A stretch of DNA of 64,000 nucleotides. Source: Hylemonella sp. (GTDB lineage: Bacteria > Pseudomonadota > Gammaproteobacteria > Burkholderiales > Burkholderiaceae_C). Where the stretch lies: NCBI RefSeq assembly GCF_027532185.1, contig NZ_JAPZSV010000003.1, forward strand, positions 682,001 through 746,000. The letters are read 5' to 3'. Of the stretch, positions 1 to 64,000 are shown piece by piece (within the stretch, counting starts at the first letter, position 1; each line of letters begins with the position of its first letter). A program made the translations under genes and the position numbers. The notes beneath the pieces are model-generated. The model had not been told where the DNA came from and ran no database searches. It saw nothing but the letters and a program-made list of their open reading frames with translations.

Positions 1-756
1 GAGCGCACCAGCGACCCGCAGGGCACGCGCGGCTGGGCCGTGACGCGCGAGATGGCGCGCTGGCTCGCCTTGTGGATGGCGTTTGACGACATCGTCCGCG
101 TGGCCGATCTCAAGAGCCGTGCCAGCCGCTGGCAGCGCGTGATCGGCGAGGTCAAGGCGGGCGAGGCCGACCTGCTCAAGCTCTACGACCACTTCAAACC
201 CGGCGTGCCCGAGTTCGCGGCCCTGCTGCCGCAAGGCCCGGCCAACCGCCTGCTGGCCTGGGACCGCAAGCGCGTGCTGGCCGGCAAGACGCCCTGGGCG
301 CTGCCGCTCAAGATCGGTACGCACTCGGTCTTCGGCATGCTCGCGCTGCGCGGTCTGGCCTCCTTGCGCTGGCTGCGCCCGCATGGCAGCCGCTACGCCA
401 CCGAGCAGCAGCTGATCGAGCAGTGGCTGGTCGCCGTGGTCCAGGGCACCGCGCGCCACTGGGCCACGGGCCACGAGATCGCGCTCTGCGGCCGCCTCAT
501 CAAAGGCTATGGCAGCACCAACGAGCGCGGCAAGGACAACCTGCTGCATGTGGTGCAGCACCTCGCGCCGGCGACGCATTTCGCTGACGACGCCGCGCGC
601 GCAGCGGCCATTGCGGCGGCACGCCAAGCCGCACTGGCTGACGACGCCGGGAAAACCCTGGATCAGACTTTGGTACAACACGGCGTACCGGCCCGCCCGG
701 TCAAGCCGCAGCCCATCCGCTGGGTGCGCAAGCCGCACCTGCAGAAGACCCCTTGA
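1..756 (+). CDS. Indolepyruvate ferredoxin oxidoreductase beta-type subunit, C-terminal part (5' end outside window)
   Basis: The reading frame is open from base 1, so the gene starts upstream of the window; 251 codons are visible before the TGA at 754-756. The visible part matches what I know of the C-terminal domain of IorB-like indolepyruvate oxidoreductase subunits, notably the stretch CGRLIKGYGSTNERGKDN (about residues 164-181 of the visible part). These enzymes oxidatively decarboxylate aryl-pyruvates to aryl-acetyl-CoA in the cytoplasm. The catalytic gamma-type domain would lie upstream and is not seen. The stop lies 23 bases before the Bug receptor start, so the two may be co-transcribed. 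The family call rests on remembered motif similarity only. Confidence 0.65.
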   Translation, partial: ERTSDPQGTRGWAVTREMARWLALWMAFDDIVRVADLKSRASRWQRVIGEVKAGEADLLKLYDHFKPGVPEFAALLPQGPANRLLAWDRKRVLAGKTPWALPLKIGTHSVFGMLALRGLASLRWLRPHGSRYATEQQLIEQWLVAVVQGTARHWATGHEIALCGRLIKGYGSTNERGKDNLLHVVQHLAPATHFADDAARAAAIAAARQAALADDAGKTLDQTLVQHGVPARPVKPQPIRWVRKPHLQKTP

Positions 757-779
757 CCCACAAAGAGAAGGAGACTCCC

Positions 780-1775
780 ATGCCATTCAAGATTGCTTCC
801 CATGTGCTGCGACGCACCGCGCTCGGCGCCCTGGTGGCCGCCGCCGGCCTGCTGCCCATGGCCCAGGCCCAGGCGCAGGCCTACCCGAGCAAGCCCGTCA
901 AGGTCATCGTGAGCTTCCCGCCCGGTGGCGTGGCCGACGTGCTGGCCCGCCTCGTGGCGGCCCCGCTGCAGGATGCGCTGGGCCAGCCCGTGGTGGTCGA
1001 GAACCGCGCCGGCTCGGGCGGCAACATCGGCGCCGACGCCGTGGCCAAGTCGCCAGCCGACGGCTACACCCTGCTGATGAGCTCGGGCGGCACCGTCTCG
1101 GTGAACCCGCACATCTACCCCAAGATGCCCTTTGATCCGAACAAGGACATCGTGCCCGTGGCCTCGGTCGCGCGCGTGGCCGTCTTCCTGCTGGCCCGCA
1201 ACAACCTGCCGGTCAACAATGCCAAGGAGTTCATCGACTACCTCAAGGCCAACCCGGGCAAGCTGTCCTACGGTTCGCCGGGCAACGGCAGCTCGCCGCA
1301 CCTGGCTGGCGAGATGTTCAAGAGCATGAGCAGCACCTTTGCCGTGCACGTGCCCTACCGCGGCGCCGCCCCGGCCCTCAACGACCTGCTCGCCGGCCAG
1401 ATCGACTACGCCTTCGATCCGGGCATCGGCCTGACGCATGTGCGCGCCGGCCGCCTCAAGCTGCTGGCCGTGGGCAGCCCCAAGCGCTCATCCCTGTTCC
1501 CTGACGTGCCCACGGTGGAGGAAGCCGGCCTCAAGGGCTTTGACGCCGACACCTACTTCGGCTTCTACGCACCGGCCGGCACGCCGGCGGCCGTGGTCAC
1601 GCGCCTGAACACCGAGATCAACAAGATCCTCAGCACCCCGGCCACCAAGGAACGCATCGCCGCCCTCGGCGGTGAGGCCGTGCCCATGAGCCCGCAGGCT
1701 TTCGCGGCCAAGGCGGCCGAGGACTCCAAGCGTTTCGGCAAGCTGATCAAGGAACGCGGCATCACGGGTGATTGA
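780..1775 (+). CDS. Bug/TctC-family tripartite tricarboxylate transporter periplasmic receptor
   Basis: 331 aa from ATG 780, chosen because GAGAAGGAG lies just upstream; an in-frame TTG at 753 has no such site. Residues 1-30 form a signal peptide with a twin-Arg-like RR, a hydrophobic core and an AQAQA cleavage region. The mature start YPSKPVKVIVSFPPGG and the later PYRGAAPALNDLLAGQID are hallmarks of Bug receptors, which bind carboxylates or other small acids in the periplasm. No TctA/TctB membrane genes are adjacent, which is normal for the many orphan Bug proteins of Burkholderiales. The substrate cannot be told. Neighbouring genes (an indolepyruvate oxidoreductase-like gene and a thioesterase) hint at aryl-acid metabolism, which is inference. 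Confidence 0.9.
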   Translation: MPFKIASHVLRRTALGALVAAAGLLPMAQAQAQAYPSKPVKVIVSFPPGGVADVLARLVAAPLQDALGQPVVVENRAGSGGNIGADAVAKSPADGYTLLMSSGGTVSVNPHIYPKMPFDPNKDIVPVASVARVAVFLLARNNLPVNNAKEFIDYLKANPGKLSYGSPGNGSSPHLAGEMFKSMSSTFAVHVPYRGAAPALNDLLAGQIDYAFDPGIGLTHVRAGRLKLLAVGSPKRSSLFPDVPTVEEAGLKGFDADTYFGFYAPAGTPAAVVTRLNTEINKILSTPATKERIAALGGEAVPMSPQAFAAKAAEDSKRFGKLIKERGITGD

Positions 1776-1791
1776 TCCCGTCCGACTGACC

Positions 1792-1820
1792 AGCCCCTGC
1801 GCCCGCGCAGGGGCTTTTTT
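1792..1820 (+). terminator. Rho-independent terminator after the Bug receptor gene
   Basis: An 11-bp stem (AGCCCCTGCGC paired with GCGCAGGGGCT) is followed by six T. It ends nine bases before the thioesterase ATG, so its right arm could also act as a Shine-Dalgarno sequence for GTG 1821. Confidence 0.85.
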
Positions 1821-1829
1821 GTGCACCCC

Positions 1830-2276
1830 ATGAGCGACACCCCCTCCCCCCGCACCATCGTCTACACCCAGCGCGTCGAGTTTGGCGACTGCGACCCCGC
1901 GCGCATCGTCTGGTTTCCCAACTTCTTCCGCTGGATCGACGCGGCCTCGCGCCACTTCTTCATCCAGTGCGGCGTACCGCCCTGGAACGAGACCGAGCAG
2001 GCCACCGGCCTGATCGGCACGCCCCTGGTCGACACGCACGCGCGCTTCGTCAAGACCGCGAGCTACGGCGACACGCTGCAGATCCATGTGCATGTGGCCG
2101 AGTGGCGCGAGAAGAGTTTTGTGCAGCGTTACCAGATCAAGCGCGAGAACAGGGACGGCAGCGTGGACCTGATCATGGAGTGCGACGAGGTCCGCATCTT
2201 CGCGGCGCACCGCGAAGACGGCAAGGGCATACGCGCCATCCCCATCCCGGCCGACATCAAGGCCATGTGCCAATGA
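1830..2276 (+). CDS. Acyl-CoA thioesterase, 4-hydroxybenzoyl-CoA thioesterase (hot-dog) family
   Basis: 148 aa from ATG 1830. The N-terminal pattern VEFGDCDPARIVWFPNFFRW is the catalytic signature of 4HBT-type hot-dog thioesterases, with the Asp of DCDP as the presumed catalytic acid. Such enzymes hydrolyse aromatic or short acyl-CoAs in the cytoplasm. An alternative GTG start at 1821 adds three residues and has AGGGG at good spacing, but that AGGGG sits inside the preceding terminator. The single-domain length is usual for the family. The exact acyl-CoA substrate is not determinable. Confidence 0.88.
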   Translation: MSDTPSPRTIVYTQRVEFGDCDPARIVWFPNFFRWIDAASRHFFIQCGVPPWNETEQATGLIGTPLVDTHARFVKTASYGDTLQIHVHVAEWREKSFVQRYQIKRENRDGSVDLIMECDEVRIFAAHREDGKGIRAIPIPADIKAMCQ

Positions 2277-2304
2277 AAAAAACCGCCCCCAGGGGCGGTT
2301 TTTT
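2277..2304. terminator. Bidirectional terminator between thioesterase and DUF3494 genes
   Basis: A nine-base-pair stem AACCGCCCC/GGGGCGGTT with a 2-nt loop is flanked by an A-run on the left and a T-run on the right. It can stop transcription of the plus-strand thioesterase and of the convergent minus-strand DUF3494 gene. Confidence 0.85.
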
Positions 2305-2355
2305 CATGCGGGCTCAGACCCGTTTGCAGGGACGCCCTGAGCGGGCATCGATGGC

Positions 2356-3234
2356 TCAACTTCTGCCGCCGCGACCATCTCGATGGTCCTTGTCGTTCGG
2401 CTTGAAGGGACTGTGGTGCCCGGAACGCGGCACATCACAGTCACGGTCATGCTTGTCACCGTGGCGGCCACAGTCCTCGTGATCCTTGTCACCGTGGTGT
2501 CCATGATGTCCATGGTGATCCTTGCGATGGCAGCCCGGCTTGCCCGGCTCGGTCAGTGCGCCACACCCGATGACACTGGCGCCGGTCATGGTCAGGGCCA
2601 CATTGGACAGGGCGCGACCGGCCAGGGTGCCGCGGGTCAGGGTGATGGAGCCGATGGTGGCATCACCCGCCAGGATGTTGCCCTTGAGCGCCGAATCGGT
2701 CAGGGTAGCCGCCCCGGTGGGCGCCCAGTAGACATTGCAGGGTTGACCGCCGCCGGCCATGGCCACCGAGAAGTTGGTGCCTGTCAGCGCGCCGTTCACG
2801 AGGAAGATCCAGACCCCGTTGGCTGGACCGGTCAGCGTCAGCGTACCGGCCTTGGCCACCGCGTCGGTGCAATAGACACCGGGCGCCAGGTTCTGGCCGG
2901 ACAGATTGCCCGGCACCTGGGTGCAGGGCAGCGACTGGACCGAAGCATAGGCGCTGAGGAAATCCGCCCGCGCCTGGACGGCCGCTGCGTTGGTGGCCGG
3001 TGGTGTCGCGCCGGCCACCGTGCAGCCCGTGTTGGTATAGGGCACCGCGCTGCCGGGCGAGACGCCGATGTCACCGGTGACCACACCTGCCGTGCACGTG
3101 ACGTTGCTGCCGCCCAGAACAGAGAAGCCGGAGGCGCTGCCCAGGGAGACCTGCGCCCAGACCGGCGTGGCCGTTGCCAGCAAGAGACCCGCCAGCAGAC
3201 CGAGAGGATTGAAAGACTTCGGGAGAGGGTTCAT
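2356..3234 (-). CDS. Secreted DUF3494 (ice-binding/adhesin-like) protein with His/Asp-rich C-terminal tail
   Basis: 292 aa from ATG 3234 (AAGGAAA upstream; longer in-frame starts run into the regulatory gap). Residues 1-27 are a signal peptide ending PVWA. Residues 30-228 have the DUF3494 right-handed beta-solenoid pattern: LGSASGFSVLGGSNVT, a GDIGVSPG turn, a central alpha segment (AAAVQARADFLSAYAS), GVYCTD, and WIFLVNGAL. DUF3494 proteins are known as ice-binding or cell-surface proteins. Residues 236-292 form an unusual low-complexity tail with about 13 His and many Asp/Lys/Arg, suggestive of metal or anion binding. A CRP-like palindrome lies 65 bp upstream of the start. Ice binding itself is not shown by sequence. 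Confidence 0.85.
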   Translation of the reverse strand: MNPLPKSFNPLGLLAGLLLATATPVWAQVSLGSASGFSVLGGSNVTCTAGVVTGDIGVSPGSAVPYTNTGCTVAGATPPATNAAAVQARADFLSAYASVQSLPCTQVPGNLSGQNLAPGVYCTDAVAKAGTLTLTGPANGVWIFLVNGALTGTNFSVAMAGGGQPCNVYWAPTGAATLTDSALKGNILAGDATIGSITLTRGTLAGRALSNVALTMTGASVIGCGALTEPGKPGCHRKDHHGHHGHHGDKDHEDCGRHGDKHDRDCDVPRSGHHSPFKPNDKDHRDGRGGRS

Positions 3235-3299
3235 GATGTGTTTCCTTGTGTCCCAGAGGCCTGGGTCTATTGTTTGTAGACCTTGTGCGCGGCGCCTGC

Positions 3300-3315
3300 T
3301 GTCTGATGGCGCACA
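3300..3315. promoter_or_regulatory. Crp-like palindrome 1 (TGTCTGATGGCGCACA)
   Basis: A 16-bp imperfect palindrome of the TGTKCG-N4-CGCACA type, 65 bp upstream of the minus-strand DUF3494 start. One of at least 14 such sites in the window. Confidence 0.55.
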
Positions 3316-3355
3316 CAGGAGAGAGAGCGTGACGCGGTGACGCTGTCGGGCACGC

Positions 3356-3390
3356 AAAAAAAAGCCACGCCCGTGAAGCACGGGCGTGGC
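3356..3390 (-). terminator. Terminator of the second DUF3494 gene
   Basis: A perfect 12-bp stem GCCACGCCCGTG/CACGGGCGTGGC with a 3-nt loop, followed in minus-strand reading by eight T. It separates the two DUF3494 genes into distinct transcription units. Confidence 0.9.
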
Positions 3391-3405
3391 GGATGCACAT
3401 GCGGT

Positions 3406-4233
3406 TTACTGGGGCACGGTCACCGTGGAGAACGTGTCGAGAACCACACCCGCCGCGTGCGAGAACAGACGCCCTTCGACCACCGTCGGATTCAGGGCGG
3501 TGCCGCCGAGCACCTGCACGGCGGCGCCGTTGGCAATCACGGTGCCCTTGAAGGTGGAGCTCACGCCCAGCGTGGCCGCACTACCCGCCATCCACCACAC
3601 GTTCTTGGCCTGGGCCCCGCCGGCCAGCGTCACCGTGCTGCTGGTGCCCGTGGTCAGGGCCGCATTGGTCTGGAAGATGAAGACCGCATCCGGATTGCCC
3701 CCGGCATCGAGCGTGATGTTGAACGTGCTCCCCACCCCGATCGGGTTGGCACTGCGGTACAGGCCGGGCACATAGACCGGGCCGTTGGTCACCCCCGCGC
3801 AGGCGGCCTGGGCCTGGGAGAGTTCGCTGTTGACCAGGGTGCAGGCATTGGTGGTGCGGTTGGCCGCATCGACATAGGCGGCGTTGAAGGCGGTCTGCGC
3901 ATCGATGGCCGCCTGGTCGCCGTTGTGCACCACGCCGTTGAGCACGGTGACGCCCACCACACAGTTGTTGCAGGCAGCGGCCGGGTTCAGGCCCACATCT
4001 CCGTTGACCGAGGAGTTGGCTGCCAGCGTGATGGCCGCGCTGCTGGCGAAGATGCCATAGGTGGAGGAAGTCCCCAGCACGGGTGAGGCGCCCGCCGGGC
4101 CGGAGTTCACCGGTGCCGGCGCTGGCCCCGAATCGGTGGTGCTGTCGCCCCCGCAGGCTGAGAGCAGGGCCGCCGCAAGCAGGGGCGCGAGCGCCACGCG
4201 GAGGAATCGGCTTGTGTTGTGAGCAGTGTTCAT
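3406..4233 (-). CDS. DUF3494 lipoprotein (ice-binding/adhesin-like)
   Basis: 275 aa. The N-terminus MNTAHNTSRFLRVALAPLL leads into a lipobox LLSAC-GG with the lipidated Cys near residue 27, then a Gly/Pro/Ser-rich linker. From about residue 50 to 275 there is a DUF3494 domain: LGTSSTYGIFASSAAITLAA, NGDVGLNPAA, the helix AAIDAQTAFNAAYVDAANR, VPGLYRSANPI, AVFIFQTNAAL, and AKNVWWMAGSAATLG. The protein is predicted to be membrane-anchored on the outer membrane or surface. It differs from its neighbour by the lipid anchor and lack of the His-rich tail. It is transcribed away from a 300-bp regulatory gap holding two Crp-like palindromes. Confidence 0.88.
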   Translation of the reverse strand: MNTAHNTSRFLRVALAPLLAAALLSACGGDSTTDSGPAPAPVNSGPAGASPVLGTSSTYGIFASSAAITLAANSSVNGDVGLNPAAACNNCVVGVTVLNGVVHNGDQAAIDAQTAFNAAYVDAANRTTNACTLVNSELSQAQAACAGVTNGPVYVPGLYRSANPIGVGSTFNITLDAGGNPDAVFIFQTNAALTTGTSSTVTLAGGAQAKNVWWMAGSAATLGVSSTFKGTVIANGAAVQVLGGTALNPTVVEGRLFSHAAGVVLDTFSTVTVPQ

Positions 4234-4377
4234 TTTCTTCCCCTAGGGGTTGGACCGGAAAGCCCCGGCAGACGGTGCGTCGGCACTTTGCAGCGTGTAG
4301 GCCTGGAGTGCGTCCGGATGAACTGGGAACAAACCATTCATCGATGACCCACTGTGCGCCTTCGGACGGCAATGATC

Positions 4378-4393
4378 TGTGCGCTGACAGACA
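4378..4393. promoter_or_regulatory. Crp-like palindrome 2 (TGTGCGCTGACAGACA)
   Basis: Lies in the 300-bp divergent gap 4234-4533, 144 bp from the DUF3494 lipoprotein start. Reverse-complemented it reads TGTCTGTCAGCGCACA, closely matching palindrome 1. Confidence 0.55.
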
Positions 4394-4425
4394 CATCGGG
4401 AGCCAGGACACATCTCTTTGCTGTC

Positions 4426-4441
4426 TGTGTGCCGACAGACA
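4426..4441. promoter_or_regulatory. Crp-like palindrome 3 (TGTGTGCCGACAGACA)
   Basis: Second site in the same divergent gap, 48 bp centre-to-centre from palindrome 2 and 92 bp upstream of the small gene at 4534. Apart from these two sites I recognise nothing else in 4234-4533. Confidence 0.5.
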
Positions 4442-4533
4442 GAGAACATGCGCCCGATGGACCAAGATGACCGGGACGCCATGCCATGGCGTGCAACTCC
4501 ACCGTCTCCTCTCCATCGCACTGAAAGACCACC

Positions 4534-4785
4534 ATGACACTCACCCCCAATTCGATCCAGAACAACGCCGCACCGCTCACGGCCCAGCAGCATCATGTGC
4601 AGGCCGCCGAACTGCTGGAGCAGGCTGCCAAGTGCCACAAGGATGCCGCACGCCTGCTGATGGCTGGCGATTCGACAGGCGCGCAAGTCCATGCGGAGCA
4701 AGCCAAGGCGCACGCCGCCAAAGCGGGTGAACATGGCGTGCAGGCCGCCAGCAAGAGCGCCAGCACGGCGAAAGTGCCGGCCTGA
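4534..4785 (+). CDS. Small Ala/His-rich helical protein of unknown function
   Basis: 83 aa, ATG 4534, with a weak GAAAG upstream. The composition is Ala, Gln, Lys and His rich with an evident helical repeat (AAELLEQAAKCHKDAARLL, then AEQAKAHAAKAGEHGVQAA). It has no signal peptide or membrane segment. It resembles the short stress-associated Ala-rich proteins found beside CsbD/BON genes in Burkholderiales, but I cannot name a family. It is followed by a clear terminator and preceded by two Crp-like palindromes, so it probably belongs to the same regulon as the DUF3494 genes. Confidence 0.7.
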   Translation: MTLTPNSIQNNAAPLTAQQHHVQAAELLEQAAKCHKDAARLLMAGDSTGAQVHAEQAKAHAAKAGEHGVQAASKSASTAKVPA

Positions 4786-4809
4786 TCCCGAGCCGGTCCC
4801 GTTGAGAAG

Positions 4810-4834
4810 AGGAGCGTGAGAACGCTCCTTTTTT
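4810..4834 (+). terminator. Terminator after the small Ala-rich gene
   Basis: Stem AGGAGCGT/ACGCTCCT with a 4-nt loop followed by six T. Confidence 0.85.
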
Positions 4835-4895
4835 CATGGGCCGACGATGGCCGCGCAAGGATCGGCCCCCTCTGCAGCCGATGCCTCAGGTCGTG

Positions 4896-6125
4896 CTAAC
4901 GGACCCACTGGTTGAGCTGGATGATGGGCAGCAGCACGGCCAGCACGATCAGCATCACCACGGCTCCCATGCTCACGATCAGCAGCGGCTCCAGCAAGGT
5001 CGCCAGGTGCAGGGCACGGCGCTGCACTTCGGTGCTGAGCTGCTGGGCCGCGCGACCGAGCATCAGCGGCAACTGCCCGGTCTGTTCGCCCAGACGCGCG
5101 AACATGGCCAGCAGGCCCGGGAAGCGCTTCTTGCGTCCCAGCGCCGCCGCCAGCGGCGTGCCCTCGCGCACCAGCACGATGGCCTCCATGGCGTCGGCCC
5201 GCATCGCCTGGTTGTTCAGCGTACCGGCGGCCGCCAACAGCGCCTTGAGGATGGGCACGCCGGCTGCGGTCAGCATGGCCAGCGTGTTGGCAAAACGCGC
5301 CGCGTTGTAGCCGCGCGCCAGCCGGCCGAGCAGCGGCAGCTCCAGCCAGGCGGCATCGAAGGCCTGCCGGAAAGTAGACTGGGTCAGCAGGTAACGCAGG
5401 GCCAGCGCGCACCCGCCCAGCAGCAGCAGCGCCAAGCCGCCATGACTGCGTACCGCACTGCTCAGGCCCAGCATGGCCCGGGTCAGCCAGGGCAGCGTGC
5501 GATGGCTGCCGGCAAACACCGTGGCCACCTGCGGCACCACATACGTCACCAGGAAGATCACGATGGCGATGGCCACCAGCGTCACGATCAGGGGATAGAG
5601 CGCCGCGCCGATCAGCCGTGCGCGCAAGGCCATGCGCTCTTCCAGATCGTCGGCGAGGCGCTCCAGCACCAGCCCCAGGTGACCGCTCTGCTCGCCGGCG
5701 CCGATCACGGCGATGTAGATGGCGGAGAACTCGCGCGGATGCTGGCCCAGGGCCTTGGCAAAGGTCGAGCCTCCGTTCACCTCGGCACGCAAGGTGCCCA
5801 CCAGCCGGCCCTGGGCCGGGTCTTCTGCCTCCTCGCCCAGCGAGGCCAGCGCGCGCTCGAGCGGCAGACCGGCGGACACCAGGCCGGCGAGCTGGCGCGT
5901 CCAGATCGTGAGCTGGGCGGCGCTGAAGACGCGGCGTGCGAAGCGCACGCGCCTTGCCGCGAGGCCCGACGCCCGCGCCGCCTCTGCCTGCAAGGGCTCG
6001 ACACGCAGGGGCACCAGCGTCTGCGCGCGCAGCAGGCTGCGTGCGGACTTGGCGCTGTCGGCCTCGACCTGGCCCTTGCGGGTGTGGCCCAGGGCATCAA
6101 GGGCTTCGAAGGCATAGGCGGGCAT
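4896..6125 (-). CDS. gspF: Type II secretion inner-membrane platform protein GspF
   Basis: 409 aa, the family's usual length. The start MPAYAFEALDALGHTRKGQ is the classic GspF N-terminus. Two repeated T2SSF domains occupy about residues 70-190 and 270-395, each followed by hydrophobic helices (residues about 165-185, 215-235 and 370-400). GspF forms the inner-membrane core that couples the GspE ATPase to pseudopilus assembly. It is the last gene of the minus-strand run gspL-M-N-D-E-F, with a 25-nt gap after gspE. Confidence 0.96.
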   Translation of the reverse strand: MPAYAFEALDALGHTRKGQVEADSAKSARSLLRAQTLVPLRVEPLQAEAARASGLAARRVRFARRVFSAAQLTIWTRQLAGLVSAGLPLERALASLGEEAEDPAQGRLVGTLRAEVNGGSTFAKALGQHPREFSAIYIAVIGAGEQSGHLGLVLERLADDLEERMALRARLIGAALYPLIVTLVAIAIVIFLVTYVVPQVATVFAGSHRTLPWLTRAMLGLSSAVRSHGGLALLLLGGCALALRYLLTQSTFRQAFDAAWLELPLLGRLARGYNAARFANTLAMLTAAGVPILKALLAAAGTLNNQAMRADAMEAIVLVREGTPLAAALGRKKRFPGLLAMFARLGEQTGQLPLMLGRAAQQLSTEVQRRALHLATLLEPLLIVSMGAVVMLIVLAVLLPIIQLNQWVR

Positions 6126-6150
6126 AGGGTGGTGCCTTGACGGTGGGAGA

Positions 6151-7539
6151 TCAGTCGCGTGTCACGCGCAGGAGCTCGGCGCGCGAGGTGATGCCACCCG
6201 ACACCAGGCGTTCACCGTCGTCGCGCATGAGCACCATGCCCGCCTTGAGTGCGGCCGCACGGATGTCGGCTTCCGAGGCGCGGTTGTGGATCTGCGCGCG
6301 GATGGCGTCGTCGGTCACCAGCAGCTCGAACACGCCGGTGCGGCCCTGGTAGCCGGTCTGCCCGCAGTCCGCGCAACCCGCACCATGGCAGGCCGTACAC
6401 AGCTTGCGCACCAGACGCTGCGCGAGCACGCCCAGCAGACTGGAACTCAGCAGGAAAGGCTCCACGCCCATGTCGATCAGGCGCGTCACCGCGCTGGCGG
6501 CGTCGTTGGTATGCAGAGTGGCCAGCACCAGATGGCCCGTGAGCGAGGCCTGGATGGCGATCTGCGCGGTCTCGAAATCGCGGATCTCGCCGATCATGAT
6601 GACGTCCGGATCCTGCCGCAGGATGGCGCGCAGGGCCTTGGCGAAGGTCAGGTCGATCTTGGCGTTGACCTGGGTCTGGCCGATACCCGGCAGCTCGTAC
6701 TCGATCGGGTCTTCCACCGTCATGATGTTGCAGGCCCCCGCGTCCAGGCGGCTGATCGCCGCATACAGCGTGGTGGTCTTGCCCGAGCCCGTTGGGCCGG
6801 TGACCAGGATGATGCCGTGTGGCTGGGCGATCAGCTGCTGCAGGCGCGCCAGCGCCCCGCCCTGCAGGCCCACGGCCTCCAGGCTCAGCCGGTGCTCGCC
6901 CTTGTCCAGCAGGCGCAGCACGGCGCGCTCGCCATGCGCGCTGGGCAGGGTGCTGACGCGCACGTCCATGGCGCGGGTGCCGATGCGCAGGCTGATGCGG
7001 CCGTCCTGCGGCAGGCGCTTCTCGGAGATGTCGAGCTCGGCCATGATCTTCAGGCGCGAGATCAGCGCCGCGTGCAGGGCGCGGTTGGGTTGCACCACCT
7101 CGCGCAGCGTGCCGTCGACACGGAAGCGCACGCTCGAATGGCGCTCATAGGGTTCGATGTGGATGTCGCTGGCACCGTCGCGCGCGGCCTGCGTCAGCAG
7201 CGCGTTGAGCATGCGGATGATGGGCGCGTCGTCCGAGGTCTCCAGCAGGTCTTCCACCGCCGGCAGTTCCTGCATCATGCGTTGCAGGTCGGCGTGGCTC
7301 TCCACCTCACCCACGACGGTGGCAGCGCTGGACTCACCGCGCGCATAGGCCTCGCTGATGCGTTGCATCAGCGCCTCAGGCGCCTGCAGACTCACCTGCT
7401 GCACCGTATGGCGGCGCATCACCTCGCCGATGCCGCCGCTGGGGGTCCCGCGGTGCAGATAGAGCGTGAGCACCGGGCCGTCCTCCTGCAGCAGCAGCTG
7501 CTGATTGCGGGCGAAGGCATAAGGCAGCGGGTAGCGCAT
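6151..7539 (-). CDS. gspE: Type II secretion ATPase GspE
   Basis: 462 aa from ATG 7539 (MRYPLPYAFARNQQ), ten bases after the gspD stop; the frame is open further but would overlap gspD. It has a short N1E-like region, then GASDIHIEPYE (Asp box, residues 122-132), Walker A GPTGSGKTTT (248-257), the Walker B region LRQDPDVIMIGEIRD, the His box LVLATLHTNDA, and a C4 zinc motif CTACHGAGCADCGQTGYQGR near residue 400. This cytoplasmic hexameric ATPase powers pseudopilus growth through GspL and GspF. All key nucleotide-binding elements are intact. Confidence 0.96.
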   Translation of the reverse strand: MRYPLPYAFARNQQLLLQEDGPVLTLYLHRGTPSGGIGEVMRRHTVQQVSLQAPEALMQRISEAYARGESSAATVVGEVESHADLQRMMQELPAVEDLLETSDDAPIIRMLNALLTQAARDGASDIHIEPYERHSSVRFRVDGTLREVVQPNRALHAALISRLKIMAELDISEKRLPQDGRISLRIGTRAMDVRVSTLPSAHGERAVLRLLDKGEHRLSLEAVGLQGGALARLQQLIAQPHGIILVTGPTGSGKTTTLYAAISRLDAGACNIMTVEDPIEYELPGIGQTQVNAKIDLTFAKALRAILRQDPDVIMIGEIRDFETAQIAIQASLTGHLVLATLHTNDAASAVTRLIDMGVEPFLLSSSLLGVLAQRLVRKLCTACHGAGCADCGQTGYQGRTGVFELLVTDDAIRAQIHNRASEADIRAAALKAGMVLMRDDGERLVSGGITSRAELLRVTRD

Positions 7540-7549
7540 GGCGGTTCGC

Positions 7550-9613
7550 TCAGCGCGATGGCAGCGGGTTGCCCGGGGATTCACCGGGGTAGGCGCTCGG
7601 ATCGTCGCGCGGTGGCAGCAGCGGGCCGGCCTGGATCGGCAGCACGGCGCTGGCGGCGGGCTGCACCGCCTGCTGCGCGGCGCGCATCTGGTCGTAGCGC
7701 CCCATGGAGAGGTCCTCGGCCGCCGCGGCGTCACGGATCACCACCGGGCGCAGGAAGACCATGAGGTTGGTCTTCTTGCGCGCGCGCGTCTCGCTGCGGA
7801 ACAGGCCCCCAATCAGTGGCAGGTCGGCCAAGCCCGGCACCCGCTCCTGGTTGCCCGCGTATTCGTCCTGCAGCAGGCCGCCGAGCACCACGATGGCGCC
7901 GTCGTCCACCAGCACGTTCGATTCGATCGAGCGCTTGTTGGTGATCAGGCCGCTGGGCGAGTTCAGCGAGCTGGCCTGCACGCTGGAGACCTCCTGGAAG
8001 ATCGCCAGCTTGATGCTGCCGTTCTCGCTGATCTGCGGCTTCACGCGCAGCGTCAGGCCGACGTCCTTGCGCTCGATGGTCTGGAAGGGATTGACGGTGC
8101 CGCTCGCGCCGACATTGTTGTTGGTGTACTGGCCGGTGACGAAGGGCACGTTCTGCCCGATCACGATCTTGGCCTCCTCGTTGTCCAGCGTCAGCAGATT
8201 GGGCGTGGACAGGATGTTGCCGTCGCCGTTCTGCTCCAGAAAGCGGGCCAGGAAGCCCAGCACGTAGATGCCGTTGTGCTGTGTCGCCACACCGACGTTG
8301 AGGCCGCGGCTGGGCACCACGCCCCCGGTGGCGGCCTGGGTGGCCAGGGTGATGATGTTGCTGCCACCGGCCCCGAAGTTGGTGCCGATCAGGCCGATGT
8401 TGGCGTCGCCGGCGCGCCCGATCGGGCCCTGCCACTGGATGCCGAACTCGGCCGCCTTGTCGGCATTGACCTCGGCGATCAGGCTCTCCACGAAGACCTG
8501 GGCCCGGCGCGCGTCCAGCTTGTCGATCACCGCGCGCAGTTGCCGGTACTGCGGCTCCGGCGCGGTGATGATCAGCGAGTTGGTGGCCAGGTCGGCCTGC
8601 ACCTGCCCGCCCGTCGTGGTGCCGAGCGGAACGACCTGCGCCGATGGGGCCGCCGCAGCGCTCGGGCTGGTGCTGGCCGGGGCACGCACCTCGCCCGCCA
8701 GCACCGCACGCAAGGTCACGGCCAGCTTGCCGGCATCGGCGTTGCGCAGGTAGACCACGTAGATGTTGCCGTTGCCACCCTCCCCCTGCTGCGTGGGCTG
8801 ATCGAGCTTGGCCACCAGGGCCTGGACCAGCTGCACGCGCGCCGGGTTGGCGGCGCGCACGATGAGCGCATTGCTGCGCGGTTCGGCCAGCACCACGGTC
8901 TTGTACAGGGTGTCGACCTGGCCCTGGCCCGCGGTCGGCCCGGCGCCCGATTCGAGCAGGCGCGTGACCAGCGGTGCCAGATCGGTGGCGGTGGCGTGGC
9001 GCAGCACGAGCATCTCGATCTGCGCGGCGCCCGCGACATCGTTGGCCGCGATGATGCGGCCCAGGCGCTGCAGGTTGTCGGCGTAGTCCGTGATGATGAG
9101 CGCGTTGGTGCCCGGGTTGACGTTGACCGTGTTGTTCGGGCTGATCAGCGGGCGCAGCACCGGCACCAGGTTCGCGGCCAGCTCATGGTTGAGCTTGAAG
9201 ATCTGCGTCACGATCTGGTTGCCGGCCGGCGCCACCGGCCCGGCGGTCACCACACTGCCCTGCAGCTTGGCCTCGGATTCGGGCACCACCTTGTAGAGCC
9301 CGCCCGATTCGACCACGGTGTAGCCCTGCAGGCGCAGGGTGGCGAGAAAGTGGTTGTAGGCCACCATGGGCGGCAGCGGCAGCTCGCTGCTGAGGTTCAT
9401 GGTGCCCTTGACGCGCGGGTCCACCACCAGCTGCCGCCCGGTGATGCTGGCCATGGCGCGCGCCACGGCCTCGATCTCGGCGTTGACGAAGTTCAGCGTG
9501 ACCGGCGCGTTGCGCCCCTCGGCGGGCTGCGCGTGCAAGGGCATGGCCGGGCCGAGCAGCCACAGACCCAGGACCAGTGCACGGCACAGGCGAGACACAG
9601 CGAGGGGGTGCAT
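7550..9613 (-). CDS. gspD: Type II secretion outer-membrane secretin GspD
   Basis: 687 aa. The signal peptide (residues 1-29) ends in LHA-QP. The N0 domain starts VTLNFVNAEIEAVARAMAS, followed by N1-N3 KH-like repeats (NVNPGTNALIITDYADNLQR; VLAEPRSNALIVRAANP) and the C-terminal secretin domain with VPFVTGQYTNN and VPGLADLPLIGGLFR near residues 600-615. It forms the multimeric outer-membrane channel. It has no extended S-domain tail with an obvious lipoprotein pilotin partner nearby. Low-complexity Ala/Ser residues (about 340-355) are an interdomain linker. Confidence 0.97.
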   Translation of the reverse strand: MHPLAVSRLCRALVLGLWLLGPAMPLHAQPAEGRNAPVTLNFVNAEIEAVARAMASITGRQLVVDPRVKGTMNLSSELPLPPMVAYNHFLATLRLQGYTVVESGGLYKVVPESEAKLQGSVVTAGPVAPAGNQIVTQIFKLNHELAANLVPVLRPLISPNNTVNVNPGTNALIITDYADNLQRLGRIIAANDVAGAAQIEMLVLRHATATDLAPLVTRLLESGAGPTAGQGQVDTLYKTVVLAEPRSNALIVRAANPARVQLVQALVAKLDQPTQQGEGGNGNIYVVYLRNADAGKLAVTLRAVLAGEVRAPASTSPSAAAAPSAQVVPLGTTTGGQVQADLATNSLIITAPEPQYRQLRAVIDKLDARRAQVFVESLIAEVNADKAAEFGIQWQGPIGRAGDANIGLIGTNFGAGGSNIITLATQAATGGVVPSRGLNVGVATQHNGIYVLGFLARFLEQNGDGNILSTPNLLTLDNEEAKIVIGQNVPFVTGQYTNNNVGASGTVNPFQTIERKDVGLTLRVKPQISENGSIKLAIFQEVSSVQASSLNSPSGLITNKRSIESNVLVDDGAIVVLGGLLQDEYAGNQERVPGLADLPLIGGLFRSETRARKKTNLMVFLRPVVIRDAAAAEDLSMGRYDQMRAAQQAVQPAASAVLPIQAGPLLPPRDDPSAYPGESPGNPLPSR

Positions 9614-9617
9614 GGCC

Positions 9618-10418
9618 TCAGCCCACCTTCAGGATGGACCGTGCGCCGTCCCGACGCCCGATGATGTTGAGCAGATTGGACAGCTCGGCCTCGTGCGATG
9701 GCATCGCCTGGGCCACACCGTCGAAGTGCAGCTGCGAGCCGCTCCAGTGGCCCTGGCCGCTGAGCTGCAGGCTGCCGCTCAGCGTTTCCAGTTGCAGGCG
9801 CGGGCGGGTCCCGCCATCGAGCGTGACGCGGTAGCTGCCGACAGGCTTGAGGGTGGACAGTGGCGAGCGCAGATCACGGGCCTCCAGCTGGAGCTCGCCC
9901 TGCAGCTGCAGCGTGCCGCCAGCCCACGCGGCCTGCAGGCCACGGCTGCGCAGCTGCAGCTCGCCTTCGAGCTGCACCGTGTTCCAGGGGCTGCCCAGGC
10001 CGCTGAAGAGCGCCATGGGCCAGGTCGACGCACTGTCCTCGGCGCTGAACTGCAGGCCCCGGCCCTGCGCTCGCACGCGCACGCGCAGGGCCTGCGGCAT
10101 GCAGCAGTCGGCCTGCACGCGCAGGGCCAGCCCATCCCAGGCCGCCTGCACGCGCCATTGCACCCGGCCCGGCAGGCGCGTGGCGCCCTGGCTGCCTGGC
10201 GGGCCGGTCAGCACGAGTTCGCCCGAGCCGTCCCACAGCGTGCCCTGCACCTGCCGCAGCTGCAGCTGACCCGCGCTGAGCCGCTCCAGCCCCCAGGCGA
10301 GCCAGCGCGCCGGTGCCAGCAGCAGCACGGCCATGACCGCCCCGAGGCAGGCGCCCGCGCAGGCCCAGCGCCAGAAGCCGTGCGCCGCGTGGGGGTGCGA
10401 GGACTGCATGGCGCTCAT
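9618..10418 (-). CDS. gspN: Type II secretion protein N (GspN)
   Basis: 266 aa. One N-terminal transmembrane helix (residues about 15-37) is followed by a periplasmic beta-rich domain: LVLAPARWLAWGLERLSAGQ, LRQVQGTLWDGSGELVL, and near the end GQGHWSGSQLHFDGVAQA, all typical of T2SSN. GspN is an accessory inner-membrane protein found in a subset of type II systems. The start overlaps the gspM stop by four bases (ATGA type), implying translational coupling. Confidence 0.92.
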   Translation of the reverse strand: MSAMQSSHPHAAHGFWRWACAGACLGAVMAVLLLAPARWLAWGLERLSAGQLQLRQVQGTLWDGSGELVLTGPPGSQGATRLPGRVQWRVQAAWDGLALRVQADCCMPQALRVRVRAQGRGLQFSAEDSASTWPMALFSGLGSPWNTVQLEGELQLRSRGLQAAWAGGTLQLQGELQLEARDLRSPLSTLKPVGSYRVTLDGGTRPRLQLETLSGSLQLSGQGHWSGSQLHFDGVAQAMPSHEAELSNLLNIIGRRDGARSILKVG

Positions 10419-10921
10419 CCTGCGTCCGGTTCCGGCTGGGGCAGGCGGTAGATCAGCACGCCGTCCCAGACGGCGGCTGTGCCTTGCCCCTGGCGTGTCA
10501 GCCTGGCCTCCACCGCCTCCATGCCGGTCTGGGCCCGTGACTCGAGCAGCCAGTCGGCCAGCACGCCGGCCGGTACCTGCCTGAGCGTGAGGGTGAGCTG
10601 CCCCTGCGCCACGCGCAGCTGCACACCGGACCCCAGGCGTGCCAGCGTGGCCTCCAGGGCCTGCACCCGCGCCGTCGGGCTGGCGCGCGGCTGATCGCGC
10701 AGCTGCTCCAGACTCCGCTGCAGGCGCTGCATCGTTTCCAGCTGCCGGTCCAGCAGCGCATGGCGCTGCGACGCCCCCTGCACCGTGCGCCAGGCCGGCG
10801 CCAGCAGCACCAACCAGAGCAGCAGCGCGCCCGCCCCCAGGGCCAGGATGCGCCAGCGGCGCTGGTCGCGTGCGGGCAAGGCATGCCAGCGATCGGGCCA
10901 GAGGGCGTGCAGACCCGTCAT
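10415..10921 (-). CDS. gspM: Type II secretion inner-membrane protein GspM
   Basis: 168 aa, typical length. A short cytoplasmic start precedes one transmembrane helix (ILALGAGALLLWLVLLAPAW, residues about 26-45), then a coiled-coil (QRHALLDRQLETMQRLQRSL) and a small ferredoxin-like periplasmic domain. GspM partners GspL in the assembly platform. It overlaps gspL and gspN by four bases each. Confidence 0.92.
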   Translation of the reverse strand: MTGLHALWPDRWHALPARDQRRWRILALGAGALLLWLVLLAPAWRTVQGASQRHALLDRQLETMQRLQRSLEQLRDQPRASPTARVQALEATLARLGSGVQLRVAQGQLTLTLRQVPAGVLADWLLESRAQTGMEAVEARLTRQGQGTAAVWDGVLIYRLPQPEPDAG

Positions 10922-12156
10922 GGCCGGCCTTGTGGCTGGATCACCAGCAGATCGTCCTGCACGCGGGCCTGCCAGCCTCGCGCCGCCAGCCGGTCGGAGA
11001 GCGCGGCCAGGGTCTGCGGGTCAGGCTTCAGTCCCTGCAAGCGAAGTTCGCCGTCGCTCAGCGCGATGGCCGTCGGTGGTGTCGGGCCCGGGGCCGCCTC
11101 GGCCATCCACAGCAACAGGTCCACCAGGCCGGGTCCGCTGCCCAGCCCGGCCGCTTCCTGCCGCAGCGCCAGCGCGCGCTCCATCTGTCGCGGTGGATCG
11201 ACCACCACGCGGACCTCGGGCAAGGCCCGCGTGAAAAGCGCGTGCATGCGCTGCTCTTTTTCCTCCAGCAGGGACTGAGTCTGCCAGGCCAGGATGTTGA
11301 GGCCGATCACCTGGACGCCCAGCAGCAGCGCCAGGCCCCAGCGCAGCGCACGCCATTGCGGCTCCCGGATCAGCCGTCCACCCCCGAGCGCCAGGGCCTT
11401 GAAGGCGCGGCTGCGGCGGCTGGCACTGAATTCGAACTGGGCCAGGTTCCAGGGTGAGTGCATGGCCTGCAGCAGGCGCTCAGCCCGCGTGCGCACGCGC
11501 ACCGGCTGCCCCAGCACCTGCTCGGCCAGCGGAGCCACCGCAGGCTCGGCGTCGATCGCGGCCGGCGCGGCCAGCGCCAGCAGCGCGACGGCCGCCTCGC
11601 CCAGGGGCAGCAGCGTCACGCCCTGCGGCGTGCACAGCACCAGCTGGGCCGGCGCCAGATCCGCCGTGACATCGGCGGTGGAGGTGGCATGGCTGTCGCG
11701 CAGCGGCGCGAACTCGGGGACGATGCGCTGGATGCGCTGGGGCAGGACGGCCAGCACCTGTAGGGCCTGCATCAACCAGGCTCGCTGGCAGACCGCCACC
11801 CAGACCGGCGCATCCGCGCTGACGCCAGGGAAGACGGCGAAATGCAGCTGCTCGGGCTCGTCGAGCAGCAGCTCCTCCAGCAGGCCCGCCAGCACGGCAC
11901 GCAGGCGCAGGGGCTCGGTCCGCCGGCTGCGCAGCGTACGGCCCAGGGTCCCCGGCAAGGTGAGCGGGTGCCAGGACAGGGCGCGCGCGGGCACGACCGC
12001 CACCACCCGCTTGCTGCGCCCCGAGCCGGTGGCCAGCAGGGCCGGCGACGCACAGCCCTGGGCCGACAGGCTGCTGCCGTCGGACGACAGCACGTAGTCG
12101 TGCTCCGACGCCGCGGTCGGCGTGGGAAACGCGAGGGTGACGATCAGGGTGGACAT
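10918..12156 (-). CDS. gspL: Type II secretion assembly-platform protein GspL
   Basis: 412 aa from ATG 12156 (MSTLIVTLAFPTP); an in-frame GTG ten codons upstream is less likely. A cytoplasmic actin-like domain (residues 1-240) contains LRLRAVLAGLLEELLLDEPE. One transmembrane helix (about 260-285, WGLALLLGVQVIGLNILAW) leads into a periplasmic ferredoxin-like domain. GspL recruits GspE to the membrane. It is first of the minus-strand gspLMNDEF unit, and the promoter should lie in the short gap 12157-12212 or further upstream in the BON region. Confidence 0.92.
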   Translation of the reverse strand: MSTLIVTLAFPTPTAASEHDYVLSSDGSSLSAQGCASPALLATGSGRSKRVVAVVPARALSWHPLTLPGTLGRTLRSRRTEPLRLRAVLAGLLEELLLDEPEQLHFAVFPGVSADAPVWVAVCQRAWLMQALQVLAVLPQRIQRIVPEFAPLRDSHATSTADVTADLAPAQLVLCTPQGVTLLPLGEAAVALLALAAPAAIDAEPAVAPLAEQVLGQPVRVRTRAERLLQAMHSPWNLAQFEFSASRRSRAFKALALGGGRLIREPQWRALRWGLALLLGVQVIGLNILAWQTQSLLEEKEQRMHALFTRALPEVRVVVDPPRQMERALALRQEAAGLGSGPGLVDLLLWMAEAAPGPTPPTAIALSDGELRLQGLKPDPQTLAALSDRLAARGWQARVQDDLLVIQPQGRP

Positions 12157-12212
12157 GTGGTGGCCCGGCCCCCGTCGCACCGCCATGACCGCACGGTGCG
12201 GGAGGCACGCCC

Positions 12213-12476
12213 TTATTTCTTGAGCGTCATTTCGTTGGTCACGCTTTGCACACCTTCGACACTGCGCGTGATCGCGAGGATGCGCTTGACCTGCTCGGGG
12301 CTGTCGATGAAGCCGCTGAGCTGGACCTCGCCCTTGCGGGTGACGACGGCGATGTCGAAACTCTTGATCTCGGGCACGGCAAACAGCGCCGACTTGACGC
12401 GCGTCGTGATGACGCTGTCGTCGACCGCGTTGCCCAGGGTCGCGTCGCCCAGCTTGAGCGTCATGCCGTTGTCCAC
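12213..12476 (-). CDS. BON-domain protein, downstream half of a stop-interrupted tandem-BON gene
   Basis: 87 codons in the same frame as the upstream BON gene, separated only by one TAA (12489-12491). It begins with the last strand expected of BON domain 1 (GVDNGMTLKLGD), then a full BON domain (DDSVITTRVKSALFAVPEIK ... SVEGVQSVTNEMTLKK). If translated alone it may restart at GTG 12476 or ATG 12464 (AAAGGGG precedes). It would lack a signal peptide, so it would be cytoplasmic and probably non-functional. BON domains bind phospholipids in the periplasm (OsmY/DolP type). Confidence 0.75.
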   Translation of the reverse strand: MDNGMTLKLGDATLGNAVDDSVITTRVKSALFAVPEIKSFDIAVVTRKGEVQLSGFIDSPEQVKRILAITRSVEGVQSVTNEMTLKK

Positions 12477-12488
12477 CCCTTTGACGCC

Positions 12489-12794
12489 TTAGACGCGGCG
12501 CACCAGGGCCAGGGCCTGGTCCATGCGCTCGCGCGTATCGACAAAACCGCTGAGCTGCACCTGGCCCTTGCGCGTCTCGACCTGGATGTCGAAGCTCTTC
12601 ACCTCAGGGTCGGCCAGCAGGGCCGATTTGACGCGCGTGGTCACGACGCTGTCGTCGATCTCCGTCCCGACGGTGGTGCCGCTCGTGACGGGGGCGCTCT
12701 GCGTGGATTCACGCAGGTCGCAGCCGACGCCCCCCAGTGCCAGCGCGCAGGCCAGCGGCCAGCCCAGCCGCGGCGTCAAGGTATGGATGTTCAT
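12489..12794 (-). CDS. BON-domain lipoprotein, upstream half ending at an in-frame TAA
   Basis: 101 aa from ATG 12794. Signal/lipobox LALGGVGC puts the lipidated Cys near residue 25. A Ser/Thr-rich linker precedes a BON domain (DDSVVTTRVKSALLADPEVK ... GQVQLSGFVDTRERMDQALALV). Translation stops at RRV-TAA, where family members normally continue with E-GVKGV. A GAA to TAA change would explain it, and the reading frame continues intact for 91 codons beyond. A Crp-like palindrome lies 96 bp upstream of the start. Confidence 0.75.
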   Translation of the reverse strand: MNIHTLTPRLGWPLACALALGGVGCDLRESTQSAPVTSGTTVGTEIDDSVVTTRVKSALLADPEVKSFDIQVETRKGQVQLSGFVDTRERMDQALALVRRV

Positions 12795-12890
12795 GATGGC
12801 TTTCGTGGAAGGTGTACTGCATCGAAGGCAGGCGCTGTGGTCACGCCGCTTCGTCGAGCCTTCACTATCCTGCAGGCACGCCGCACCATC

Positions 12891-12906
12891 TGTTCGGTGT
12901 CGCACA
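12891..12906. promoter_or_regulatory. Crp-like palindrome 4 (TGTTCGGTGTCGCACA)
   Basis: 16-bp site 96 bp upstream of the BON lipoprotein start and 157 bp from the gspC stop, in the gap 12795-13062. Confidence 0.55.
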
Positions 12907-13062
12907 TACCTGATGCAGGCCAGCCGCTACGCTGTGCCCATGTCACCCGGTCCTGCGCCGCAGGGCGGACGGTGATGCAGGCCTTGAGTGCCGCGGTGTT
13001 GTCCTCGATACCGGCTCAGCGCCGGCAGACAGGAGCCGCATGATGAAGCCAACCGGCCTCTC

Positions 13063-13524
13063 TTACCGCACGGGGCGTTTCAGCTCCAGCGTCAGATCGA
13101 CAGGTGCCTGCAGATCGGTGGCCAGCATGGCACGTCGCGGTGCCACGGCCTGGAGCACCAGCCCCTCCACCACCACGCTGCCCACCGTGTACGCGCGGGC
13201 TGGCTTGCCGTCCACCGAGATCAGCGCGGCGCCGCTACCGGCGGCATTGGCCACCACCCCGGAGAGCACCAGACGCGCGGCCAGGCCGGCGGGTGCCTGT
13301 TCCAGCACGCGCGCCCCCGCTCCCAGAAGCTGCGCCAGCAGACGACGTTGCTCCTCGGGGGCCACGGTGGCTGCGGGCGCGAGGGACACAGCCTGCACCG
13401 CATCGGCCTGCGGCTGCAAGCCCGGCCAGCGCAGCACCCAGTACACCGCACTGCCGGCCAGCAAGGCGGCCAGACCGAAGGCCGTGAGGCGCGGCCATGC
13501 CATCGGTGAAGGACTGGAGCTCAT
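13063..13524 (-). CDS. gspC: Type II secretion protein GspC, short form without PDZ domain
   Basis: 153 aa if started at ATG 13524; ATG 13533 and GTG 13554 are alternatives without clear ribosome sites. A transmembrane helix (about residues 12-32, LTAFGLAALLAGSAVYWVL) is followed by a homology-region (HR) domain: LVLSGVVANAAGSGAALISV, then DGKPARAYTVGSVVVEGLVL. The length is much shorter than PDZ-containing GspC proteins, and the C-terminus ends soon after the HR. GspC links the inner-membrane platform to the secretin. It is isolated from gspL by the BON gene and is divergent from gspG. Confidence 0.85.
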   Translation of the reverse strand: MSSSPSPMAWPRLTAFGLAALLAGSAVYWVLRWPGLQPQADAVQAVSLAPAATVAPEEQRRLLAQLLGAGARVLEQAPAGLAARLVLSGVVANAAGSGAALISVDGKPARAYTVGSVVVEGLVLQAVAPRRAMLATDLQAPVDLTLELKRPVR

Positions 13525-13566
13525 GCGGACCATTATCACGCGCCCATGCGGCACGGGGAAGCCCTC

Positions 13567-14010
13567 ATGCGGATGAACGGTCGCTCTCCATCACGCAGCC
13601 CGCACCGGCGCGGCTTCACGCTCATCGAGCTGATGGTCGTGCTGGCCATCATCGGCGTGCTGGCCGCGCTGATCGTGCCCAATGTGCTGGACCGTGCCGC
13701 CGACGCACGGGTCACGGCCGCGCGCACCGACATCGCGAACCTGGTGCAGGCACTCAAGCTCTACAAGCTGGACAACCAGCGCTACCCAAGCGCAGCCCAG
13801 GGCCTGCTGGCCCTGGTGCTCAGACCGGGCACGCCGCCCACCCCGCCGAACTGGAAGCCCTATCTGGACAAGCTGCCCAACGACCCCTGGGGCCAGCCCT
13901 ACCAGTACCTCAACCCGGGCCTGCAGGGTGAAATCGATGTGCTGTCCTTCGGTGCCGATGGCAAGCCGGGCGGCGAGGGAAGGGACGCGGATGTGGGCAG
14001 CTGGCAATAG
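13567..14010 (+). CDS. gspG: Major pseudopilin GspG
   Basis: 147 aa from ATG 13567 (GGGGAAG five bases upstream; ATG 13546 and 13573 are alternatives). The type IV prepilin cleavage motif RRG-FTLIELMVVLAIIGV is followed by the GspG body: NLVQALKLYKLDNQRYPSAA, the GLLAL turn, and DPWGQPYQYLNPG near the calcium-binding loop. It is processed by a prepilin peptidase not in this window. It starts the run gspG-H-I-J-K and overlaps gspH by 20 nt. Confidence 0.97.
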   Translation: MRMNGRSPSRSPHRRGFTLIELMVVLAIIGVLAALIVPNVLDRAADARVTAARTDIANLVQALKLYKLDNQRYPSAAQGLLALVLRPGTPPTPPNWKPYLDKLPNDPWGQPYQYLNPGLQGEIDVLSFGADGKPGGEGRDADVGSWQ

Positions 14011-14464
14011 GCGGGGCTTGGCCCCGGCACGAGATCATCACGGCCTGACCCTGCTGGAGCTGTTGATCGTGGTCGCCATCATCGCCATGGCCACGGCCAG
14101 CGTCTCCCTCACGATGCGCGACCACGCGTCGGTGCAGCTCGAGCGCGAGGCCCAGCGCCTGGCGGCCCTGCTGGAATCGGCGCGCAGCCTCTCGCGCACG
14201 CGCGGTGTACCCGTGCGCTGGCAGGCCACGGCGCAAGGCTTTCGCTTCGAGGGCCTGCCGGACAGCATGCTGCCCGAGCACTGGCTCGACGCCGACACCG
14301 CGGTCAGCGACCCGGCGGCACTGAACCTGGGGCCCGAGCCATTGATCGAGCCGCAGAGCGTCACGCTGGTGTCCAGGCGTCAGGCCGGCCCGGGCTGGCA
14401 CATCGCCACCGATGGCCTGCGTCCCTTTGCCGTGGCGCCCGCCACCGTCGGGGCAGGCGGCTGA
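13991..14464 (+). CDS. gspH: Minor pseudopilin GspH
   Basis: 157 aa from ATG 13991, overlapping the end of gspG. The prepilin motif is HHG-LTLLELLIVVAIIAM, with the Glu+5. The variable body contains REAQRLAALLESARSLSRTR and GVPVRWQATAQGFRFEGLP, typical of GspH. The stop shares bases with the gspI start. Confidence 0.92.
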   Translation: MWAAGNRRGLAPARDHHGLTLLELLIVVAIIAMATASVSLTMRDHASVQLEREAQRLAALLESARSLSRTRGVPVRWQATAQGFRFEGLPDSMLPEHWLDADTAVSDPAALNLGPEPLIEPQSVTLVSRRQAGPGWHIATDGLRPFAVAPATVGAGG

Positions 14465-14832
14465 TGGGGCCGCACCGCCGTCGCTCACGCGGCTTCACCT
14501 TGATCGAGGTGCTGGTGGCGCTGGCGATCGTGGCGATCGCTCTAATGACGGGGCTGAGCGCCATGGGCGCCCTGAGCCAGCGGGCCCAGCGCCAGTCCGA
14601 TGTGATGCTGGCACAGCTCTGTGCCGAGAACGCGCTGATCGGCCTGCGCCTGGCGCACCAGATGCCTGGCACCGGTGAGCTGCAGCTCGCCTGCGCGCAG
14701 GGCGGCCAGCCCTTCGGGCTGCGGCTGTCGACACGCCCCACCCCCAATCCCAACTTCATGCGCGTCGAGGCCCGGGTCGAACGCGACGGTGTTCCCCTGC
14801 TGCAGCTCATCACCGTGCTGGGACGCGACTGA
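14464..14832 (+). CDS. gspI: Minor pseudopilin GspI
   Basis: 122 aa. The prepilin motif SRG-FTLIEVLVALAIVAIAL is followed by LCAENALIGLRLAHQMPGTG and a compact beta domain ending LLQLITVLGRD. GspI nucleates the tip complex with GspJ and GspK. Start and stop each overlap neighbours by one base (TGATG type), indicating tight coupling. Confidence 0.94.
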   Translation: MGPHRRRSRGFTLIEVLVALAIVAIALMTGLSAMGALSQRAQRQSDVMLAQLCAENALIGLRLAHQMPGTGELQLACAQGGQPFGLRLSTRPTPNPNFMRVEARVERDGVPLLQLITVLGRD

Positions 14833-15524
14833 TGCGCCGGGACCGCAAGGCCGGCTTCACGCTGGTCGAACTGTTGGTGGCCCTCTCGATCATGGCCCTG
14901 ATGACCCTGATGAGCTGGCGTGGACTCGACGGCATGTGGCGCGTGCAGGGCCAGACCCGCGAGCGCTCCGACGCCCTGCTGACCCTGCAGACCGGGCTGG
15001 CACAGTGGAACGCGGATCTGGACGCGCTGGTCAGTCTGCCGACCCCAGCCGGCGCCGCGGCCGATGCGCCCCGGTCGCTGGACTGGAATGGCCAGGTGCT
15101 GCGCATGACGCGTGAGAGCGCAGCGCCAGCGCCCGCGGGCTGGCGCGTGGTGGCCTGGACCCAGCGCGAAGAGGCGGGCCAAGGCAAGTGGCTGCGCTGG
15201 CAGTCGGGCGTGCTGCGCACTCGGGGCGAATGGCAGACCGCTTGGCTGCAGGCCGCGCTTTGGGCTCAGAGTCCGGGTGCCGAGACCCGCAGGGACGAGG
15301 TGCAGATCACGGGACTGACGCGCTGGCAGATCTACTACTACCGCGACAACAGCTGGAGCCATCCCCTGTCCAGCGCCACCGCGGGCAGCCCGGCGACGCC
15401 GTCCGCAGGCAGCGCCGTCCCCGAGGGGGTGCGCCTCGTGCTGAGCCTGCCACCTGGCCCAGCGGTGACCGGAGAGGTCACGCGCGACTGGGCGCGCCCG
15501 ACCCTGGCGGGCCATCGATCATGA
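14832..15524 (+). CDS. gspJ: Minor pseudopilin GspJ
   Basis: 230 aa. The prepilin motif is KAG-FTLVELLVALSIMALM. The body includes WRGLDGMWRVQGQTRERSDA and a C-terminal WQIYYYRDNSWSHPL, usual for GspJ. It ends with an ATGA overlap into gspK. Confidence 0.94.
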   Translation: MRRDRKAGFTLVELLVALSIMALMTLMSWRGLDGMWRVQGQTRERSDALLTLQTGLAQWNADLDALVSLPTPAGAAADAPRSLDWNGQVLRMTRESAAPAPAGWRVVAWTQREEAGQGKWLRWQSGVLRTRGEWQTAWLQAALWAQSPGAETRRDEVQITGLTRWQIYYYRDNSWSHPLSSATAGSPATPSAGSAVPEGVRLVLSLPPGPAVTGEVTRDWARPTLAGHRS

Positions 15525-16456
15525 AGCGCGCGGCCCCACAGCAAGGCGCTGTCCTGCTCACCGCCATGCTGACCGTCACCCTGGTGGCCAGCTACGCGGC
15601 CGCTGCGCTGTGGCAGCAGTCGCGCGGCCTGGAGGTGGAAGCCGCCGAGCGCGCCCGCTCGCAGCAGGCCTGGGTGCTGGTGGGCGCACTGGACTGGGCC
15701 CGGCTCATCCTGCGCGAGGACGCACGCAGCGGCCCCATCGATCACCTGTCCGAGCCCTGGGCGCTGCCGCTGCAGGAGTCGCGCCTGTCCAGCTTTCTGT
15801 CGCTGGACAGCGATGCCGCCGAACAGGCGGATGAGGTCTATCTCTCGGGTCGCATCAGCGATCTGCAGGGGCGCATGAACGTGAACAACCTGGTCGTCGG
15901 CGGACAGCTCTCGGAGCCCGATCTGCAGGCCTGGCGCCGGCTCTATGCGCAGCTGAGCCTGCCCGAAGCCGAACTCGCTGCCTTGGCGACGAATCTGCAG
16001 CGCGTCAGCGACGCATCACAGCCCGCAGCGGCAACGCCGCTGCCACCTCAGCGTGTCGGTCATCTGGTCTGGCTGGGCCTGTCCGCACGCAGTCTCGCGG
16101 TCCTGCGGCCCTACATCACCCTGTTGCCCGTGCGCACCACACTCAACCTCAACACGGCCAGCGCCGAAGTCATCCAGGCCAGCCTGCCACCGCTGGACAT
16201 GACCCAGGCCCGGCGTCTGGTCGAGCGACGCAGCACCGCGGCCTTCCGCAGCGTGCCCGAGGCCCTGCGCGAAACGGGACTGCCCGCCGACCGCTGGCCG
16301 GTGGGCGGGCTGGGGGTGGCCTCACACTACTTCGAGATCCAGGGTCGCCTGCGCCTGGGCACAGCGACCGTGCGCGAACTCAGCGTCGTGGAACGCCAGG
16401 AGCAGGAGGTCCGGATCCTGTGGCGCGAACGTAGCGTCAGCGAAACGGGCGGGTAG
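15521..16456 (+). CDS. gspK: Minor pseudopilin GspK (tip protein)
   Basis: 311 aa from ATG 15521, which overlaps the gspJ stop. The N-terminal hydrophobic helix QQGAVLLTAMLTVTLVASYA carries the K-type prepilin motif, and as usual for GspK lacks the Glu+5. Later features are GRISDLQGRMNVNNLVVGG (T2SSK signature) and LNLNTASAEVIQASLPPLD, the SAM-like insert. It caps the pseudopilus. It ends in a strong hairpin shared with the convergent ompA-like gene. Confidence 0.95.
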   Translation: MKRAAPQQGAVLLTAMLTVTLVASYAAAALWQQSRGLEVEAAERARSQQAWVLVGALDWARLILREDARSGPIDHLSEPWALPLQESRLSSFLSLDSDAAEQADEVYLSGRISDLQGRMNVNNLVVGGQLSEPDLQAWRRLYAQLSLPEAELAALATNLQRVSDASQPAAATPLPPQRVGHLVWLGLSARSLAVLRPYITLLPVRTTLNLNTASAEVIQASLPPLDMTQARRLVERRSTAAFRSVPEALRETGLPADRWPVGGLGVASHYFEIQGRLRLGTATVRELSVVERQEQEVRILWRERSVSETGG

Positions 16457-16484
16457 CGGTCACTGGCTGACCGCTACCCGCCCG
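16446..16484. terminator. Long hairpin between convergent gspK and the OmpA-family gene
   Basis: A perfect 17-bp stem (left 16446-16462, right 16468-16484) with a 5-nt loop overlaps the gspK stop codon. There is no T-run, so termination in either direction is likely but not certain. Confidence 0.6.
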
Positions 16485-16505
16485 GCGCGACGGACGTTGA
16501 CGGGG

Positions 16506-17660
16506 TCAGCGTGTGCCGATCACCTCGATGTCCACCCGGCGATCCGGTTGCAGGCACTCGATCATCCGGGTGGTGGCCACCTGGCCCACGCAGTCGCTGG
16601 GGACGGTGCGGTGGTCGGATTCACCGGCACCGGTCGCCACGATCTTGCTCGCCGGCACGCCACCGCTCACGACCAGGTAGTCCTTGACCGCATCGGCACG
16701 CCGTTGTGACAGCTTCATGTTGTAGGACTCGGTGCCAAAGCGGTCGGTGTTGCCGATGACGGTGATGCGCTCGTAGGTCAGGCCGCGCAGATCGCGCGCA
16801 AAAGCGTCCAGCGTGCGCTTGCCCGAGGGACTCAGGCTGACCTTGTCAAAGCCGAAGTCGTTGTCGGCGGCTATCACGACGCGCTTGAGCACGCGCGGTG
16901 GCGGCACAGGTGCGGGTACCGGCGCGGCCACCGGTTGCGGCGCAGCGCGTTCGGCCGCGGGCGCGGGGGCGGGCGCAGGCTGGGCAGGTTCGGGCTGCGG
17001 GCCGCCAAAGCGGAACACCAGACCGACCGTGATCAGATCGATGTCACCACGGTTGCCCACCGCGTCGTTGACGCGGTAGCGTTCGGCCTCCAGGCGCAGC
17101 GCCAGCGCCCGGCTCAGTTCGTACTGCAGCCCGAGTCCGACCTTGTAGCCGCCTTCGCGCTTGTCGGGACTGGGGTCCGCCACCGTGACGGCCCCCGTGC
17201 TGCTGAAGCGGTCCACCGTGTCCACATAGGTCAGTCCGGCGCGGCCGATGGCAGAAAAGCGCTCGGTGAAGGGCAGGCGTCCGACGAGGTCCAGGTTCAG
17301 GCCCTTGAGGCGGATGTCGCCATGCAAGGTGCCGGCCGGCGTCGTGCTGGCGTTGAAGCCGAAGCGCCCGAGGTCAAAGTAGCCCCCCTCGAGCGCGAGG
17401 TGGGGGCCGAACTGGTAGCCACCGTAGAGCTTGTAGCCGGTGTCGCTGTTGTCCTTCTCCATGCCGGTGACCGTCAGGCCACCGCCAAGCAGGCGGCTGG
17501 TGATCCGCCCTTCATCGATGTTCGACCGTGACGGGCCCACGCCAAGCCCGCCGTACCAGCCCGGCACCAGCAGCAGCTCCTGCGCCAGCAGGGGCGGACT
17601 CAACAAGAGGGTGCAGGCCAGCAGGCTCCAGTGGGGCGTCGTTCTTGCGAGTTTCATCAT
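16506..17660 (-). CDS. OmpA-family outer-membrane protein (barrel plus peptidoglycan-binding domain)
   Basis: 384 aa; the GGAGAA site favours either of two adjacent ATGs (17660 or 17657). The signal peptide (1-26) ends LLAQ. An eight-stranded barrel spans about residues 33-225 (WYGGLGVGPSRSNIDEG ... GGYKVGLGLQYELS ... GLVFRFGG). A Pro/Ala-rich linker (about 230-262) precedes an OmpA_C domain with ERITVIGNTDRFGTESYN and LSQRRADAVKDYLV. It tethers the outer membrane to peptidoglycan. No Crp-like palindrome is seen upstream, unlike its neighbours. Confidence 0.93.
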   Translation of the reverse strand: MMKLARTTPHWSLLACTLLLSPPLLAQELLLVPGWYGGLGVGPSRSNIDEGRITSRLLGGGLTVTGMEKDNSDTGYKLYGGYQFGPHLALEGGYFDLGRFGFNASTTPAGTLHGDIRLKGLNLDLVGRLPFTERFSAIGRAGLTYVDTVDRFSSTGAVTVADPSPDKREGGYKVGLGLQYELSRALALRLEAERYRVNDAVGNRGDIDLITVGLVFRFGGPQPEPAQPAPAPAPAAERAAPQPVAAPVPAPVPPPRVLKRVVIAADNDFGFDKVSLSPSGKRTLDAFARDLRGLTYERITVIGNTDRFGTESYNMKLSQRRADAVKDYLVVSGGVPASKIVATGAGESDHRTVPSDCVGQVATTRMIECLQPDRRVDIEVIGTR

Positions 17661-17717
17661 GTTCTCCAGTGAGGGTTGCGTGGGGCGGGTCGCTTGGGAG
17701 GGATGCGGGCGGGCGCA

Positions 17718-19064
17718 TCAGTTGCATCCGGGCGGCGCACTGGGGTGACCGGGCACCGACACCACATTGCTGTCGAAGACGAAGGCACCACTGGTGGTCA
17801 CGGCCCCGGCCAGCAGGCGACCGCAGGAGGTGGCGTTGGTGCCCAGGGAGATCGTGGTGTCCGCGAGGATGTTGCCCTTGAAGTCGGCGTAGGTGCCCAC
17901 CGTGGCGCTGCTGCCGACCTGCCACCAGACATTGGAGGCCTTGGCGCCGTTGGTCAGCACGATCTGGCTGCCCGGCACGCCGGGGGCGCCGGCAGCGGTG
18001 GTCAGCGTCGTTGGGGCCTGGAAGACAAAGCGCGCGTTCGCGTCACCGCCGCCATTGAGCGTCAGCACGCCTGTCACGCCGATCGATGAGGACGTGGCCG
18101 AGATGTAGACGCCAGGCGACAGCGTGGCATTGCCGGCACAGCCCACGCCGGCGCCGGCGCCGCCGCCCGTGCCGATGATGCCGCAGCCCAGCACCGTGGC
18201 GCCGGGCAGATTGGCCGGCGTCAGGCTGAGGTAGGCGGCGTTGAGGTCGGTCTTGATCGCGCCCGAGGTCACGCCCGCATCGGGGAACAAGGGGCTGCTC
18301 ACGGTACCGGTCAGGGTCGGCGCAAAGCCACCACAGGCACCGAAGGTTCCGGTCGCGCCGATCGATGCCGCATTGCAGGTCGCCGTCGGGTCCAGCACCG
18401 CATCACCGTTGAGGTGGGTCAGGGGCGCGGTCGCTGTGTTGCTGACGCCGGCCGCGGCAGCTATCGCCAACGGTGTGGCGAGCCCGAGGTTCACGGGCCC
18501 GACGCCGGATGACGCAGGCGTTGAGGTCTTGAAGGTCCAGGCATAGCTGCAGGCCGGGGCCACCGCGCCGGGCGTGGTCAGCACTCCCACCGTGATGACG
18601 GCCGTGTAGGTGGTGTCGGGCAACAGCGCAGCGCTGGTGGTCAGCGTGGCCACACGGGTCGATGCGTTGTAGCTCACCGAGGCCGGCGTCAGTGCCACGC
18701 CGGCCAGTGGCGTGAGCGTGAAGGTGGTCGCGTTGATCGTGGCCGCATTCATGGCCAGACTGAAGGTCGCGGCGATCCGCTTGCCCCCGCCGGCCACGCC
18801 CGTGGTGCTGGTCGGCACAAACTGGTTGGCGTGGGTGGGGTCCGAGCTGGTGACCGTGGGGATGGTCGGGCCGGCGCCCAGGGTACAGGTTGCGCCGGGA
18901 ACGATGGCGCCGGCAGGCGCGCCCGGGATGCCGCCCCCGCTGGTGCCGCCACCAAAGATGGGATCGCGTCCGCCATCGCTGCCACCACAGGCGGTCAGCA
19001 GGACCACCAGCACAGGTAACAGAAGCCTATGGACAGCACGCTGATTTGCGCGGGGTATCTTCAT
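17718..19064 (-). CDS. DUF3494 lipoprotein with an N-terminal Ig-like (Big_5) domain
   Basis: 448 aa. The lipobox LVVLLTAC-GG puts the lipidated Cys near residue 26; a Gly-rich linker follows. Residues about 60-180 form a Big_5-type Ig-like domain (TVTSSDPTHANQFVPTSTT ... GKRIAATFSLAMNAATINA ... ACSYAWTFKTS). Residues about 190-448 form DUF3494 (LGLATPLAIAAAAGVSNTAT, HLNGDAVLDP, SPGVYISATSSSIG, ARFVFQAPTTLTTAA, SNVWWQVGSSATVG). This architecture suits a surface-exposed, stalked adhesin or ice-binding protein. Two Crp-like palindromes lie upstream. Confidence 0.9.
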   Translation of the reverse strand: MKIPRANQRAVHRLLLPVLVVLLTACGGSDGGRDPIFGGGTSGGGIPGAPAGAIVPGATCTLGAGPTIPTVTSSDPTHANQFVPTSTTGVAGGGKRIAATFSLAMNAATINATTFTLTPLAGVALTPASVSYNASTRVATLTTSAALLPDTTYTAVITVGVLTTPGAVAPACSYAWTFKTSTPASSGVGPVNLGLATPLAIAAAAGVSNTATAPLTHLNGDAVLDPTATCNAASIGATGTFGACGGFAPTLTGTVSSPLFPDAGVTSGAIKTDLNAAYLSLTPANLPGATVLGCGIIGTGGGAGAGVGCAGNATLSPGVYISATSSSIGVTGVLTLNGGGDANARFVFQAPTTLTTAAGAPGVPGSQIVLTNGAKASNVWWQVGSSATVGTYADFKGNILADTTISLGTNATSCGRLLAGAVTTSGAFVFDSNVVSVPGHPSAPPGCN

Positions 19065-19179
19065 GTACTCACCTCTTCGTCTGATCTGAACAAGCCTTTG
19101 GGGTCAGCAGCACCGGCGCTGGTGCCGGTATCGCTGACGTTGCGCACCCGCTTGTAGGTGCGGTGCATCACATACACAG

Positions 19180-19195
19180 TGTTCGTCAGCGCACA
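19180..19195. promoter_or_regulatory. Crp-like palindrome 5 (TGTTCGTCAGCGCACA)
   Basis: 115 bp upstream of the Ig-DUF3494 lipoprotein start. It is paired with palindrome 6, 25 bp centre-to-centre downstream on the plus strand. Confidence 0.6.
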
Positions 19196-19204
19196 GGCGG
19201 GGTC

Positions 19205-19220
19205 TGTTCGTTGCCACACA
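19205..19220. promoter_or_regulatory. Crp-like palindrome 6 (TGTTCGTTGCCACACA)
   Basis: Second site of a tandem pair, 140 bp upstream of the Ig-DUF3494 gene and 72 bp beyond the stop of the DUF3309 gene. Confidence 0.5.
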
Positions 19221-19291
19221 CAGAGGCAGCGAAGGGTGCGCCGGGATACCAATGGGTGCTCTCACGAGTCCGCGACGCACCGCGCGAACTG

Positions 19292-19450
19292 TCAGAGACG
19301 TCCTGTCAGCAGGAGCAGCAGGATGACCAGCACGACGATACCGAGTGCCGTGCTCGGCATGTACCCCCAGCCCCGGCTGTGCGGCCAGGTGGGAACGACG
19401 CCTATCAGCATCAGGATGAGGACGATCAGCAGAATGGTGCCCAGGCTCAT
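19292..19450 (-). CDS. DUF3309-family small membrane protein
   Basis: 52 aa, ATG 19450, with GGAGAA upstream. It begins MSLGTILLIVLILMLIGVVP, continues TWPHSRGWGYMPS, and ends in a second hydrophobic stretch GIVVLVILLLLLTGRL. That is the standard two-helix layout of DUF3309 peptides, with the conserved central WGY-P segment. The function is unknown; relatives are often stress-associated. It sits downstream of Crp paralog 1 on the same strand, but a palindrome 54 bp upstream suggests its own promoter. Confidence 0.88.
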   Translation of the reverse strand: MSLGTILLIVLILMLIGVVPTWPHSRGWGYMPSTALGIVVLVILLLLLTGRL

Positions 19451-19504
19451 AAGGTTCTCCGGTTGGTGACACGGCCCAGCTTAGGCGTCTCGGCGCAGTG
19501 CCTC

Positions 19505-19520
19505 GGTGCGCTGGCGCACA
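19505..19520. promoter_or_regulatory. Crp-like palindrome 7 (GGTGCGCTGGCGCACA)
   Basis: One mismatch to the consensus at position 1. It lies 54 bp upstream of the DUF3309 start and just downstream of the Crp paralog 1 stop codon. Confidence 0.5.
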
Positions 19521-19554
19521 GTCGGCAGCGTCTGCCAGACGACAGCGCCGGCCC

Positions 19555-20247
19555 TCAGCGCAGCAGCCGGTCGTACACCTCGGTGTCCCGGGCGTAGCAG
19601 CTGCAGGCGGCGGCCTCCAGGCCCGGGCGGTCCCGCACGGACATGAAGCCATGGTGATACTCGATCAGTCCGTCACGCTGCAGGCTGCCCGCGGCCTTGG
19701 TGATGCCGACACGGCGCACACCCAGCAGATAGGCCATGAACTCATGCGTCATGTGGAAGCTGTCGGCATGCGCGCGGTCCTGGCTCATGAGCAACCAGCG
19801 GGCCAGTCGTGGATTGACCTGGTGAAAATGCACGCAGACGGCCAGCTGGCCCAGCTGCAACAGGCGCACGTGCAGATAGCGCTTGAGCACACGCTGCAGG
19901 GGCTGGCTCTCGCGGAGCTGGCGCAGAAAGGCGTCGCTCCTGATCCGCCAGGCCAGGCCAGGCCCCTGGACCACGGCGTGGAAAGGGGCGGCGAGCTCGC
20001 CGAGCATGAGCTGCTCGCCCAGCATGCCCTCGCTGCCCACCATGCCGATCTCCAGGCTGGGCTTGCCTTCATTAAGCGCGACGTAGGAAAAGAAGCAGTC
20101 CTCAGGGAAGTAGACGTAGCGCATGCGCTCGCCCGATTCGCAGATCACCTCGGCGAGCTTGAGATCGACCGACTGGCAGTCGGACAGCAGCCGGTCCCGA
20201 TCCTTGCGCGTCAACAGATGGAGCAGATGGTTGGCGGAGCTGGTCAT
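19555..20247 (-). CDS. Crp/Fnr-family regulator, paralog 1
   Basis: 230 aa from ATG 20247 (MTSSANHLLHLL). Residues about 15-130 form a cyclic-nucleotide-binding fold (ICESGERMRYVYFPEDCFFS, EIGMVGSEGMLGEQ), but the phosphate-binding cassette does not match the cAMP type (no R-S pair). The C-terminal winged helix has FMAYLLGVRRVGITKAAGSL near residues 175-195. The C-terminus carries a CSCY ... YDRLL motif shared with paralogs 2 and 3. No FNR-type four-cysteine cluster is evident. A palindrome lies 115 bp upstream, suggesting autoregulation. The ligand is unknown. Confidence 0.9.
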   Translation of the reverse strand: MTSSANHLLHLLTRKDRDRLLSDCQSVDLKLAEVICESGERMRYVYFPEDCFFSYVALNEGKPSLEIGMVGSEGMLGEQLMLGELAAPFHAVVQGPGLAWRIRSDAFLRQLRESQPLQRVLKRYLHVRLLQLGQLAVCVHFHQVNPRLARWLLMSQDRAHADSFHMTHEFMAYLLGVRRVGITKAAGSLQRDGLIEYHHGFMSVRDRPGLEAAACSCYARDTEVYDRLLR

Positions 20248-20362
20248 GCAGACTTTCGTGAGGTTGAAAACCTGGCGAGAGTCATCGACACGCGTACCGT
20301 CCAACGCCCCATCCAAGACCCTGGCTCAGTCTTGCAGTTTGCAGACGGAAGTGGCAGGCGAC

Positions 20363-20378
20363 TGTGTTGCAGCACACA
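20363..20378. promoter_or_regulatory. Crp-like palindrome 8 (TGTGTTGCAGCACACA)
   Basis: A perfect inverted repeat 115 bp upstream of Crp paralog 1, in the gap between paralogs 1 and 2. Confidence 0.6.
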
Positions 20379-20432
20379 TAGCCATGAGATTTATTGCACG
20401 CGGGGCCAGCCCCGACGCCCGAGCGCAGAACG

Positions 20433-21152
20433 TCAGGTTGCGACCAGCGGCGGCAGCAGGCGCTCGTATTCCTTCTTGACCACGCTGTAGCACTCGCAGA
20501 CCACCTTCTCCAGACCTGGCCGGTCCAGCACTTCGATCTGCCCGCGCGCATAGCGGATCAGCCCTGCCTGCTGCAGCTTGTTGGCGTTGTCGGTCACGCC
20601 CTCACGCCGCACGCCCAGCATGTTGGAGATCAGCTCCTGGGTCATGCGCAGGTGATTGCCCGGCAGGCGATCGAGGCTCATCAGGAGCCATCGGCACAGC
20701 TGCTGCTGCACCGAGTGGTGGCGGTTGCAGACGGCGGTCTGCGAGATCTGTGCAATCAGCGCCTGGGCATAGCGCAGCATCAGGTGCATGACCGGGAGTG
20801 AGCGGCTGAATTCTTCCTGGATGACGCGGGCCCGCAGGCGAAAGCCATGGCCGGCGCTCTGTACCACCCCGCGGCTCGGCGAGGTCTCGCCCCCAAGGAA
20901 CAGCGCAATGCCGATGATGCCCTCGAAGCCCACGATGGCGATCTCGGCCGACGAGCCGTTCTCGGTGACATAGAGCAGGGAAACGATGGCCGAGGTGGGG
21001 AAGTACACGTAGCGCTGCGGGCTGCCGGACTCATACAGCACCTGGCCGAGCTTGAACTCCACGGGTTCGAGCTGGGGCAACCAGCGCGCCCACTCCTCCT
21101 CAGGCAAGGAGGCCAGCAGCTGATTGCTCAAGGGGTTGTGCGGATCTCTCAC
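20433..21152 (-). CDS. Crp/Fnr-family regulator, paralog 2
   Basis: 239 aa from GTG 21152, chosen because GAGGAGG lies seven bases upstream; TTG 21155 is the alternative. The cNMP-like domain runs from about residue 12 to 135 (YESGSPQRYVYFPTSAIVSL, IAIVGFEGIIGIALFLGGE), with PSRGVVQS in place of the CRP cAMP cassette. The HTH is LISNMLGVRREGVTDNANKL near residues 180-200, with the Arg-Glu pair placed as in CRP. The end reads VCECYSVVKKEYERLL. It is more like paralog 3 than paralog 1. The best palindrome in the window lies 84 bp upstream. Confidence 0.9.
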   Translation of the reverse strand: MRDPHNPLSNQLLASLPEEEWARWLPQLEPVEFKLGQVLYESGSPQRYVYFPTSAIVSLLYVTENGSSAEIAIVGFEGIIGIALFLGGETSPSRGVVQSAGHGFRLRARVIQEEFSRSLPVMHLMLRYAQALIAQISQTAVCNRHHSVQQQLCRWLLMSLDRLPGNHLRMTQELISNMLGVRREGVTDNANKLQQAGLIRYARGQIEVLDRPGLEKVVCECYSVVKKEYERLLPPLVAT

Positions 21153-21236
21153 CAAAGGGCCTCCTCTCCGGACAGGTCCGGCGCCAGGCTCAGGATCGAA
21201 CCGTCGGTGAGTATAGGCAGGGCGGCTCGGAATTTA

Positions 21237-21252
21237 TGTGCGCTAGCGCACA
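21237..21252. promoter_or_regulatory. Crp-like palindrome 9, perfect (TGTGCGCTAGCGCACA)
   Basis: A fully symmetric 16-mer in an AT-richer patch, 84 bp upstream of the paralog 2 start and just past the CsbD stop. It defines the motif used for the other sites. Confidence 0.7.
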
Positions 21253-21288
21253 AAGAGACTTCCGGGCATCCGCCCCGCCGTCTGCGGC

Positions 21289-21519
21289 CTACTTCTTGCG
21301 GCTCGCATCCAGCCATGACTCGCTGGCCTTGTGCTGCCAGTCGGCCAGCTCCTTTTCCGCGACATCCGAGGCCAGTCCGTACTGCTCCTGGATTTTCCCG
21401 GCCAGCTGGTCCCGCCGGCCGGCGATCACGTCCAGATCGTCGTCGGTCAGCTTGCCCCACTGCTCCTTGACCTTGCCGCTGAGCTGTTTCCAGTTGCCTT
21501 CAATGCGATCCCAGTTCAT
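21289..21519 (-). CDS. CsbD-family stress protein
   Basis: 76 aa. MNWDRIEGNWKQLSGKVKEQ is the CsbD signature start, followed by WGKLTDDDLDVIAGRRDQLA. CsbD proteins are small, hydrophilic, sigma-B or general-stress induced proteins of unknown mechanism. The gene is third in a same-strand run ferritin-like, BON, CsbD with gaps of 50 and 49 nt, so it probably shares their promoter. Confidence 0.95.
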   Translation of the reverse strand: MNWDRIEGNWKQLSGKVKEQWGKLTDDDLDVIAGRRDQLAGKIQEQYGLASDVAEKELADWQHKASESWLDASRKK

Positions 21520-21568
21520 ATCGACTCCTTGCTATGTGACAAAAAAATTCCGCCCGGACACCGGCCGC

Positions 21569-21889
21569 TCAGGGGCGGACGACGATCTCGTTGCGGACGG
21601 ACTTCACGCCCTTGACGTTGCGCGCGATGCTTTCGGCGGTCGATCTCTCGGTGGCGTTCTTGGCAAAACCGGACAGCATCACGGTGCCGTTCAGGGTCTC
21701 GACGCTGATGCTGGAGGCATCGACCTGCTTGTTGTCGACAAAGCGCGCCTTGATGGACGAGGTGATGGCGGTGTCGTCGACGTAGCCGCCGACGGTCTGC
21801 TGATCCCGGGTCACGGCACAGCCGGAGGCCAGCAGCATGGTCAAGGTGGTGGCGAGGATGGCGACGGCAAATGTGGGGTGGTGTTTCAT
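21569..21889 (-). CDS. BON-domain lipoprotein
   Basis: 106 aa from ATG 21889. The signal sequence ends in lipobox LLASGC-AV (Cys about residue 24). A single BON domain follows (DDTAITSSIKARFVDNKQVD, GTVMLSGFAKNATERSTAES, VKGVKSVRNEIVVRP), here ending normally, unlike the broken copy at 12.5 kb. It is a probable envelope phospholipid-binding stress protein, lying between the ferritin-like and CsbD genes in one direction. Confidence 0.93.
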   Translation of the reverse strand: MKHHPTFAVAILATTLTMLLASGCAVTRDQQTVGGYVDDTAITSSIKARFVDNKQVDASSISVETLNGTVMLSGFAKNATERSTAESIARNVKGVKSVRNEIVVRP

Positions 21890-21939
21890 GGTGATTTTCT
21901 CGGTGGGTTGACAGGACATCCAGTAGGACGTGTTGGGTT

Positions 21940-22482
21940 TCAGTTGACGAGCCAGGATCGGAGCTCCTCGGCGTGCTCACGCTCTTGCTGCAAGAGGCCA
22001 TCGAGCAGATGTCGTGCGACCATGTCCCGCGGGTCGATGCCCGACATGATCTCGCTGTACTTGACGATGATCCGGTACTGCGAACCCAGATGGGCCGAGA
22101 TCATGGATTTCAGGTCCTGGTGTCGGTCATGGGTCGCACGACCCATGCGCATCAGCAGATCGGGCGAATAGTCCAGTTCGCCACCGAGCTCGACGATATG
22201 GCGGGCCAGCTTGTACGCGTGGGACAGCTCCTCGTTCGCATGGAGCAGGAACTCGGCGCTGAGCAGCGGCAGCATGCAGGTGTCGTCCGAGAGGTGGTTG
22301 TAGCGCACGACGCACAGCAGCTCCTTGATCAGCGAGTCCTTGAGCAGGGTGAGGACCTGCTCGCGCCAGGGCACACCCGGCGCCTGTGGGTGCAAGGCGC
22401 CGACCTGCCGGGGCCTGGGCGCGGGTTCCTGACGCATGTCGGACAGGGCACCGAAGGCGGTGGATTCGAAACGGGCATGCAT
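21940..22482 (-). CDS. Ferritin-like (bacterioferritin/Dps-type) di-iron protein
   Basis: 180 aa. A four-helix ferritin-like domain spans about residues 40-178. Candidate ligands follow the classic pattern: E54 (IKELL), E85-x2-H88 (ANEELSHAY), and E167-x2-H170 (QEREHAEEL). The N-terminal 35 residues are extra and Pro-rich. Likely roles are iron storage or oxidative protection in the cytoplasm. It is the first gene of the minus-strand stress run, with a palindrome 79 bp upstream. Confidence 0.85.
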   Translation of the reverse strand: MHARFESTAFGALSDMRQEPAPRPRQVGALHPQAPGVPWREQVLTLLKDSLIKELLCVVRYNHLSDDTCMLPLLSAEFLLHANEELSHAYKLARHIVELGGELDYSPDLLMRMGRATHDRHQDLKSMISAHLGSQYRIIVKYSEIMSGIDPRDMVARHLLDGLLQQEREHAEELRSWLVN

Positions 22483-22561
22483 GAGCGTCGCTCCCTTTCA
22501 TCGGTGGTCGAACGATGTGATCGACCGAGGCCCGACCTTAAGCGGCGGGACTCTCCGGGTC

Positions 22562-22577
22562 GGTTCGCCAGCGCACA
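22562..22577. promoter_or_regulatory. Crp-like palindrome 10 (GGTTCGCCAGCGCACA)
   Basis: One mismatch at position 1; 79 bp upstream of the ferritin-like gene in the 225-bp divergent gap 22483-22707. Confidence 0.5.
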
Positions 22578-22599
22578 TTGCGGCCGCACCCTCACCCTG

Positions 22600-22615
22600 T
22601 GTTCGCTGACGCACG
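22600..22615. promoter_or_regulatory. Crp-like palindrome 11 (TGTTCGCTGACGCACG)
   Basis: One mismatch at position 16; 92 bp upstream of the DUF4398 gene. It is paired with palindrome 10 (38 bp centre-to-centre), so each divergent gene has its own site. Confidence 0.5.
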
Positions 22616-22707
22616 GACCCACCCGTGCAAGGCGCCCATGCTCGGCCTTCCTCCGACACCCCGGTGGCGGCCCCTGAAACGACAGCTCACGCACCACAGG
22701 ACCCCAT

Positions 22708-23112
22708 ATGAAGTTCCTACCGACACCCCAGCCCATGAGTTCTGCCCCATGGCCCGGCCTGGCCCTCTGGATCGCCAGCGCCGCCCTGCTGCTGGCCGCC
22801 TGCGCCTCGGGCCCGCCACCGCCCACCGCGCAGCTCGCCGTCTCGGCCGCAGCGATTGATCAGGCCGTGAGCGCCGGTGCTGCAGAGCTGGCACCCGCCG
22901 AGCTGGCCATGGCCCGCGAAAAGCTGGACCGCGCCCGCGTGGCCATGAACACCCGTGACCACACCCAGGCCCTGATGCTGGCCGAGCAGTCTCAGGCGGA
23001 TGCCCAGCTGGCTGTCACCCGCACGCGCGCCGCCAAGGCCGAGAAGGCCGCCGCCGCCCTGCAGGAAGACCGTCGCATCCTGCGTGAAGAAATCCAGCGC
23101 AACCAGCGTTAA
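22708..23112 (+). CDS. DUF4398-domain lipoprotein
   Basis: 134 aa. The signal/lipobox is ALLLAAC-AS (Cys about residue 33). The mature part is a helical DUF4398 domain: AAIDQAVSAGAAELAPAELA, AREKLDRARVAMNTRDHTQA, LMLAEQSQADAQLAVTRTRA, ending in a coiled coil. It is a probable outer-membrane lipoprotein. The OmpA-domain protein follows 20 nt later and shares the DUF4398-like helical region, so the two look like a split pair from a common ancestor. Confidence 0.88.
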   Translation: MKFLPTPQPMSSAPWPGLALWIASAALLLAACASGPPPPTAQLAVSAAAIDQAVSAGAAELAPAELAMAREKLDRARVAMNTRDHTQALMLAEQSQADAQLAVTRTRAAKAEKAAAALQEDRRILREEIQRNQR

Positions 23113-23132
23113 CCCCTTTCCGAAGGTTCCCC

Positions 23133-24023
23133 ATGACACACCCCCTGTCCTTCCCCCTGGCGGCCATCGTCCTGGCCACCCTGAGCGCCTGCAGCACGCT
23201 GCCGCCCGACCAGACCCCGCTGGCCCTGGCCCGCAGCGAGCACCAGGCCGCCCGCGACAACCCGCAAACCGCCTCGCTCGCTCCCAGCGAGCTGCAGCAG
23301 GCCGACGCCGCCATGCAACGCGCCAACCAGGCCGAGGCGGCCCGCGAGCCCGAGGCCACCATCACCCACCTGGCCTATCTGGCGCGTCAGCGGGCCACCA
23401 TTGCGCAGGAAGTCGGCCGGCAGAAGGCCGCGGAGCAGCGCGTGAGCGACGCCAACGCCGTGCGCGACCGCATGCAGCTGGAGGCCCGCACCCACGAAGC
23501 GGACACCGCCCGGCAACAGACCCTGGCGGCCCAGGAGCAGACCCGCAGTGCGCAGGACCAGACACGCATGGCGGAAGATCAGACCCGGGCCGCCGAGCAG
23601 CGCAACCGCGAGCTGCAGGACCAGATCAAGGAACTCAATGCCCGGGCCACCCCGCGCGGCTGGGTCATCACGCTGGGTGACGTGCTGTTCGGCAGCGGCC
23701 AGGCCAGCCTCAAGAGCGGCAACCTGCGCAGCGTCGACAAGCTCGCGGAGTTCCTCCAGCGCAACCCGCAACGCCACGTGCTGATCGAGGGCTACACCGA
23801 CAGCACGGGCAGCGACAGCGGCAACCTCGATCTCTCGGCGCGACGCAGCGAGGCTGTGCGCACGGCCCTGGTCGATCGGGGCGTGAACCCCCAGCGCATC
23901 GCGACCCGGGGCTATGGCGAGTCCCATCCGGTCGCGGACAACGGTTCAGCCGGCGGACGGCAGCTGAACCGACGGGTCGAGATCATCGTCTCCAACGACA
24001 GCGGTCCCATTCCCGCACGCTGA
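23133..24023 (+). CDS. DUF4398-OmpA domain lipoprotein
   Basis: 296 aa. The lipobox LATLSAC-ST puts the Cys near residue 20. A DUF4398-like helical region (about 30-115; PSELQQADAAMQRANQAEA) is followed by a long Gln/Thr/Arg-rich coiled coil with repeated QTR units (about 120-165). The OmpA_C domain (175-290) has GDVLFGSGQASLKSGNLRSV and the peptidoglycan-binding HVLIEGYTDSTGSDSGNLDL. It is predicted to connect the outer membrane to the cell wall. It lies 20 nt after the DUF4398 lipoprotein, in one operon. Confidence 0.93.
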   Translation: MTHPLSFPLAAIVLATLSACSTLPPDQTPLALARSEHQAARDNPQTASLAPSELQQADAAMQRANQAEAAREPEATITHLAYLARQRATIAQEVGRQKAAEQRVSDANAVRDRMQLEARTHEADTARQQTLAAQEQTRSAQDQTRMAEDQTRAAEQRNRELQDQIKELNARATPRGWVITLGDVLFGSGQASLKSGNLRSVDKLAEFLQRNPQRHVLIEGYTDSTGSDSGNLDLSARRSEAVRTALVDRGVNPQRIATRGYGESHPVADNGSAGGRQLNRRVEIIVSNDSGPIPAR

Positions 24024-24065
24024 GTCCGGGCGCACGCGGCGGGGCGCATGCCCCCGCCGCGGCGC

Positions 24066-24845
24066 CTATGCCTTCATCGCGGTGTGCAGCAGGCGATCGT
24101 ATTCACGCCGGACCACGAGGTAGCACTCGCAGACGCGCCGCTCCAGGCCGGCGCGATCCAGCACCTCGATATGCCCCCGGGCATAGCGGATCAGGCCGGC
24201 ATTCTGCAGCTGGTGCGCGTGCTCGGTGACGCCTTCGCGTCGCACGCCCAGCAGCCCCGAGATCTGGGCATGGGTCATCTGCAGCGGCTGCCCCGGCATG
24301 CGGTCAAGCCGCATCAGCAGACAGCGGCAGAGTTGCTGGTCGACACCGTGGTGGCGGTTGCAGACCACCGTCTGCGACATCTGGGTGATCAGGGCCTGCG
24401 CATAGCGCAGCAGCACCCGCCGTCCCGTCTGGGAGCGACTGAACAGCTCCTGGAACGCGCGGGACCTCAGGCGCAGACCCTGCCCCGGGTTCTGGACCAC
24501 CGCCTGGTGGGTAGCGCTCTCGCCGCCCATGCAGAGCGACAGGCCGACCATGCCCTCGGGCCCGATGACGGCGCTTTCCACCGAGCCGCCCTCCAGCGTC
24601 ACATGCAGCAGAGACACGATGGCCGTGGTGGGGAAGTAGACGTGGGGTTGGATGCGACCGGGTTCGCGCAGGACCTGGCCCCGGGCCAGGTTCACCGGCT
24701 CCAGCTGCGACAGCCAGGGATGGCAGGTCTCCCGCGGCAAGGCCTCCAGGAGGTGATTGCCTGCCTGGGGTGCTTCGGGCCAGGCCCTGTCGCAAAGCGC
24801 CTCACGGGAACTGCATGTCCCGATCCTCGGATTCAACGTGTCCAT
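24066..24845 (-). CDS. Crp/Fnr-family regulator, paralog 3
   Basis: 259 aa. It has an N-terminal extension of about 25 residues relative to paralog 2. The cNMP-like domain includes REPGRIQPHVYFPTTAIVSL and AVIGPEGMVGLSLCMGGESA, again without the cAMP cassette. The HTH is ISGLLGVRREGVTEHAHQLQ, nearly the same recognition helix as paralog 2. The end reads RVCECYLVVRREYDRLL. It is convergent with the OmpA gene. A palindrome lies 141 bp upstream of the start. Confidence 0.9.
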   Translation of the reverse strand: MDTLNPRIGTCSSREALCDRAWPEAPQAGNHLLEALPRETCHPWLSQLEPVNLARGQVLREPGRIQPHVYFPTTAIVSLLHVTLEGGSVESAVIGPEGMVGLSLCMGGESATHQAVVQNPGQGLRLRSRAFQELFSRSQTGRRVLLRYAQALITQMSQTVVCNRHHGVDQQLCRCLLMRLDRMPGQPLQMTHAQISGLLGVRREGVTEHAHQLQNAGLIRYARGHIEVLDRAGLERRVCECYLVVRREYDRLLHTAMKA

Positions 24846-24986
24846 ACGGCTCCCTTGTCCTTACCGCCAGGCTTCGGGCCTCCAACCTGGCTTCGATGCC
24901 TGCTGTCGCGTCCGTCGGGTCCACCCTGGCAATCTGGGCCCGAAGTCTCACCCGACCTCACCATAAGGCATACCGACGGGGGTTCC

Positions 24987-25002
24987 TGTGCGCTGCCGCA
25001 CA
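24987..25002. promoter_or_regulatory. Crp-like palindrome 12 (TGTGCGCTGCCGCACA)
   Basis: Near-perfect palindrome with intact half-sites, 141 bp upstream of Crp paralog 3. Confidence 0.6.
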
Positions 25003-25112
25003 TTAGCCGCTCGCCAGGTGAGCGTCAACCGCGGCCCCCCTCCGTAACGACCTCCTGAGAGCGGGCGCCGAGGCAGTCTTGCAACCCGATCGAGGCCTGC
25101 CATCGGTCTGTC

Positions 25113-25128
25113 TGTGCTGTCGCGCACA
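25113..25128. promoter_or_regulatory. Crp-like palindrome 13 (TGTGCTGTCGCGCACA)
   Basis: Middle site of the divergent gap, 209 bp before the beta-barrel gene. Confidence 0.5.
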
Positions 25129-25200
25129 CACCGCCTGCGTCGGGCGGAAAAACCACAGCAGCGGTCCAAAACGCGCGCATGGGTGCTGCAACAGGCCTTA

Positions 25201-25216
25201 TGTATGCCGGCGCACG
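25201..25216. promoter_or_regulatory. Crp-like palindrome 14 (TGTATGCCGGCGCACG)
   Basis: Weaker site (last base differs), 121 bp upstream of the beta-barrel gene. Confidence 0.45.
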
Positions 25217-25337
25217 GTCAGAGGCGGCGCGCGGTCCTAAGGTGGGGCTTGCAGGACCTCCGGGACGGCCCGTCCCCCTGCAGCAACCGTGGGAACTGAC
25301 ACCCCGGACCACTCGCTGATCCAACCAAGGACTCACC

Positions 25338-25922
25338 ATGACCCCAGCACGCATTCTTCTCTCCAGCCTCACCCTGGCTTCACTCCTGGCCCTGAGCACC
25401 GGCGCCGTGGCGCAAAGCAGCGCCTACCGCGATGGCAACAGCTACCTCGGCCTGAACGTCGGCCGCACCGACTTCAAGGTCGGCAACGGCACCGGCCTGT
25501 ATGGCTCGGACGACAGCAACACGGCCTACGGCATCACCATGGGCAGCTACTTCCGCGACAGCAACCTGGGCATGGAGTTCGGCTACACCGACTTCGGTGA
25601 TGTCTCGCGCGGCGGTGGCAGCACCCAGGCCCACGGCATCCACCTGAACCTGATCGGCCGCGTACCGATCGGCAGCTCCTTCAATCTGCTGGGCAAGGTC
25701 GGTGGCATCTATTCCCGCACCGATGTGTCCTCACGTCCGGGCTCCGGCATCAGCAGCGGCAGCGAGAGCGGGCTGGACTGGACCTATGGCGTGGGGATGG
25801 AGTTCGCCTTCGCACGCCAGTGGTCGGCCGTTGTGCAGTACGACGACTACAACGTGAAGTTCGCCGGCGGCGGCAGCGACCGCATCTCCAATCTGTCGCT
25901 GGGCCTGCGCTACCTGTACTGA
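25338..25922 (+). CDS. Outer-membrane beta-barrel protein (OmpA-like transmembrane domain)
   Basis: 194 aa. The signal peptide (1-25) ends GAVA-QS. The mature part is an eight-stranded small barrel: YLGLNVGRTDFKVGNGTGLY, GITMGSYFRDSNLGMEFGYT, FNLLGKVGGIYSRTDV, WTYGVGMEFAFARQWSAVVQ, ending NLSLGLRYLY with a C-terminal aromatic as expected for BAM recognition. There is no periplasmic OmpA_C domain. It is preceded by Crp-like sites and followed by a hairpin, so it is probably monocistronic. Confidence 0.9.
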   Translation: MTPARILLSSLTLASLLALSTGAVAQSSAYRDGNSYLGLNVGRTDFKVGNGTGLYGSDDSNTAYGITMGSYFRDSNLGMEFGYTDFGDVSRGGGSTQAHGIHLNLIGRVPIGSSFNLLGKVGGIYSRTDVSSRPGSGISSGSESGLDWTYGVGMEFAFARQWSAVVQYDDYNVKFAGGGSDRISNLSLGLRYLY

Positions 25923-25938
25923 TCCGCCCCGACCTGTG

Positions 25939-25962
25939 CCCGGGCCGCTGAAGCGGCCCGGG
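25939..25962 (+). terminator. Hairpin after the beta-barrel gene
   Basis: Perfect 11-bp GC-rich stem CCCGGGCCGCT/AGCGGCCCGGG with a 2-nt loop, no T-run. A probable terminator or 3' stabiliser. Confidence 0.55.
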
Positions 25963-26011
25963 ATTCCTGGCGCAGCCCCTGCTGCGCCGACCCGTCTCCA
26001 GAAAGATCGCC

Positions 26012-26326
26012 ATGTTTGAATCCATCGCCCCCCAGAAAGACCGCTTGATCGGAGATCTCCGGCAGGTCATCAACGACGCCGAGGAGCTGCTGCAGGTCAC
26101 GGCCGACCAGACCGGCGACAGCGTGGCCGATATCCGCCGAAGAATCCAGGACCGCCTGCAATCAGCCCAGGCGGAGCTGAACCAGTTGCAGCAGGCCGCC
26201 CTCGCCCGGGTCAAGGCGGCCGGCGACGCCACCGACGCCTTCGTGCACCAGAATCCCTGGGCCTCGATCGGCGTCGGCGCCGCCCTGGGACTGGTCCTGG
26301 GCCTGGTGATTGCCCGCCGTCACTGA
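26012..26326 (+). CDS. YqjD/ElaB-type DUF883 protein
   Basis: 104 aa. The soluble helical part includes LIGDLRQVINDAEELLQVTA and RRRIQDRLQSAQAELNQLQQ. A C-terminal membrane segment follows FVHQNPWASIGVGAALGLVL; the NPW-SIG-GAA-G pattern is the DUF883 signature. E. coli relatives attach to the inner membrane and bind ribosomes in stationary phase. It is first of a three-gene YqjD-YqjE-YqjK-like run (gaps of 9 and 2 nt). Confidence 0.93.
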   Translation: MFESIAPQKDRLIGDLRQVINDAEELLQVTADQTGDSVADIRRRIQDRLQSAQAELNQLQQAALARVKAAGDATDAFVHQNPWASIGVGAALGLVLGLVIARRH

Positions 26327-26335
26327 ACGCGCGGC

Positions 26336-26722
26336 ATGAGCGACACCCGCAAGGGCCTGGGGCTGTTCGCCTCCGCTCGCCGCCTGCTGGACACGGTGCT
26401 GGCCTCGGTGCAGAACCGGCTCGCCCTGCTCAGCAACGAGATCGAGCAGGAAAAGCTGCGTCTCTTCGATGGCCTCCTCTGGGCCGGACTGGCCCTGCTG
26501 CTGCTGGGCCTGGGGGCGCTGTTGCTGGCCGCCTTCGTCGTGGTGCTGTTCTGGGACAGCTACCGTCTGCAGGCCCTGGGCCTGATGGCTCTGCTGTTCC
26601 TGGGCGCTGGCGGCGGTCTGCTGGCGGCGGCCTACACGCGTCTGCGCAAGCCCGGGGGGCTGTTCCACAGCAGTGTGGAAGAGCTCGGTCGCGACCGTGC
26701 CGCCCTGGGCGCCGGAGAGTAG
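26336..26722 (+). CDS. YqjE-type phage holin family (DUF1469) membrane protein
   Basis: 128 aa. The N-terminal amphipathic helix RRLLDTVLASVQNRLALLSN and EIEQEKLRLFDGLLWAG lead into two transmembrane helices (about residues 42-70 and 80-100). It is the usual partner of DUF883 proteins. Despite the holin family name, no lysis role is implied here. It begins nine nt after yqjD. Confidence 0.9.
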   Translation: MSDTRKGLGLFASARRLLDTVLASVQNRLALLSNEIEQEKLRLFDGLLWAGLALLLLGLGALLLAAFVVVLFWDSYRLQALGLMALLFLGAGGGLLAAAYTRLRKPGGLFHSSVEELGRDRAALGAGE

Positions 26723-26724
26723 GG

Positions 26725-27033
26725 ATGCACAGACGCCACCAACTTGCGCTGGCACTGGGGGAACAGGCGCTGCTGCAGCGCAGCGCAGGCTTGCGCGACG
26801 CGCTGGGGCGGCAGAGCCAGACGCTCAAGGCGCCGCTGGCCCTGCTGGATCAGCTGCGCGTCGTCATCGACTGGCTCGGTCGGCATCCGGTCCTGCCCTT
26901 GCTCATGCTGGCCCTGCTGAAACTGAAACGCCCACAGCGGGCGCTGGACAGCCTGTCGCGTCTGTACGCCCTCTCGCAGCTGCTGCTGCGGGCGTGGCGC
27001 TGGATCGGTCGCCCGTCGCCCCGGCGCCCCTGA
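26725..27033 (+). CDS. YqjK-like protein
   Basis: 102 aa, starting two nt after the YqjE-like stop. It is basic, with an N-terminal coiled part (QQ/R-rich) and a central hydrophobic stretch HPVLPLLMLALLKLKRPQRA. Position and composition match YqjK-like third genes of this trio; primary sequence similarity is weak, so the name rests mainly on context. Confidence 0.7.
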   Translation: MHRRHQLALALGEQALLQRSAGLRDALGRQSQTLKAPLALLDQLRVVIDWLGRHPVLPLLMLALLKLKRPQRALDSLSRLYALSQLLLRAWRWIGRPSPRRP

Positions 27034-27099
27034 GCAGCGCACACGACGCAGGACGGAAGGCCGCGGTGCGGCGCAGACACAGCCCCCGCCGGCACAGCC

Positions 27100-27414
27100 T
27101 CAGGCCGTGAGCTTGAGCCCCACGATGCCCGCAAGGATGAGCCCCACACAGACCAGCCGCGCCACCGTGGCGGGCTCGCCGAAGAGCACGATGCCCAGGA
27201 TCACGGTGCCCAGCGCACCGATGCCGGTCCAGACGGCGTAGGCCGTGCCCACGGGCAGGGTCCGCATGGCCAGCCCGAGCAGGCCCACGCTGAGCACCAT
27301 GGCCGTCACCGTGCCCACACTGGGCCACAGGCGCGTGAAACCTTCGGTGTACTTCAGACCGATCGCCCAGCCGATCTCGAACAGACCGGCCACCACCAGG
27401 ATCATCCAGGCCAT
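27100..27414 (-). CDS. gdx: Guanidinium exporter, small multidrug resistance family
   Basis: 104 aa, four transmembrane helices. The start [20 protein letters not shown] carries the SMR essential Glu13 and the Gdx/SugE-type context ([13 protein letters not shown]). It continues [20 protein letters not shown] and [20 protein letters not shown]. Proteins of this subclass exchange guanidinium for protons as antiparallel dimers in the inner membrane. ATG 27414 is chosen because it follows a GGGAGAGA ribosome site just downstream of a guanidine-II riboswitch, which independently supports guanidinium as substrate. Also called sugE. Confidence 0.96.
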
Positions 27415-27434
27415 GACATTTCTCTCCCACGTGT

Positions 27435-27480
27435 CCAGGCCGTCCCGGAATGGTTGGATCGCCGGCAAGGTCGTCCCTGC
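27435..27480 (-). promoter_or_regulatory. Guanidine-II (mini-ykkC) riboswitch
   Basis: Read on the minus strand, hairpin 1 is GCAGGG-ACGA-CCTTGC (27480-27465), a 6-bp stem with an ACGA tetraloop. Hairpin 2 is CCGGG-ACGG-CCTGG (27448-27435), a 5-bp stem with an ACGG tetraloop, after a 16-nt linker. Two stems with ACGR loops just before a ribosome site define the guanidine-II class. The ribosome site GGGAGAGA follows and the gdx ATG is 20 nt beyond hairpin 2. Guanidine binding normally turns translation on. Confidence 0.9.
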
Positions 27481-27607
27481 GGCGGGCCTCTGACATTTGA
27501 AGCAAAGAGCCGACGCCAGTGTAGGTCGTCGGAGCCAAGGTCGCAGGACAGCGCGTCAGTCCCCCCGCGTCTTCTGGGTGGTAGGCACGCCACAGGGCGT
27601 GCAGCGC

Positions 27608-28243
27608 TCAGACCCCGGCCAGCGCGCGCAGGCCGCCCGGGTCCGTCACCTGCAGCAGGCGCCCCGTGCCGCTGATCAGGCTGCGCTCACGCAACTGGCG
27701 CAGAACGCGCGACAGGGTCTCGGGCGCAATGCCAAGTTGCGCCGCAATCAGGCGCTTGCGCTGCTCCAGCGGTACGGCCAGCGTGCCCTTCTCGCCGGCC
27801 GGCCGGGCGTGACGCAGCAGCCACTCGGCGCAGCGCGCCTCGGCGTCCTTGGCCAGGCGGCTCACGGCCAGCTCGGTCTGGCGCCGGTGCGCCAGCGCCA
27901 CATCGTGCAGCACCGTGCGCGCGGCCGGCGTCAGCGCGGCGAGCGACTGGCGAAAGCGTGCCAGCGGAATGCGGCGCAGCACCACCTCGGTCTCGGCCAC
28001 GGCGTCGACCACGCCGGGTAGCCCCAGCACGGCCGAGGTGGCCTCCAGCCAGAACGGCCCCTGGATCTCGCCAAGCTGGTGCACCAGCACCTCGCCGTCG
28101 AGCAGGCCCAGTGCCACCCGACCCGAAGCCAGGTGCAGCACGGCCGTGGGGGTGCTCCCGCGCTTGAGCAGCACGGTGCCGGCCGCGACGTGGCGGCGTT
28201 CGGCCTGGATGTCCATGAATTCCGGGGGCAACATGGGCGCCAC
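27608..28243 (-). CDS. Crp/Fnr-family regulator (fourth, divergent type)
   Basis: 211 aa from GTG 28243, or 208 from ATG 28234; no strong ribosome site for either. The cNMP-like fold starts FMDIQAERRHVAAGTVLLKR. The winged helix has LIAAQLGIAPETLSRVLRQL near residues 170-190, with the E-T-L-S-R recognition helix of FNR/Dnr-type proteins. It is quite unlike paralogs 1-3 and lacks their CxCY tail. No N-terminal cysteine cluster is present. It is the gene upstream of the riboswitch-gdx unit on the same strand, but the 193-nt gap argues for a separate promoter. Confidence 0.9.
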   Translation of the reverse strand: MAPMLPPEFMDIQAERRHVAAGTVLLKRGSTPTAVLHLASGRVALGLLDGEVLVHQLGEIQGPFWLEATSAVLGLPGVVDAVAETEVVLRRIPLARFRQSLAALTPAARTVLHDVALAHRRQTELAVSRLAKDAEARCAEWLLRHARPAGEKGTLAVPLEQRKRLIAAQLGIAPETLSRVLRQLRERSLISGTGRLLQVTDPGGLRALAGV

Positions 28244-28312
28244 TTTGCCGCCGGGGCGCGGCGGCGGTCTTGAGCCACATCAAAGACCGCGCAGGTCGGT
28301 GCAACCCGCAGC

Positions 28313-29629
28313 TCAAAGCACGAGCAGGGCCCGGAAATCGTTCACATTGGTGTGGGTGGGCCCGGTCACGACGAGGTCGCCCAGGGGCTGGAAATAGCCA
28401 TAGGCGTCGTTGTGATCCAGGTGGCGCTCGACCTTGAGGCCCAGCGCCTGCGCGCGCGCCAGCGTGCCGGGTTCAACCCAGGCGCCGGCGTTCTCCTCCA
28501 TGCCATCGATGCCATCGGTGTCGGCCGCCAGGCCCCAGACCCCGGGCTGGCCCTGCAGGCCCAGCGCCAGGCCCAGGCAGAACTCGCCGGCACGCCCGCC
28601 CTTGCCGCGCGGCGCATCGGCCGAGTGCGGGCGCACCGTGACCGTGGTCTCGCCGCCGCTGAGGATGACACAGGGCCTGGCAAACGGCTGGCCCTGCCGG
28701 GCCACAGCCCGCGCGAGCGCCGCGTGGACCTTGCCGACCTCACGCGATTCACCTTCCATCTCGTCGCTCAGGATGTAGGCGTTGAGGCCCGCCGCGCGCG
28801 CGGCCTCGGCCGCCGCTTCCAGCGATTGCTGGGGCGTGGCCATCATGTGCACGGTCTGACCCGCGAACACCGGGCTGCCGGGCTTGGGCGTTTCCAGCTC
28901 GCCGCGCTCCAGCGCTGCGAGCACCGGTGCCGGAAGCTCGATGCGGTAGCGCCGCAGGATGGCCAGGGCGTCGGCGCAGCTCGTGGCGTCAGGCACGGTT
29001 GGGCCACTGGCGATGACCGAAGGGTCGTCACCCGGCACGTCGCTGATGGTCAGCGTGACCACCCGGGCCGGCGCGCAGGCCGCGGCCAGACGCCCGCCCT
29101 TGATACGCGAGAGGTGCTTGCGCACGCAGTTCATCTCGCCGATGTTGGCGCCGCTGTTGAGCAGCTCCTTGTTGATGCGTTGCTTGTCGGCCAGCGTCAG
29201 CCCCTCGGCCGGCAGCGTGAGCAGCGCCGAGCCGCCGCCCGAGATCAGGCAGAGCACCAGGTCGTCCTCGGTGAGCCCCTGCACCAGCTGCAGGATGCGC
29301 TGCGAGGCGGCCAGCCCCGCTGCATCGGGCACCGGGTGCGAGGCCTCGACCACCTCGATGCGCTGCGGCAGACCCGCGGGGCGCGGGGGCGTGTGGTGAT
29401 AGCGCGTGATGACCAGACCCGACAGCGGCTTGTCGGCCGGCCAGAGCGACTCGACGGCCTGGGCCATGGCACCACCGGCCTTGCCCGCACCGATGACGAT
29501 GGTGCGGCCCTTGGGTGGCGCGGGAAGATGGGGCGCGGTGTTGTGCAGCGGCAGGGCGCGGCGCACCGCGGCCTGGTAGAGGTGCATAAGGAAGGCGCGC
29601 GGCTCGGTGCGGGGATCGGGGGTGCTCAT
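28313..29629 (-). CDS. ttuD: Glycerate 2-kinase / hydroxypyruvate reductase (MOFRL family, TtuD)
   Basis: 438 aa, normal for the family. The N-terminal DUF4147 domain has TIVIGAGKAGGAMAQAVESL, LCLISGGGSALLTLPAEGLT and ELLNSGANIGEMNCVRKHLS. The C-terminal MOFRL domain has GGETTVTV and GLAADTDGIDGMEENAGAWV. Enzymes of this type phosphorylate D-glycerate to 2-phosphoglycerate (older annotation: hydroxypyruvate reductase). This would complete the route glyoxylate, tartronate semialdehyde, glycerate, 2-phosphoglycerate started by gcl-hyi-glxR encoded 2 kb away on the other strand. Confidence 0.93.
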   Translation of the reverse strand: MSTPDPRTEPRAFLMHLYQAAVRRALPLHNTAPHLPAPPKGRTIVIGAGKAGGAMAQAVESLWPADKPLSGLVITRYHHTPPRPAGLPQRIEVVEASHPVPDAAGLAASQRILQLVQGLTEDDLVLCLISGGGSALLTLPAEGLTLADKQRINKELLNSGANIGEMNCVRKHLSRIKGGRLAAACAPARVVTLTISDVPGDDPSVIASGPTVPDATSCADALAILRRYRIELPAPVLAALERGELETPKPGSPVFAGQTVHMMATPQQSLEAAAEAARAAGLNAYILSDEMEGESREVGKVHAALARAVARQGQPFARPCVILSGGETTVTVRPHSADAPRGKGGRAGEFCLGLALGLQGQPGVWGLAADTDGIDGMEENAGAWVEPGTLARAQALGLKVERHLDHNDAYGYFQPLGDLVVTGPTHTNVNDFRALLVL

Positions 29630-29870
29630 TGTTCTGTGTCACTCGGTTCTGTCGTCTCCGGCTTGCATTGTGACCTCGTAACCCGGCCGTAACCCACCAT
29701 ACCCTCCTGCCCGAGCCGGTGCCGGGTGTTGCGCCATGCGCACACCCCCCGGACCCAGGGCCGCGAAATGCACGCAGCGGATGCACATGGACCGGGCGAA
29801 AACCGCCAGTTGTGGCACAGTAAGCAAATGTTTCCGGGCTGCGCGTCAGCCCCGTGTTGTTCTGTCTGCC

Positions 29871-30455
29871 ATGAAATCGATCCTGTCCCCACGCACCCTG
29901 CTGCCGCTGTCCCTGGTCCTGCTGCTCGGCCTGCTGGCCGGTTGCGCCAGTTCCCCGCCGCCGGCTGCCAGCGTACCGGCGCCCGCGCCCGTGGCCATGA
30001 CCCCGCAGCCCAAGCCCGAGCCTCCCATGGGCCCGCCCTCGGGCGCGCTCAGCGCCACGGACTACCGCCTGGATGCGGCCTACCACCTCTACGGCAAGAA
30101 CAACGGACGCATCTACCAGGGCGTGATGCCGCACTTCCTCTACGCCATCGGCGTGCTCGAAGTGCAGGTGGACCCGCGCGGCAATCTGCTGGCGCTGAAC
30201 TGGATGCGCGCCCCCGAGCACGCCCCCGAGGTGATCGCCGAGATCGAGCGCACCGTGCGCCAGGCCGCGCCTTTCCCGGCGCCGGTCCAGCTCGGCAGCG
30301 CCAGCTACATCGAGACCTGGCTCTGGGACATCAGCGGCAACTTCCAGCTGCACACGCTGAGCGAAGGCCAAGGCCCCAAGGGCCAGCCGCGCCGCGCCAT
30401 GCCGGCCCCACGCGGCATCCGCCTGGTATCGGCGCCCGGCACCACCACCCGCTGA
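29871..30455 (+). CDS. Lipoprotein with TonB-C-like domain
   Basis: 194 aa from ATG 29871. The signal/lipobox is LLGLLAGC-AS (Cys about residue 25). A Pro/Ala-rich linker (28-60) precedes a globular part: DAAYHLYGKNNGRIYQGVMP, VLEVQVDPRGNLLALNWMRA, EVIAEIERTVRQAAPFPAPV, which resembles the beta-beta-alpha-beta core of TonB C-terminal domains. No TonB transmembrane anchor or ExbBD neighbours are present, so this is a TonB-like lipoprotein rather than TonB. The 241-bp gap upstream contains no recognised element. Confidence 0.75.
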   Translation: MKSILSPRTLLPLSLVLLLGLLAGCASSPPPAASVPAPAPVAMTPQPKPEPPMGPPSGALSATDYRLDAAYHLYGKNNGRIYQGVMPHFLYAIGVLEVQVDPRGNLLALNWMRAPEHAPEVIAEIERTVRQAAPFPAPVQLGSASYIETWLWDISGNFQLHTLSEGQGPKGQPRRAMPAPRGIRLVSAPGTTTR

Positions 30456-30459
30456 ATCT

Positions 30460-31374
30460 TCAAGCCTTCGGTAGATCGTCCCACCACTGCGCCCCCAGCC
30501 GGGACTGCAGGTAGGCGATGAAGGCCAGCACCTTGCCCGGCACCAGCTTGGGGCTGGGGAACACGGCATGGATCTCCTGCTCGGGCAGCACATTGCCGCG
30601 CAGCACCTCCACCACCTGGCCCGACTTGAGCGAATCGCTGGCCACATAGTGCGGCATGGCCGCGATGCCGTAGCCGTTACGCGCCGCAGCCAGCACGGCC
30701 GACAGGTTGTTGGAACGCAGCCGGCCGGCCACGGGCACGGTCAGCGTCTCGCCCTTGGGGGTGGTCATGCGCCAGACGTCGTCACCCAGCACGCTGCTGT
30801 AGATCAGGGCCGGGTGGCGGCTCAGGTCGGACGCCTGCTTGGGCGTACCGTGCTTGCGCAGGTATTTGGGTGAGGCCACCATGAGCCAGGGGTTCACACC
30901 CAGGAAGCGCGCACCCAGGGTGGAATCGGCCAGCTTGCCCATGCGGATGGCCACGTCGATGCCGTGGGCCACGAGGTCGGTGTAGCGGTCTTCGAAGCTC
31001 AGGTCCAGCTGCACCTGCGGATGCTTGGCCATGAACTCCAGCGCCAGCGGGGTCACCACACGCCGCCCGAAGGCCACCGAGGTGCCCACCCGCAGCAGGC
31101 CCTGGGCCTGGGTCTGGCGCAGGCGCACGATGTTGTCGGCCTCTTCGGCCTCGCGCACGATGGACTTGCACTTCTCGTAATAGAGCGCACCCGATTCGGT
31201 CACGCTGACGCCGCGCGTGTTGCGGTTGAGCAGGCGCACCTTGAGCCGTTCCTCGATGGCCGCCACCAGCTTGGTCACCGTGGGCTGGGTGACGGAAAAC
31301 TCTTTTGCAGCCTTGGAAAAACTGCCCGTCTCCACCACCCGCACAAACACCTGCATCGCCTGCAAACGGTCCAT
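30460..31374 (-). CDS. LysR-family regulator, probably of the gcl cluster
   Basis: 304 aa. The N-terminal winged HTH starts [20 protein letters not shown] with [20 protein letters not shown] as the recognition region. The C-terminal effector domain contains [20 protein letters not shown]. It is divergent from gcl with a 118-bp gap holding a 5-5-5 LysR-type palindrome. By analogy with glyoxylate clusters it likely senses a glyoxylate-pathway metabolite, but the effector is not identified. Confidence 0.93.
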
Positions 31375-31389
31375 GTCTCCGCCTTATTT

Positions 31390-31404
31390 ATTCCATTACG
31401 GAAT
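31390..31404. promoter_or_regulatory. LysR-type palindrome ATTCC-ATTAC-GGAAT
   Basis: Perfect inverted repeat with a T-N11-A core, in an AT-rich patch 15 bp upstream of the LysR start and 88 bp before gcl. Well placed for autorepression and activation of gcl. Confidence 0.7.
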
Positions 31405-31492
31405 AGATGTTATGGACTCCAGCCGCCTTCCGCAAGAGGGCCGGTCTTCCTACAGTCCACCCCATCACTTTTATATTTCGAGGAGTTCCACC

Positions 31493-33283
31493 ATGGCCAA
31501 AATGAAAGCCGTCGAAGCCGCCGTCCGCGTGATGGAAAAGGAAGGCATCACCCAGGCCTTCGGCGTTCCGGGTGCCGCCATCAACCCGATGTACGCGGCC
31601 CTGCGCCAGACCGGCGGCATCAGCCACGTGCTAGCCCGCCACGTCGAGGGTGCCTCCCACATGGCCGAGGGCTACACCCGCGCCAAGGCGGGCAACATCG
31701 GCGTCTGCATCGGCACCTCGGGTCCTGCAGGCACCGACATGATCACGGGCCTGTACTCGGCCCAGGCCGACTCGATCCCGATCCTGTGCATCACGGGCCA
31801 GGCGCCGCGCGCCCGTCTGTACAAGGAAGACTTCCAGGCCGTGGACATCGAGAGCATCGCCAAGCCAGTCACCAAGTGGGCCGTCACCGTGCGCGAGCCG
31901 GCGCTCGTGCCGCGCGCCTTCCAGCAGGCCTTCCACCTGATGCGCTCGGGCCGTCCGGGCCCGGTGCTGATCGACCTGCCGTTTGACGTGCAGATGGCCG
32001 AGATCGAGTTCGACATCGACACCTACGAGCCGCTGCCGGTCTACAAGCCCGCCGCGACGCGCAAGCAGATCGAGAAGGCCCTGGACATGCTGCAGGCGGC
32101 CGACAAGCCCCTGATCGTGGCCGGTGGCGGCATCATCAATGCCGATGCTTCCGACCTGCTGGTCGAGTTCGCCGAACTCACCGGCGTGCCCGTGATCCCC
32201 ACGCTCATGGGCTGGGGCACCATCCCTGACGACCACCCGCTGATGGCCGGCATGTGCGGTCTGCAGACCAGCCACCGTTACGGCAACGCCACCATGCTGG
32301 CCAGCGACTTCGTGCTGGGCATCGGCAACCGCTGGGCCAACCGCCACACCGGCAGCACCGAGGTCTATTGCAAGGGCCGCAAGTTCGTGCACGTGGACAT
32401 CGAGCCCACGCAGATCGGCCGCGTCTTCATGCCCGACTTCGGCATCGTCTCGGATGCCAAGGCCGCGCTGCAGCTCTTCGTCGAGGTGGCGCGCGAGCGC
32501 AAGGCCGCTGGCAAGCTCAAAGACCGCTCCGACTGGGCCTTCCGTTGCGCCGAGCGCAAGCGCCTGATGCACCGCAAGACCCATTACACCGAGACGCCGA
32601 TCAAGCCCATGCGCGTGTACGAGGAGATGAACAAGGTCTTCCCGCGCGACACGATCTACGTCACGACCATCGGCCTCTCCCAGATCGCCGGCGCGCAGTT
32701 CCTCAACGTCTACGGCCCGCGTCAGTGGATCAACTGCGGCCAGGCTGGCCCGCTGGGCTGGACCATCCCCGCCGCACTGGGTGTGGTGGCCGCCGACCCG
32801 ACCCGCACCGTGGTCGGCCTGTCCGGTGACTACGACTTCCAGTTCCTGATCGAGGAGCTGGCCGTGGGCGCGCAGTTCCGCCTGCCCTATGTGCAGGTGC
32901 TGGTGAACAACAGCTACCTGGGCCTGATCCGTCAGGCGCAGCGCAACTTCGACATGGACTACTGCGTGCAGCTGGCCTTCGACAACCAGAACGTCGACGA
33001 TCCGGCGCTCAAGGGCTATGGCGTGGACCACCAGGCCGTGGTCCAGGGCCTGGGCTGCAAGAGCCTGCGTGTGACCGATCCGGACAAGATCGAGTCGGCG
33101 ATGAAGCAGGCGCAGAAGATGGCCCAGGAGTTCCGCGTGCCGGTCGTGGTGGAAGTGATCCTGGAGAAAGTGACCAACATCGCCATGGGCGTCGAGATCG
33201 ACAAGATCAACGAGTTCGAAGAGATCGACTGCCGCCACCCCGAAGGCCGTCAAGGCCTGGAACTGGCCGGCCTGCTGGAGTAA
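31493..33283 (+). CDS. gcl: Glyoxylate carboligase (tartronate-semialdehyde synthase)
   Basis: 596 aa from ATG 31493, preceded by AGGAG; the frame is open further 5' but overlaps the regulator. It is a thiamine-diphosphate enzyme joining two glyoxylates to tartronate semialdehyde and CO2. Landmarks: [36 protein letters not shown] with Val in place of the usual ThDP-activating Glu (a known Gcl feature), [20 protein letters not shown], and the ThDP motif [20 protein letters not shown] (about residues 443-462). Followed by hyi and glxR. Confidence 0.97.
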
Positions 33284-33294
33284 TCCGCGACAAT

Positions 33295-33322
33295 GGGAGC
33301 CCCCTGTGAACCAGGGGCTCCC
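33295..33322 (+). terminator. Intercistronic hairpin between gcl and hyi
   Basis: 9-bp stem GGGAGCCCC/GGGGCTCCC with a 10-nt loop and no T-run. It may partly terminate or protect the gcl mRNA, giving more Gcl than Hyi/GlxR. Confidence 0.5.
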
Positions 33323-33349
33323 CCAGACAGATCATCGGAGACTGACAAG

Positions 33350-34129
33350 ATGCCCAAATTCGCTGCCAACCTGACCATGCTGTTCAACGAAGTGCCCTTT
33401 CTGGAGCGTTTCGCGGCAGCCAAGTCGGCCGGCTTCGAGGCGGTGGAATACCTCTTCCCCTACCCTTACGACAAGAAAGAACTGGCCGGGCTGCTCAAGA
33501 CCCACGGCCTGAAACAGGTGCTGCACAACCTGCCCGCCGGCAACTGGGACGGTGGCGAGCGCGGCATCGCCTGCCACCCGGACCGCGTGGAAGAGTTCCG
33601 CGCCGGAGTCGACCAGGCCATCGCCTATGCGACGGCACTCGGCTGCCCGCAGGTCAACTGCCTCGCCGGCAAGGTCCCGGATGGCGTCAGCCGCGAGCAG
33701 GCGCACGCCACCTTCGTGGCCAACCTGAAGTTCGCCGCCGACAAGCTCAAGGCCGCCGGCCTGCGCCTGCTGATCGAGCCGATCAACAGCTACGACATCC
33801 CCGGCTTCTTCCTCAACACGACGGCCCAGGCCGCCGCGGTGCTGGACGCCGTGGGCAGCGACAACCTCTACATCCAGTACGACATCTACCATGCCCAGCG
33901 CATGGAAGGTGAACTGGCCGCCACGGTGCAGAAGCACCTGGCCCGCATTGCCCACGTCCAGCTGGCCGACAACCCGGGCCGCAACGAGCCGGGCACCGGC
34001 GAAATCAACTATCCTTTCCTGTTCCGCCATCTCGACGCCATCGGCTACACCGGCTGGATCGGTTGCGAGTACAAGCCCAAGACGAAGACCGTCGACGGCC
34101 TGGGCTGGATCACAGCATTGACCAAGTAA
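33350..34129 (+). CDS. hyi: Hydroxypyruvate isomerase
   Basis: 259 aa from ATG 33350 (GGAG upstream). TIM-barrel sugar isomerase: MPKFAANLTMLFNEVPFLER, FEAVEYLFPYPYDKKELAGL, LIEPINSYDIPGFFLNT, and YIQYDIYHAQRMEGELA supply the metal-binding Glu/Asp/His set. It interconverts hydroxypyruvate and tartronate semialdehyde. It sits 66 nt after gcl and 21 nt before glxR. Confidence 0.97.
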   Translation: MPKFAANLTMLFNEVPFLERFAAAKSAGFEAVEYLFPYPYDKKELAGLLKTHGLKQVLHNLPAGNWDGGERGIACHPDRVEEFRAGVDQAIAYATALGCPQVNCLAGKVPDGVSREQAHATFVANLKFAADKLKAAGLRLLIEPINSYDIPGFFLNTTAQAAAVLDAVGSDNLYIQYDIYHAQRMEGELAATVQKHLARIAHVQLADNPGRNEPGTGEINYPFLFRHLDAIGYTGWIGCEYKPKTKTVDGLGWITALTK

Positions 34130-34150
34130 GAGACTGACCTGAGCAGAGAC

Positions 34151-35059
34151 ATGACCAAATCCGGACTGAAACTGGGCTTCATCGGCCTGGGCATCATGGG
34201 CAACCCCATGGCCCTGAACCTCATCAAGGGCGGCCACGTGCTGTTCGTCAACACGCGCAGCAAGGTGCCGCAGGAGCTGGTGGACGCCGGCGCCACCGTC
34301 TGCACCACGCCCGCGGGCGTGGCCGAGCGCGCCGACATCATCTTCACCATGGTGCCCGACACCCCCGATGTGGAGAAGGTGCTCTTCGGCGAGAACGGCG
34401 TGGCCCAGGGGCTGAAGGGCGCGAAGGGCAAGGTCGTGGTGGACATGAGCTCCATCGACCCGATGGCCACCAAGGAATTCGCAAAGAAGATCAACGCCCT
34501 GGGCTGCGACTATGTGGACGCGCCCGTCTCGGGTGGCGAGGTCGGTGCCAAGGCCGCCAGCCTGACCATCATGGTCGGCGCCGACGAAGCCGTGTTCGAG
34601 CGGGTGAAGCCGCTGTTCGAGCTCATGGGCAAGAACATCACCCTGATCGGCGGCAACGGCGCGGGCCAGACCTGCAAGGTGGCCAACCAGATCATCGTGG
34701 CACTCAACATCGCCGCCGTCAGCGAGGCCCTGGTCTTCGCGTCCAAGGCCGGTGCCGATCCGGCCAAGGTGCGCCAGGCCCTCATGGGCGGCTTTGCCTC
34801 CTCGCGCATCCTCGAAGTCCATGGCGAGCGCATGGTCAAGCGCACCTTCAACCCGGGCTTCCGCATCGCGCTGCACCAGAAGGACCTGAACCTCGCGCTG
34901 CAAGGCGCCAAGACGCTCAAGATGGCGCTGCCGCAGACGGCCAACGCCGCTCAGCTGATGTCGGCCTGTGCCGCCCTGGGTCACGACCAGGCCGACCACT
35001 CGGCCCTGGTCAAGGCCATCGAGGCCCTGGCCAACCACAAGGTCGCACCCGACGCCTGA
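34151..35059 (+). CDS. glxR: Tartronate semialdehyde reductase (2-hydroxy-3-oxopropionate reductase)
   Basis: 302 aa. Beta-hydroxyacid dehydrogenase fold: Rossmann motif LGFIGLGIMGNPMALNLIKG (residues 8-27), substrate motif DAPVSGGEVGAKAASLTIMV, and catalytic Lys in GAGQTCKVANQIIVALN (about 172). It reduces tartronate semialdehyde to D-glycerate with NAD(P)H. Ends the gcl-hyi-glxR run; a stem-loop follows before the convergent DUF2855 gene. Confidence 0.96.
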   Translation: MTKSGLKLGFIGLGIMGNPMALNLIKGGHVLFVNTRSKVPQELVDAGATVCTTPAGVAERADIIFTMVPDTPDVEKVLFGENGVAQGLKGAKGKVVVDMSSIDPMATKEFAKKINALGCDYVDAPVSGGEVGAKAASLTIMVGADEAVFERVKPLFELMGKNITLIGGNGAGQTCKVANQIIVALNIAAVSEALVFASKAGADPAKVRQALMGGFASSRILEVHGERMVKRTFNPGFRIALHQKDLNLALQGAKTLKMALPQTANAAQLMSACAALGHDQADHSALVKAIEALANHKVAPDA

Positions 35060-35066
35060 ACGTGCA

Positions 35067-35088
35067 CGGCCGGGTACAGGCCCGGCCG
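35067..35088. terminator. Hairpin between convergent glxR and DUF2855 genes
   Basis: 8-bp stem CGGCCGGG/CCCGGCCG with a 6-nt loop, no T-run; placed to serve both genes. Confidence 0.5.
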
Positions 35089-35104
35089 CTGCGTGCTTCA
35101 GACG

Positions 35105-36229
35105 CTAGGCCGCATCGGGAGCCAGCGAGAGCATGTGCCCCAGGCGCGGATCGCTGCGGCCTGTGAGCAACTGCGCGTAGACCGCCTGCACGGCCGCGGG
35201 GCCGCGGTGCTGCTGCACCTGGATCCAGGGCCGCTGTGGATCTGCCACCGTGCCGATGAAATCCTGCCAGCCCTGCAGCATGCGCTGGTTCAGCACCGGT
35301 CCGCCCCACTCCGCGCTGCGCTTCTTGATCTGCGCCGGCGCAAAGAAGAGTGTGGCGCGCGGGCCCGGCAGATCCTTGGCACCACCGAGTTCAGACAGAT
35401 GCGCGGCCCCGATGGAACAGCTGTAGCGCAGCTGCACAAAGCGGGTGTGGATCTCGCGCCGCAGCGCGGCGTTGCCCGCCAGGTCCACATAGACGCAGGG
35501 CACATCCGCGGGCAGCTGCGCGAGCTGTGCGTAACTGAGCACCTGCTGATAGCAGCCCAGGCTCTCGCAGAAGGCCACGTTGGCGTCCGAGGTCAACCCG
35601 ATCACGTCGACCTCGCCACGCCGCGCCATCTGGAAGGCTGTACCGTAGGCCGTCTTGCTTGACGCGCTGGAGAGCAGCATCAAGGCCCGCCGGCCGGGCT
35701 CATCCGCCGCGCCGAAGTACCGGTTGTCGGCCAGGAAGTCGTCGACCAACCAGGACGTGATGAAGAGCGGGCGCAGCAAGGCCTGCAGGTCCTCGGTATC
35801 GGCTGTGTAAAAGGGATCGGCCGCGCAGCGCATGTACTGGTTGTAGACCGCATGCAGGCCGCCGCGGTGCGGCGCCTCGTCGAAAAAGTGCGTCGCCGAC
35901 ACCTTGCCCGGCGTCAGGTCCACGCTGCTGGCCATGGGGAAGTAGCCGTAGACGCGCTCGCCCACCGCCAGCGCAGCATGGCGCGACGCCTGCACCACCC
36001 CGAAGCCCCAGACCGGGATGCGGCCCCAGGCCGCGTCATCCGCCACGGGGAAGAACTGCCAGTACTGCATCGCCTCGCCCATGGCCCCGTAGGTGATGTT
36101 GTTGGTGGTGAGCGCAAAGCGTTCGATCGCCACGCGCACCTGCCCTTCGGCCAGGGGCGGCGGCGTGCCGCGGCGCAGGGTCGTGCTGCCGAGCTGGTCC
36201 TTGCGGACGAGGAAGTCGAGAGTGTCCAT
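35105..36229 (-). CDS. DUF2855 family protein
   Basis: 374 aa. Features recalled for DUF2855 are the start DFLVRKDQLGSTTLRRGTPP, FALTTNNITYGAMGEAMQYW, IPVWGFGVVQASRHAALAVG, and the middle RRALMLLSSASSKTAYGTAF. The overall plan resembles a medium-chain reductase lacking an obvious zinc site, with a degenerate nucleotide-binding region near residues 195-220. The function is unknown. It faces the glxR end and is divergent from the REC-TPR gene by 123 bp. Confidence 0.85.
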   Translation of the reverse strand: MDTLDFLVRKDQLGSTTLRRGTPPPLAEGQVRVAIERFALTTNNITYGAMGEAMQYWQFFPVADDAAWGRIPVWGFGVVQASRHAALAVGERVYGYFPMASSVDLTPGKVSATHFFDEAPHRGGLHAVYNQYMRCAADPFYTADTEDLQALLRPLFITSWLVDDFLADNRYFGAADEPGRRALMLLSSASSKTAYGTAFQMARRGEVDVIGLTSDANVAFCESLGCYQQVLSYAQLAQLPADVPCVYVDLAGNAALRREIHTRFVQLRYSCSIGAAHLSELGGAKDLPGPRATLFFAPAQIKKRSAEWGGPVLNQRMLQGWQDFIGTVADPQRPWIQVQQHRGPAAVQAVYAQLLTGRSDPRLGHMLSLAPDAA

Positions 36230-36352
36230 GGGCCGACCTTAAACCGCTGCACCGCCCGGCGCAAGCCGGGCCCGGCGCCTGCGCGACAGCTGTCGGCCCG
36301 GGACATGGCGGGGTATCATTTCGGCTCCTCTCCAGTGGAGTGACAGACTGGC

Positions 36353-38095
36353 ATGGGCCTGTACGACGACGATCTTTCCAACACCCGGGCGCTGGTCGTC
36401 GACGGCAACCCCACCTCGCGCGCCATCCTGGTCAACCAGCTGCGCGAGTTCGGCGTGGGTTCGGTCGAGCAGGCCACGCGCGCCGTCGACGCCCGCAAGG
36501 TCCTGGAGTTCAAGGCCTTCGACATCGTGCTGTGCGAGCAGTACTTCCAGCCCGGCACCACCACCGGCCAGGATCTGCTCGACGATCTGCGCCGCAACCA
36601 GCTGCTGCCTTTCGCCACCGTCTTCATCATGGTCACGGGCGAGGCCACCTACGCCAAGGTGGCCGAGGCCGCCGAGTCGGCGCTCGACGGCTACCTGATC
36701 AAACCCCACACGGCCACCGGCCTGGCCGAGCGCCTGCATCTCGCGCGCCAGCGCAAGGCCGCGCTGGCCGACATCTTTGCGGCCATCGAGGCCGAGGACT
36801 ACGAGCGCGGCGCGCGCCTGTGCCTGCAGCGCTTCGAGGCCCGCGCGCCCTTCTGGCTCTATGCCGCGCGCATCGGCGCCGAGCTGCTGATGCGCATCGA
36901 ACGCTATGACGAGGCTCAGCAACTCTACGAAGCCGTGATCGCCGCCAAGACCCTGCCCTGGGCCAAGCTGGGCGTCGCGCGCTCGCAGCTCGACAAGGGC
37001 GAGCCCATGCGCGCCATCAGCACGCTGGAGAATCTGATCGGCGAAGACCCGCGCTACGCCGACGCCTACGATGTGCTGGGCCGCGCGCAGTTCGAGCTCG
37101 GCAACCACGAGCAGACGCTGGCGGCCTACAAGATGGCCTGCGCTGTCACGCCCTACTCCATCACGCGGCTGCAGAACCTGGGCCATATGTGCTTCTACAG
37201 CGGCGAGCGCGCCGAGGCCGAGAAGATCCTGGGCCAGTGCGCACGCCTGGGCCTGGACTCCAAGATGTTCGACCCGCAGACGCTGGTGCTGCTGGCCTTC
37301 GCGCGGCTGGAGGCGCAGGACCGCAAGGGCCTGCAGCATTGCCGCGACGACTTCGTCAAGCTCATCGACCGCGACGAGAAGAACCCGCGCCTGCAGCGCC
37401 TGGCCGCCACGGTGGACGCGCTCATCCTCATCCTGGACCGCCAGTTCGCGCGCGCCGTCGAGGCGGTGCGAGCCCAGGCCGGCAAGGTCAAGGCCCCGGA
37501 CTTCGACGTCGAGTCCGCCACCAACCTCATCGCCCTCATGGCCCAGCTGGCCAACAAGGCCATCCAGCTCGACGACGTGGAGCCGGCGGTGGACGCCATC
37601 GGCATGCGTTTTTCGACCGGCCGCTCGATGAACGAGCTGCTGGCCGGTGCGGCCGGCGTGCATCCGCCCTATGCCGATCGCCTGCGCGTGGCCGGTAGCC
37701 ACGTGCTCAAGCTGGCCGAGACGGCCCTCACACTGAGCCTGGGCGGCAACCCCTCGGGCGCCGTGCGCGACCTGCTGGCCCACGGGCACCAGACCCTCAA
37801 CGCCAAGCTCATCGAGACCGCACGTCTTGTGCTGCAGCGCTACGAGGGCCGCATCCCCGAAGCACTCGAATTCGAAACTGCCGTGCAGGAATGGCGCCAG
37901 CAGTACGGCAACCCCAGCCTACGGCCCGCGCTGACCGAACAGGGCCGCGCCCCCGGCGCGCTCAACCTGCGCGCACCAGCCAAGACCGATGGCTCGCCGG
38001 CGGCCATCTTTGCCGCCGCCGAAGCCATGCACCAGGTGGCGGTGGCCATCGCCATGGAGTCCCCCCCGGCCGACGACGCGCCAGCAGGTTCGTGA
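36353..38095 (+). CDS. Response-regulator receiver domain fused to TPR repeats
   Basis: 580 aa. The N-terminal REC domain (about 10-130) contains TRALVVDGNPTSRAILVNQL, in which the usual acidic pair is reduced to a single Asp, and DIVLCEQYFQPGTT, where the phospho-acceptor Asp is replaced (Glu at that position). Lys is present in LDGYLIKPHTATGLAERLHL. TPR-like helices follow (about 140-470; YADAYDVLGRAQFELGNHEQ). The tail is Ala/Pro-rich. No output DNA-binding or enzyme domain is evident; probably a protein-scaffolding signalling factor with a pseudo-receiver. Confidence 0.85.
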   Translation: MGLYDDDLSNTRALVVDGNPTSRAILVNQLREFGVGSVEQATRAVDARKVLEFKAFDIVLCEQYFQPGTTTGQDLLDDLRRNQLLPFATVFIMVTGEATYAKVAEAAESALDGYLIKPHTATGLAERLHLARQRKAALADIFAAIEAEDYERGARLCLQRFEARAPFWLYAARIGAELLMRIERYDEAQQLYEAVIAAKTLPWAKLGVARSQLDKGEPMRAISTLENLIGEDPRYADAYDVLGRAQFELGNHEQTLAAYKMACAVTPYSITRLQNLGHMCFYSGERAEAEKILGQCARLGLDSKMFDPQTLVLLAFARLEAQDRKGLQHCRDDFVKLIDRDEKNPRLQRLAATVDALILILDRQFARAVEAVRAQAGKVKAPDFDVESATNLIALMAQLANKAIQLDDVEPAVDAIGMRFSTGRSMNELLAGAAGVHPPYADRLRVAGSHVLKLAETALTLSLGGNPSGAVRDLLAHGHQTLNAKLIETARLVLQRYEGRIPEALEFETAVQEWRQQYGNPSLRPALTEQGRAPGALNLRAPAKTDGSPAAIFAAAEAMHQVAVAIAMESPPADDAPAGS

Positions 38096-38124
38096 AGCCC
38101 TGGCCGGCTAGAATCTAGCCCTCC

Positions 38125-38212
38125 GGAGGTGTGGCAGAGTGGTCGATTGCACCGGTCTTGAAAACCGGCAACGGGCAACCGTTCGTGAGTTCGAATCTCA
38201 CCGCCTCCGCCA
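38125..38212 (+). tRNA. tRNA-Ser (TGA anticodon)
   Basis: 88 nt including an encoded CCA. The acceptor stem GGAGGTG/CGCCTCC is perfect, the anticodon loop is CTTGAAA (TGA), the class II long variable arm is AACGGGCAACCGTT, and the T-arm contains GTTCGAATC. Lies 29 nt after the REC-TPR gene. Confidence 0.97.
38201..38212 (+). repeat. 12-bp direct repeat, left copy (tRNA-Ser 3' end)
   Basis: CCGCCTCCGCCA forms the 3' end of the tRNA and recurs at 42683-42694 in the same orientation, flanking an atypical segment. Candidate attachment site. Confidence 0.45.
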
Positions 38213-38549
38213 AAATTTCGCAAGTCATTGATTCCCCCATAAGTCCTTGTGGCTCAAGGACCTATTTAGGGCGGGTGTGCCGCTTGTGTGCGCCGAACGA
38301 AATCAAGACAGCGTGCCTGAGTACATCAGCCAACGCGACGACGGTCGCGGCTCAAATTCGCGTGTCCGCGTGAATCTGGTGACTACTGTGGTGCTGCCCT
38401 CTGACAACTGCTGGCACGAGGCAACTAAGGCAGTGCTTGCCCGATCCACCGCCAGAAGCGGGAGGGACCGTGCGGCCAACCCCGCAGGCGACGCGAGCCG
38501 TGCACCCGGAAGCGGGCACCGTACCGGGTTGCTCAGGTTTCGACCAAGC
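38213..38549. other. 337-bp gap next to tRNA-Ser
   Basis: No credible gene. The only long frame (plus strand, through 38657) runs antisense into the next gene and has no recognisable domain. Base composition is lower in GC than the flanking core genes. Confidence 0.5.
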
Positions 38550-39818
38550 CTACTTCCCGGCTGCAGGAACATCCGGCACGGTCAACAGGCCGTGGCAAGG
38601 ATTGACACCCAGTTGATTAGACGAACCAGCGATGCGGATATCGGCCACCCGCCATAGCTTCTCTTTGTCCTGCAGCATCACGAACTGCGCCTCGCAACTG
38701 GTGCGCACACCTTGCTCCACAACCCGTCCGCTCGGTATGTGCACCATGGCCGACGTGTTGTCAAAAGACTGGCCGTAGCCCAAGAACTTCAGGTTGCCGG
38801 ACTGCGTGATGGCGGGAGCGCCCATTTTCGCGGCCACCTCGCTTTCCTCGCGGGCCAGCCACACCATCAAAGCCGAGGCTTCCATGTTGCTGAGCCCACG
38901 CTTGCCGCGCACCTTGGCCGCCGCCTCCACAAACTCGCGTTCAGCCTGCATCTTCTTGAGCTGAGGCAGGTGTTTCTCGTTCGTTTTCTGCACGGCGTCG
39001 TCCATCTGCTTCTGCAGGGCGGCGTACTGGGCCTCGTTGCGGGCCTTTTCTTGCGGGCTCAGTTTTTTCGCCCAGAGTCCGGAAGGATCGGGCCGCTTGC
39101 TGTCTTTCCACAGCACGTTCCAGCTCAGGTTCAGCAGGTCGTTGACGGTCTTGGCTTCGAGCGCATGCACCGGCTCCAGCAAGCCGATCTTCTGCAGCTC
39201 GGCGTTGAAGCGGCCTGCGTCGAACTGGCCGTTGTTGAGAGCTGCCTGCATGGCGTTGCGTACGTCTTCCCCCTGACAGGCAAACTTCTGCGCCTTGATC
39301 ATCGGTGGACGGGCATCCTTGGCCCAACCGGTCTCCGGCAACGGCCGGTTGGACAGATCGACCCTGGGCACCGTGTAGCTGCGGGCCGCAACGCGCATGC
39401 GGACCGGGTCGCCCCACCTGGCCGGGTCGTTCCAGCCATCCACCACGACGGACGAACTGTACGGTCTGCCCTCTTGCCTGGCCGCCTTGGCAGCCTTCTG
39501 GGCTTCGCTGTAGGACAAGACCCGGTACTTGTTGAGGCATTCAAACTGCAGTTTCAGCTCGGTCCACTCGGGCGCCGTGGCGGACTCGTGAACCACCAAC
39601 ACGGGCATTTCCCAGACGCTCGTCTTGGCCATGATGTCGCCGTCTTTTCCAAGCATGGCGTCCACCTCGGTTCGTTCGGTGGTGCGGGTGATCTCGGCGA
39701 AGTACGCCTCTCGCCGGCCTGATTCGCCCTGCTGGTGAAACAGAACCCAGCCTCCCGAAGCGGGGTTGGTCAAGGCAGCCAGCAGGCACAGGCCTGCCAG
39801 TTTGGATCTATGACTCAT
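38550..39818 (-). CDS. Secreted protein of unknown function
   Basis: 422 aa from ATG 39818. The signal peptide (1-22) reads KLAGLCLLAALTNPASG. Early residues include WVLFHQQGESGRREAYFAEI, suggesting a surface-antigen-like stress-reading fold. The middle contains a charged coiled-coil region (QKARNEAQYAALQKQMDDAV). Cysteines are few. I do not recognise a family. It lies in the less GC-rich segment after tRNA-Ser and may travel with the small lipoprotein upstream (37 nt away) as one unit. Confidence 0.7.
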   Translation of the reverse strand: MSHRSKLAGLCLLAALTNPASGGWVLFHQQGESGRREAYFAEITRTTERTEVDAMLGKDGDIMAKTSVWEMPVLVVHESATAPEWTELKLQFECLNKYRVLSYSEAQKAAKAARQEGRPYSSSVVVDGWNDPARWGDPVRMRVAARSYTVPRVDLSNRPLPETGWAKDARPPMIKAQKFACQGEDVRNAMQAALNNGQFDAGRFNAELQKIGLLEPVHALEAKTVNDLLNLSWNVLWKDSKRPDPSGLWAKKLSPQEKARNEAQYAALQKQMDDAVQKTNEKHLPQLKKMQAEREFVEAAAKVRGKRGLSNMEASALMVWLAREESEVAAKMGAPAITQSGNLKFLGYGQSFDNTSAMVHIPSGRVVEQGVRTSCEAQFVMLQDKEKLWRVADIRIAGSSNQLGVNPCHGLLTVPDVPAAGK

Positions 39819-39855
39819 CGCGAAGCTCCAGTCAGGCATGCGCTGCCTTGGGGAC

Positions 39856-40155
39856 TCAGCTACCCTTGCGCTTGCAACTGGGCGGATTGGTCATGCCGAA
39901 GCTCAGCAGGTTGCCGCCGTTGATGACGCAGTTGTACTCCTTGCCATCGCGCGCCTTGACGGCGTAGAAGGTGTTGGTACCTTCCGTGCGACGGTTGAGC
40001 AGCGCCAGTTGGCCTGGCGACAGGCCAAGCACGCCTGCGGCTTCAGACTTCAGGCGGTCATCGGAGAGGCTGTTGGTAGAGCCTGCAATGCTGCCGCAGC
40101 CGCCCAGCGACATGAGCGTGGCGAATGCAAGTGTGAGGGCTTTGATCTGAGCCAT
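39856..40155 (-). CDS. Small lipoprotein of unknown function
   Basis: 99 aa. The lipobox ATLMSLGGC-GS puts the Cys near residue 20. The mature part includes LSDDRLKSEAAGVLGLSPGQ, YAVKARDGKEYNCVINGGNL, and a basic CKRKGS tail; two further Cys may form a disulfide. No known family. Same strand as, and 37 nt before, the secreted protein gene, so probably one transcript. Confidence 0.75.
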   Translation of the reverse strand: MAQIKALTLAFATLMSLGGCGSIAGSTNSLSDDRLKSEAAGVLGLSPGQLALLNRRTEGTNTFYAVKARDGKEYNCVINGGNLLSFGMTNPPSCKRKGS

Positions 40156-40253
40156 TCGGGTCGTTCCTTGTGGTTGTTACGGTAATCGAACCGATGGTAT
40201 GCAGCAGGCAACCGGGTTTGAATAGACCCAAAGGGCAGGTCGCCGGTGCCCTG

Positions 40254-41987
40254 CTATGTACCGAAGGCTTGGCCCAGAAAGGCGCGCAGCTGCATCGGTT
40301 TGACGGGCTTGGCCAGAATTCTCAGGCCCGCAACCTCGGCACGTTTTGCCTGCGCATCACCCACGTCACCAGTGACCAGCAGCGCAGGCAGTTCTCGGCC
40401 CAACAAGGCGCGCACAGTGATCACGGCATCGATACCGCTCGCACCCCCTGCGAGCCGCAGGTCGGCCAACACCACTTCGGGCTGAAAGCCATCGGCTAGT
40501 TGCTGGCGCGTGCTGGCCACGTCCTCCGCCGAACGTACCTCACACCCCCATGCAGCCAGCAGACCCGTTAGCGCAGCACGCGAGTCGGCGTCGTCTTCAA
40601 CCACAAGCACTCGGCGTCGTGTCAGCAAGGTCCCGTGCGGCGCTGCTGGCGCGACGATGGCCGCTGGCGCGACATCGCACAACGGTAGCGTGATATGGAA
40701 TACGCTGCCTCGCCCGAGCGTGGACTGCACCTGCACACGCAAGTCCAGCAGCTCGCTCAGGCGCTTGACGGTCGCCAGACCCAGGCCTACGCCCAGCCGT
40801 CTGTCCCGCCCCGGGTTACCCACCTGATAGAACTCTTCAAAAATGCGCGGCAGCTCGTGCTCGGCGATACCGATACCGCTGTCTTCCACACGGACCTCCA
40901 CACGATCGCCCTGCACTCGGGAAGCCAGGCGCACCACGCCATGCTCCGTGTAGCGCAGTGCGTTGGACAGCAGATTGGCTAGCACCCGGGCTACCAGACG
41001 GCGATCGCTCAGCACGGTCAGTGCGGTGCTGTCGATGTCCAGCTTCAAGCCCTTGTGCCTGGCCTGCAGCTCATACGTTCGCGCCACCTCGCGCAGCAGC
41101 GTGTCAAGCGCAAATGCCTCCAGCCGAGGCACCACGCCCGCAGCATCCACCTGGGCCAGCTCGAGCAGCTCGTCAACGATCTGCGTCATGCTGTCGACGC
41201 ATTCAACCAGGCGCAGCGGCACCTCGTCAGCGCGTGCTGCGGCACCGTCCTCGTTCAGCGTGTGCACGAGCAAGCCCATAGCATGCAGGGGCTGGCGCAA
41301 GTCGTGGTTGGCTGCGGCGAAGAAGCGTGTCTTCGCGTCCTGGGCCCGCTCGGCGCGCTGGTTCTCCAGCCGCAAGGCCTCGATCAGCGCCGCGTTCTTG
41401 CGCCGCTCGGCCTGCGTTTGTGCAAGAGCCTGCGCCTGTCGCCTGCCGCCCTGCAGCGCGTACAAGGCCGTGGCCACAACCATCACTGCCATCGTCAGGT
41501 GGTAGGCGCCACCAATCCAAAGATCACGCAAGGCCAGCGGGCCCATCACCGAGACGACATAGACAACGAACACCGGGTAGAAGGATGGCAGGTGCACCGC
41601 CGCGCCGACGGCGGTCGACGCCAACACGATATGCAGCAGCGACTCGGCCTCTGGTGTCGCTGGCTCAAGGAACAACAGGCAGAAGGCCCCCAGCAGCAGG
41701 CCGTGCAGCAGCGTGGTGCCAAAGGCCCAGATTTTCCAGCCACGCCGATGTGCCGGGCGTGCGAGCAGATAGCGGCGCGCACCGACGATACGTGCCAGAC
41801 TGACCAGCGCGTATATCGCAAGCCATACCGAGGCTGCGTCTATGGCCGCATCACTGCGAAAACCCGTATAGACAATGGCCGCGCCGACTGTACTCATCAC
41901 CGACACCATGGGCGTGTAACGGAACAGCCAGTCGATCAGCTCAGGCTCCAGCCGATCTAGCCATGCCTGCACGCGTGCGACCCCCAT
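40254..41987 (-). CDS. Hybrid sensor histidine kinase with receiver domain
   Basis: 577 aa. N-terminal six or so transmembrane helices (about 20-190). HisKA box FFAAANHDLRQPLHAMGLLV (His about 235). ATPase motifs: N box NLLSNALRYTEHG, G1 DSGIGI, G2 RLGVGLGLATVKRL. The C-terminal receiver (about 450-570) has VLVVEDDADSRAALTGLL and VVLADLRLAGGASG with the phospho-Asp, and RILAKPVKP with the conserved Lys. The start ATG immediately abuts the stop codon of the response-regulator gene (no gap), so translation is probably coupled. Confidence 0.94.
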   Translation of the reverse strand: MGVARVQAWLDRLEPELIDWLFRYTPMVSVMSTVGAAIVYTGFRSDAAIDAASVWLAIYALVSLARIVGARRYLLARPAHRRGWKIWAFGTTLLHGLLLGAFCLLFLEPATPEAESLLHIVLASTAVGAAVHLPSFYPVFVVYVVSVMGPLALRDLWIGGAYHLTMAVMVVATALYALQGGRRQAQALAQTQAERRKNAALIEALRLENQRAERAQDAKTRFFAAANHDLRQPLHAMGLLVHTLNEDGAAARADEVPLRLVECVDSMTQIVDELLELAQVDAAGVVPRLEAFALDTLLREVARTYELQARHKGLKLDIDSTALTVLSDRRLVARVLANLLSNALRYTEHGVVRLASRVQGDRVEVRVEDSGIGIAEHELPRIFEEFYQVGNPGRDRRLGVGLGLATVKRLSELLDLRVQVQSTLGRGSVFHITLPLCDVAPAAIVAPAAPHGTLLTRRRVLVVEDDADSRAALTGLLAAWGCEVRSAEDVASTRQQLADGFQPEVVLADLRLAGGASGIDAVITVRALLGRELPALLVTGDVGDAQAKRAEVAGLRILAKPVKPMQLRAFLGQAFGT

Positions 41988-42584
41988 CTAGAGCAGCCCC
42001 TGCTCGCGTGCCCGCACCAGCAGGTGGGTGCGGTTGCGCGCGTCCAGCGCCTCCAGCAGCGCCGTGACATGCAGCTTCACCGTGCGCTCGGCAATGCCCA
42101 GCTCAAGCGCAATGCGCTTGTTGGGCTGGCCTTGCGCCAGCAGGGCCAGCACTTCCATCTGACGGGCCGTAGGCCCGGTCCCGTCTGTGACGCGTCGGGC
42201 CGCTTCGTCGAACACTTCCTCGCCGTCGGCTACGCGTTGCAACGCCACTAACAGCGCCTGGATGGATGTTGACTTGCCCAGGAAGCCGCTGGCTCCGGCC
42301 GCCCGAGCACGCAGCGCCAGCGCCGGATCTTCATCTCCCGAGATCAGCACGCGCGCAATCATCGGAAAACGCTCGCCGAAATGCCGCAGTCCAGCCAAGC
42401 CGTCGGTGTGGCCCAGGCGGTAGTCGATCAGCACAATGTCGAGGTCTGGCCTCGCGCCAGCCTGGGCCAGACCGTCCACGATGGTCGGCGCCGTGAGCAC
42501 CTCGATGCCAGATCCCGTTTGGCTCAAGGCGTGGGCAAAACCCACACTGAAGAGCGGATGATCGTCGATCAGCAGAAGCTTCAT
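41988..42584 (-). CDS. LuxR/NarL-family response regulator
   Basis: 198 aa from ATG 42584 (MKLLLIDDHPLFSVGFAHAL). The receiver has D-D at 8-9, the phospho-Asp in DIVLIDYRLGHTDG and Lys in GFLGKSTS. The LuxR HTH is QMEVLALLAQGQPNKRIALE with LGIAERTVKLHVTALLEALD. It is the partner of the adjacent hybrid kinase, whose own receiver may compete for or relay phosphate. Last gene before the right repeat of the candidate island. Confidence 0.94.
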   Translation of the reverse strand: MKLLLIDDHPLFSVGFAHALSQTGSGIEVLTAPTIVDGLAQAGARPDLDIVLIDYRLGHTDGLAGLRHFGERFPMIARVLISGDEDPALALRARAAGASGFLGKSTSIQALLVALQRVADGEEVFDEAARRVTDGTGPTARQMEVLALLAQGQPNKRIALELGIAERTVKLHVTALLEALDARNRTHLLVRAREQGLL

Positions 42585-42682
42585 CGGCGGAACTGTAACC
42601 GACGGCACGACACGGGGACCAGCTCGAAGCCGTTCACATCGGAAGAGAGTGCGCTGGATGGCGGGCACCGTCTCTCAGGACG

Positions 42683-42694
42683 CCGCCTCCGCCA
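42683..42694 (+). repeat. 12-bp direct repeat, right copy
   Basis: CCGCCTCCGCCA again, 99 bp outside the response-regulator start. Possible right end of an element integrated at tRNA-Ser. No integrase is present between the copies. Confidence 0.4.
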
Positions 42695-42703
42695 GATTAC
42701 CTG

Positions 42704-43090
42704 TCAGTCCATCGGCCCTTCCGCCCAGTGCGCATAGGCGAAGTTGCAGACGAAGGGCCCGCGGACCTCATGGGCCGCGCGCTGGCGCGCGAAGGCCTGT
42801 CGGAAGGCAGCATCCAGATTCCCCAGGGCCTTGGCACTTTCATAGAGTGCCTCCACATCGACCAGGATGCGCTCGCCATGGTTTTCCACGGGTACCACGA
42901 GACGGCGGCGTGATTTGGCGACCGCCATGTAGAACTCTGCCGTTGCACCGGCGATGCCGCCCGCGTGGAAGGCGTCATGGACGGCGAACTTTTCCTGCAG
43001 ACTGAGCTTGAAGCGGTCGTCGGGATCGAGGCTTTCGACGTCCGCGACCACCATCGCACGCGCTACCTCGGCCAGATTCTGGGTGTGCAT
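42704..43090 (-). CDS. Conserved-looking protein of unknown function
   Basis: 128 aa from ATG 43090 (AGGAG upstream). It is a soluble alpha/beta protein: ARAMVVADVESLDPDDRFKL, FAVHDAFHAGGIAGATAEFY, VENHGERILVDVEALYESAK, and an aromatic C-terminus. No signal or membrane segment. I do not recognise the family. It begins outside the island repeat and is same-strand with the GGDEF/EAL gene upstream. Confidence 0.7.
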   Translation of the reverse strand: MHTQNLAEVARAMVVADVESLDPDDRFKLSLQEKFAVHDAFHAGGIAGATAEFYMAVAKSRRRLVVPVENHGERILVDVEALYESAKALGNLDAAFRQAFARQRAAHEVRGPFVCNFAYAHWAEGPMD

Positions 43091-43176
43091 ATCCGATCTC
43101 CTTTCGGCCCCCGAGATGGGGCCGGTGCGGGCCGGATTCAAGGGCCAGGGCCGCGGCGAGGGCGCCGAGCCCGCGC

Positions 43177-45663
43177 TCAGACAGGCGCCAGGCGTTGTGA
43201 GCGCACACCTTTCAGGAAAGCCGAGAGCTCTTCCGCCGGCATAGGCCGGCCGTAGTGGTAGCCCTGGGCTTCGTCGCAGCCATAGGCGAGCAGTGCCTGC
43301 GCCATCTCAGCGGTCTCCACCCCCTCGGCGATGGTGGTGAGGCTGAGGCTGTGCGCCATCTGGACCACAGCGCGCACGATGGCTGCATCGTCGGCGTTGG
43401 TGCAGAGTTCACGCACGAAGCTCTGGTCGATCTTGAGCTTGTCGATGTCGAAACGCTTGAGGTAGGACAGGCTGGAGTAGCCGGTACCGAAGTCGTCGAT
43501 GGAGAGCTTGACGCCGATCTGCTTGAGACGCTTGAGGCTGGCGAGCACACCCTCGGCGTTCTGGATCAGGATGGACTCGGTCAGCTCCAGTTCGAGCAGA
43601 CGCGGCTCGAGTCCCGATTCCTCGAGCGCGCGCGACACGGACTGCTCCACATCACCGCGCTTGAACTGCACCGCCGAGAGGTTGACCGCCATGGTCATGA
43701 CCGGCAGGCCCATGCGCTGCCACGCCACGGCCTGGCGGCAGGCCTCGCGCAACACCCAGACACCGATGGGCACGATGAGGCCGCTGTCTTCGGCCACGGG
43801 AATGAAGCGGGCCGGCGGGATGAAGCCACGCTCGGGGTGCCGCCAGCGCAGCAAAGCCTCGACCCCGACCACCTCGCCGCGGGCCAGATCGATCTGCGGC
43901 TGGTAGTGCAGGGCCAGCTCCCCGCGTTCCTGCGCACGGTGCAAGCCGTTGCGCAGGCTCAGGTACTCGGACGCCTCGCTGTTCATCGCCGCGTCGAAGA
44001 AGCGGTAGGTGTTGCGCCCGGCCTGCTTGGCCTGGTACATCGCAAGCTCGGCCTTCTTGCGCAGGGTGTCCAGATCACGTCCATCGTCGGGGTAGATGGC
44101 CAGCCCGGCCGAGGCCGAGATCGCAAACTCCTGCCCCTGCAGCATCACCGGTTCCTGCAGCACCTCCATGAGGGCGGAGACCTGCAGTGCCATGTCGTCG
44201 GCGTGCTGCAGCTGGGGCATGAAGACGTAGAACTCGTCGCCGCCCTGACGGCTGACCACATCGGTATCGCGCACGCAGGCAGTCAGTCGCCTTGCCACCT
44301 CGCGCAGCAACGCGTCGCCGGCCTCGTGTCCCAGGCTGTCGTTGATGGCCTTGAAGTTGTCCAGGTCCAGCTCCAGCAGCACGGCACGCGTCTGCGGTGC
44401 CGCCGCGGGCCCGATCGCATGGAGAAACCGTTCCTGCAACAGACGGTGGTTGGGCAGGCCGGTCAGGGTGTCGTGGTAGGCCAGGAACTCGATGCGTTTC
44501 TCGGCGGCAAGCTGGTCCGTGATGTCGCGGCCCACGCCCTGGTAACCCAGGAACTGTCCCCCTGGGCCAAAGACCGGGCTGCCGCTGGCCACCAGGGTGC
44601 GAAAGACGCCTGGGGCCGACTCGATCTGGTAGACGAAGTCACGGAAGGTCTCGTGGCGCTCCAGCTGGCCGCGGTGCGCCTGCCATTGCTCGGGGCTGAC
44701 CCCATGCACGGGCAGCTCCCAGCGCGCCTTGCCCAGCATCATGCGCTGGTCCAGCCCCAGCATGCCATGGGAGATCTGGGTGAAGCGGAACTGGGCGTCC
44801 TGCTCCCAGTAGCCATCGGCTGACAGCCCGGTCAGCGTGCGCAGGCGCCCCTCGCTCTGGCTCAGGGCCTCGTAGGGCTGGCGCACGGCCGCGACGAAGA
44901 TATTGCGGTAGAGGAAGGTATAGGAAACGATCTTGAACACATGGCCGAAGATGTTCAGGAAATCCGAAGGCGCCTTGTAATTGGAGAACACGATCTCGCC
45001 CATGGCCATGATGAAGCAGGACGAGGCGAAGGCATGGTGGCGTGCGCTCTGTTGCGCATCGGCGCGGTGGATGAAGAGCAGGCCCAGCAGCACATAACCC
45101 AGAAACAGCGTGTATTCGACGTGGCGCTTGAAGCTCGTGACGCCCTCCCCCGCCACGAAGGTCGGCGGCACCAGGTGCAGACCCCAGGTGCCCAGCCAGA
45201 ACAGGCCCACGCACAGCAGCGCCGCGATGCCCAGCCAGGTGTTACGCGACCACGGCAGACGCAGGCGCAGCAGCACCAGCAGCAAGGTGCACAGGACCAG
45301 GGTGCGCCCGGCGAGCCAGAAGAAGATGGCGCGTGGGGTGGAGCTCTCCGTCACGAGCTTGGGCATGCCGTCGTAGGTGAGCGCATGCACCAGATCGACA
45401 AAAGCCACCACGGTGAAGCCGGCCAGCAGGATGCCGGACTCGGGGCGCCCCTGGCTGCGCAAGTCGTGCCAGGCCACCACGGCGATGAGGATGGCCACGA
45501 TGACGGCGAAGAGTTCCAGCAGCAGGTGCAGCTGCAGCATGCTGGCGGCGCGGTCCTCGAACAGGGAAAACGGCGGCAGCGCCATCGCGCCCACGAAAAT
45601 CAGCAGGGCCGGCACGAGGAATCGGCCGTCACGCTGCAGATAGGTCTTCAGCTGGTCCAGCAT
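43177..45663 (-). CDS. MASE-PAS-GGDEF-EAL cyclic-di-GMP enzyme
   Basis: 828 aa. N-terminal MASE3-like sensor with about seven transmembrane helices (15-265). PAS domain about 275-395 (GRDITDQL marks its end). GGDEF domain about 400-560 with active-site RQGGDEF intact. EAL domain about 570-820 with GVEALLRWRHP, DFGTGYSSLSYLKRF and the loop-6 region intact, so both diguanylate cyclase and phosphodiesterase activity are possible. It likely controls biofilm or motility in response to a membrane signal. Monocistronic by spacing. Confidence 0.95.
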   Translation of the reverse strand: MLDQLKTYLQRDGRFLVPALLIFVGAMALPPFSLFEDRAASMLQLHLLLELFAVIVAILIAVVAWHDLRSQGRPESGILLAGFTVVAFVDLVHALTYDGMPKLVTESSTPRAIFFWLAGRTLVLCTLLLVLLRLRLPWSRNTWLGIAALLCVGLFWLGTWGLHLVPPTFVAGEGVTSFKRHVEYTLFLGYVLLGLLFIHRADAQQSARHHAFASSCFIMAMGEIVFSNYKAPSDFLNIFGHVFKIVSYTFLYRNIFVAAVRQPYEALSQSEGRLRTLTGLSADGYWEQDAQFRFTQISHGMLGLDQRMMLGKARWELPVHGVSPEQWQAHRGQLERHETFRDFVYQIESAPGVFRTLVASGSPVFGPGGQFLGYQGVGRDITDQLAAEKRIEFLAYHDTLTGLPNHRLLQERFLHAIGPAAAPQTRAVLLELDLDNFKAINDSLGHEAGDALLREVARRLTACVRDTDVVSRQGGDEFYVFMPQLQHADDMALQVSALMEVLQEPVMLQGQEFAISASAGLAIYPDDGRDLDTLRKKAELAMYQAKQAGRNTYRFFDAAMNSEASEYLSLRNGLHRAQERGELALHYQPQIDLARGEVVGVEALLRWRHPERGFIPPARFIPVAEDSGLIVPIGVWVLREACRQAVAWQRMGLPVMTMAVNLSAVQFKRGDVEQSVSRALEESGLEPRLLELELTESILIQNAEGVLASLKRLKQIGVKLSIDDFGTGYSSLSYLKRFDIDKLKIDQSFVRELCTNADDAAIVRAVVQMAHSLSLTTIAEGVETAEMAQALLAYGCDEAQGYHYGRPMPAEELSAFLKGVRSQRLAPV

Positions 45664-45725
45664 CGTTGCTGATCGCTTGCTCAGGGCGTGGAAGTGATGG
45701 CGGCATGGTAGCCGATCGCCGCCCC

Positions 45726-46394
45726 TCAGCTCCAGAGATCGAGCGGCGGGTCGTGTACCACGGCCTGCAGGATGTCGCTGCGCGAGATGAAGCCCGTGAG
45801 CTTGCCGTCTTCGGCCACCACGGGCAGGCCGGGCAGGCGGGTGTCGAGCAGGACACGGGCCACGCGGCGCAGATCGGTGTCCTCGCTCACGGCGGGCACC
45901 GGACTGATCATCATGGCCGAGACCGGCTCCATGAGCAGGGCACGCCAGACCAGGGTGGGGGCATCGGGCTGGGGCAGGCGCTCCAGGTTCAGCAGCTCGG
46001 CACGTGTCAGCAGCCCCACCAGTTCACCGCTTGCAGCCAGGACAGGCGCCTGGCCCATGCCCCGTGCACCGAGCAGCTGCCAGGCCTCCAGCACGGTCAT
46101 GTCCGGGCCCACGGTCTGCACCCGCCGACTCATGACGTCGGCCACGCGGCTCAGCGGATGGCGTTCCGGCCCCTGACCGCTGGCCTGGGCATAGGCCGAG
46201 AGCGCGGCGCCGGCCGCGTAGCTGCGCGCCTGCACGGGGGCCACCCTCGGGCTGCCGCTCGGCTCGGTCCCGTCCGTCTGTTCATGGGCCTGCAGGCGGC
46301 GTGCGCGCATCACGGAGCGCAAGGCATCGACACGCCAGAGGTCTTCCATGGCGCCACGGAAGATGCGCCCGCTTTCGCCGTAGATCGAGAACAT
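45726..46394 (-). CDS. CBS-domain protein
   Basis: 222 aa from ATG 46394 (GAGGAGG upstream). An N-terminal region MFSIYGESGRIFRGAMEDLW with a variable linker precedes a tandem CBS pair: VADVMSRRVQTVGPDMTVLE, and MISPVPAVSEDTDLRRVARV, GLPVVAEDGKLTGFISRSDI. CBS pairs bind adenosyl ligands. No enzyme partner is adjacent. Confidence 0.9.
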   Translation of the reverse strand: MFSIYGESGRIFRGAMEDLWRVDALRSVMRARRLQAHEQTDGTEPSGSPRVAPVQARSYAAGAALSAYAQASGQGPERHPLSRVADVMSRRVQTVGPDMTVLEAWQLLGARGMGQAPVLAASGELVGLLTRAELLNLERLPQPDAPTLVWRALLMEPVSAMMISPVPAVSEDTDLRRVARVLLDTRLPGLPVVAEDGKLTGFISRSDILQAVVHDPPLDLWS

Positions 46395-46429
46395 GCCGTT
46401 CCTCCTCTGCACTGCCTGATCCGACTATA

Positions 46430-46449
46430 GCGGGCAGCGGCCTGCCCGC
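46430..46449 (-). terminator. Hairpin between hemW and the CBS gene
   Basis: 8-bp stem GCGGGCAG/CTGCCCGC with a 4-nt loop just after the hemW stop; no T-run. Confidence 0.4.
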
Positions 46450-46452
46450 CAA

Positions 46453-47652
46453 TCAGGCCGCGGAGGGCTCGGGCAGGAACAGGGCCTGCAGATCGCTGAG
46501 GAAGTCGAAACCACGCGCCGTGGGCTGCACGCGCTGCAGATCGCGTGTGATCCAGCCCTGGCGCTCGGCCTCTTCCAGTGCGCGGGCGATGGCGGTGATG
46601 GCCAGGCCGGTGCGCTCGCTGAACTCGCTGAGCGCAAAACCCTGGCGTAGGCGCAGGGCGTTGAGCATGTACTCAAAGGGCAGGTCGGCGCGTGCCACCT
46701 CTTCTTCCTGCGCGATGGCGTCGCCCGCGAGCGCGCGTTCCATGTACAGGCGCGGATCGCGCGTGCGCACCTGGCGCACCACGCGGTGCGCAAAGCTGAG
46801 CTTGCCATGTGCCCCGGCGCCGATGCCCAGGTAGTCACCGAACTGCCAGTAGTTGAGGTTGTGGCGGCAGTGATGGCCGCTGCGCGCATAGGCGGAGACC
46901 TCGTAGCGGTTCAAGCCGGCGGCGGCCGTGCGCTCGGTGATCAGGTCCAGCATGGCATAGGCGGTGTCGTCCTCGGGAACCTCGGGCGGGTGCTTGGCGA
47001 AATAGGTGTTGGGTTCGATCGTGAGGTGGTAGATCGACAGGTGGGGCGGCTGGAAGGCCAGGGCCTGGTCCACCTCGGCACGCAGGCCGTCGAGCGTCTG
47101 GCCCGGCAAGGCGTACATGAGGTCCAGGTTCCAGGTATCGAAGCTGCGCGCCGCTTCCTCCAGCGCAGCCATGGCCTGGGCGCTGTCGTGCACGCGGCCG
47201 ATGCGTTTCAGATGCACATCATCGAAGCTCTGCACCCCCACCGACAGGCGCGTGACACCCGCATCGCGGAAGGCGCGGAAGCGCTCCTTCTCGAACGTGC
47301 CGGGGTTGGCCTCGAGCGTGATCTCGCAGTCGGCCGGCAACTTGAGACGGGCGCGGATGTCGGCCAGCAGGCGGTCGATGGATGCAGGGCTGAACAGACT
47401 GGGGGTGCCCCCACCAATGAAGATGCTGTGCACGCTGCGGCCCCAGATCAGGGGCAGTGCAGCCTCGAGGTCGGCCACCAATGCGTCGAGGTAGCGCTGC
47501 TCCGGCATTTCTCCATCACGCATCTCATGCGAATTGAAATCGCAGTAAGGGCATTTCTTGAGGCACCAGGGCAGGTGCACATAGAGCGAGAGCGGCGGCA
47601 GGCTGGTGAGCTGCAGTGTGCCGGGACGCAGGTAGTGCTGGATATCGCGCAT
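46453..47652 (-). CDS. hemW: Radical SAM heme chaperone HemW
   Basis: 399 aa from ATG 47652, overlapping the rdgB stop (ATGA). The radical SAM cluster CLKKCPYCDFN (C-x3-C-x2-C) lies near residue 30, followed by IFIGGGTPSLFS and LEANPGTFEKERFRAFRDAG. The C-terminal HemW domain ends RGFDFLSDLQALFL. The family was formerly called coproporphyrinogen III oxidase-like; it is now known as a heme-binding chaperone. Last gene of the kinase-phosphatase-rph-rdgB-hemW run. Confidence 0.95.
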   Translation of the reverse strand: MRDIQHYLRPGTLQLTSLPPLSLYVHLPWCLKKCPYCDFNSHEMRDGEMPEQRYLDALVADLEAALPLIWGRSVHSIFIGGGTPSLFSPASIDRLLADIRARLKLPADCEITLEANPGTFEKERFRAFRDAGVTRLSVGVQSFDDVHLKRIGRVHDSAQAMAALEEAARSFDTWNLDLMYALPGQTLDGLRAEVDQALAFQPPHLSIYHLTIEPNTYFAKHPPEVPEDDTAYAMLDLITERTAAAGLNRYEVSAYARSGHHCRHNLNYWQFGDYLGIGAGAHGKLSFAHRVVRQVRTRDPRLYMERALAGDAIAQEEEVARADLPFEYMLNALRLRQGFALSEFSERTGLAITAIARALEEAERQGWITRDLQRVQPTARGFDFLSDLQALFLPEPSAA

Positions 47653-48254
47653 CACAACCAACGCTCACGGATCAGTTCGACCATCTGGCGCGCGGCGCGG
47701 CCCCTATGACTGTTGGCATTCTTGACCTCGATGGGCAGCTGCGCGAAGGTCTGGCCGAATTCGGGGATGAACATCACGGGATCGAAGCCGAAGCCGTTCG
47801 AGCCCAGACGCTCGCGCGCAATCTCGCCGCGCACACGGCCCACGGCCACCAGGGGCTCCGGGTCGTCGGCCGAGCGCAGGGCCACCAGGGTGCTGACCAT
47901 GGCGGCACGGCGGTTGCTGATGTCCTTCATCTGCTCCAGCAGGGCGGTGACGTTGTTGTCGTCACCCTTGGGGTAGCCGTATTGCGTGGCGTAGAACGCC
48001 GTGTCCACACCAGGCAGACCGCCGAAGGCGTCCACGCACAGGCCCGCGTCGTCGGCAACAGCGGGCAGGCCGCTGAGCCTGGCCGCGTGACGCGCCTTGG
48101 CCAGTGCGTTTTCAAGAAAGGTGCGGTGCGGCTCTTCGGCCTCGGGGATGTTCAAGTCCCCCTGGCGCACGAGCTCCAGGCCCAGCGGCGCGAACATGTC
48201 CTGCAGCTCGCGCAGTTTGCCGGCGTTGTTGGAGGCGAGGACGATCTTCTTCAT
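47652..48254 (-). CDS. rdgB: dITP/XTP pyrophosphatase (non-canonical purine NTP phosphatase)
   Basis: 200 aa from ATG 48254. HAM1 family signature: [60 protein letters not shown], and [20 protein letters not shown]. It removes inosine and xanthosine triphosphates from the nucleotide pool. Four-base overlaps with rph upstream and hemW downstream. Confidence 0.96.
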
Positions 48255-48979
48255 GTCTTCAGCGCTTCGGTCTGCAGGCGCACGAGCTCGTTCACGCCCT
48301 TTTCCGCCAGGGCCAGCAAGGTATCCATCTCCTGGCGGCTGAAGGCCGCGCCCTCGGCCGTGCCCTGCACTTCGATGAAGTGACCGGCGCCGGTCATCAC
48401 CACGTTCATGTCGGTGTCGCAGGCCGAGTCCTCGGTGTATTCCAGGTCCAGCAGCGGCGTTCCCTGCACGATGCCCACCGAGATGGCCGCAACCTGGCCG
48501 GTGATGGGCGAGGCCTGAATCTTGCCGGCAGCCAGCAAAGTACTCACCGCGTCCTGCGCGGCGACGAAGGCGCCCGTGATGGCGGCGGTGCGCGTGCCGC
48601 CATCGGCCTGCAGCACATCGCAATCGAGGGTGATGGTGCGCTCGCCAAGCTTGGCCAGATCGAAGACAGCGCGCAAGGAGCGGCCGATCAGGCGCTGGAT
48701 CTCCTGCGTGCGGCCGCTCTGTTTGCCACGTGCGGCCTCACGGTCGCTGCGTGTATGGGTGGCGCGCGGCAGCATGCCGTATTCGGCCGTGACCCAGCCC
48801 TCGCCGCTGCCCTTCTTGTGCGGCGGCACACGCTCTTCCACCGATGCCGTGCACAACACCTTGGTGTGGCCGAACTCGATGAGCACCGCGCCTTCGGCGT
48901 GCATGGTGTAGTGGCGCGTGATGCGCACGGGGCGCAGCTGGTCGGCGGCGCGGCCGCCCTGACGGAGATATGAGCTCAT
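48251..48979 (-). CDS. rph: Ribonuclease PH
   Basis: 242 aa, full length. Landmarks: [56 protein letters not shown], and [20 protein letters not shown] with the catalytic Asp residues. It trims tRNA 3' ends phosphorolytically. Overlaps rdgB by four bases. Confidence 0.97.
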
Positions 48980-49001
48980 GGCATTCCTGCGGGTAAGAAG
49001 A

Positions 49002-49019
49002 CCGGGCCACGGAGCCCGG
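49002..49019 (-). terminator. Small intercistronic hairpin between PP2C and rph genes
   Basis: 6-bp stem CCGGGC/GCCCGG with a 6-nt loop in the 44-nt gap; no T-run, so weak. Confidence 0.3.
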
Positions 49020-49023
49020 GATG

Positions 49024-49947
49024 TCAGCCGTTGCGGCGCGCGGCCGTGCGGCGGATGGCCTCGTTGATCTCGGCAATCGAGCGCTCGATGGCTTCGTCGT
49101 CCAGATCTTCAACCAGCGAGGAATCAACCACACCGGCCTGCACGGTGGAGGCGAAGACGCCGTCGTTGATGCTGTCGGTGGAGACACTGCCCTGAGTCTC
49201 CTCGAAGCTGTCGGGCGTCTCCCACTCCATGGCGATCACCGTCACGTTGTCGCTGGCGCTGCCGGCCTTCTCCAGTGCCTTCTCGACGAGATCGGGCACG
49301 GCGCGCGAGACCTGCTTGAGGCCGAGGTCGTAGGTGATCTCCACGTCCGACAGCGCGCTCCACAGGCCGTCGGAGCACAGGAGGATGCGGTCGCCCTGCT
49401 GCAGATTGACCGGGCCCATGACGTCGAACACCGGGTTGGCCGGCGACCCCAGACAGGTGAAGAGCACGTTGCGATTGGTCTTGTCGCCGGTCTTGGCGCC
49501 CGGCGGAACCTCGTCCTGGCGCTGCTCCATGTAGGAGTGGTCACGCGTGCGCGCGAGCATCTCGCCGTCACGCACCATGTACAGCCGCGAATCGCCGCAA
49601 TGCACCCAGCTCACACGATCGCCCTGGACCAGGGCCGCGACAAAGGTGGTCCGCGGCGTGTCCAGCATGTGGTTGTGCGCAGCGTAGGCCAGGATCTGGC
49701 GGTGGGCCAGCAGCACGGAGGAGGCCAGGAAGGCCCGCGGATCCTTGATGCCGGTCTTGGCTTCCTGCTGGAAGGCGGCCGACACGACCTGCAGCGCAAG
49801 CTGCGCGGCGACTTCGCCCTCGGGGTGCCCCCCCATGCCGTCGGCCAGCAGGAACAGTGCTGCATCCCGCGTGTAGCAGTAGCCCATGCGGTCTTCGTTG
49901 GTGGCGCGGCCACCCCTGCGGCTGACCTGGAAGACGGAGAATTTCAT
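49024..49947 (-). CDS. PP2C-family serine/threonine phosphatase
   Basis: 307 aa. The PPM fold has metal-site motifs [36 protein letters not shown] (D-G), [14 protein letters not shown], and [15 protein letters not shown] with [15 protein letters not shown]-terminal acidic tail (about 245-307) is extra. It likely reverses the action of the kinase encoded just upstream, which it overlaps by four bases. Confidence 0.95.
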
Positions 49948-50954
49948 TTCGGTCTGGCCGCGGCGACGCCGGTCACACTTTTGACGCTTTTCTTGGTATC
50001 CGCCACCATGGTGTCGAACTGCAGGCGCACCTTCTCGGCCATGGACAGCTTGGTATAGCGTCGCTCGCCTTCACGGCTGAGTTCCTTCTGCAGGGCGAAC
50101 ACCGACTGCGGACGCGAGAGCGGGTCCAGCGCCATGGTCCACTCGACCACCTCGATCAGGTTGTCGGAGTAGACGCCGCGCAGACGGGCCAGCGCCGTGG
50201 TCAGGCGGTCCTTCTCCAGGCGCTGCGGCGCCTCGTTGGGCGGGTAGCCCTGCATGCAGGCATAGATGCAGGCACCGATGGCGTAGATGTCGGTCCAGGG
50301 CCCCATGGCCGCGTCGCGCCGGTACATCTCGGGCGCGGCGAAACCGGGCGTGTACATGGGGCGGATGAAGTTGCCTTCCTTGCTCAGCACCTCGCGCGCG
50401 GCGCCGAAGTCGATCAGCACGGAACGGTTGTCGTCGGTGATGAAGATGTTGGCCGGCTTGATGTCCAGGTGCAGCATCTTGTGCTGGTGCACGATGCGCA
50501 GGCCGCGCAGGATCTCGTCGAACAGCGAACGGATGGTCGATTCGCGGAACACCTTCTGCTGCTTCTGGTCGCGTGCGGTGATGATGAAGTCCTGCAGGGA
50601 GGCGCCCTCCAGGTAGTTCATCACCATGTAGACGGTCTCGTTCTCGCGGAAGAAGTTCAGCACGCTGACCACGGAGGGGTGCGAGATCTGGGCCAGCGAG
50701 CGGCCTTCCTCAAAGAAGCTCTTGAGACCCAGACGGTAGAGCGAGAGCTTCTCGGTCGTGACCTGGGGCAGCAACTCGCCGGGCGCGCGCGTCACCAGCG
50801 ATGCCGGCAGGTATTCCTTGATGGCCACCTGCTGGCCCTCGGGATCGATGGCCAGGTAGACGACGCCAAAGCCGCCGGCCGCCACCTTGCGCACGATGCG
50901 GTAGCCACCGATCTGGGTTTCCGGGGATAGCGGTGCTGGTTTGACCTTGGACAT
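49944..50954 (-). CDS. Serine/threonine protein kinase (Hanks type)
   Basis: 336 aa. Kinase landmarks: glycine-loop region YRIVRKVAAGGFGVVYLAID, VAIKEYLP with the ATP-binding Lys about residue 47, catalytic HLDIKPANIFI (Asp), DFGAAREV, and PMYTPGFAAPEM. There is no transmembrane helix or PASTA repeat, so it is cytoplasmic. It is first gene of the run to hemW and divergent from yicC (76 bp). FHA-containing targets are not nearby. Confidence 0.95.
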   Translation of the reverse strand: MSKVKPAPLSPETQIGGYRIVRKVAAGGFGVVYLAIDPEGQQVAIKEYLPASLVTRAPGELLPQVTTEKLSLYRLGLKSFFEEGRSLAQISHPSVVSVLNFFRENETVYMVMNYLEGASLQDFIITARDQKQQKVFRESTIRSLFDEILRGLRIVHQHKMLHLDIKPANIFITDDNRSVLIDFGAAREVLSKEGNFIRPMYTPGFAAPEMYRRDAAMGPWTDIYAIGACIYACMQGYPPNEAPQRLEKDRLTTALARLRGVYSDNLIEVVEWTMALDPLSRPQSVFALQKELSREGERRYTKLSMAEKVRLQFDTMVADTKKSVKSVTGVAAARPK

Positions 50955-51030
50955 ATTTATGGGGTTGCAGCCCGGAGCCCGGGCCCAATCCGGTTATTCT
51001 CGGGGTCGTCTGACAGATCAAGAATACGCC

Positions 51031-51933
51031 ATGCCAGTTTACAGCATGACCGGCTACGCCAGCGCCCAGCGCGGCGCGGCAGCACAGGCCGAGTCCGGCA
51101 ATTCCGCACGTCTGGGCCTGGAAATCCGCTCGGTCAACGGCCGCTTCCTCGACCTCACGCTGCGCCTGTCCGAAGAGCTGCGCGCGCACGAACCTGCCTT
51201 GCGTGAAATGGTGCAGGGCCGGCTCAAGCGCGGCAAGGTCGAACTGCGCGCCTTTCTCGAAAGCGCGGGCGACAACGCCGTGGCCGAACCCAGCCCGCGG
51301 CTGATGCAGCGCCTGGGCGCGCTGCAGGACAGCGTGCAGGCCTGGCTGCCCGATGCGCGCGCGCTGAGCGTGGCCGACATCCTCAAGCTCGCCGCGGGCG
51401 AACGCGGTGGCCACCAGGACTGGGGCCCAGCCTTACAGGAACTGGCCACGCAGGCACTGGACGCACTGGTCGAGGCGCGCCGACGCGAGGGCGAGCGCCT
51501 GTCCGGCATGCTGCTGGGCCACATCGGCCAGCTGCGGCAGCTGGCCACCCAGGCCGGGCCGCTGGTGCCGCAGCTCGTGGAACAGCAAAGACAACGCTTT
51601 CTCGAGCGCTGGCAGGAAGCCATGGCCCTGACGGACGGCGCTACCCCGCCGCAGGCCGCGCAGGAACGCGCTCTGACCGAGGCCACGGCCTATGCCATCC
51701 GCATCGACGTGGCCGAGGAGCTCACGCGCCTGGCCTCGCACCTGGACGAAATCGAACGCCTGCTGAAAAAAGGTGGCGAAGTCGGCAAGCGCCTGGACTT
51801 CCTGATCCAGGAACTGCACCGCGAGGCCAACACCCTGGGCTCCAAGTCGGCCACGCTGGAACTGACCCGCATCTCGGTGGACATGAAGGTGCTCATCGAG
51901 CAGATGCGTGAGCAGGTGCAAAACCTGGAGTAG
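51031..51933 (+). CDS. YicC-family endoribonuclease-like protein
   Basis: 300 aa from ATG 51031 (MPVYSMTGYASAQRG), the family start. It continues LGLEIRSVNGRFLDLTLRLS and ends IDVAEELTRLASHLDEIERL and GKRLDFLIQELHREANTLGS, ISVDMKVLIEQMREQVQNLE. YicC proteins are known as endoribonucleases linked to stationary-phase survival. Next to gmk, as in many proteobacteria (nine-nt gap). Confidence 0.95.
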   Translation: MPVYSMTGYASAQRGAAAQAESGNSARLGLEIRSVNGRFLDLTLRLSEELRAHEPALREMVQGRLKRGKVELRAFLESAGDNAVAEPSPRLMQRLGALQDSVQAWLPDARALSVADILKLAAGERGGHQDWGPALQELATQALDALVEARRREGERLSGMLLGHIGQLRQLATQAGPLVPQLVEQQRQRFLERWQEAMALTDGATPPQAAQERALTEATAYAIRIDVAEELTRLASHLDEIERLLKKGGEVGKRLDFLIQELHREANTLGSKSATLELTRISVDMKVLIEQMREQVQNLE

Positions 51934-51942
51934 GACCTCACC

Positions 51943-52563
51943 ATGGATTACCCCGGCAACCTCTTCGTCATCGCTGCCCCCAGCGGGGCCGGCAAGTCCA
52001 GCCTGGTCAAGGCCTTGCTGGCCCAGGATGCGCGGCTGCAGCTCTCGGTGTCGCACACCACCCGCGCACCGCGCGGGCAGGAGCAGAACGGGCGCGAGTA
52101 CTACTTCGTCTCGCCGGCCGCCTTTGACGCCATGGTCCAGGCCGACGCCTTCGTCGAATGGGCCCATGTGCACAACCACCGCTACGGCACCTCGCGCCAG
52201 GCCATTGCCGACCAGATCCTCGCCGGCGCCGACATCGTGCTGGAGATCGACTACCAGGGCGCCATGCAGATCAAGAGGCTATTCCCGGCTGCGGCCATCA
52301 TCTTCATCCTGCCACCCAGCTGGGAAGAGCTGCGCGCGCGACTGGTCAAGCGCGGCGAGGATGCCGAGGACGTGATCGCCCTGCGCCTCAAGAATGCGGC
52401 CGAGGAGATGGCCCAGGCGCCGAATTTCGACTTCGTTATAATCAACGACTTGTTCGAGCGTGCCCTGGCCGACCTGCAGCTGGTCGTCAACGCCCAGCGG
52501 CTGCGGTATCCGGCCCAGCGCCGGTCCCGTCCCGAGACTTTCCAGGCGCTGCGCCTGCCCTGA
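51943..52563 (+). CDS. gmk: Guanylate kinase
   Basis: 206 aa. The P-loop is [17 protein letters not shown] (about 12-28); the GMP-binding site is [20 protein letters not shown]; also [10 protein letters not shown] and the [23 protein letters not shown]. It phosphorylates GMP to GDP. Within it, codons for FVII near 52434-52443 spell a perfect TATAAT using the rare ATA codon. Confidence 0.97.
52437..52442 (+). promoter_or_regulatory. Candidate internal -10 element (TATAAT) for rpoZ
   Basis: Perfect -10 hexamer inside gmk, 155 bp before rpoZ, built from GTT-ATA-ATC codons that are unusual in this GC-rich gene. No good -35 is visible at 17 bp. Confidence 0.4.
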
Positions 52564-52597
52564 TGCCGGTTGTCCCGGCCCACTGGAGTTACACAAC

Positions 52598-52801
52598 ATG
52601 GCCCGTATCACCGTCGAAGACTGCCTTGAGAAGATCCCGAACCGCTTTCAGCTCGTGCTGGCCGCGACCTACCGCGCCCGCATGCTGAGCCAGGGCCATG
52701 CGCCCAAGATCGAGAGCAAGAACAAGCCCGGCGTGACCGCCCTGCGCGAAATCGCCGAAGGCAAGGTCGGCCTGGAAATGCTCAAGAAGGTCCCGACCTG
52801 A
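52598..52801 (+). CDS. rpoZ: RNA polymerase omega subunit
   Basis: 67 aa. [40 protein letters not shown] and [17 protein letters not shown] are invariant omega features. It is a small RNA polymerase assembly subunit and part of a ppGpp-binding site, fittingly followed by spoT. A strong terminator ends it. Confidence 0.98.
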
Positions 52802-52820
52802 GTCCGGCCCTCACCCGCTG

Positions 52821-52847
52821 AAAAAGCACCGTTCGCGGTGCTTTTTT
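52821..52847 (+). terminator. Rho-independent terminator after rpoZ
   Basis: AAAAAGCACCG-TTCG-CGGTGCTTTTTT: an 11-bp stem with a stable UUCG loop, followed by a T-run. Confidence 0.95.
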
Positions 52848-52891
52848 ATTGCCCGGCGGCAGCCGACCGCTTGGCGCTATATATTCGAGGG

Positions 52892-55159
52892 GTGAGCGCT
52901 CTCTTGCACGCCCCTACTGCCGCCCCCGTCGCCCCGGGTCTGACCGACCAGGCGGATCCGGCTGCGGCCAACGCGGCGGCGGCCAGCTTTGCCAGCCTGA
53001 CCGCCCGGCTGGACTACCTCAGCCCCGTGGATCTCGAGCAGGTGCGCCAGGCCTACCGCTATGCCGACGAGGCCCACCTGGGCCAGTTGCGCAACAGCGG
53101 CGAGCCCTACATCACCCACCCGATTGCCGTCGCCGCCCAGTGCGCCGACTGGAAGCTCGACGCCCAGGCCCTGATGGCCGCGCTGCTGCACGATGCGCTC
53201 GAGGATTGCGGCATCAGCAAGGCCGAGCTCATCGAGCGTTTCGGATCGCCGGTGGCCGAACTGGTGGACGGTCTGACCAAGCTGGACAAGCTGCAGTTCG
53301 ACACCCGCGAGGAAAGCCAGGCCGAGTCCTTCCGCAAGATGCTGCTGGCCATGGCGCGCGACGTGCGCGTCATCCTGATCAAGCTGGCTGATCGCAGCCA
53401 CAACATGCGCACGCTCTCGGACGTACCACGCGCCAAATGGGCGCGCATCGCCTCCGAGACGCTGGAGATCTACGCCCCGATTGCCTATCGCCTGGGCCTG
53501 AACCAGACCTACCGTGAACTGCAGGAACTCTCCTTCCAGCACCTGCGTCCCTGGCGTCACAACGTCCTGTCCAAGGCCCTGGAGCGCGCACGCAGCCGCC
53601 GGCGCGATCTGATCGGCAAGGTGCACAAGGAGGTCGAGGCCGCGTTCGAGACGGCGGGCATGCCCATCCGCATCGCCGGGCGCGAGAAGACGCTGTACTC
53701 CATCTACCGCAAGATGGACGAGAAGCACCTGAGCTTCGCGCAGATCACGGACATGTACGGCTTTCGCATCGTCGTACCCACGCTGGCCGACTGCTACACG
53801 GCCCTGGGGACGCTGCACCAGCTCTACAAGCCGGTGCCCGGCAAGTTCAAGGACCACATCGCCATCCCCAAGGTCAACGGCTACCAGTCGCTGCACACCA
53901 CCCTGGTCGGGCCCTCGGGCGTGAACGTGGAATTCCAGATCCGCACCGAGGCCATGCACGTGGTGGCCGAGTCCGGCGTCGCCGCGCACTGGCTCTACAA
54001 GGCCAATGAGCCCGACAGCCTGATGACCGCGCGTCTGGGCGCGCAGTGGCTGCAGTCCCTGCTGGACATCCAGAACGAAACCCGCGACGCGGCCGAGTTC
54101 TGGGACCACGTGAAGGTGGACCTGTTTCCCGAGGCGGTCTACGTCTTCACGCCCAAGAGCAAGATCATCTCGCTGCCGCGTGGCGCCACGGTGGTGGACT
54201 TTGCCTATGCCATCCACAGCGACATCGGCGACCGCACCATGGCCGCGCGCATCAACGGCGAACAGGTGCCGCTGCGCACCGAGCTCAAGAACGGCGACGT
54301 GGTCGAGGTCGTCACCTCCTCCGTGTCCGCCCCCAACCCGGCCTGGCTGAGCTTTGTACGCACGGGCCGCGCGCGGTCCAAGATCCGGCACCATCTCAAG
54401 ACCCTGGCCCAGGCCGAGTCCGAAGGCCTGGGCGAAAAGCTGCTGCTGCAGGCCCTGCGCGCCGAAGGCATTGACCGCTTCCCCACCGACGACGATAGCG
54501 CGCGCGCCGGCATCTGGGACAAGCTGCTGCGCTTCACGGGCAACCGCAGCCGCTCCGAATTGCTGATGGACATCGGTCTGGGCAAGCGCATTGCCAGCAT
54601 CGTCGCCAAACGCATGGCCACCCTGCTGGCCGAAAGCGGCGAAAAGCCCGATGCCGTGCTGCTGAGCCGGGAGCGTTTCATCGCACAGGAATCGGCAGGC
54701 CACGCCCCGGTCACGGTCGACGGCAGCGAGAACGCCTCCGTCCAGTACGCGACCTGCTGCCGCCCCATACCCGGCGACGCCATCGTGGGTTATCTGGGTC
54801 GTGGTGAAGGTCTGGTCGTACACACAGCCGACTGCGCCATTGCACGCAAGCTGCACCACAAGGACAGCGAGCGCTTCATCGGTGTGGAGTGGTCGGATGA
54901 GCCGACACGCCCCTTCGAAACGGCAGTCGTGGTCACGCTCAACAACGGCAAAGGGGTGCTGGCCCGGGTGGCCTCGGCCCTGGCCGGCGCGGAAGCCGAC
55001 ATCACCCATATCGACATGGGGCAGGAAGCCGCCATGGAAACCATCGACCTGCGCTTCGTGATCGCCGTGCGCGACCGCGTGCATCTGGCCGATGTGCTAC
55101 GCACCCTCAAGCGCACTCCTTCGGTGCTGCGCGCGCGGCGCGGCAGCGCCAACGTCTGA
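52892..55159 (+). CDS. spoT: Bifunctional (p)ppGpp synthetase/hydrolase SpoT
   Basis: 755 aa from GTG 52892; earlier in-frame starts lie in the rpoZ terminator. The HD hydrolase domain is intact (about residues 45-190; YITHPIAVAAQC and LLHDALEDCG). The synthetase domain (about 255-370) has GREKTLYSIYRKM, ITDMYGFRIVV and HIAIPKVNGYQSLHTTLVGP. TGS (about 400-460; VYVFTPKSKIISLPRGATVV), helical/zinc region and ACT (about 680-745) follow. Unlike RelA, both catalytic domains look active. It is preceded by rpoZ and followed by convergent greB. Confidence 0.97.
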   Translation: MSALLHAPTAAPVAPGLTDQADPAAANAAAASFASLTARLDYLSPVDLEQVRQAYRYADEAHLGQLRNSGEPYITHPIAVAAQCADWKLDAQALMAALLHDALEDCGISKAELIERFGSPVAELVDGLTKLDKLQFDTREESQAESFRKMLLAMARDVRVILIKLADRSHNMRTLSDVPRAKWARIASETLEIYAPIAYRLGLNQTYRELQELSFQHLRPWRHNVLSKALERARSRRRDLIGKVHKEVEAAFETAGMPIRIAGREKTLYSIYRKMDEKHLSFAQITDMYGFRIVVPTLADCYTALGTLHQLYKPVPGKFKDHIAIPKVNGYQSLHTTLVGPSGVNVEFQIRTEAMHVVAESGVAAHWLYKANEPDSLMTARLGAQWLQSLLDIQNETRDAAEFWDHVKVDLFPEAVYVFTPKSKIISLPRGATVVDFAYAIHSDIGDRTMAARINGEQVPLRTELKNGDVVEVVTSSVSAPNPAWLSFVRTGRARSKIRHHLKTLAQAESEGLGEKLLLQALRAEGIDRFPTDDDSARAGIWDKLLRFTGNRSRSELLMDIGLGKRIASIVAKRMATLLAESGEKPDAVLLSRERFIAQESAGHAPVTVDGSENASVQYATCCRPIPGDAIVGYLGRGEGLVVHTADCAIARKLHHKDSERFIGVEWSDEPTRPFETAVVVTLNNGKGVLARVASALAGAEADITHIDMGQEAAMETIDLRFVIAVRDRVHLADVLRTLKRTPSVLRARRGSANV

Positions 55160-55160
55160 T

Positions 55161-55724
55161 TCAGGCTGGCGCGGCCGGTGCCGGGTACTGCACGGCCAGC
55201 ACTTCGATCTCTTCCACACCCACCGGCGTGACGAGCTTGAGCACATCGCCCACGCGTGCCTTGAGCAGGGTACGGGCCACCGGGGCGATCCAGCTCACCT
55301 GCCCCTGCAGACTGTCGGCTTCGTCAATGCCCATGATGGTGATGGTGCGCTCGGTGCCCGCCGCGTCGGCATAGCGCACGGTGGCGCCGAAAAACACCTG
55401 ATCGCTGCCGTGGTGCACGCTGGGGTCGGTGACCTCGGCGATCTCCAGCCGCTTGGTCAGAAAGCGGATGCGGCGATCGATCTCGCGCAGGCGTTTCTTG
55501 CCGTACAGATAGTCGCCATTCTCGGAGCGATCCCCGTTGCTCGCCGCCCAGTGCACCACTTCGACCACCTTGGGCCGCTCGACGTCGATCAGCGCCATCA
55601 ACTCGGCGCGCAGGCGCGCGTAGCCAGCCGGGGTGATGTAGTTCTTGCCGCCAGCGGGCAGGGCCGGCAGCTGGCCGTCCTCGTCGTCGTCCGTGTCGGT
55701 TTCGCGGGTGAAGGCCTTGCTCAT
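55161..55724 (-). CDS. greB: Transcription elongation factor GreB
   Basis: 187 aa from ATG 55724. The N-terminal coiled-coil with the acidic tip WAASNGDRSENGDYLYGKKR is the GreB form (YGKKRLREIDRRI). The C-terminal FKBP-like domain has VSWIAPVARTLLKARVGDVL. It rescues backtracked RNA polymerase. The N-terminus carries an extra acidic stretch (TDTDDDEDG). Convergent with spoT, one base apart. Confidence 0.96.
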   Translation of the reverse strand: MSKAFTRETDTDDDEDGQLPALPAGGKNYITPAGYARLRAELMALIDVERPKVVEVVHWAASNGDRSENGDYLYGKKRLREIDRRIRFLTKRLEIAEVTDPSVHHGSDQVFFGATVRYADAAGTERTITIMGIDEADSLQGQVSWIAPVARTLLKARVGDVLKLVTPVGVEEIEVLAVQYPAPAAPA

Positions 55725-55759
55725 GGCGGGTTCCTGGAACCGGATAGTCTGGGCTGCAA

Positions 55760-55796
55760 GAAAAAAGCCTGCAACTTTGCAGTTGCAGGCTTTTCC
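55760..55796 (-). terminator. Terminator of tRNA-Arg
   Basis: Stem AGCCTGCAACT/AGTTGCAGGCT (11 bp, 4-nt loop), with an A-run on the plus strand that reads as T-run on the minus strand directly after the tRNA. Confidence 0.85.
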
Positions 55797-55800
55797 GTTT

Positions 55801-55877
55801 TGGTGCGGCTGGCAGGATTCGAACCCACGACCCCTTGGTTCGTAGCCAAGTACTCTATCCAACTGAGCTACAGCCGC
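55801..55877 (-). tRNA. tRNA-Arg (ACG anticodon)
   Basis: 77 nt including encoded CCA. Acceptor GCGGCTG pairs with CAGCCGC, D-arm TAGCTCAGTTGGATAGAG, anticodon loop CTACGAA (ACG, wobble A expected to become inosine), T-arm GTGGGTTCGAATCCTGC. Confidence 0.97.
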
Positions 55878-56019
55878 GAAGACCGAGATTGTAGCACGAC
55901 TTTCTGAACGCTTGCGCAGGCCCGCCCAGACCCCGCCAGCGCACAGGAACGTGCGGAAATTCCCCACAGCCTGGCGCGCATGCGCTAGGCTTGCATAAAA
56001 ATCAAAAGGAGACCTTCAC

Positions 56020-57228
56020 ATGCATGGATTGCCCCGTCGCGCCAGCCTGCTGGCCGCACTCTGCCTGGGCCTGCTTCAAGCCCCGGCGCAGGCCCAGATC
56101 AACACGACACCGGTACGCATCGGGCTGATCTTTCCGCTCACAGGCGGATCCTCGGACATGGGCAACAGCGCTCTGGTCGGAGCCCAGGTGGCGGTGCAGG
56201 AAATCAATCAGGTCGGTGGCTATCTGGGCCGCCCCATCGAACTCGTGGTGCGTGACGACGAGGCCAACAACGACGTCGGACTGAAACACGCACAGGATCT
56301 GGTGCTGAAAGAGAAGGTGATCGCCACCATCGGCTTTTGCAACACCGGCGTCGCCATGAAGGCGCTCGACGTCTTCCAGGAAAACAAGCACCCCCTGTTT
56401 GTGACCTGCGCCACGGGCTCGGCCATCACCGCCAAGTATCCGGCCGCCCAGAGCTTCATCTTCCGCACCTCGGCGCCAGACCAGCACCAGACGCAGTTTC
56501 TGATCGACGAGATCGTCAAGCGCGGGCTGACCAAGGTCGCCCTGCTGGTCGACACCAGCGGCTACGGCGACGCTGGCCTCAAGGACCTCGAGGCGGCGCT
56601 CGGGCGCGCCGGACTCAAACCCCAGGCCGTGGTGCGCTTCAAGGTCGGCGTGAAGTCGCTGGAGGAAGAGATCCGGCAACTGCGTGACAGCGGCGCAGAT
56701 GCCCTGATCGGCTGGACGGTGGGCCCGGAGCAGGGTGTGATCTCCGCCAGCCGCGCGGCCGTGGGCTGGAAAGTGCCGCAGTTCGGGCCTTGGGGCCTCT
56801 CTCACGCATCGGCCTTCAACGTGTCCGGCGGCAAGGTCGAAGGCGCGCTGATGGTACAGACCGTGCTGCCCAACATCTTCATGGAGCGCAACAGCACCTT
56901 CCTGCGCAATTACGGCAAGCTGCGCAAGGAGCAGCCCATCGGCTCGATGATGTCGGCCGCACAGACCTACGATGCCGTCAACCTGCTGGTACGCGCCCTG
57001 TACGACACACAGGGTGCCCTCAGCGGCCCCGGCATCAAGAAGGCGCTGGAAAACCCCAGCAGCGTCTACCGCGGCGTGGTCACCACCTACGATCGCCCCT
57101 ATTCCGACAAGGACCATGACGCCATCACCCCCAACATGCTCTGGCTGGGTACCTGGCGCAACGGGGAGCGCGCCTATCACTACAAGGAAGACGAGAAGCG
57201 CGCGACAGTGATCCGGCGCAAGCAGTGA
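56020..57228 (+). CDS. ABC transporter periplasmic substrate-binding protein, branched-chain amino acid (LivJ) type
   Basis: 402 aa from ATG 56020 (AAAGGAG upstream). The signal peptide (1-26) ends AQA-QI. Type I periplasmic fold: IGLIFPLTGGSSDMGNSALV, AVQEINQVGGYLGRPIELVV, VIATIGFCNTGVAMKALDVF, and FIFRTSAPDQHQTQFLIDEI. Ligand could be an amino acid or an aromatic/short organic acid. No permease or ATPase genes are adjacent, so it is an orphan receptor. Confidence 0.92.
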   Translation: MHGLPRRASLLAALCLGLLQAPAQAQINTTPVRIGLIFPLTGGSSDMGNSALVGAQVAVQEINQVGGYLGRPIELVVRDDEANNDVGLKHAQDLVLKEKVIATIGFCNTGVAMKALDVFQENKHPLFVTCATGSAITAKYPAAQSFIFRTSAPDQHQTQFLIDEIVKRGLTKVALLVDTSGYGDAGLKDLEAALGRAGLKPQAVVRFKVGVKSLEEEIRQLRDSGADALIGWTVGPEQGVISASRAAVGWKVPQFGPWGLSHASAFNVSGGKVEGALMVQTVLPNIFMERNSTFLRNYGKLRKEQPIGSMMSAAQTYDAVNLLVRALYDTQGALSGPGIKKALENPSSVYRGVVTTYDRPYSDKDHDAITPNMLWLGTWRNGERAYHYKEDEKRATVIRRKQ

Positions 57229-57238
57229 GGGCCGGAAG

Positions 57239-57315
57239 TGGTAGGGCGTGCTGGGCTCGAACCAGCGACCAAGGGATTATGAGTCCCCTGCTCTGACCAA
57301 CTGAGCTAACGCCCC
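57239..57315 (-). tRNA. tRNA with CAT anticodon (Met elongator or Ile2)
   Basis: 77 nt with encoded CCA. Acceptor GGGGCGT with an unusual G-T pair at the end; anticodon loop CTCATAA; T-arm CGCTGGTTCGAGCCCAGC. CAT can be elongator Met or, after lysidine modification, Ile2 reading AUA. The TTGGTCGCTGG stretch resembles Ile2 tRNAs. It is not an initiator-type tRNA by the anticodon stem. Confidence 0.9.
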
Positions 57316-57350
57316 GACCGAAGCCGGGATTGTACGGGCCTCCCCAGCCC

Positions 57351-58355
57351 TTACTTGCTCTGGCTCAGGGCGTTGCCCAGCAGCCGGGACGTGATGTCCA
57401 CGATCTGGATCATGCGGTCGTAAGGCATGCGCGTGGGGCCGATCACCCCCAGCGTGCCCACCACCTGGCCGTCGACTTCGTAGGGGGCGCTGACCACGGA
57501 GAGCTCCTCGTAGGGCACGACCTGGCTCTCGCCACCGATGAAGATGCGCACGCCCTCGGCCTGGCCCGCGATGTCGAGCAGACGCATGAGCTGGGCCTTC
57601 TGCTCGAAGAGATCGAAGGCGCGGCGCAGATGGCTCATGTCGCTCGAAAAATCGGACACCGCCAGCAGGTTGCGCTCTCCAGCGATCACCACCTCGTCCT
57701 GGGCCTGGCTCATGGCCTCGGTGCCGACGGTCACGGCCGCCTGCATGAGGGTGGCGATCTCGGCGCGCAGCTTGTCCACCTCGCCCTGCAGGCGCTCGCG
57801 CACCTGCTCCAGCGTCAGGCCCATGTAGTGGGCGTTGAGGTAGTTGGCGGCCTCGATCAGCTGGGAGGATGCGTAGTCGGTCTCGGTGAAGATCACGCGG
57901 TTCTGCACATCGCCTTCGGGCGACACCAGGATGACCAGGATGCGTCGCTCGGACAGGCGCAGGAATTCGATGTGGCGAAACACCGAGGAGCGACGCGGCG
58001 TCATGACCACCCCGACAAACTGCGAGAGCGAGGACAGCAGGTTGGCAGCGTTGGAGATGACCTTCTGCGGCTGGTCGGGTGCCAGGCTGGGCGTCGCGAT
58101 GTGCTCACGCTGCGCGGTCAGCATGGTGTCGACGAAGAGGCGGTAGCCGCGGGCCGTGGGCACGCGCCCGGCCGAGGTGTGCGGGCTGGCGATCAGACCC
58201 AGCTCCTCCAGGTCGGACATCACGTTGCGGATGGTTGCCGGCGAGAGCTCCAGACCCGAAGCGCGCGACAGCGTGCGCGAGCCGACCGGTTGCCCTTCGG
58301 CAATGTAGCGTTCCACCAGCGTTTTCAGCAACAACTTGGCGCGGTCATCGAGCAT
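57351..58355 (-). CDS. hrcA: Heat-inducible transcription repressor HrcA
   Basis: 334 aa. The N-terminal winged HTH has [40 protein letters not shown] and [20 protein letters not shown]. The C-terminal GAF-like domain ends [20 protein letters not shown]. It represses chaperone genes through CIRCE operators; no CIRCE element was seen here. Divergent from nadK with a 28-bp gap. Confidence 0.97.
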
Positions 58356-58358
58356 GGA

Positions 58359-58372
58359 ATCATTTTAATGAT
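58359..58372. promoter_or_regulatory. AT-rich palindrome between hrcA and nadK
   Basis: ATCATTTTAATGAT, a 14-bp near-symmetric repeat filling half of the 28-bp divergent gap. It may simply be overlapping -10 elements of both genes. Confidence 0.3.
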
Positions 58373-58383
58373 CTAATTTCCCC

Positions 58384-59286
58384 ATGACTTCGACATTCCG
58401 CCAGGTGGCCCTGATCGGCAAATACCAGACCGCGAGCGCCGCCGGGACGGGCAGCCGCAGCCGGCCGGCCCTGGCCGATATCGCGGCCCTGCTGCAAGCC
58501 CAGGGCTGCACCGTGGTACTGGAAGAGCAGACCGCCTCCAACGCCGGGCTGAACGACTACGCGACAGAGGATCTGGAAGCCATCGGCCGTCAGTGCGACC
58601 TGGGTCTGGTGGTGGGCGGTGACGGCACCATGCTGGGCATCGGCCGCAAGCTGGCCAGTTCCGGGGTGCCGCTGATCGGCATCAACCATGGCCGCCTGGG
58701 CTTCATGACCGACATTCCTTTCGGCAGCTTCGAAACGGTGCTGCCGCCCATGCTGCGCGGCGAGTATGAGGAGGAGCGCCGCCAGCTCATGCGCGCACGC
58801 GTGCTGCGGCAAGGCGAATGCGTCTTTGATACCCTGGCCATGAACGATGTGGTGGTGCACCGCGGGAACACCTCGGGCATGGTGGAGCTGCGAGTGGAGG
58901 TGGACGGCCACTTCGTGGCCAACCAGCGCGCCGACGGTCTGATCGTGGCCACACCCACCGGCTCCACCGCCTATTCGCTGTCAGCTGGCGGCCCCATCCT
59001 GCACCCGTCCATCCCGGGCTGGGTGATGGCGCCGATCGCCCCGCACACCTTGTCCAACCGCCCCGTGGTGCTGTCCAGCGACTCCGAGGTGGCCATCGAG
59101 ATCGCCTCGGACCGTGAGGCGATTGCCAATTTCGACATGCAGTCCCTGGCTGCGCTGCAGCAGGGGGACCGCATCATCGTGAGCCGCTCCGAGCACAGTG
59201 TGCGTTTCCTGCACCCGCGTGGCTGGAGCTATTTCGACACCCTGCGGCAGAAGCTGCACTGGAACGAGGGAATCACGGGACCATGA
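58384..59286 (+). CDS. nadK: NAD kinase
   Basis: 300 aa. The GGDGT motif lies in [20 protein letters not shown] (about 75-94), NE-type region [20 protein letters not shown], and [20 protein letters not shown]. It makes NADP from NAD and ATP. Overlaps recN by four bases. Confidence 0.97.
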
Positions 59287-60944
59287 GCCTCAAACGCATC
59301 GTTCTGCGCGATTTCGTCATCATCGACGAGCTCGATCTGGAGCTCGACAAAGGTTTCACCGTGCTCACGGGCGAGACCGGTGCGGGCAAGTCCATCCTGA
59401 TCGATGCGCTGCAGCTCGTCACCGGCGCACGCGCCGACACCGGCCTGATCCGCGAAGGCGCCGGACGGACCGACGTGAGCGTGGAGTTCGACGACTGCAC
59501 GGCCCTGCAGGGTTGGCTCGAAGAAGCCGGCTTCGATCCCGGCTTCGACCCGGGCGCCACGCTGCTGCTGCGCCGCACGGTGGATACCCAAGGGAAAAGT
59601 CGCGCCTGGATCAACGGCAGCCCGGCCACTGCCACCCAGCTGCGCGAGCTCGGCGAGCGGCTCTTCGATATCCATGGCCAGCATGCCTGGCAGAGCCTGA
59701 CGCGTGCCGAGGCCGTGCGCGGGCTGCTCGACGCCTATGCACAGCTCGACACCAGTGCCCTCACAGAATGCTGGACGCAGTGGCGCGCCGCCCTGCACAC
59801 ACTGGACGAAGCGCGCAAGGCCCAGGACACGCTGCAGCGTGAACGCGAACGCCTGGGCTGGCAGATCGGCGAGGTCGAGAAGCTTGCCCCCCAGCCCGGC
59901 GAATGGGACACGCTCAACACCGACCACAGCCGCCTGGCCCATGCCCAGGCCCTGATGGATGCGGCCCAAGGCGCACTGGACGCGCTCGACGGTGAAGAAG
60001 GCGGCGCCAACCAAGCCCTCGACCAGGCCCGCCAGACGCTACAGAATCAGGAGCATCTGGAGCCTGAATTCAAATCTCTCGTCGAGGTGCTGAACTCCAG
60101 CCTGGCCCAGGTGGAAGACAGCGTGCACACGCTGCGCGCCTACCTACGCCGCACCGACCTGGACCCGGAGCGCCTGGCCGAGCTCGATACCCGCATGACG
60201 CAGTGGATGTCGCTCGCGCGCCGCTACAAACGCGCGCCCGAGGAACTCGCCGCGACCCTGGCCGGCTGGAAAGAAGAGCTGGCCCGGCTCGACGCAGCGG
60301 CTGATCTGGCCAGCCTCGAAGCCGCGGAGCAGCAGGCCCAGGCCGCCTATCTGAAGACAGCGCAGGCCGTCTCGCAGGCCCGCGCCGTGGCCGCGCCCAA
60401 GCTGGCCCAGGCCATCACCCAGGCCATGCAGGGCCTGGGCATGCAAGGCGGGCGCTTCGAGGTGCAGCTGCACAAGGCCGAACATCCCATGCAGAGCGGC
60501 CTGGAAGACGTGCATTTCCTCGTGGCCGGCCATGCCGGCAGCACACCACGCCCGGTGGGCAAGGTGGCTTCGGGCGGTGAGCTCTCGCGCATCGCACTGG
60601 CCATCGCAGTGACGACCAGCCAGCTGGGCTCGGCCCAGACCTTGATCTTCGACGAGGTGGATTCAGGCGTGGGCGGGGCCGTGGCCGAGACCGTGGGCCG
60701 CCTCATGAAGCAGCTCGGGCGCGACCGACAGGTGCTGGCCGTGACCCACCTGCCCCAGGTCGCCGCCTGTGCCGACCACCACCTGGTCGTGGCCAAGCAG
60801 CGCCAGGGGCAGACCACGCTGAGCCAGGTCGGCCTGGTGCAGGGCGAAGCCCGCGTGGGCGAGATTGCCCGCATGCTGGGCGGCGAGCGCCTGTCCAGCA
60901 CCACGCTGGCCCACGCCAAGGAAATGCTGCAGGGCCAGGGCTGA
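59283..60944 (+). CDS. recN: DNA repair protein RecN
   Basis: 553 aa. Walker [16 protein letters not shown] near residue 31; SMC-like coiled-coil middle (about 160-390); C-terminal signature [20 protein letters not shown], then Walker [21 protein letters not shown] and the H-loop [20 protein letters not shown]. It acts in double-strand break repair. Starts within the nadK stop (ATGA). Confidence 0.97.
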
Positions 60945-60951
60945 GCACACG

Positions 60952-61809
60952 ATGGAGATCGTCCTCATCACCGGCATGTCCGGCTCCGGCAAGTCGGTGG
61001 CGCTCCATGCGCTGGAGGACGCGGGCTATTACTGCGTCGACAACCTGCCGCCCGAGTTGCTGCAGGCCCTGGTCACGCTGGAGCAGCAGCATGCCGCCAA
61101 GCGGGTGGCCATCGCGATGGACGTACGCAGCGCCACCTCGCTGCCCCTGGTACCGGCGCAACTGACGGCGCTGCGCCAGCAGGGCATCACGGTCAAGCCT
61201 CTGTTTCTCGACGCCTCGACCGAAACCCTGATGCGCCGCTACTCGGAGACGCGGCGCCGGCATCCCTTGTCGCAAGCCGTGGGCGAAGCCGATGATCTGA
61301 GCCGCGTGCTGACCGAGGCCATCGAACTCGAACGCGAGCTGCTGGCTGATCTGCGCGAGCAGGCCCAGGTCATCGACACCAGCCTGATCCGCCCCTCGCA
61401 GCTGCAGGGCTATGTCAAGGACGTGATGCGCCTGCCCGGCAGCCCGCTGACCCTGGTCTTCGAGTCCTTCGCCTTCAAGCGCGGTATCCCGGTGGATGCA
61501 GACTATGTCTTCGACGTGCGCATGCTGCCCAACCCGCATTACGAACCCGAGCTGCGCCCGCTCACGGGCCGGGACGCACCTGTGGTGGACTTCCTGCGCG
61601 CCCAGCCCGAGGTCCTGCGCATGCGCGAGCACATACTGTCTTTTCTGGAGCAGTGGCTGGACGCGCTCTCGCACAACCACCGCAGCTATGTGACCGTGGC
61701 CATCGGCTGCACGGGCGGCCAGCACCGCTCGGTCTATCTGGTGGAGGAGCTGGCGCGGCATTTCGGCGCGCGCTGGCAGACCCTGCGGCGCCACCGCGAG
61801 CTCGGCTGA
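60952..61809 (+). CDS. rapZ: RNase adapter protein RapZ
   Basis: 285 aa from ATG 60952. P-loop [59 protein letters not shown]-terminal [20 protein letters not shown]. In enteric bacteria RapZ governs GlmS-related sRNA decay; no glmZ/glmY was sought here. Seven nt after recN. Confidence 0.95.
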
Positions 61810-61812
61810 ACC

Positions 61813-62889
61813 TCAACCCTGCTGCAAAAGCTTGCGCACAGGCGCAGGCAAACCCAAAACAGGCCAGGTGTCGGCCGACTGCCAGCCACCGAGTTCCGAC
61901 AACTTGACCTGGGCCGGCAACTGCACACGCACAGGATGCAAATGCAGATCCTTGTGTGTGAGCACATGGGTGAAGACGGGCAGATCTTCCAGCCGGCCCC
62001 GGTAAGTCGCCGGCACTGCCGCACGCAGCTCGGCATCGCTGTCGTACAGCTCCAGGCAGTAGAGCCCGGCCCACACGCCCGGCGCAGGCCGCTGTCGCAG
62101 CCAGACCGCGCCATCGCGTGTCTGCGCCCATAGCAGCCAGAGCGACTGGGCCGTGCGCTTGAGCTTGCGTGTCTTGACGGGATAGTGTTCGGGCCGCTCT
62201 TCCTGAAGGGACACGCAGAACCCGGCCGCAGGACAGGCCGTACAGGCCGGCTTGCGCGGCAGGCAGACGGTGGCGCCCAGGTCCATCACCCCCTGGGTGT
62301 AGCGCGGCATGGTGTTGCTCAGATCGCGCTGCGGCAGGAGCTCGGTGGCGAGCTGCCACAGCGCGCGTTCGTTCGCCCCCTGGGCCAGATCAGCACCAAA
62401 GCCCAGCACCCGCGTGAGCACGCGCTTCACATTGCCATCGAGGATGGCGACCCGCTCGCCAAAGCAGATCGAGGCAATGGCTGCCGCCGTGGACGGGCCG
62501 ATGCCCGGCAGTTCCTGCAGCTGCGCCGCCGTGTGCGGGAAGACGCCGCCATGCCGCGCCACCACTTGGACGGCACAGGCGTGCAGGTTGCGCGCACGGC
62601 TGTAGTAGCCCAGGCCGCTCCAGAGCGCCAGCACGTCATCCAACCCGGCCGCGGCCAGGGCTTGCACATCGGGGAAACGCTGCAGAAAGCGCGCGTAATA
62701 GTCACGCACCGTGACCACCTGGGTCTGCTGCAGCATGATTTCCGACAGCCAGACGCGGTAGGGATCACGCGTGCCCTGCCAGGGCAGATCCCGGCGGCCG
62801 TGGCGGGCCTGCCAGCGCAGCAGCTGCTTGGCCCAGCCCTCGGGCAGTTTCACACGGAAAAGGGACGCCGGAGAACGCGGTCGGCTCAC
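61813..62889 (-). CDS. mutY: A/G-specific adenine DNA glycosylase MutY
   Basis: 358 aa. The HhH-GPD domain has WLSEIMLQQTQV with catalytic Glu (about 50), LPGIGPSTAAAIASICFGE and VAILDGNVKRVLTRV with the catalytic Asp. The 4Fe-4S motif is C-x6-C-x2-C-x5-C in CLPRKPACTACPAAGFC. The C-terminal MutT-like domain recognises 8-oxoG. It removes A opposite 8-oxoG. Convergent with rapZ; overlaps the dynamin-like gene stop by four bases. Confidence 0.97.
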   Translation of the reverse strand: MSRPRSPASLFRVKLPEGWAKQLLRWQARHGRRDLPWQGTRDPYRVWLSEIMLQQTQVVTVRDYYARFLQRFPDVQALAAAGLDDVLALWSGLGYYSRARNLHACAVQVVARHGGVFPHTAAQLQELPGIGPSTAAAIASICFGERVAILDGNVKRVLTRVLGFGADLAQGANERALWQLATELLPQRDLSNTMPRYTQGVMDLGATVCLPRKPACTACPAAGFCVSLQEERPEHYPVKTRKLKRTAQSLWLLWAQTRDGAVWLRQRPAPGVWAGLYCLELYDSDAELRAAVPATYRGRLEDLPVFTHVLTHKDLHLHPVRVQLPAQVKLSELGGWQSADTWPVLGLPAPVRKLLQQG

Positions 62890-64000
62890 GAGGCCTGCAA
62901 CTCGGCCGCCACCGTGTCCTTGGGCTTGGTGACGTCCTGGGCGCGGATCAGGTAGGCCGTGAGCTCGAGCAGCTTGGTGTCCAGCTGGTTCAGGGCCTTG
63001 AACTGGCCATCGATCTCGCCGATGCGCTCGTCCAGGCCGCCGGCGGCCTGCTGGATGCGATCGATGGCCTCCAGGCGGCGGCTGAAATTGCGGCGACGCT
63101 CGCGCAGCTGCGCGTCAAGCTGGGCCGCGGCCGATTTGCTCCAGAGCTCGACATCACCGAGCGCGGCCTGGTAGACGCTGCGCAGGCGCGTCGCCAAGGC
63201 GCGTACCAGACGGTCGGCGAACTCGGGCTGGGCCAGGCGGAAGGCGTTGCCCAGGCCCAGGTATTGCAGATGACCGCGCTCGACCTGGTCGAGGCTGTCG
63301 ATATAGGGCTGCATCTTCGGCTCCGCCGGCGGCTGCAGGGAGAAGCCTTGCTCGGCATTGAGCTGCTTGAACGAGGCATCCAGCATGGTCTGGATCTCGG
63401 CCGTGAGCGCCTGCACATGGCGCAGGTTTTCGCGCAGGCGGTCGAAGGTATCACCGTAGGACTTCTTGACGCCGAGCTTGAGGCCCGTCTGCAGCAGCGA
63501 CTGCATGAGCTGGTTCATCTCGCGCTTGAGGTTCTTGCTGCTCAGCAGGCCGAACACATCGCGCAGCAGCTTGAGGTGCACCGAGCGGACGGCGTGGATC
63601 TTGGCGCCAGCGCGGTCGAATTCGGCCTGTTCCTGCGAGATGCGCAGTCGCATGTGCTTGATGACGGCCGCGTTCTTGCCCTGCAGGCCCTTGAGCTCGA
63701 GCATCTGCTCGTTGAGATCGCGGCGGCGGATGTTGAGTACGCGACCCACCTCCAGCTGCAGATCGGAAATGCCGACGGCCACGGCAGCGCCCAGGATGCG
63801 CTGGCGCTGACCCATGATGCGCTGCGCCAGCACCTCCTCCAGCGCGGGCAGGCAGCTGGCCTGCAAGAGCTTGGCGTCGTCGGTGACCTTGCCGACCAGA
63901 CCCTTCTGGGCCGACACGGGCAGCACCTGCTCGCGGGACAGGCCGAGGATCTCGGCCGTGGTGGCGCGTTGACGGTCGATCTGCATCTGGATCTGGGCCG
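62886..64000 (-). CDS. Dynamin-family GTPase, C-terminal part (5' end outside window)
   Basis: The frame is open to the right window edge, so the N-terminal GTPase core is missing. The visible 371 codons include REQVLPVSAQKGLVGKVTDD, which resembles the end of a GTPase domain, followed by long helical/coiled-coil stalk segments (ISDLQLEVGRVLNIRRRDLN, RLRENLRHVQALTAEIQTML). This is the layout of bacterial dynamin-like proteins, which remodel membranes. Assignment depends on that remembered layout, as no P-loop is in view. Confidence 0.7.
   Translation of the reverse strand, partial: AQIQMQIDRQRATTAEILGLSREQVLPVSAQKGLVGKVTDDAKLLQASCLPALEEVLAQRIMGQRQRILGAAVAVGISDLQLEVGRVLNIRRRDLNEQMLELKGLQGKNAAVIKHMRLRISQEQAEFDRAGAKIHAVRSVHLKLLRDVFGLLSSKNLKREMNQLMQSLLQTGLKLGVKKSYGDTFDRLRENLRHVQALTAEIQTMLDASFKQLNAEQGFSLQPPAEPKMQPYIDSLDQVERGHLQYLGLGNAFRLAQPEFADRLVRALATRLRSVYQAALGDVELWSKSAAAQLDAQLRERRRNFSRRLEAIDRIQQAAGGLDERIGEIDGQFKALNQLDTKLLELTAYLIRAQDVTKPKDTVAAELQAS

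Follow-up and report, generated by a model that had tools for sequence, protein, structure and literature searches.

Each of three Crp/Fnr regulator genes (P1, P2 and P3) in a 64,000-nucleotide stretch of a Hylemonella sp. genome, hereafter the window, is preceded by a palindrome, and a first-pass annotation took the three for a possible trio regulating themselves and one another with at least two specificities. Which proteins read these sites, and to what effect? Pfam searches found HTH_Crp_2 (PF13545) and cNMP_binding (PF00027) above cut-off in P1, P2 and P3; with a cNMP-binding-like domain and a Crp-type winged helix, all three belong to the Crp/Fnr superfamily. None matched an NCBIfam model. 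The structure model of P2 (pLDDT 91.7) had a fold matching CRP, GlxR and FNR. The recognition helices were as annotated, GVRRVGIT in P1 and GVRREGVT in both P2 and P3, and P3 was 61% identical to P2. The palindromes are real and lie exactly where they had been placed, 115, 84 and 141 bp upstream of P1, P2 and P3 when starts are taken at 20247, 21152 and 24845. Further sites were found in the window, most of them upstream of predicted target genes (Table 1). Downstream of the ferritin-like gene, a BON and then a CsbD gene follow on the same strand. A fourth Crp/Fnr gene lies at 27608-28243.

Table 1 Regulator genes, operator-like sites and predicted target genes in the window
Feature	Position	Strand	Sequence	Remarks
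BON-domain (OsmY-like) genes, two	12213-12794	-		predicted targets
Further site	12891-12906	-	TGTTCGGTGTCGCACA	precedes the two BON-domain genes; GATAGT at 29 bp
Ice-binding-like protein gene	17718-19064	-		predicted target
Further site	19180-19195	-		second site upstream of ice-binding protein gene; without -10 at 29 bp
Further site	19205-19220	-		upstream of ice-binding protein gene; AACACT at 29 bp (weak -10)
DUF3309 small membrane protein gene (52 aa)	19292-19450	-		predicted target
Further site	19505-19520	-		precedes DUF3309 gene; -10 TAAGCT at 29 bp
P1, Crp/Fnr regulator	19555-20247	-		recognition helix GVRRVGITKAA; Pfam
Predicted P1 operator	20363-20378	-	TGTGTTGCAGCACACA	minus-strand reading TGTGTGCTGCAACACA, then GTC; -10 CAAACT at 29 bp
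P2, Crp/Fnr regulator	20433-21155	-		recognition helix GVRREGVTDNA; Pfam and structure model
Predicted P2 operator	21237-21252	-	TGTGCGCTAGCGCACA	perfect dyad; -10 TATACT begins 29 bp past centre
CsbD-family gene	21289-21519	-
BON-domain lipoprotein gene	21569-21919	-
Ferritin-like protein gene	21940-22482	-		predicted target
Further site	22562-22577	-		precedes ferritin-like gene; -10 TAAGGT at 29 bp
Further site	22600-22615	+	TGTTCGCTGACGCACG	precedes DUF4398/OmpA genes; CATGCT at 29 bp (weak -10)
DUF4398 and OmpA/DUF4398 genes	22708-24023	+		predicted targets
P3, Crp/Fnr regulator	24066-24845	-		recognition helix GVRREGVTEHA; Pfam
Predicted P3 operator	24987-25002	-	TGTGCGCTGCCGCACA	minus-strand reading TGTGCGGCAGCGCACA; -10 TATGGT at 29 bp
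Further site	25113-25128		TGTGCTGTCGCGCACA	between P3 and outer membrane protein gene; without -10 at 29 bp in either direction
Further weak site	25201-25216	+	TGTATGCCGGCGCACG	score 8.4; precedes outer membrane beta-barrel gene; -10 TAAGGT at 29 bp
Outer membrane beta-barrel protein gene	25338-25922	+		predicted target

The motif is a 16-bp dyad, TGTNCG-N4-CGNACA (wider consensus TATGTNCGNTANCGNACATA), and H. gracilis L047 has a 16-mer identical to the P2 site in front of its own P2 gene. The pattern TGTGN8CACA, present at 24 places in the 3.33-Mb genome (15 for the reversed control) and at four of these within positions 20363-25128 of the window, was rejected as too narrow, the fourth base also being T or A in relatives. 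A matrix built from 31 sites preceding P2-type genes, including the site at 21237 in the window, identified 9 sites scoring at least 12 between positions 12000 and 26000 of the window, spanning 12,891-25,128, against a shuffle expectation of 0.02 on average and 1 at most (100 shuffles). Overall, it gave 213 matches, the 31 training sites included, against 5 in shuffles. The P1 site was the weakest of the three, scoring 4.1 against 31.0 and 17.8 for those of P2 and P3. Loose patterns proved no commoner than their controls and were abandoned as tests: TGTGCN6GCACA with 2 mismatches occurred 53 times against 62.8 in shuffles, and TGTNCGN4CGNACA with 1 mismatch 108 times in the own genome against 169 for the control. 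Significance is therefore limited to the strict motif and its clustering. Nor was the strict motif in excess across the genome as a whole, with 7 occurrences against 5 in the control, and the regulon would thus be local or small. Titles and abstract openings retrieved from the literature described neither this motif nor this regulon, a weak absence because part of the searching probably missed the spelling 'Crp/Fnr'. The lack of excess of the 2-mismatch pattern over shuffles speaks for a chance palindrome, or a repeated DNA element with no regulatory role; for the strict motif this explanation is refuted by the conservation, spacing and intergenic placement described below, and we regard it as extremely improbable.

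At class II CRP-dependent promoters of E. coli, a 16-bp dimer site with TGT...ACA ends is centred at about -41.5, and the -10 element lies 29 bp downstream of the site centre. The P2 and P3 sites share this length, these ends, the centre and the -10 spacing. Among related loci, whose genomes and promoters are non-independent in this and the following counts owing to shared ancestry, a site within 1 mismatch was found upstream of 60 of 99 P2/P3-type genes, and in 45 of these its distance to the inferred start was 80-120 bp; the other 39 genes, including those of the close relatives L046 and L138, lacked such a site. L137, which duplicates L046, was excluded from the matrix scans, the -10 counts for target genes, the half-site comparison, the tree, the residue counts and the site-placement counts given here. 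A -10 hexamer TAnnnT began 29 bp past the site centre in 27 of the 60 promoters, at +28 in 6 and at +30 in 8, and no further offset between 10 and 43 occurred more than twice. The class II layout, with the centre at -41.5 as read from the -10 element, was thus seen in 41/60. P1-type promoters carried TAnnnT at +29 in 18 of 28 cases, and no TAnnnT at 28-30 bp was found for the DUF4398 (0/14) and ice-binding (0/7) site-gene pairs. When TGT...ACA and the -10 element alone were required, the inner CG...CG emerged by itself (C 40, G 42, C 40 and G 40 among 42 distinct P2-type sites).

The same sites could serve repression, with P2-type proteins acting in negative autoregulation and the fixed spacing reflecting mere promoter overlap. 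Repressor sites are expected to be scattered across the -10 and -35 regions, whereas a peak at a single offset, 29 bp before the -10 element, is what class II activation needs. Although transcription factors are commonly negatively autoregulated according to passages of PMC5343134 that mention neither Crp nor Fnr, we consider repression unlikely.

Activation by P2-type proteins agrees with the distribution of the motif. A P2 relative (E at most 1e-60) was present in 156 of 399 genomes of the family; the tight motif occurred in 82 of these 156 and in 17 of the 243 others (Fisher p 5e-25), and the reversed control showed no link (16/156 against 23/243; p 0.86). Of 99 sites away from crp genes, 89 fell outside called genes in sequence that is 86% coding. 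Were another regulator reading the sites, be it a housekeeping CRP or FNR or the fourth Crp/Fnr protein, P1-P3 would merely be among its targets. The link to P2 is partly built in, as 75 of 174 sites at 60 loci precede P2 genes, but in the 243 P2-lacking genomes the motif stayed at control level (17 against 23), and its half-site TGTNCG is neither that of CRP (TGTGA) nor that of FNR (TTGAT). This explanation is therefore very unlikely.

The half-site differs from that of E. coli CRP, and the predicted regulon is local in its own genome instead of global. The P2 model shares the Crp/Fnr fold with FNR/ANR, and FNR of A. fischeri was among its best structural matches (Z 20.6, rmsd 2.7, 216 aligned); a conserved N-terminal cysteine column, a trait of 4Fe-4S FNR, was absent from the 26 aligned proteins (alignment A1), and the motif is not the full FNR site, TTGAT-N4-ATCAA. 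Among annotated proteins, GlxR and NtcA (PDB 4cyd and 2xgx) came closest in sequence (E 7e-4) and fold, at an identity of about 17-20%. NtcA has Val where P2 has Glu, like P1, and its site, GTA-N8-TAC, is unlike both P1-type and P2-type sites.

The specificity of P1 and the status of the trio were addressed in the same genomes. P1 is nested within P2: it was present in 74 of the 399 genomes, all 74 also carrying P2. A quick tree placed P1 as an older paralog clade, its gene lying downstream of P2, and grouped P3 with same-genus P2 genes on a long branch, as if P2 had been duplicated at genus level to give P3. What is conserved is the pair of P2 and P1, and neighbouring stress genes have sites as well, so the proposal of a special trio is not supported. 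In genomes lacking P1, 11 of 20 P2/P3-type genes keep a site (family loci only, leaving aside L136-L141). One recognition-helix position was Val in 36 of 39 P1-type proteins and Glu in 96 of 98 others. P1-type promoters, where upstream sites were counted in intergenic stretches only since the P2 coding end adjoins, had an asymmetric site whose proximal half differed significantly from the P2-type half. Both differences support at least two specificities, short of proof. A link between the Val of P1 and a TGTA half-site, the half-site of NtcA, was not borne out in P1-type promoters. Broad use of the P1 site TGTNNGNTGGCANACNGT was not supported either: it occurred at 32 places in 31 of the 399 genomes, and among the 30 places retrieved, 14 preceded a P1-type gene, 15 had no such gene in the stretch and one (L182) followed P2 at a contig end.

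A near-invariant Cys3His set, comprising C143, H147, C220 and C222 of P2, lies where the long helix ends and beyond the winged helix in the alignment and the P2 model, which hints that the signal may be a metal or redox change. Conceivably, P1 and P2 are obligate partners whose heterodimer would read a hybrid P1 operator, its distal half P2-type (TGTGCG) and its proximal half P1-type (GCAGACA in relatives). With the Cys3His centre sitting at the hinge that joins the helix end to the C-terminal extension, the pair would sense metal or redox state on behalf of an envelope stress programme that is local and RpoS-like. We find this combination quite unlikely.

We favour a circuit in which P2 and P3 are dimeric activators of their own genes, of each other's and of local envelope and stress genes through the dyad, with a probability of about 0.78. 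Dimers of P2 and its duplicate P3 would bind TGTNCG-N4-CGNACA and, from a centre at about -41.5, contact RNA polymerase as class II activators do, turning the promoter on. The predicted local targets are the BON, ferritin-like, CsbD, DUF4398-OmpA, DUF3309, ice-binding and outer membrane barrel genes. The P1 promoter might be read by P1 itself, more weakly by P2, or by both, because its geometry is unchanged and its site is modified and asymmetric. The auto- and cross-regulation proposed in the first-pass annotation is well supported as an inference, by the common recognition helix and site type of P2 and P3 and by the P2-type genes of relatives, which carry the site with activator geometry. 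As one site at a fixed promoter distance precedes both regulators and stress genes and recurs in relatives, the self-activating local control circuit looks real.

Collectively, a widespread Burkholderiales Crp/Fnr group lacking an NCBIfam name gains a predicted operator, promoter mechanism, targets and candidate sensing site. The asymmetric P1 operator, together with a P1 never found without P2 in the sample, provides a natural example of how specificity changes between paralogs, and uncharacterised stress genes (BON, CsbD, DUF3309, DUF4398 and ferritin-like) are brought into a testable regulon.

The palindromes that the first-pass annotation had placed before three Crp/Fnr paralog genes (P1, P2 and P3) were confirmed by a sequence check, with exact positions. 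In the 3.33 Mb genome, the pattern TGTGN8CACA occurred at 24 places, 4 of them within window 20363-25128. The P2 motif TGTNCGN4CGNACA occurred 7 times compared to 5 for a reversed control pattern, and 4 of the 7 lay within 12891-25002. It is thus the clustering that is striking and not the genome totals, which are ordinary. A matrix built from 31 P2-type sites (sites before P2-type genes) gave 9 matches scoring at least 12 between window positions 12000 and 26000, where 100 shuffles averaged 0.02. Across the whole 64 kb, 9 of the 10 matches scoring at least 10 were in 12891-25128. The inverted repeat TGTGCCAGTAGGCACA, unrelated to the P2 motif (matrix score -9.8), was present twice in the genome (G000:C2:51153 and G000:C10:208039) and is perhaps a repeated element.

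The -10 hexamer most often began 29 bp beyond the site centre (+29). Among the sites of 60 P2/P3-type genes, TAnnnT was found at +29 in 27, at +30 in 8 and at +28 in 6, with other offsets at 2 or fewer. The layout of CRP class II promoters is known, with the site centre at -41.5. A -10 element at +29 therefore corresponds to this spacing, and by analogy with CRP the sites would act by activation, in a class II layout. Sites 19180 and 25113 had no hexamer at +29.

Genes, sites and hexamers at +29 in the window
Feature	Gene	Strand	Site	Hexamer at +29
P1	19555-20247	-	20363	CAAACT
P2	20433-21155	-	21237	TATACT
P3	24066-24845	-	24987	TATGGT
Ferritin-like				TAAGGT
DUF3309 (52 aa)	19292-19450	-	19505 (operator by which the gene was found)	TAAGCT
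BON pair				GATAGT
DUF4398				CATGCT
Ice-binding				AACACT
Ice-binding-like, second (by eye)	3406-4233	-	4378-4393	CACAGT (by eye)
OMP			25201 (weak)	TAAGGT
Fourth Crp/Fnr-type gene, distantly related, close by	27608-28243	-		

Of 399 sampled family genomes, 156 had a P2 relative (E≤1e-60) and 99 carried the tight motif TGTNCGNTANCGNACA. The motif accompanied a P2 relative in 82/156 genomes and was present in 17/243 without one (p 5e-25); the reversed pattern occurred in 16/156 and 23/243, respectively. Eighty loci contained 139 P-type genes. A site with at most one mismatch preceded 60 of 99 P2/P3-type genes and was not found for the other 39. Matrix sites scoring at least 12 numbered 213 in 1.26 Mb of loci versus 5 in the shuffled set. 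Of the sites in 60 family loci, 75 preceded crp genes; of the other 99, 89 were outside called genes, though 86% of the sequence is coding. Oxalobacteraceae (L049, L050, L052) and a single Methylococcaceae locus (L058) also carried the motif together with a -10 at +29. Halomonas loci L060 and L062 had weaker sites only, with no -10 at +29; several further loci had a site and no -10 at +29, and no site was found in L064.

The predicted P2 structure is that of a Crp/Fnr protein (pLDDT 91.7), best matched by CRP, GlxR and FNR, with a chain extending beyond the winged helix as two short helices (212-218 and 221-233). A near-invariant Cys3His set was common to P1- and P2-type proteins (C143 and H147 in 135, C220 and C222 in 134 of 137 proteins; P2 numbering). 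It may be a metal or redox centre that connects the C-terminal extension with the end of the long helix. IscR provides a precedent for a Cys3His set.

On the minus strand, from 22482 to 19555, the gene order is ferritin-like, BON lipoprotein, CsbD, P2 and P1. P2 matched only the P1, P2 and P3 proteins in its own genome at E≤1e-3 (identity 61% for P3 and 40% for P1), and the fourth Crp/Fnr protein was absent from these matches. NCBIfam gave no name for P1-P3. Among named relatives, the closest P2 genes were from Hylemonella (L046, L047). In a quick tree, P3 grouped with the P2 genes of its own genus (6 rows, support 99, long branch) and P1-type genes formed a separate clade (40 rows, support 99). 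A trio of such genes is therefore a local condition.

In many loci the P1-type gene comes after P2, and the stretch between them contains TGTGCGCTGGCAGACAGTC or near forms. Among 34 distinct stretches, 28 shared at least 12 of the 19 bases of TGTGCGCTGGCAGACAGTC, 18 of the 28 with a -10 at +29. Because this alignment was seeded with the consensus, it was redone under one neutral rule (TGT...ACA, one mismatch, plus -10), giving 25 distinct P1-type and 42 distinct P2-type sites. These differed in A at position 9 (3/25 versus 33/42), G at position 12 (8/25 versus 40/42) and G at position 13 (10/25 versus 0/42), all in the proximal half; distal halves were similar. The window's P1 site TGTGTGCTGCAACACA likewise deviates from the P2 motif (score 4.1). 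Val was found in 36/39 P1-type proteins where 96/98 others have Glu. P1 was present in 74/399 genomes, all with P2, at a distance from it in some (G244, G106, G139, G363, G398). P1-type sites were enriched in genomes with P1: 18 of 31 site-bearing genomes have P1 (p 3e-7). A site was kept by 11/20 P2-type genes in genomes without P1 versus 37/45 in genomes with P1. The symmetric site is therefore probably read by P2. A P1-type site, TGTGCGCTGGCAGACAGT, was also seen in a 3 kb stretch without a crp gene (L167, 1501-1518). It is a possible P1 target in G424, a genome with no P1 relative at E≤1e-55.

Counted by locus, the partners of sites scoring at least 10 were crp genes (53 loci), BON proteins (12), DUF4398 (10), outer membrane barrels (8), fatty acid hydroxylase (7), PAS histidine kinases (6), CsbD (5), and ferritin-like and ice-binding genes (4 each), clusters being named from one member or from resemblance to a window gene. 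TAnnnT lay at 28-30 bp in 41/96 crp pairs, 7/15 BON, 4/8 hydroxylase, 3/5 CsbD, 3/7 PAS, 3/7 ferritin-like, 2/9 OMP, 0/14 DUF4398 and 0/7 ice-binding pairs. Since sites between divergent genes were counted for both, all of these are low estimates for a true target, but promoter geometry does not support DUF4398 and ice-binding genes as targets. The DUF3309 gene had been missed, being below the minimum of both the ORF listing (70 aa) and the gene calling (55 aa). Upstream of the second ice-binding-like gene, TGTGCGCTGACAGACA was the sole strong window site outside 12891-25128. It is one base off the relatives' P1-type consensus, in the opposite orientation, with its hexamer 29 bp from the centre on the strand of the gene.

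Collectively, the earlier interpretation was partly supported: the trio did not hold as a special unit. No description of the circuit was found in a limited literature search. The local Crp/Fnr circuit with class II promoters is real, probably self-activating and ordinary in kind.
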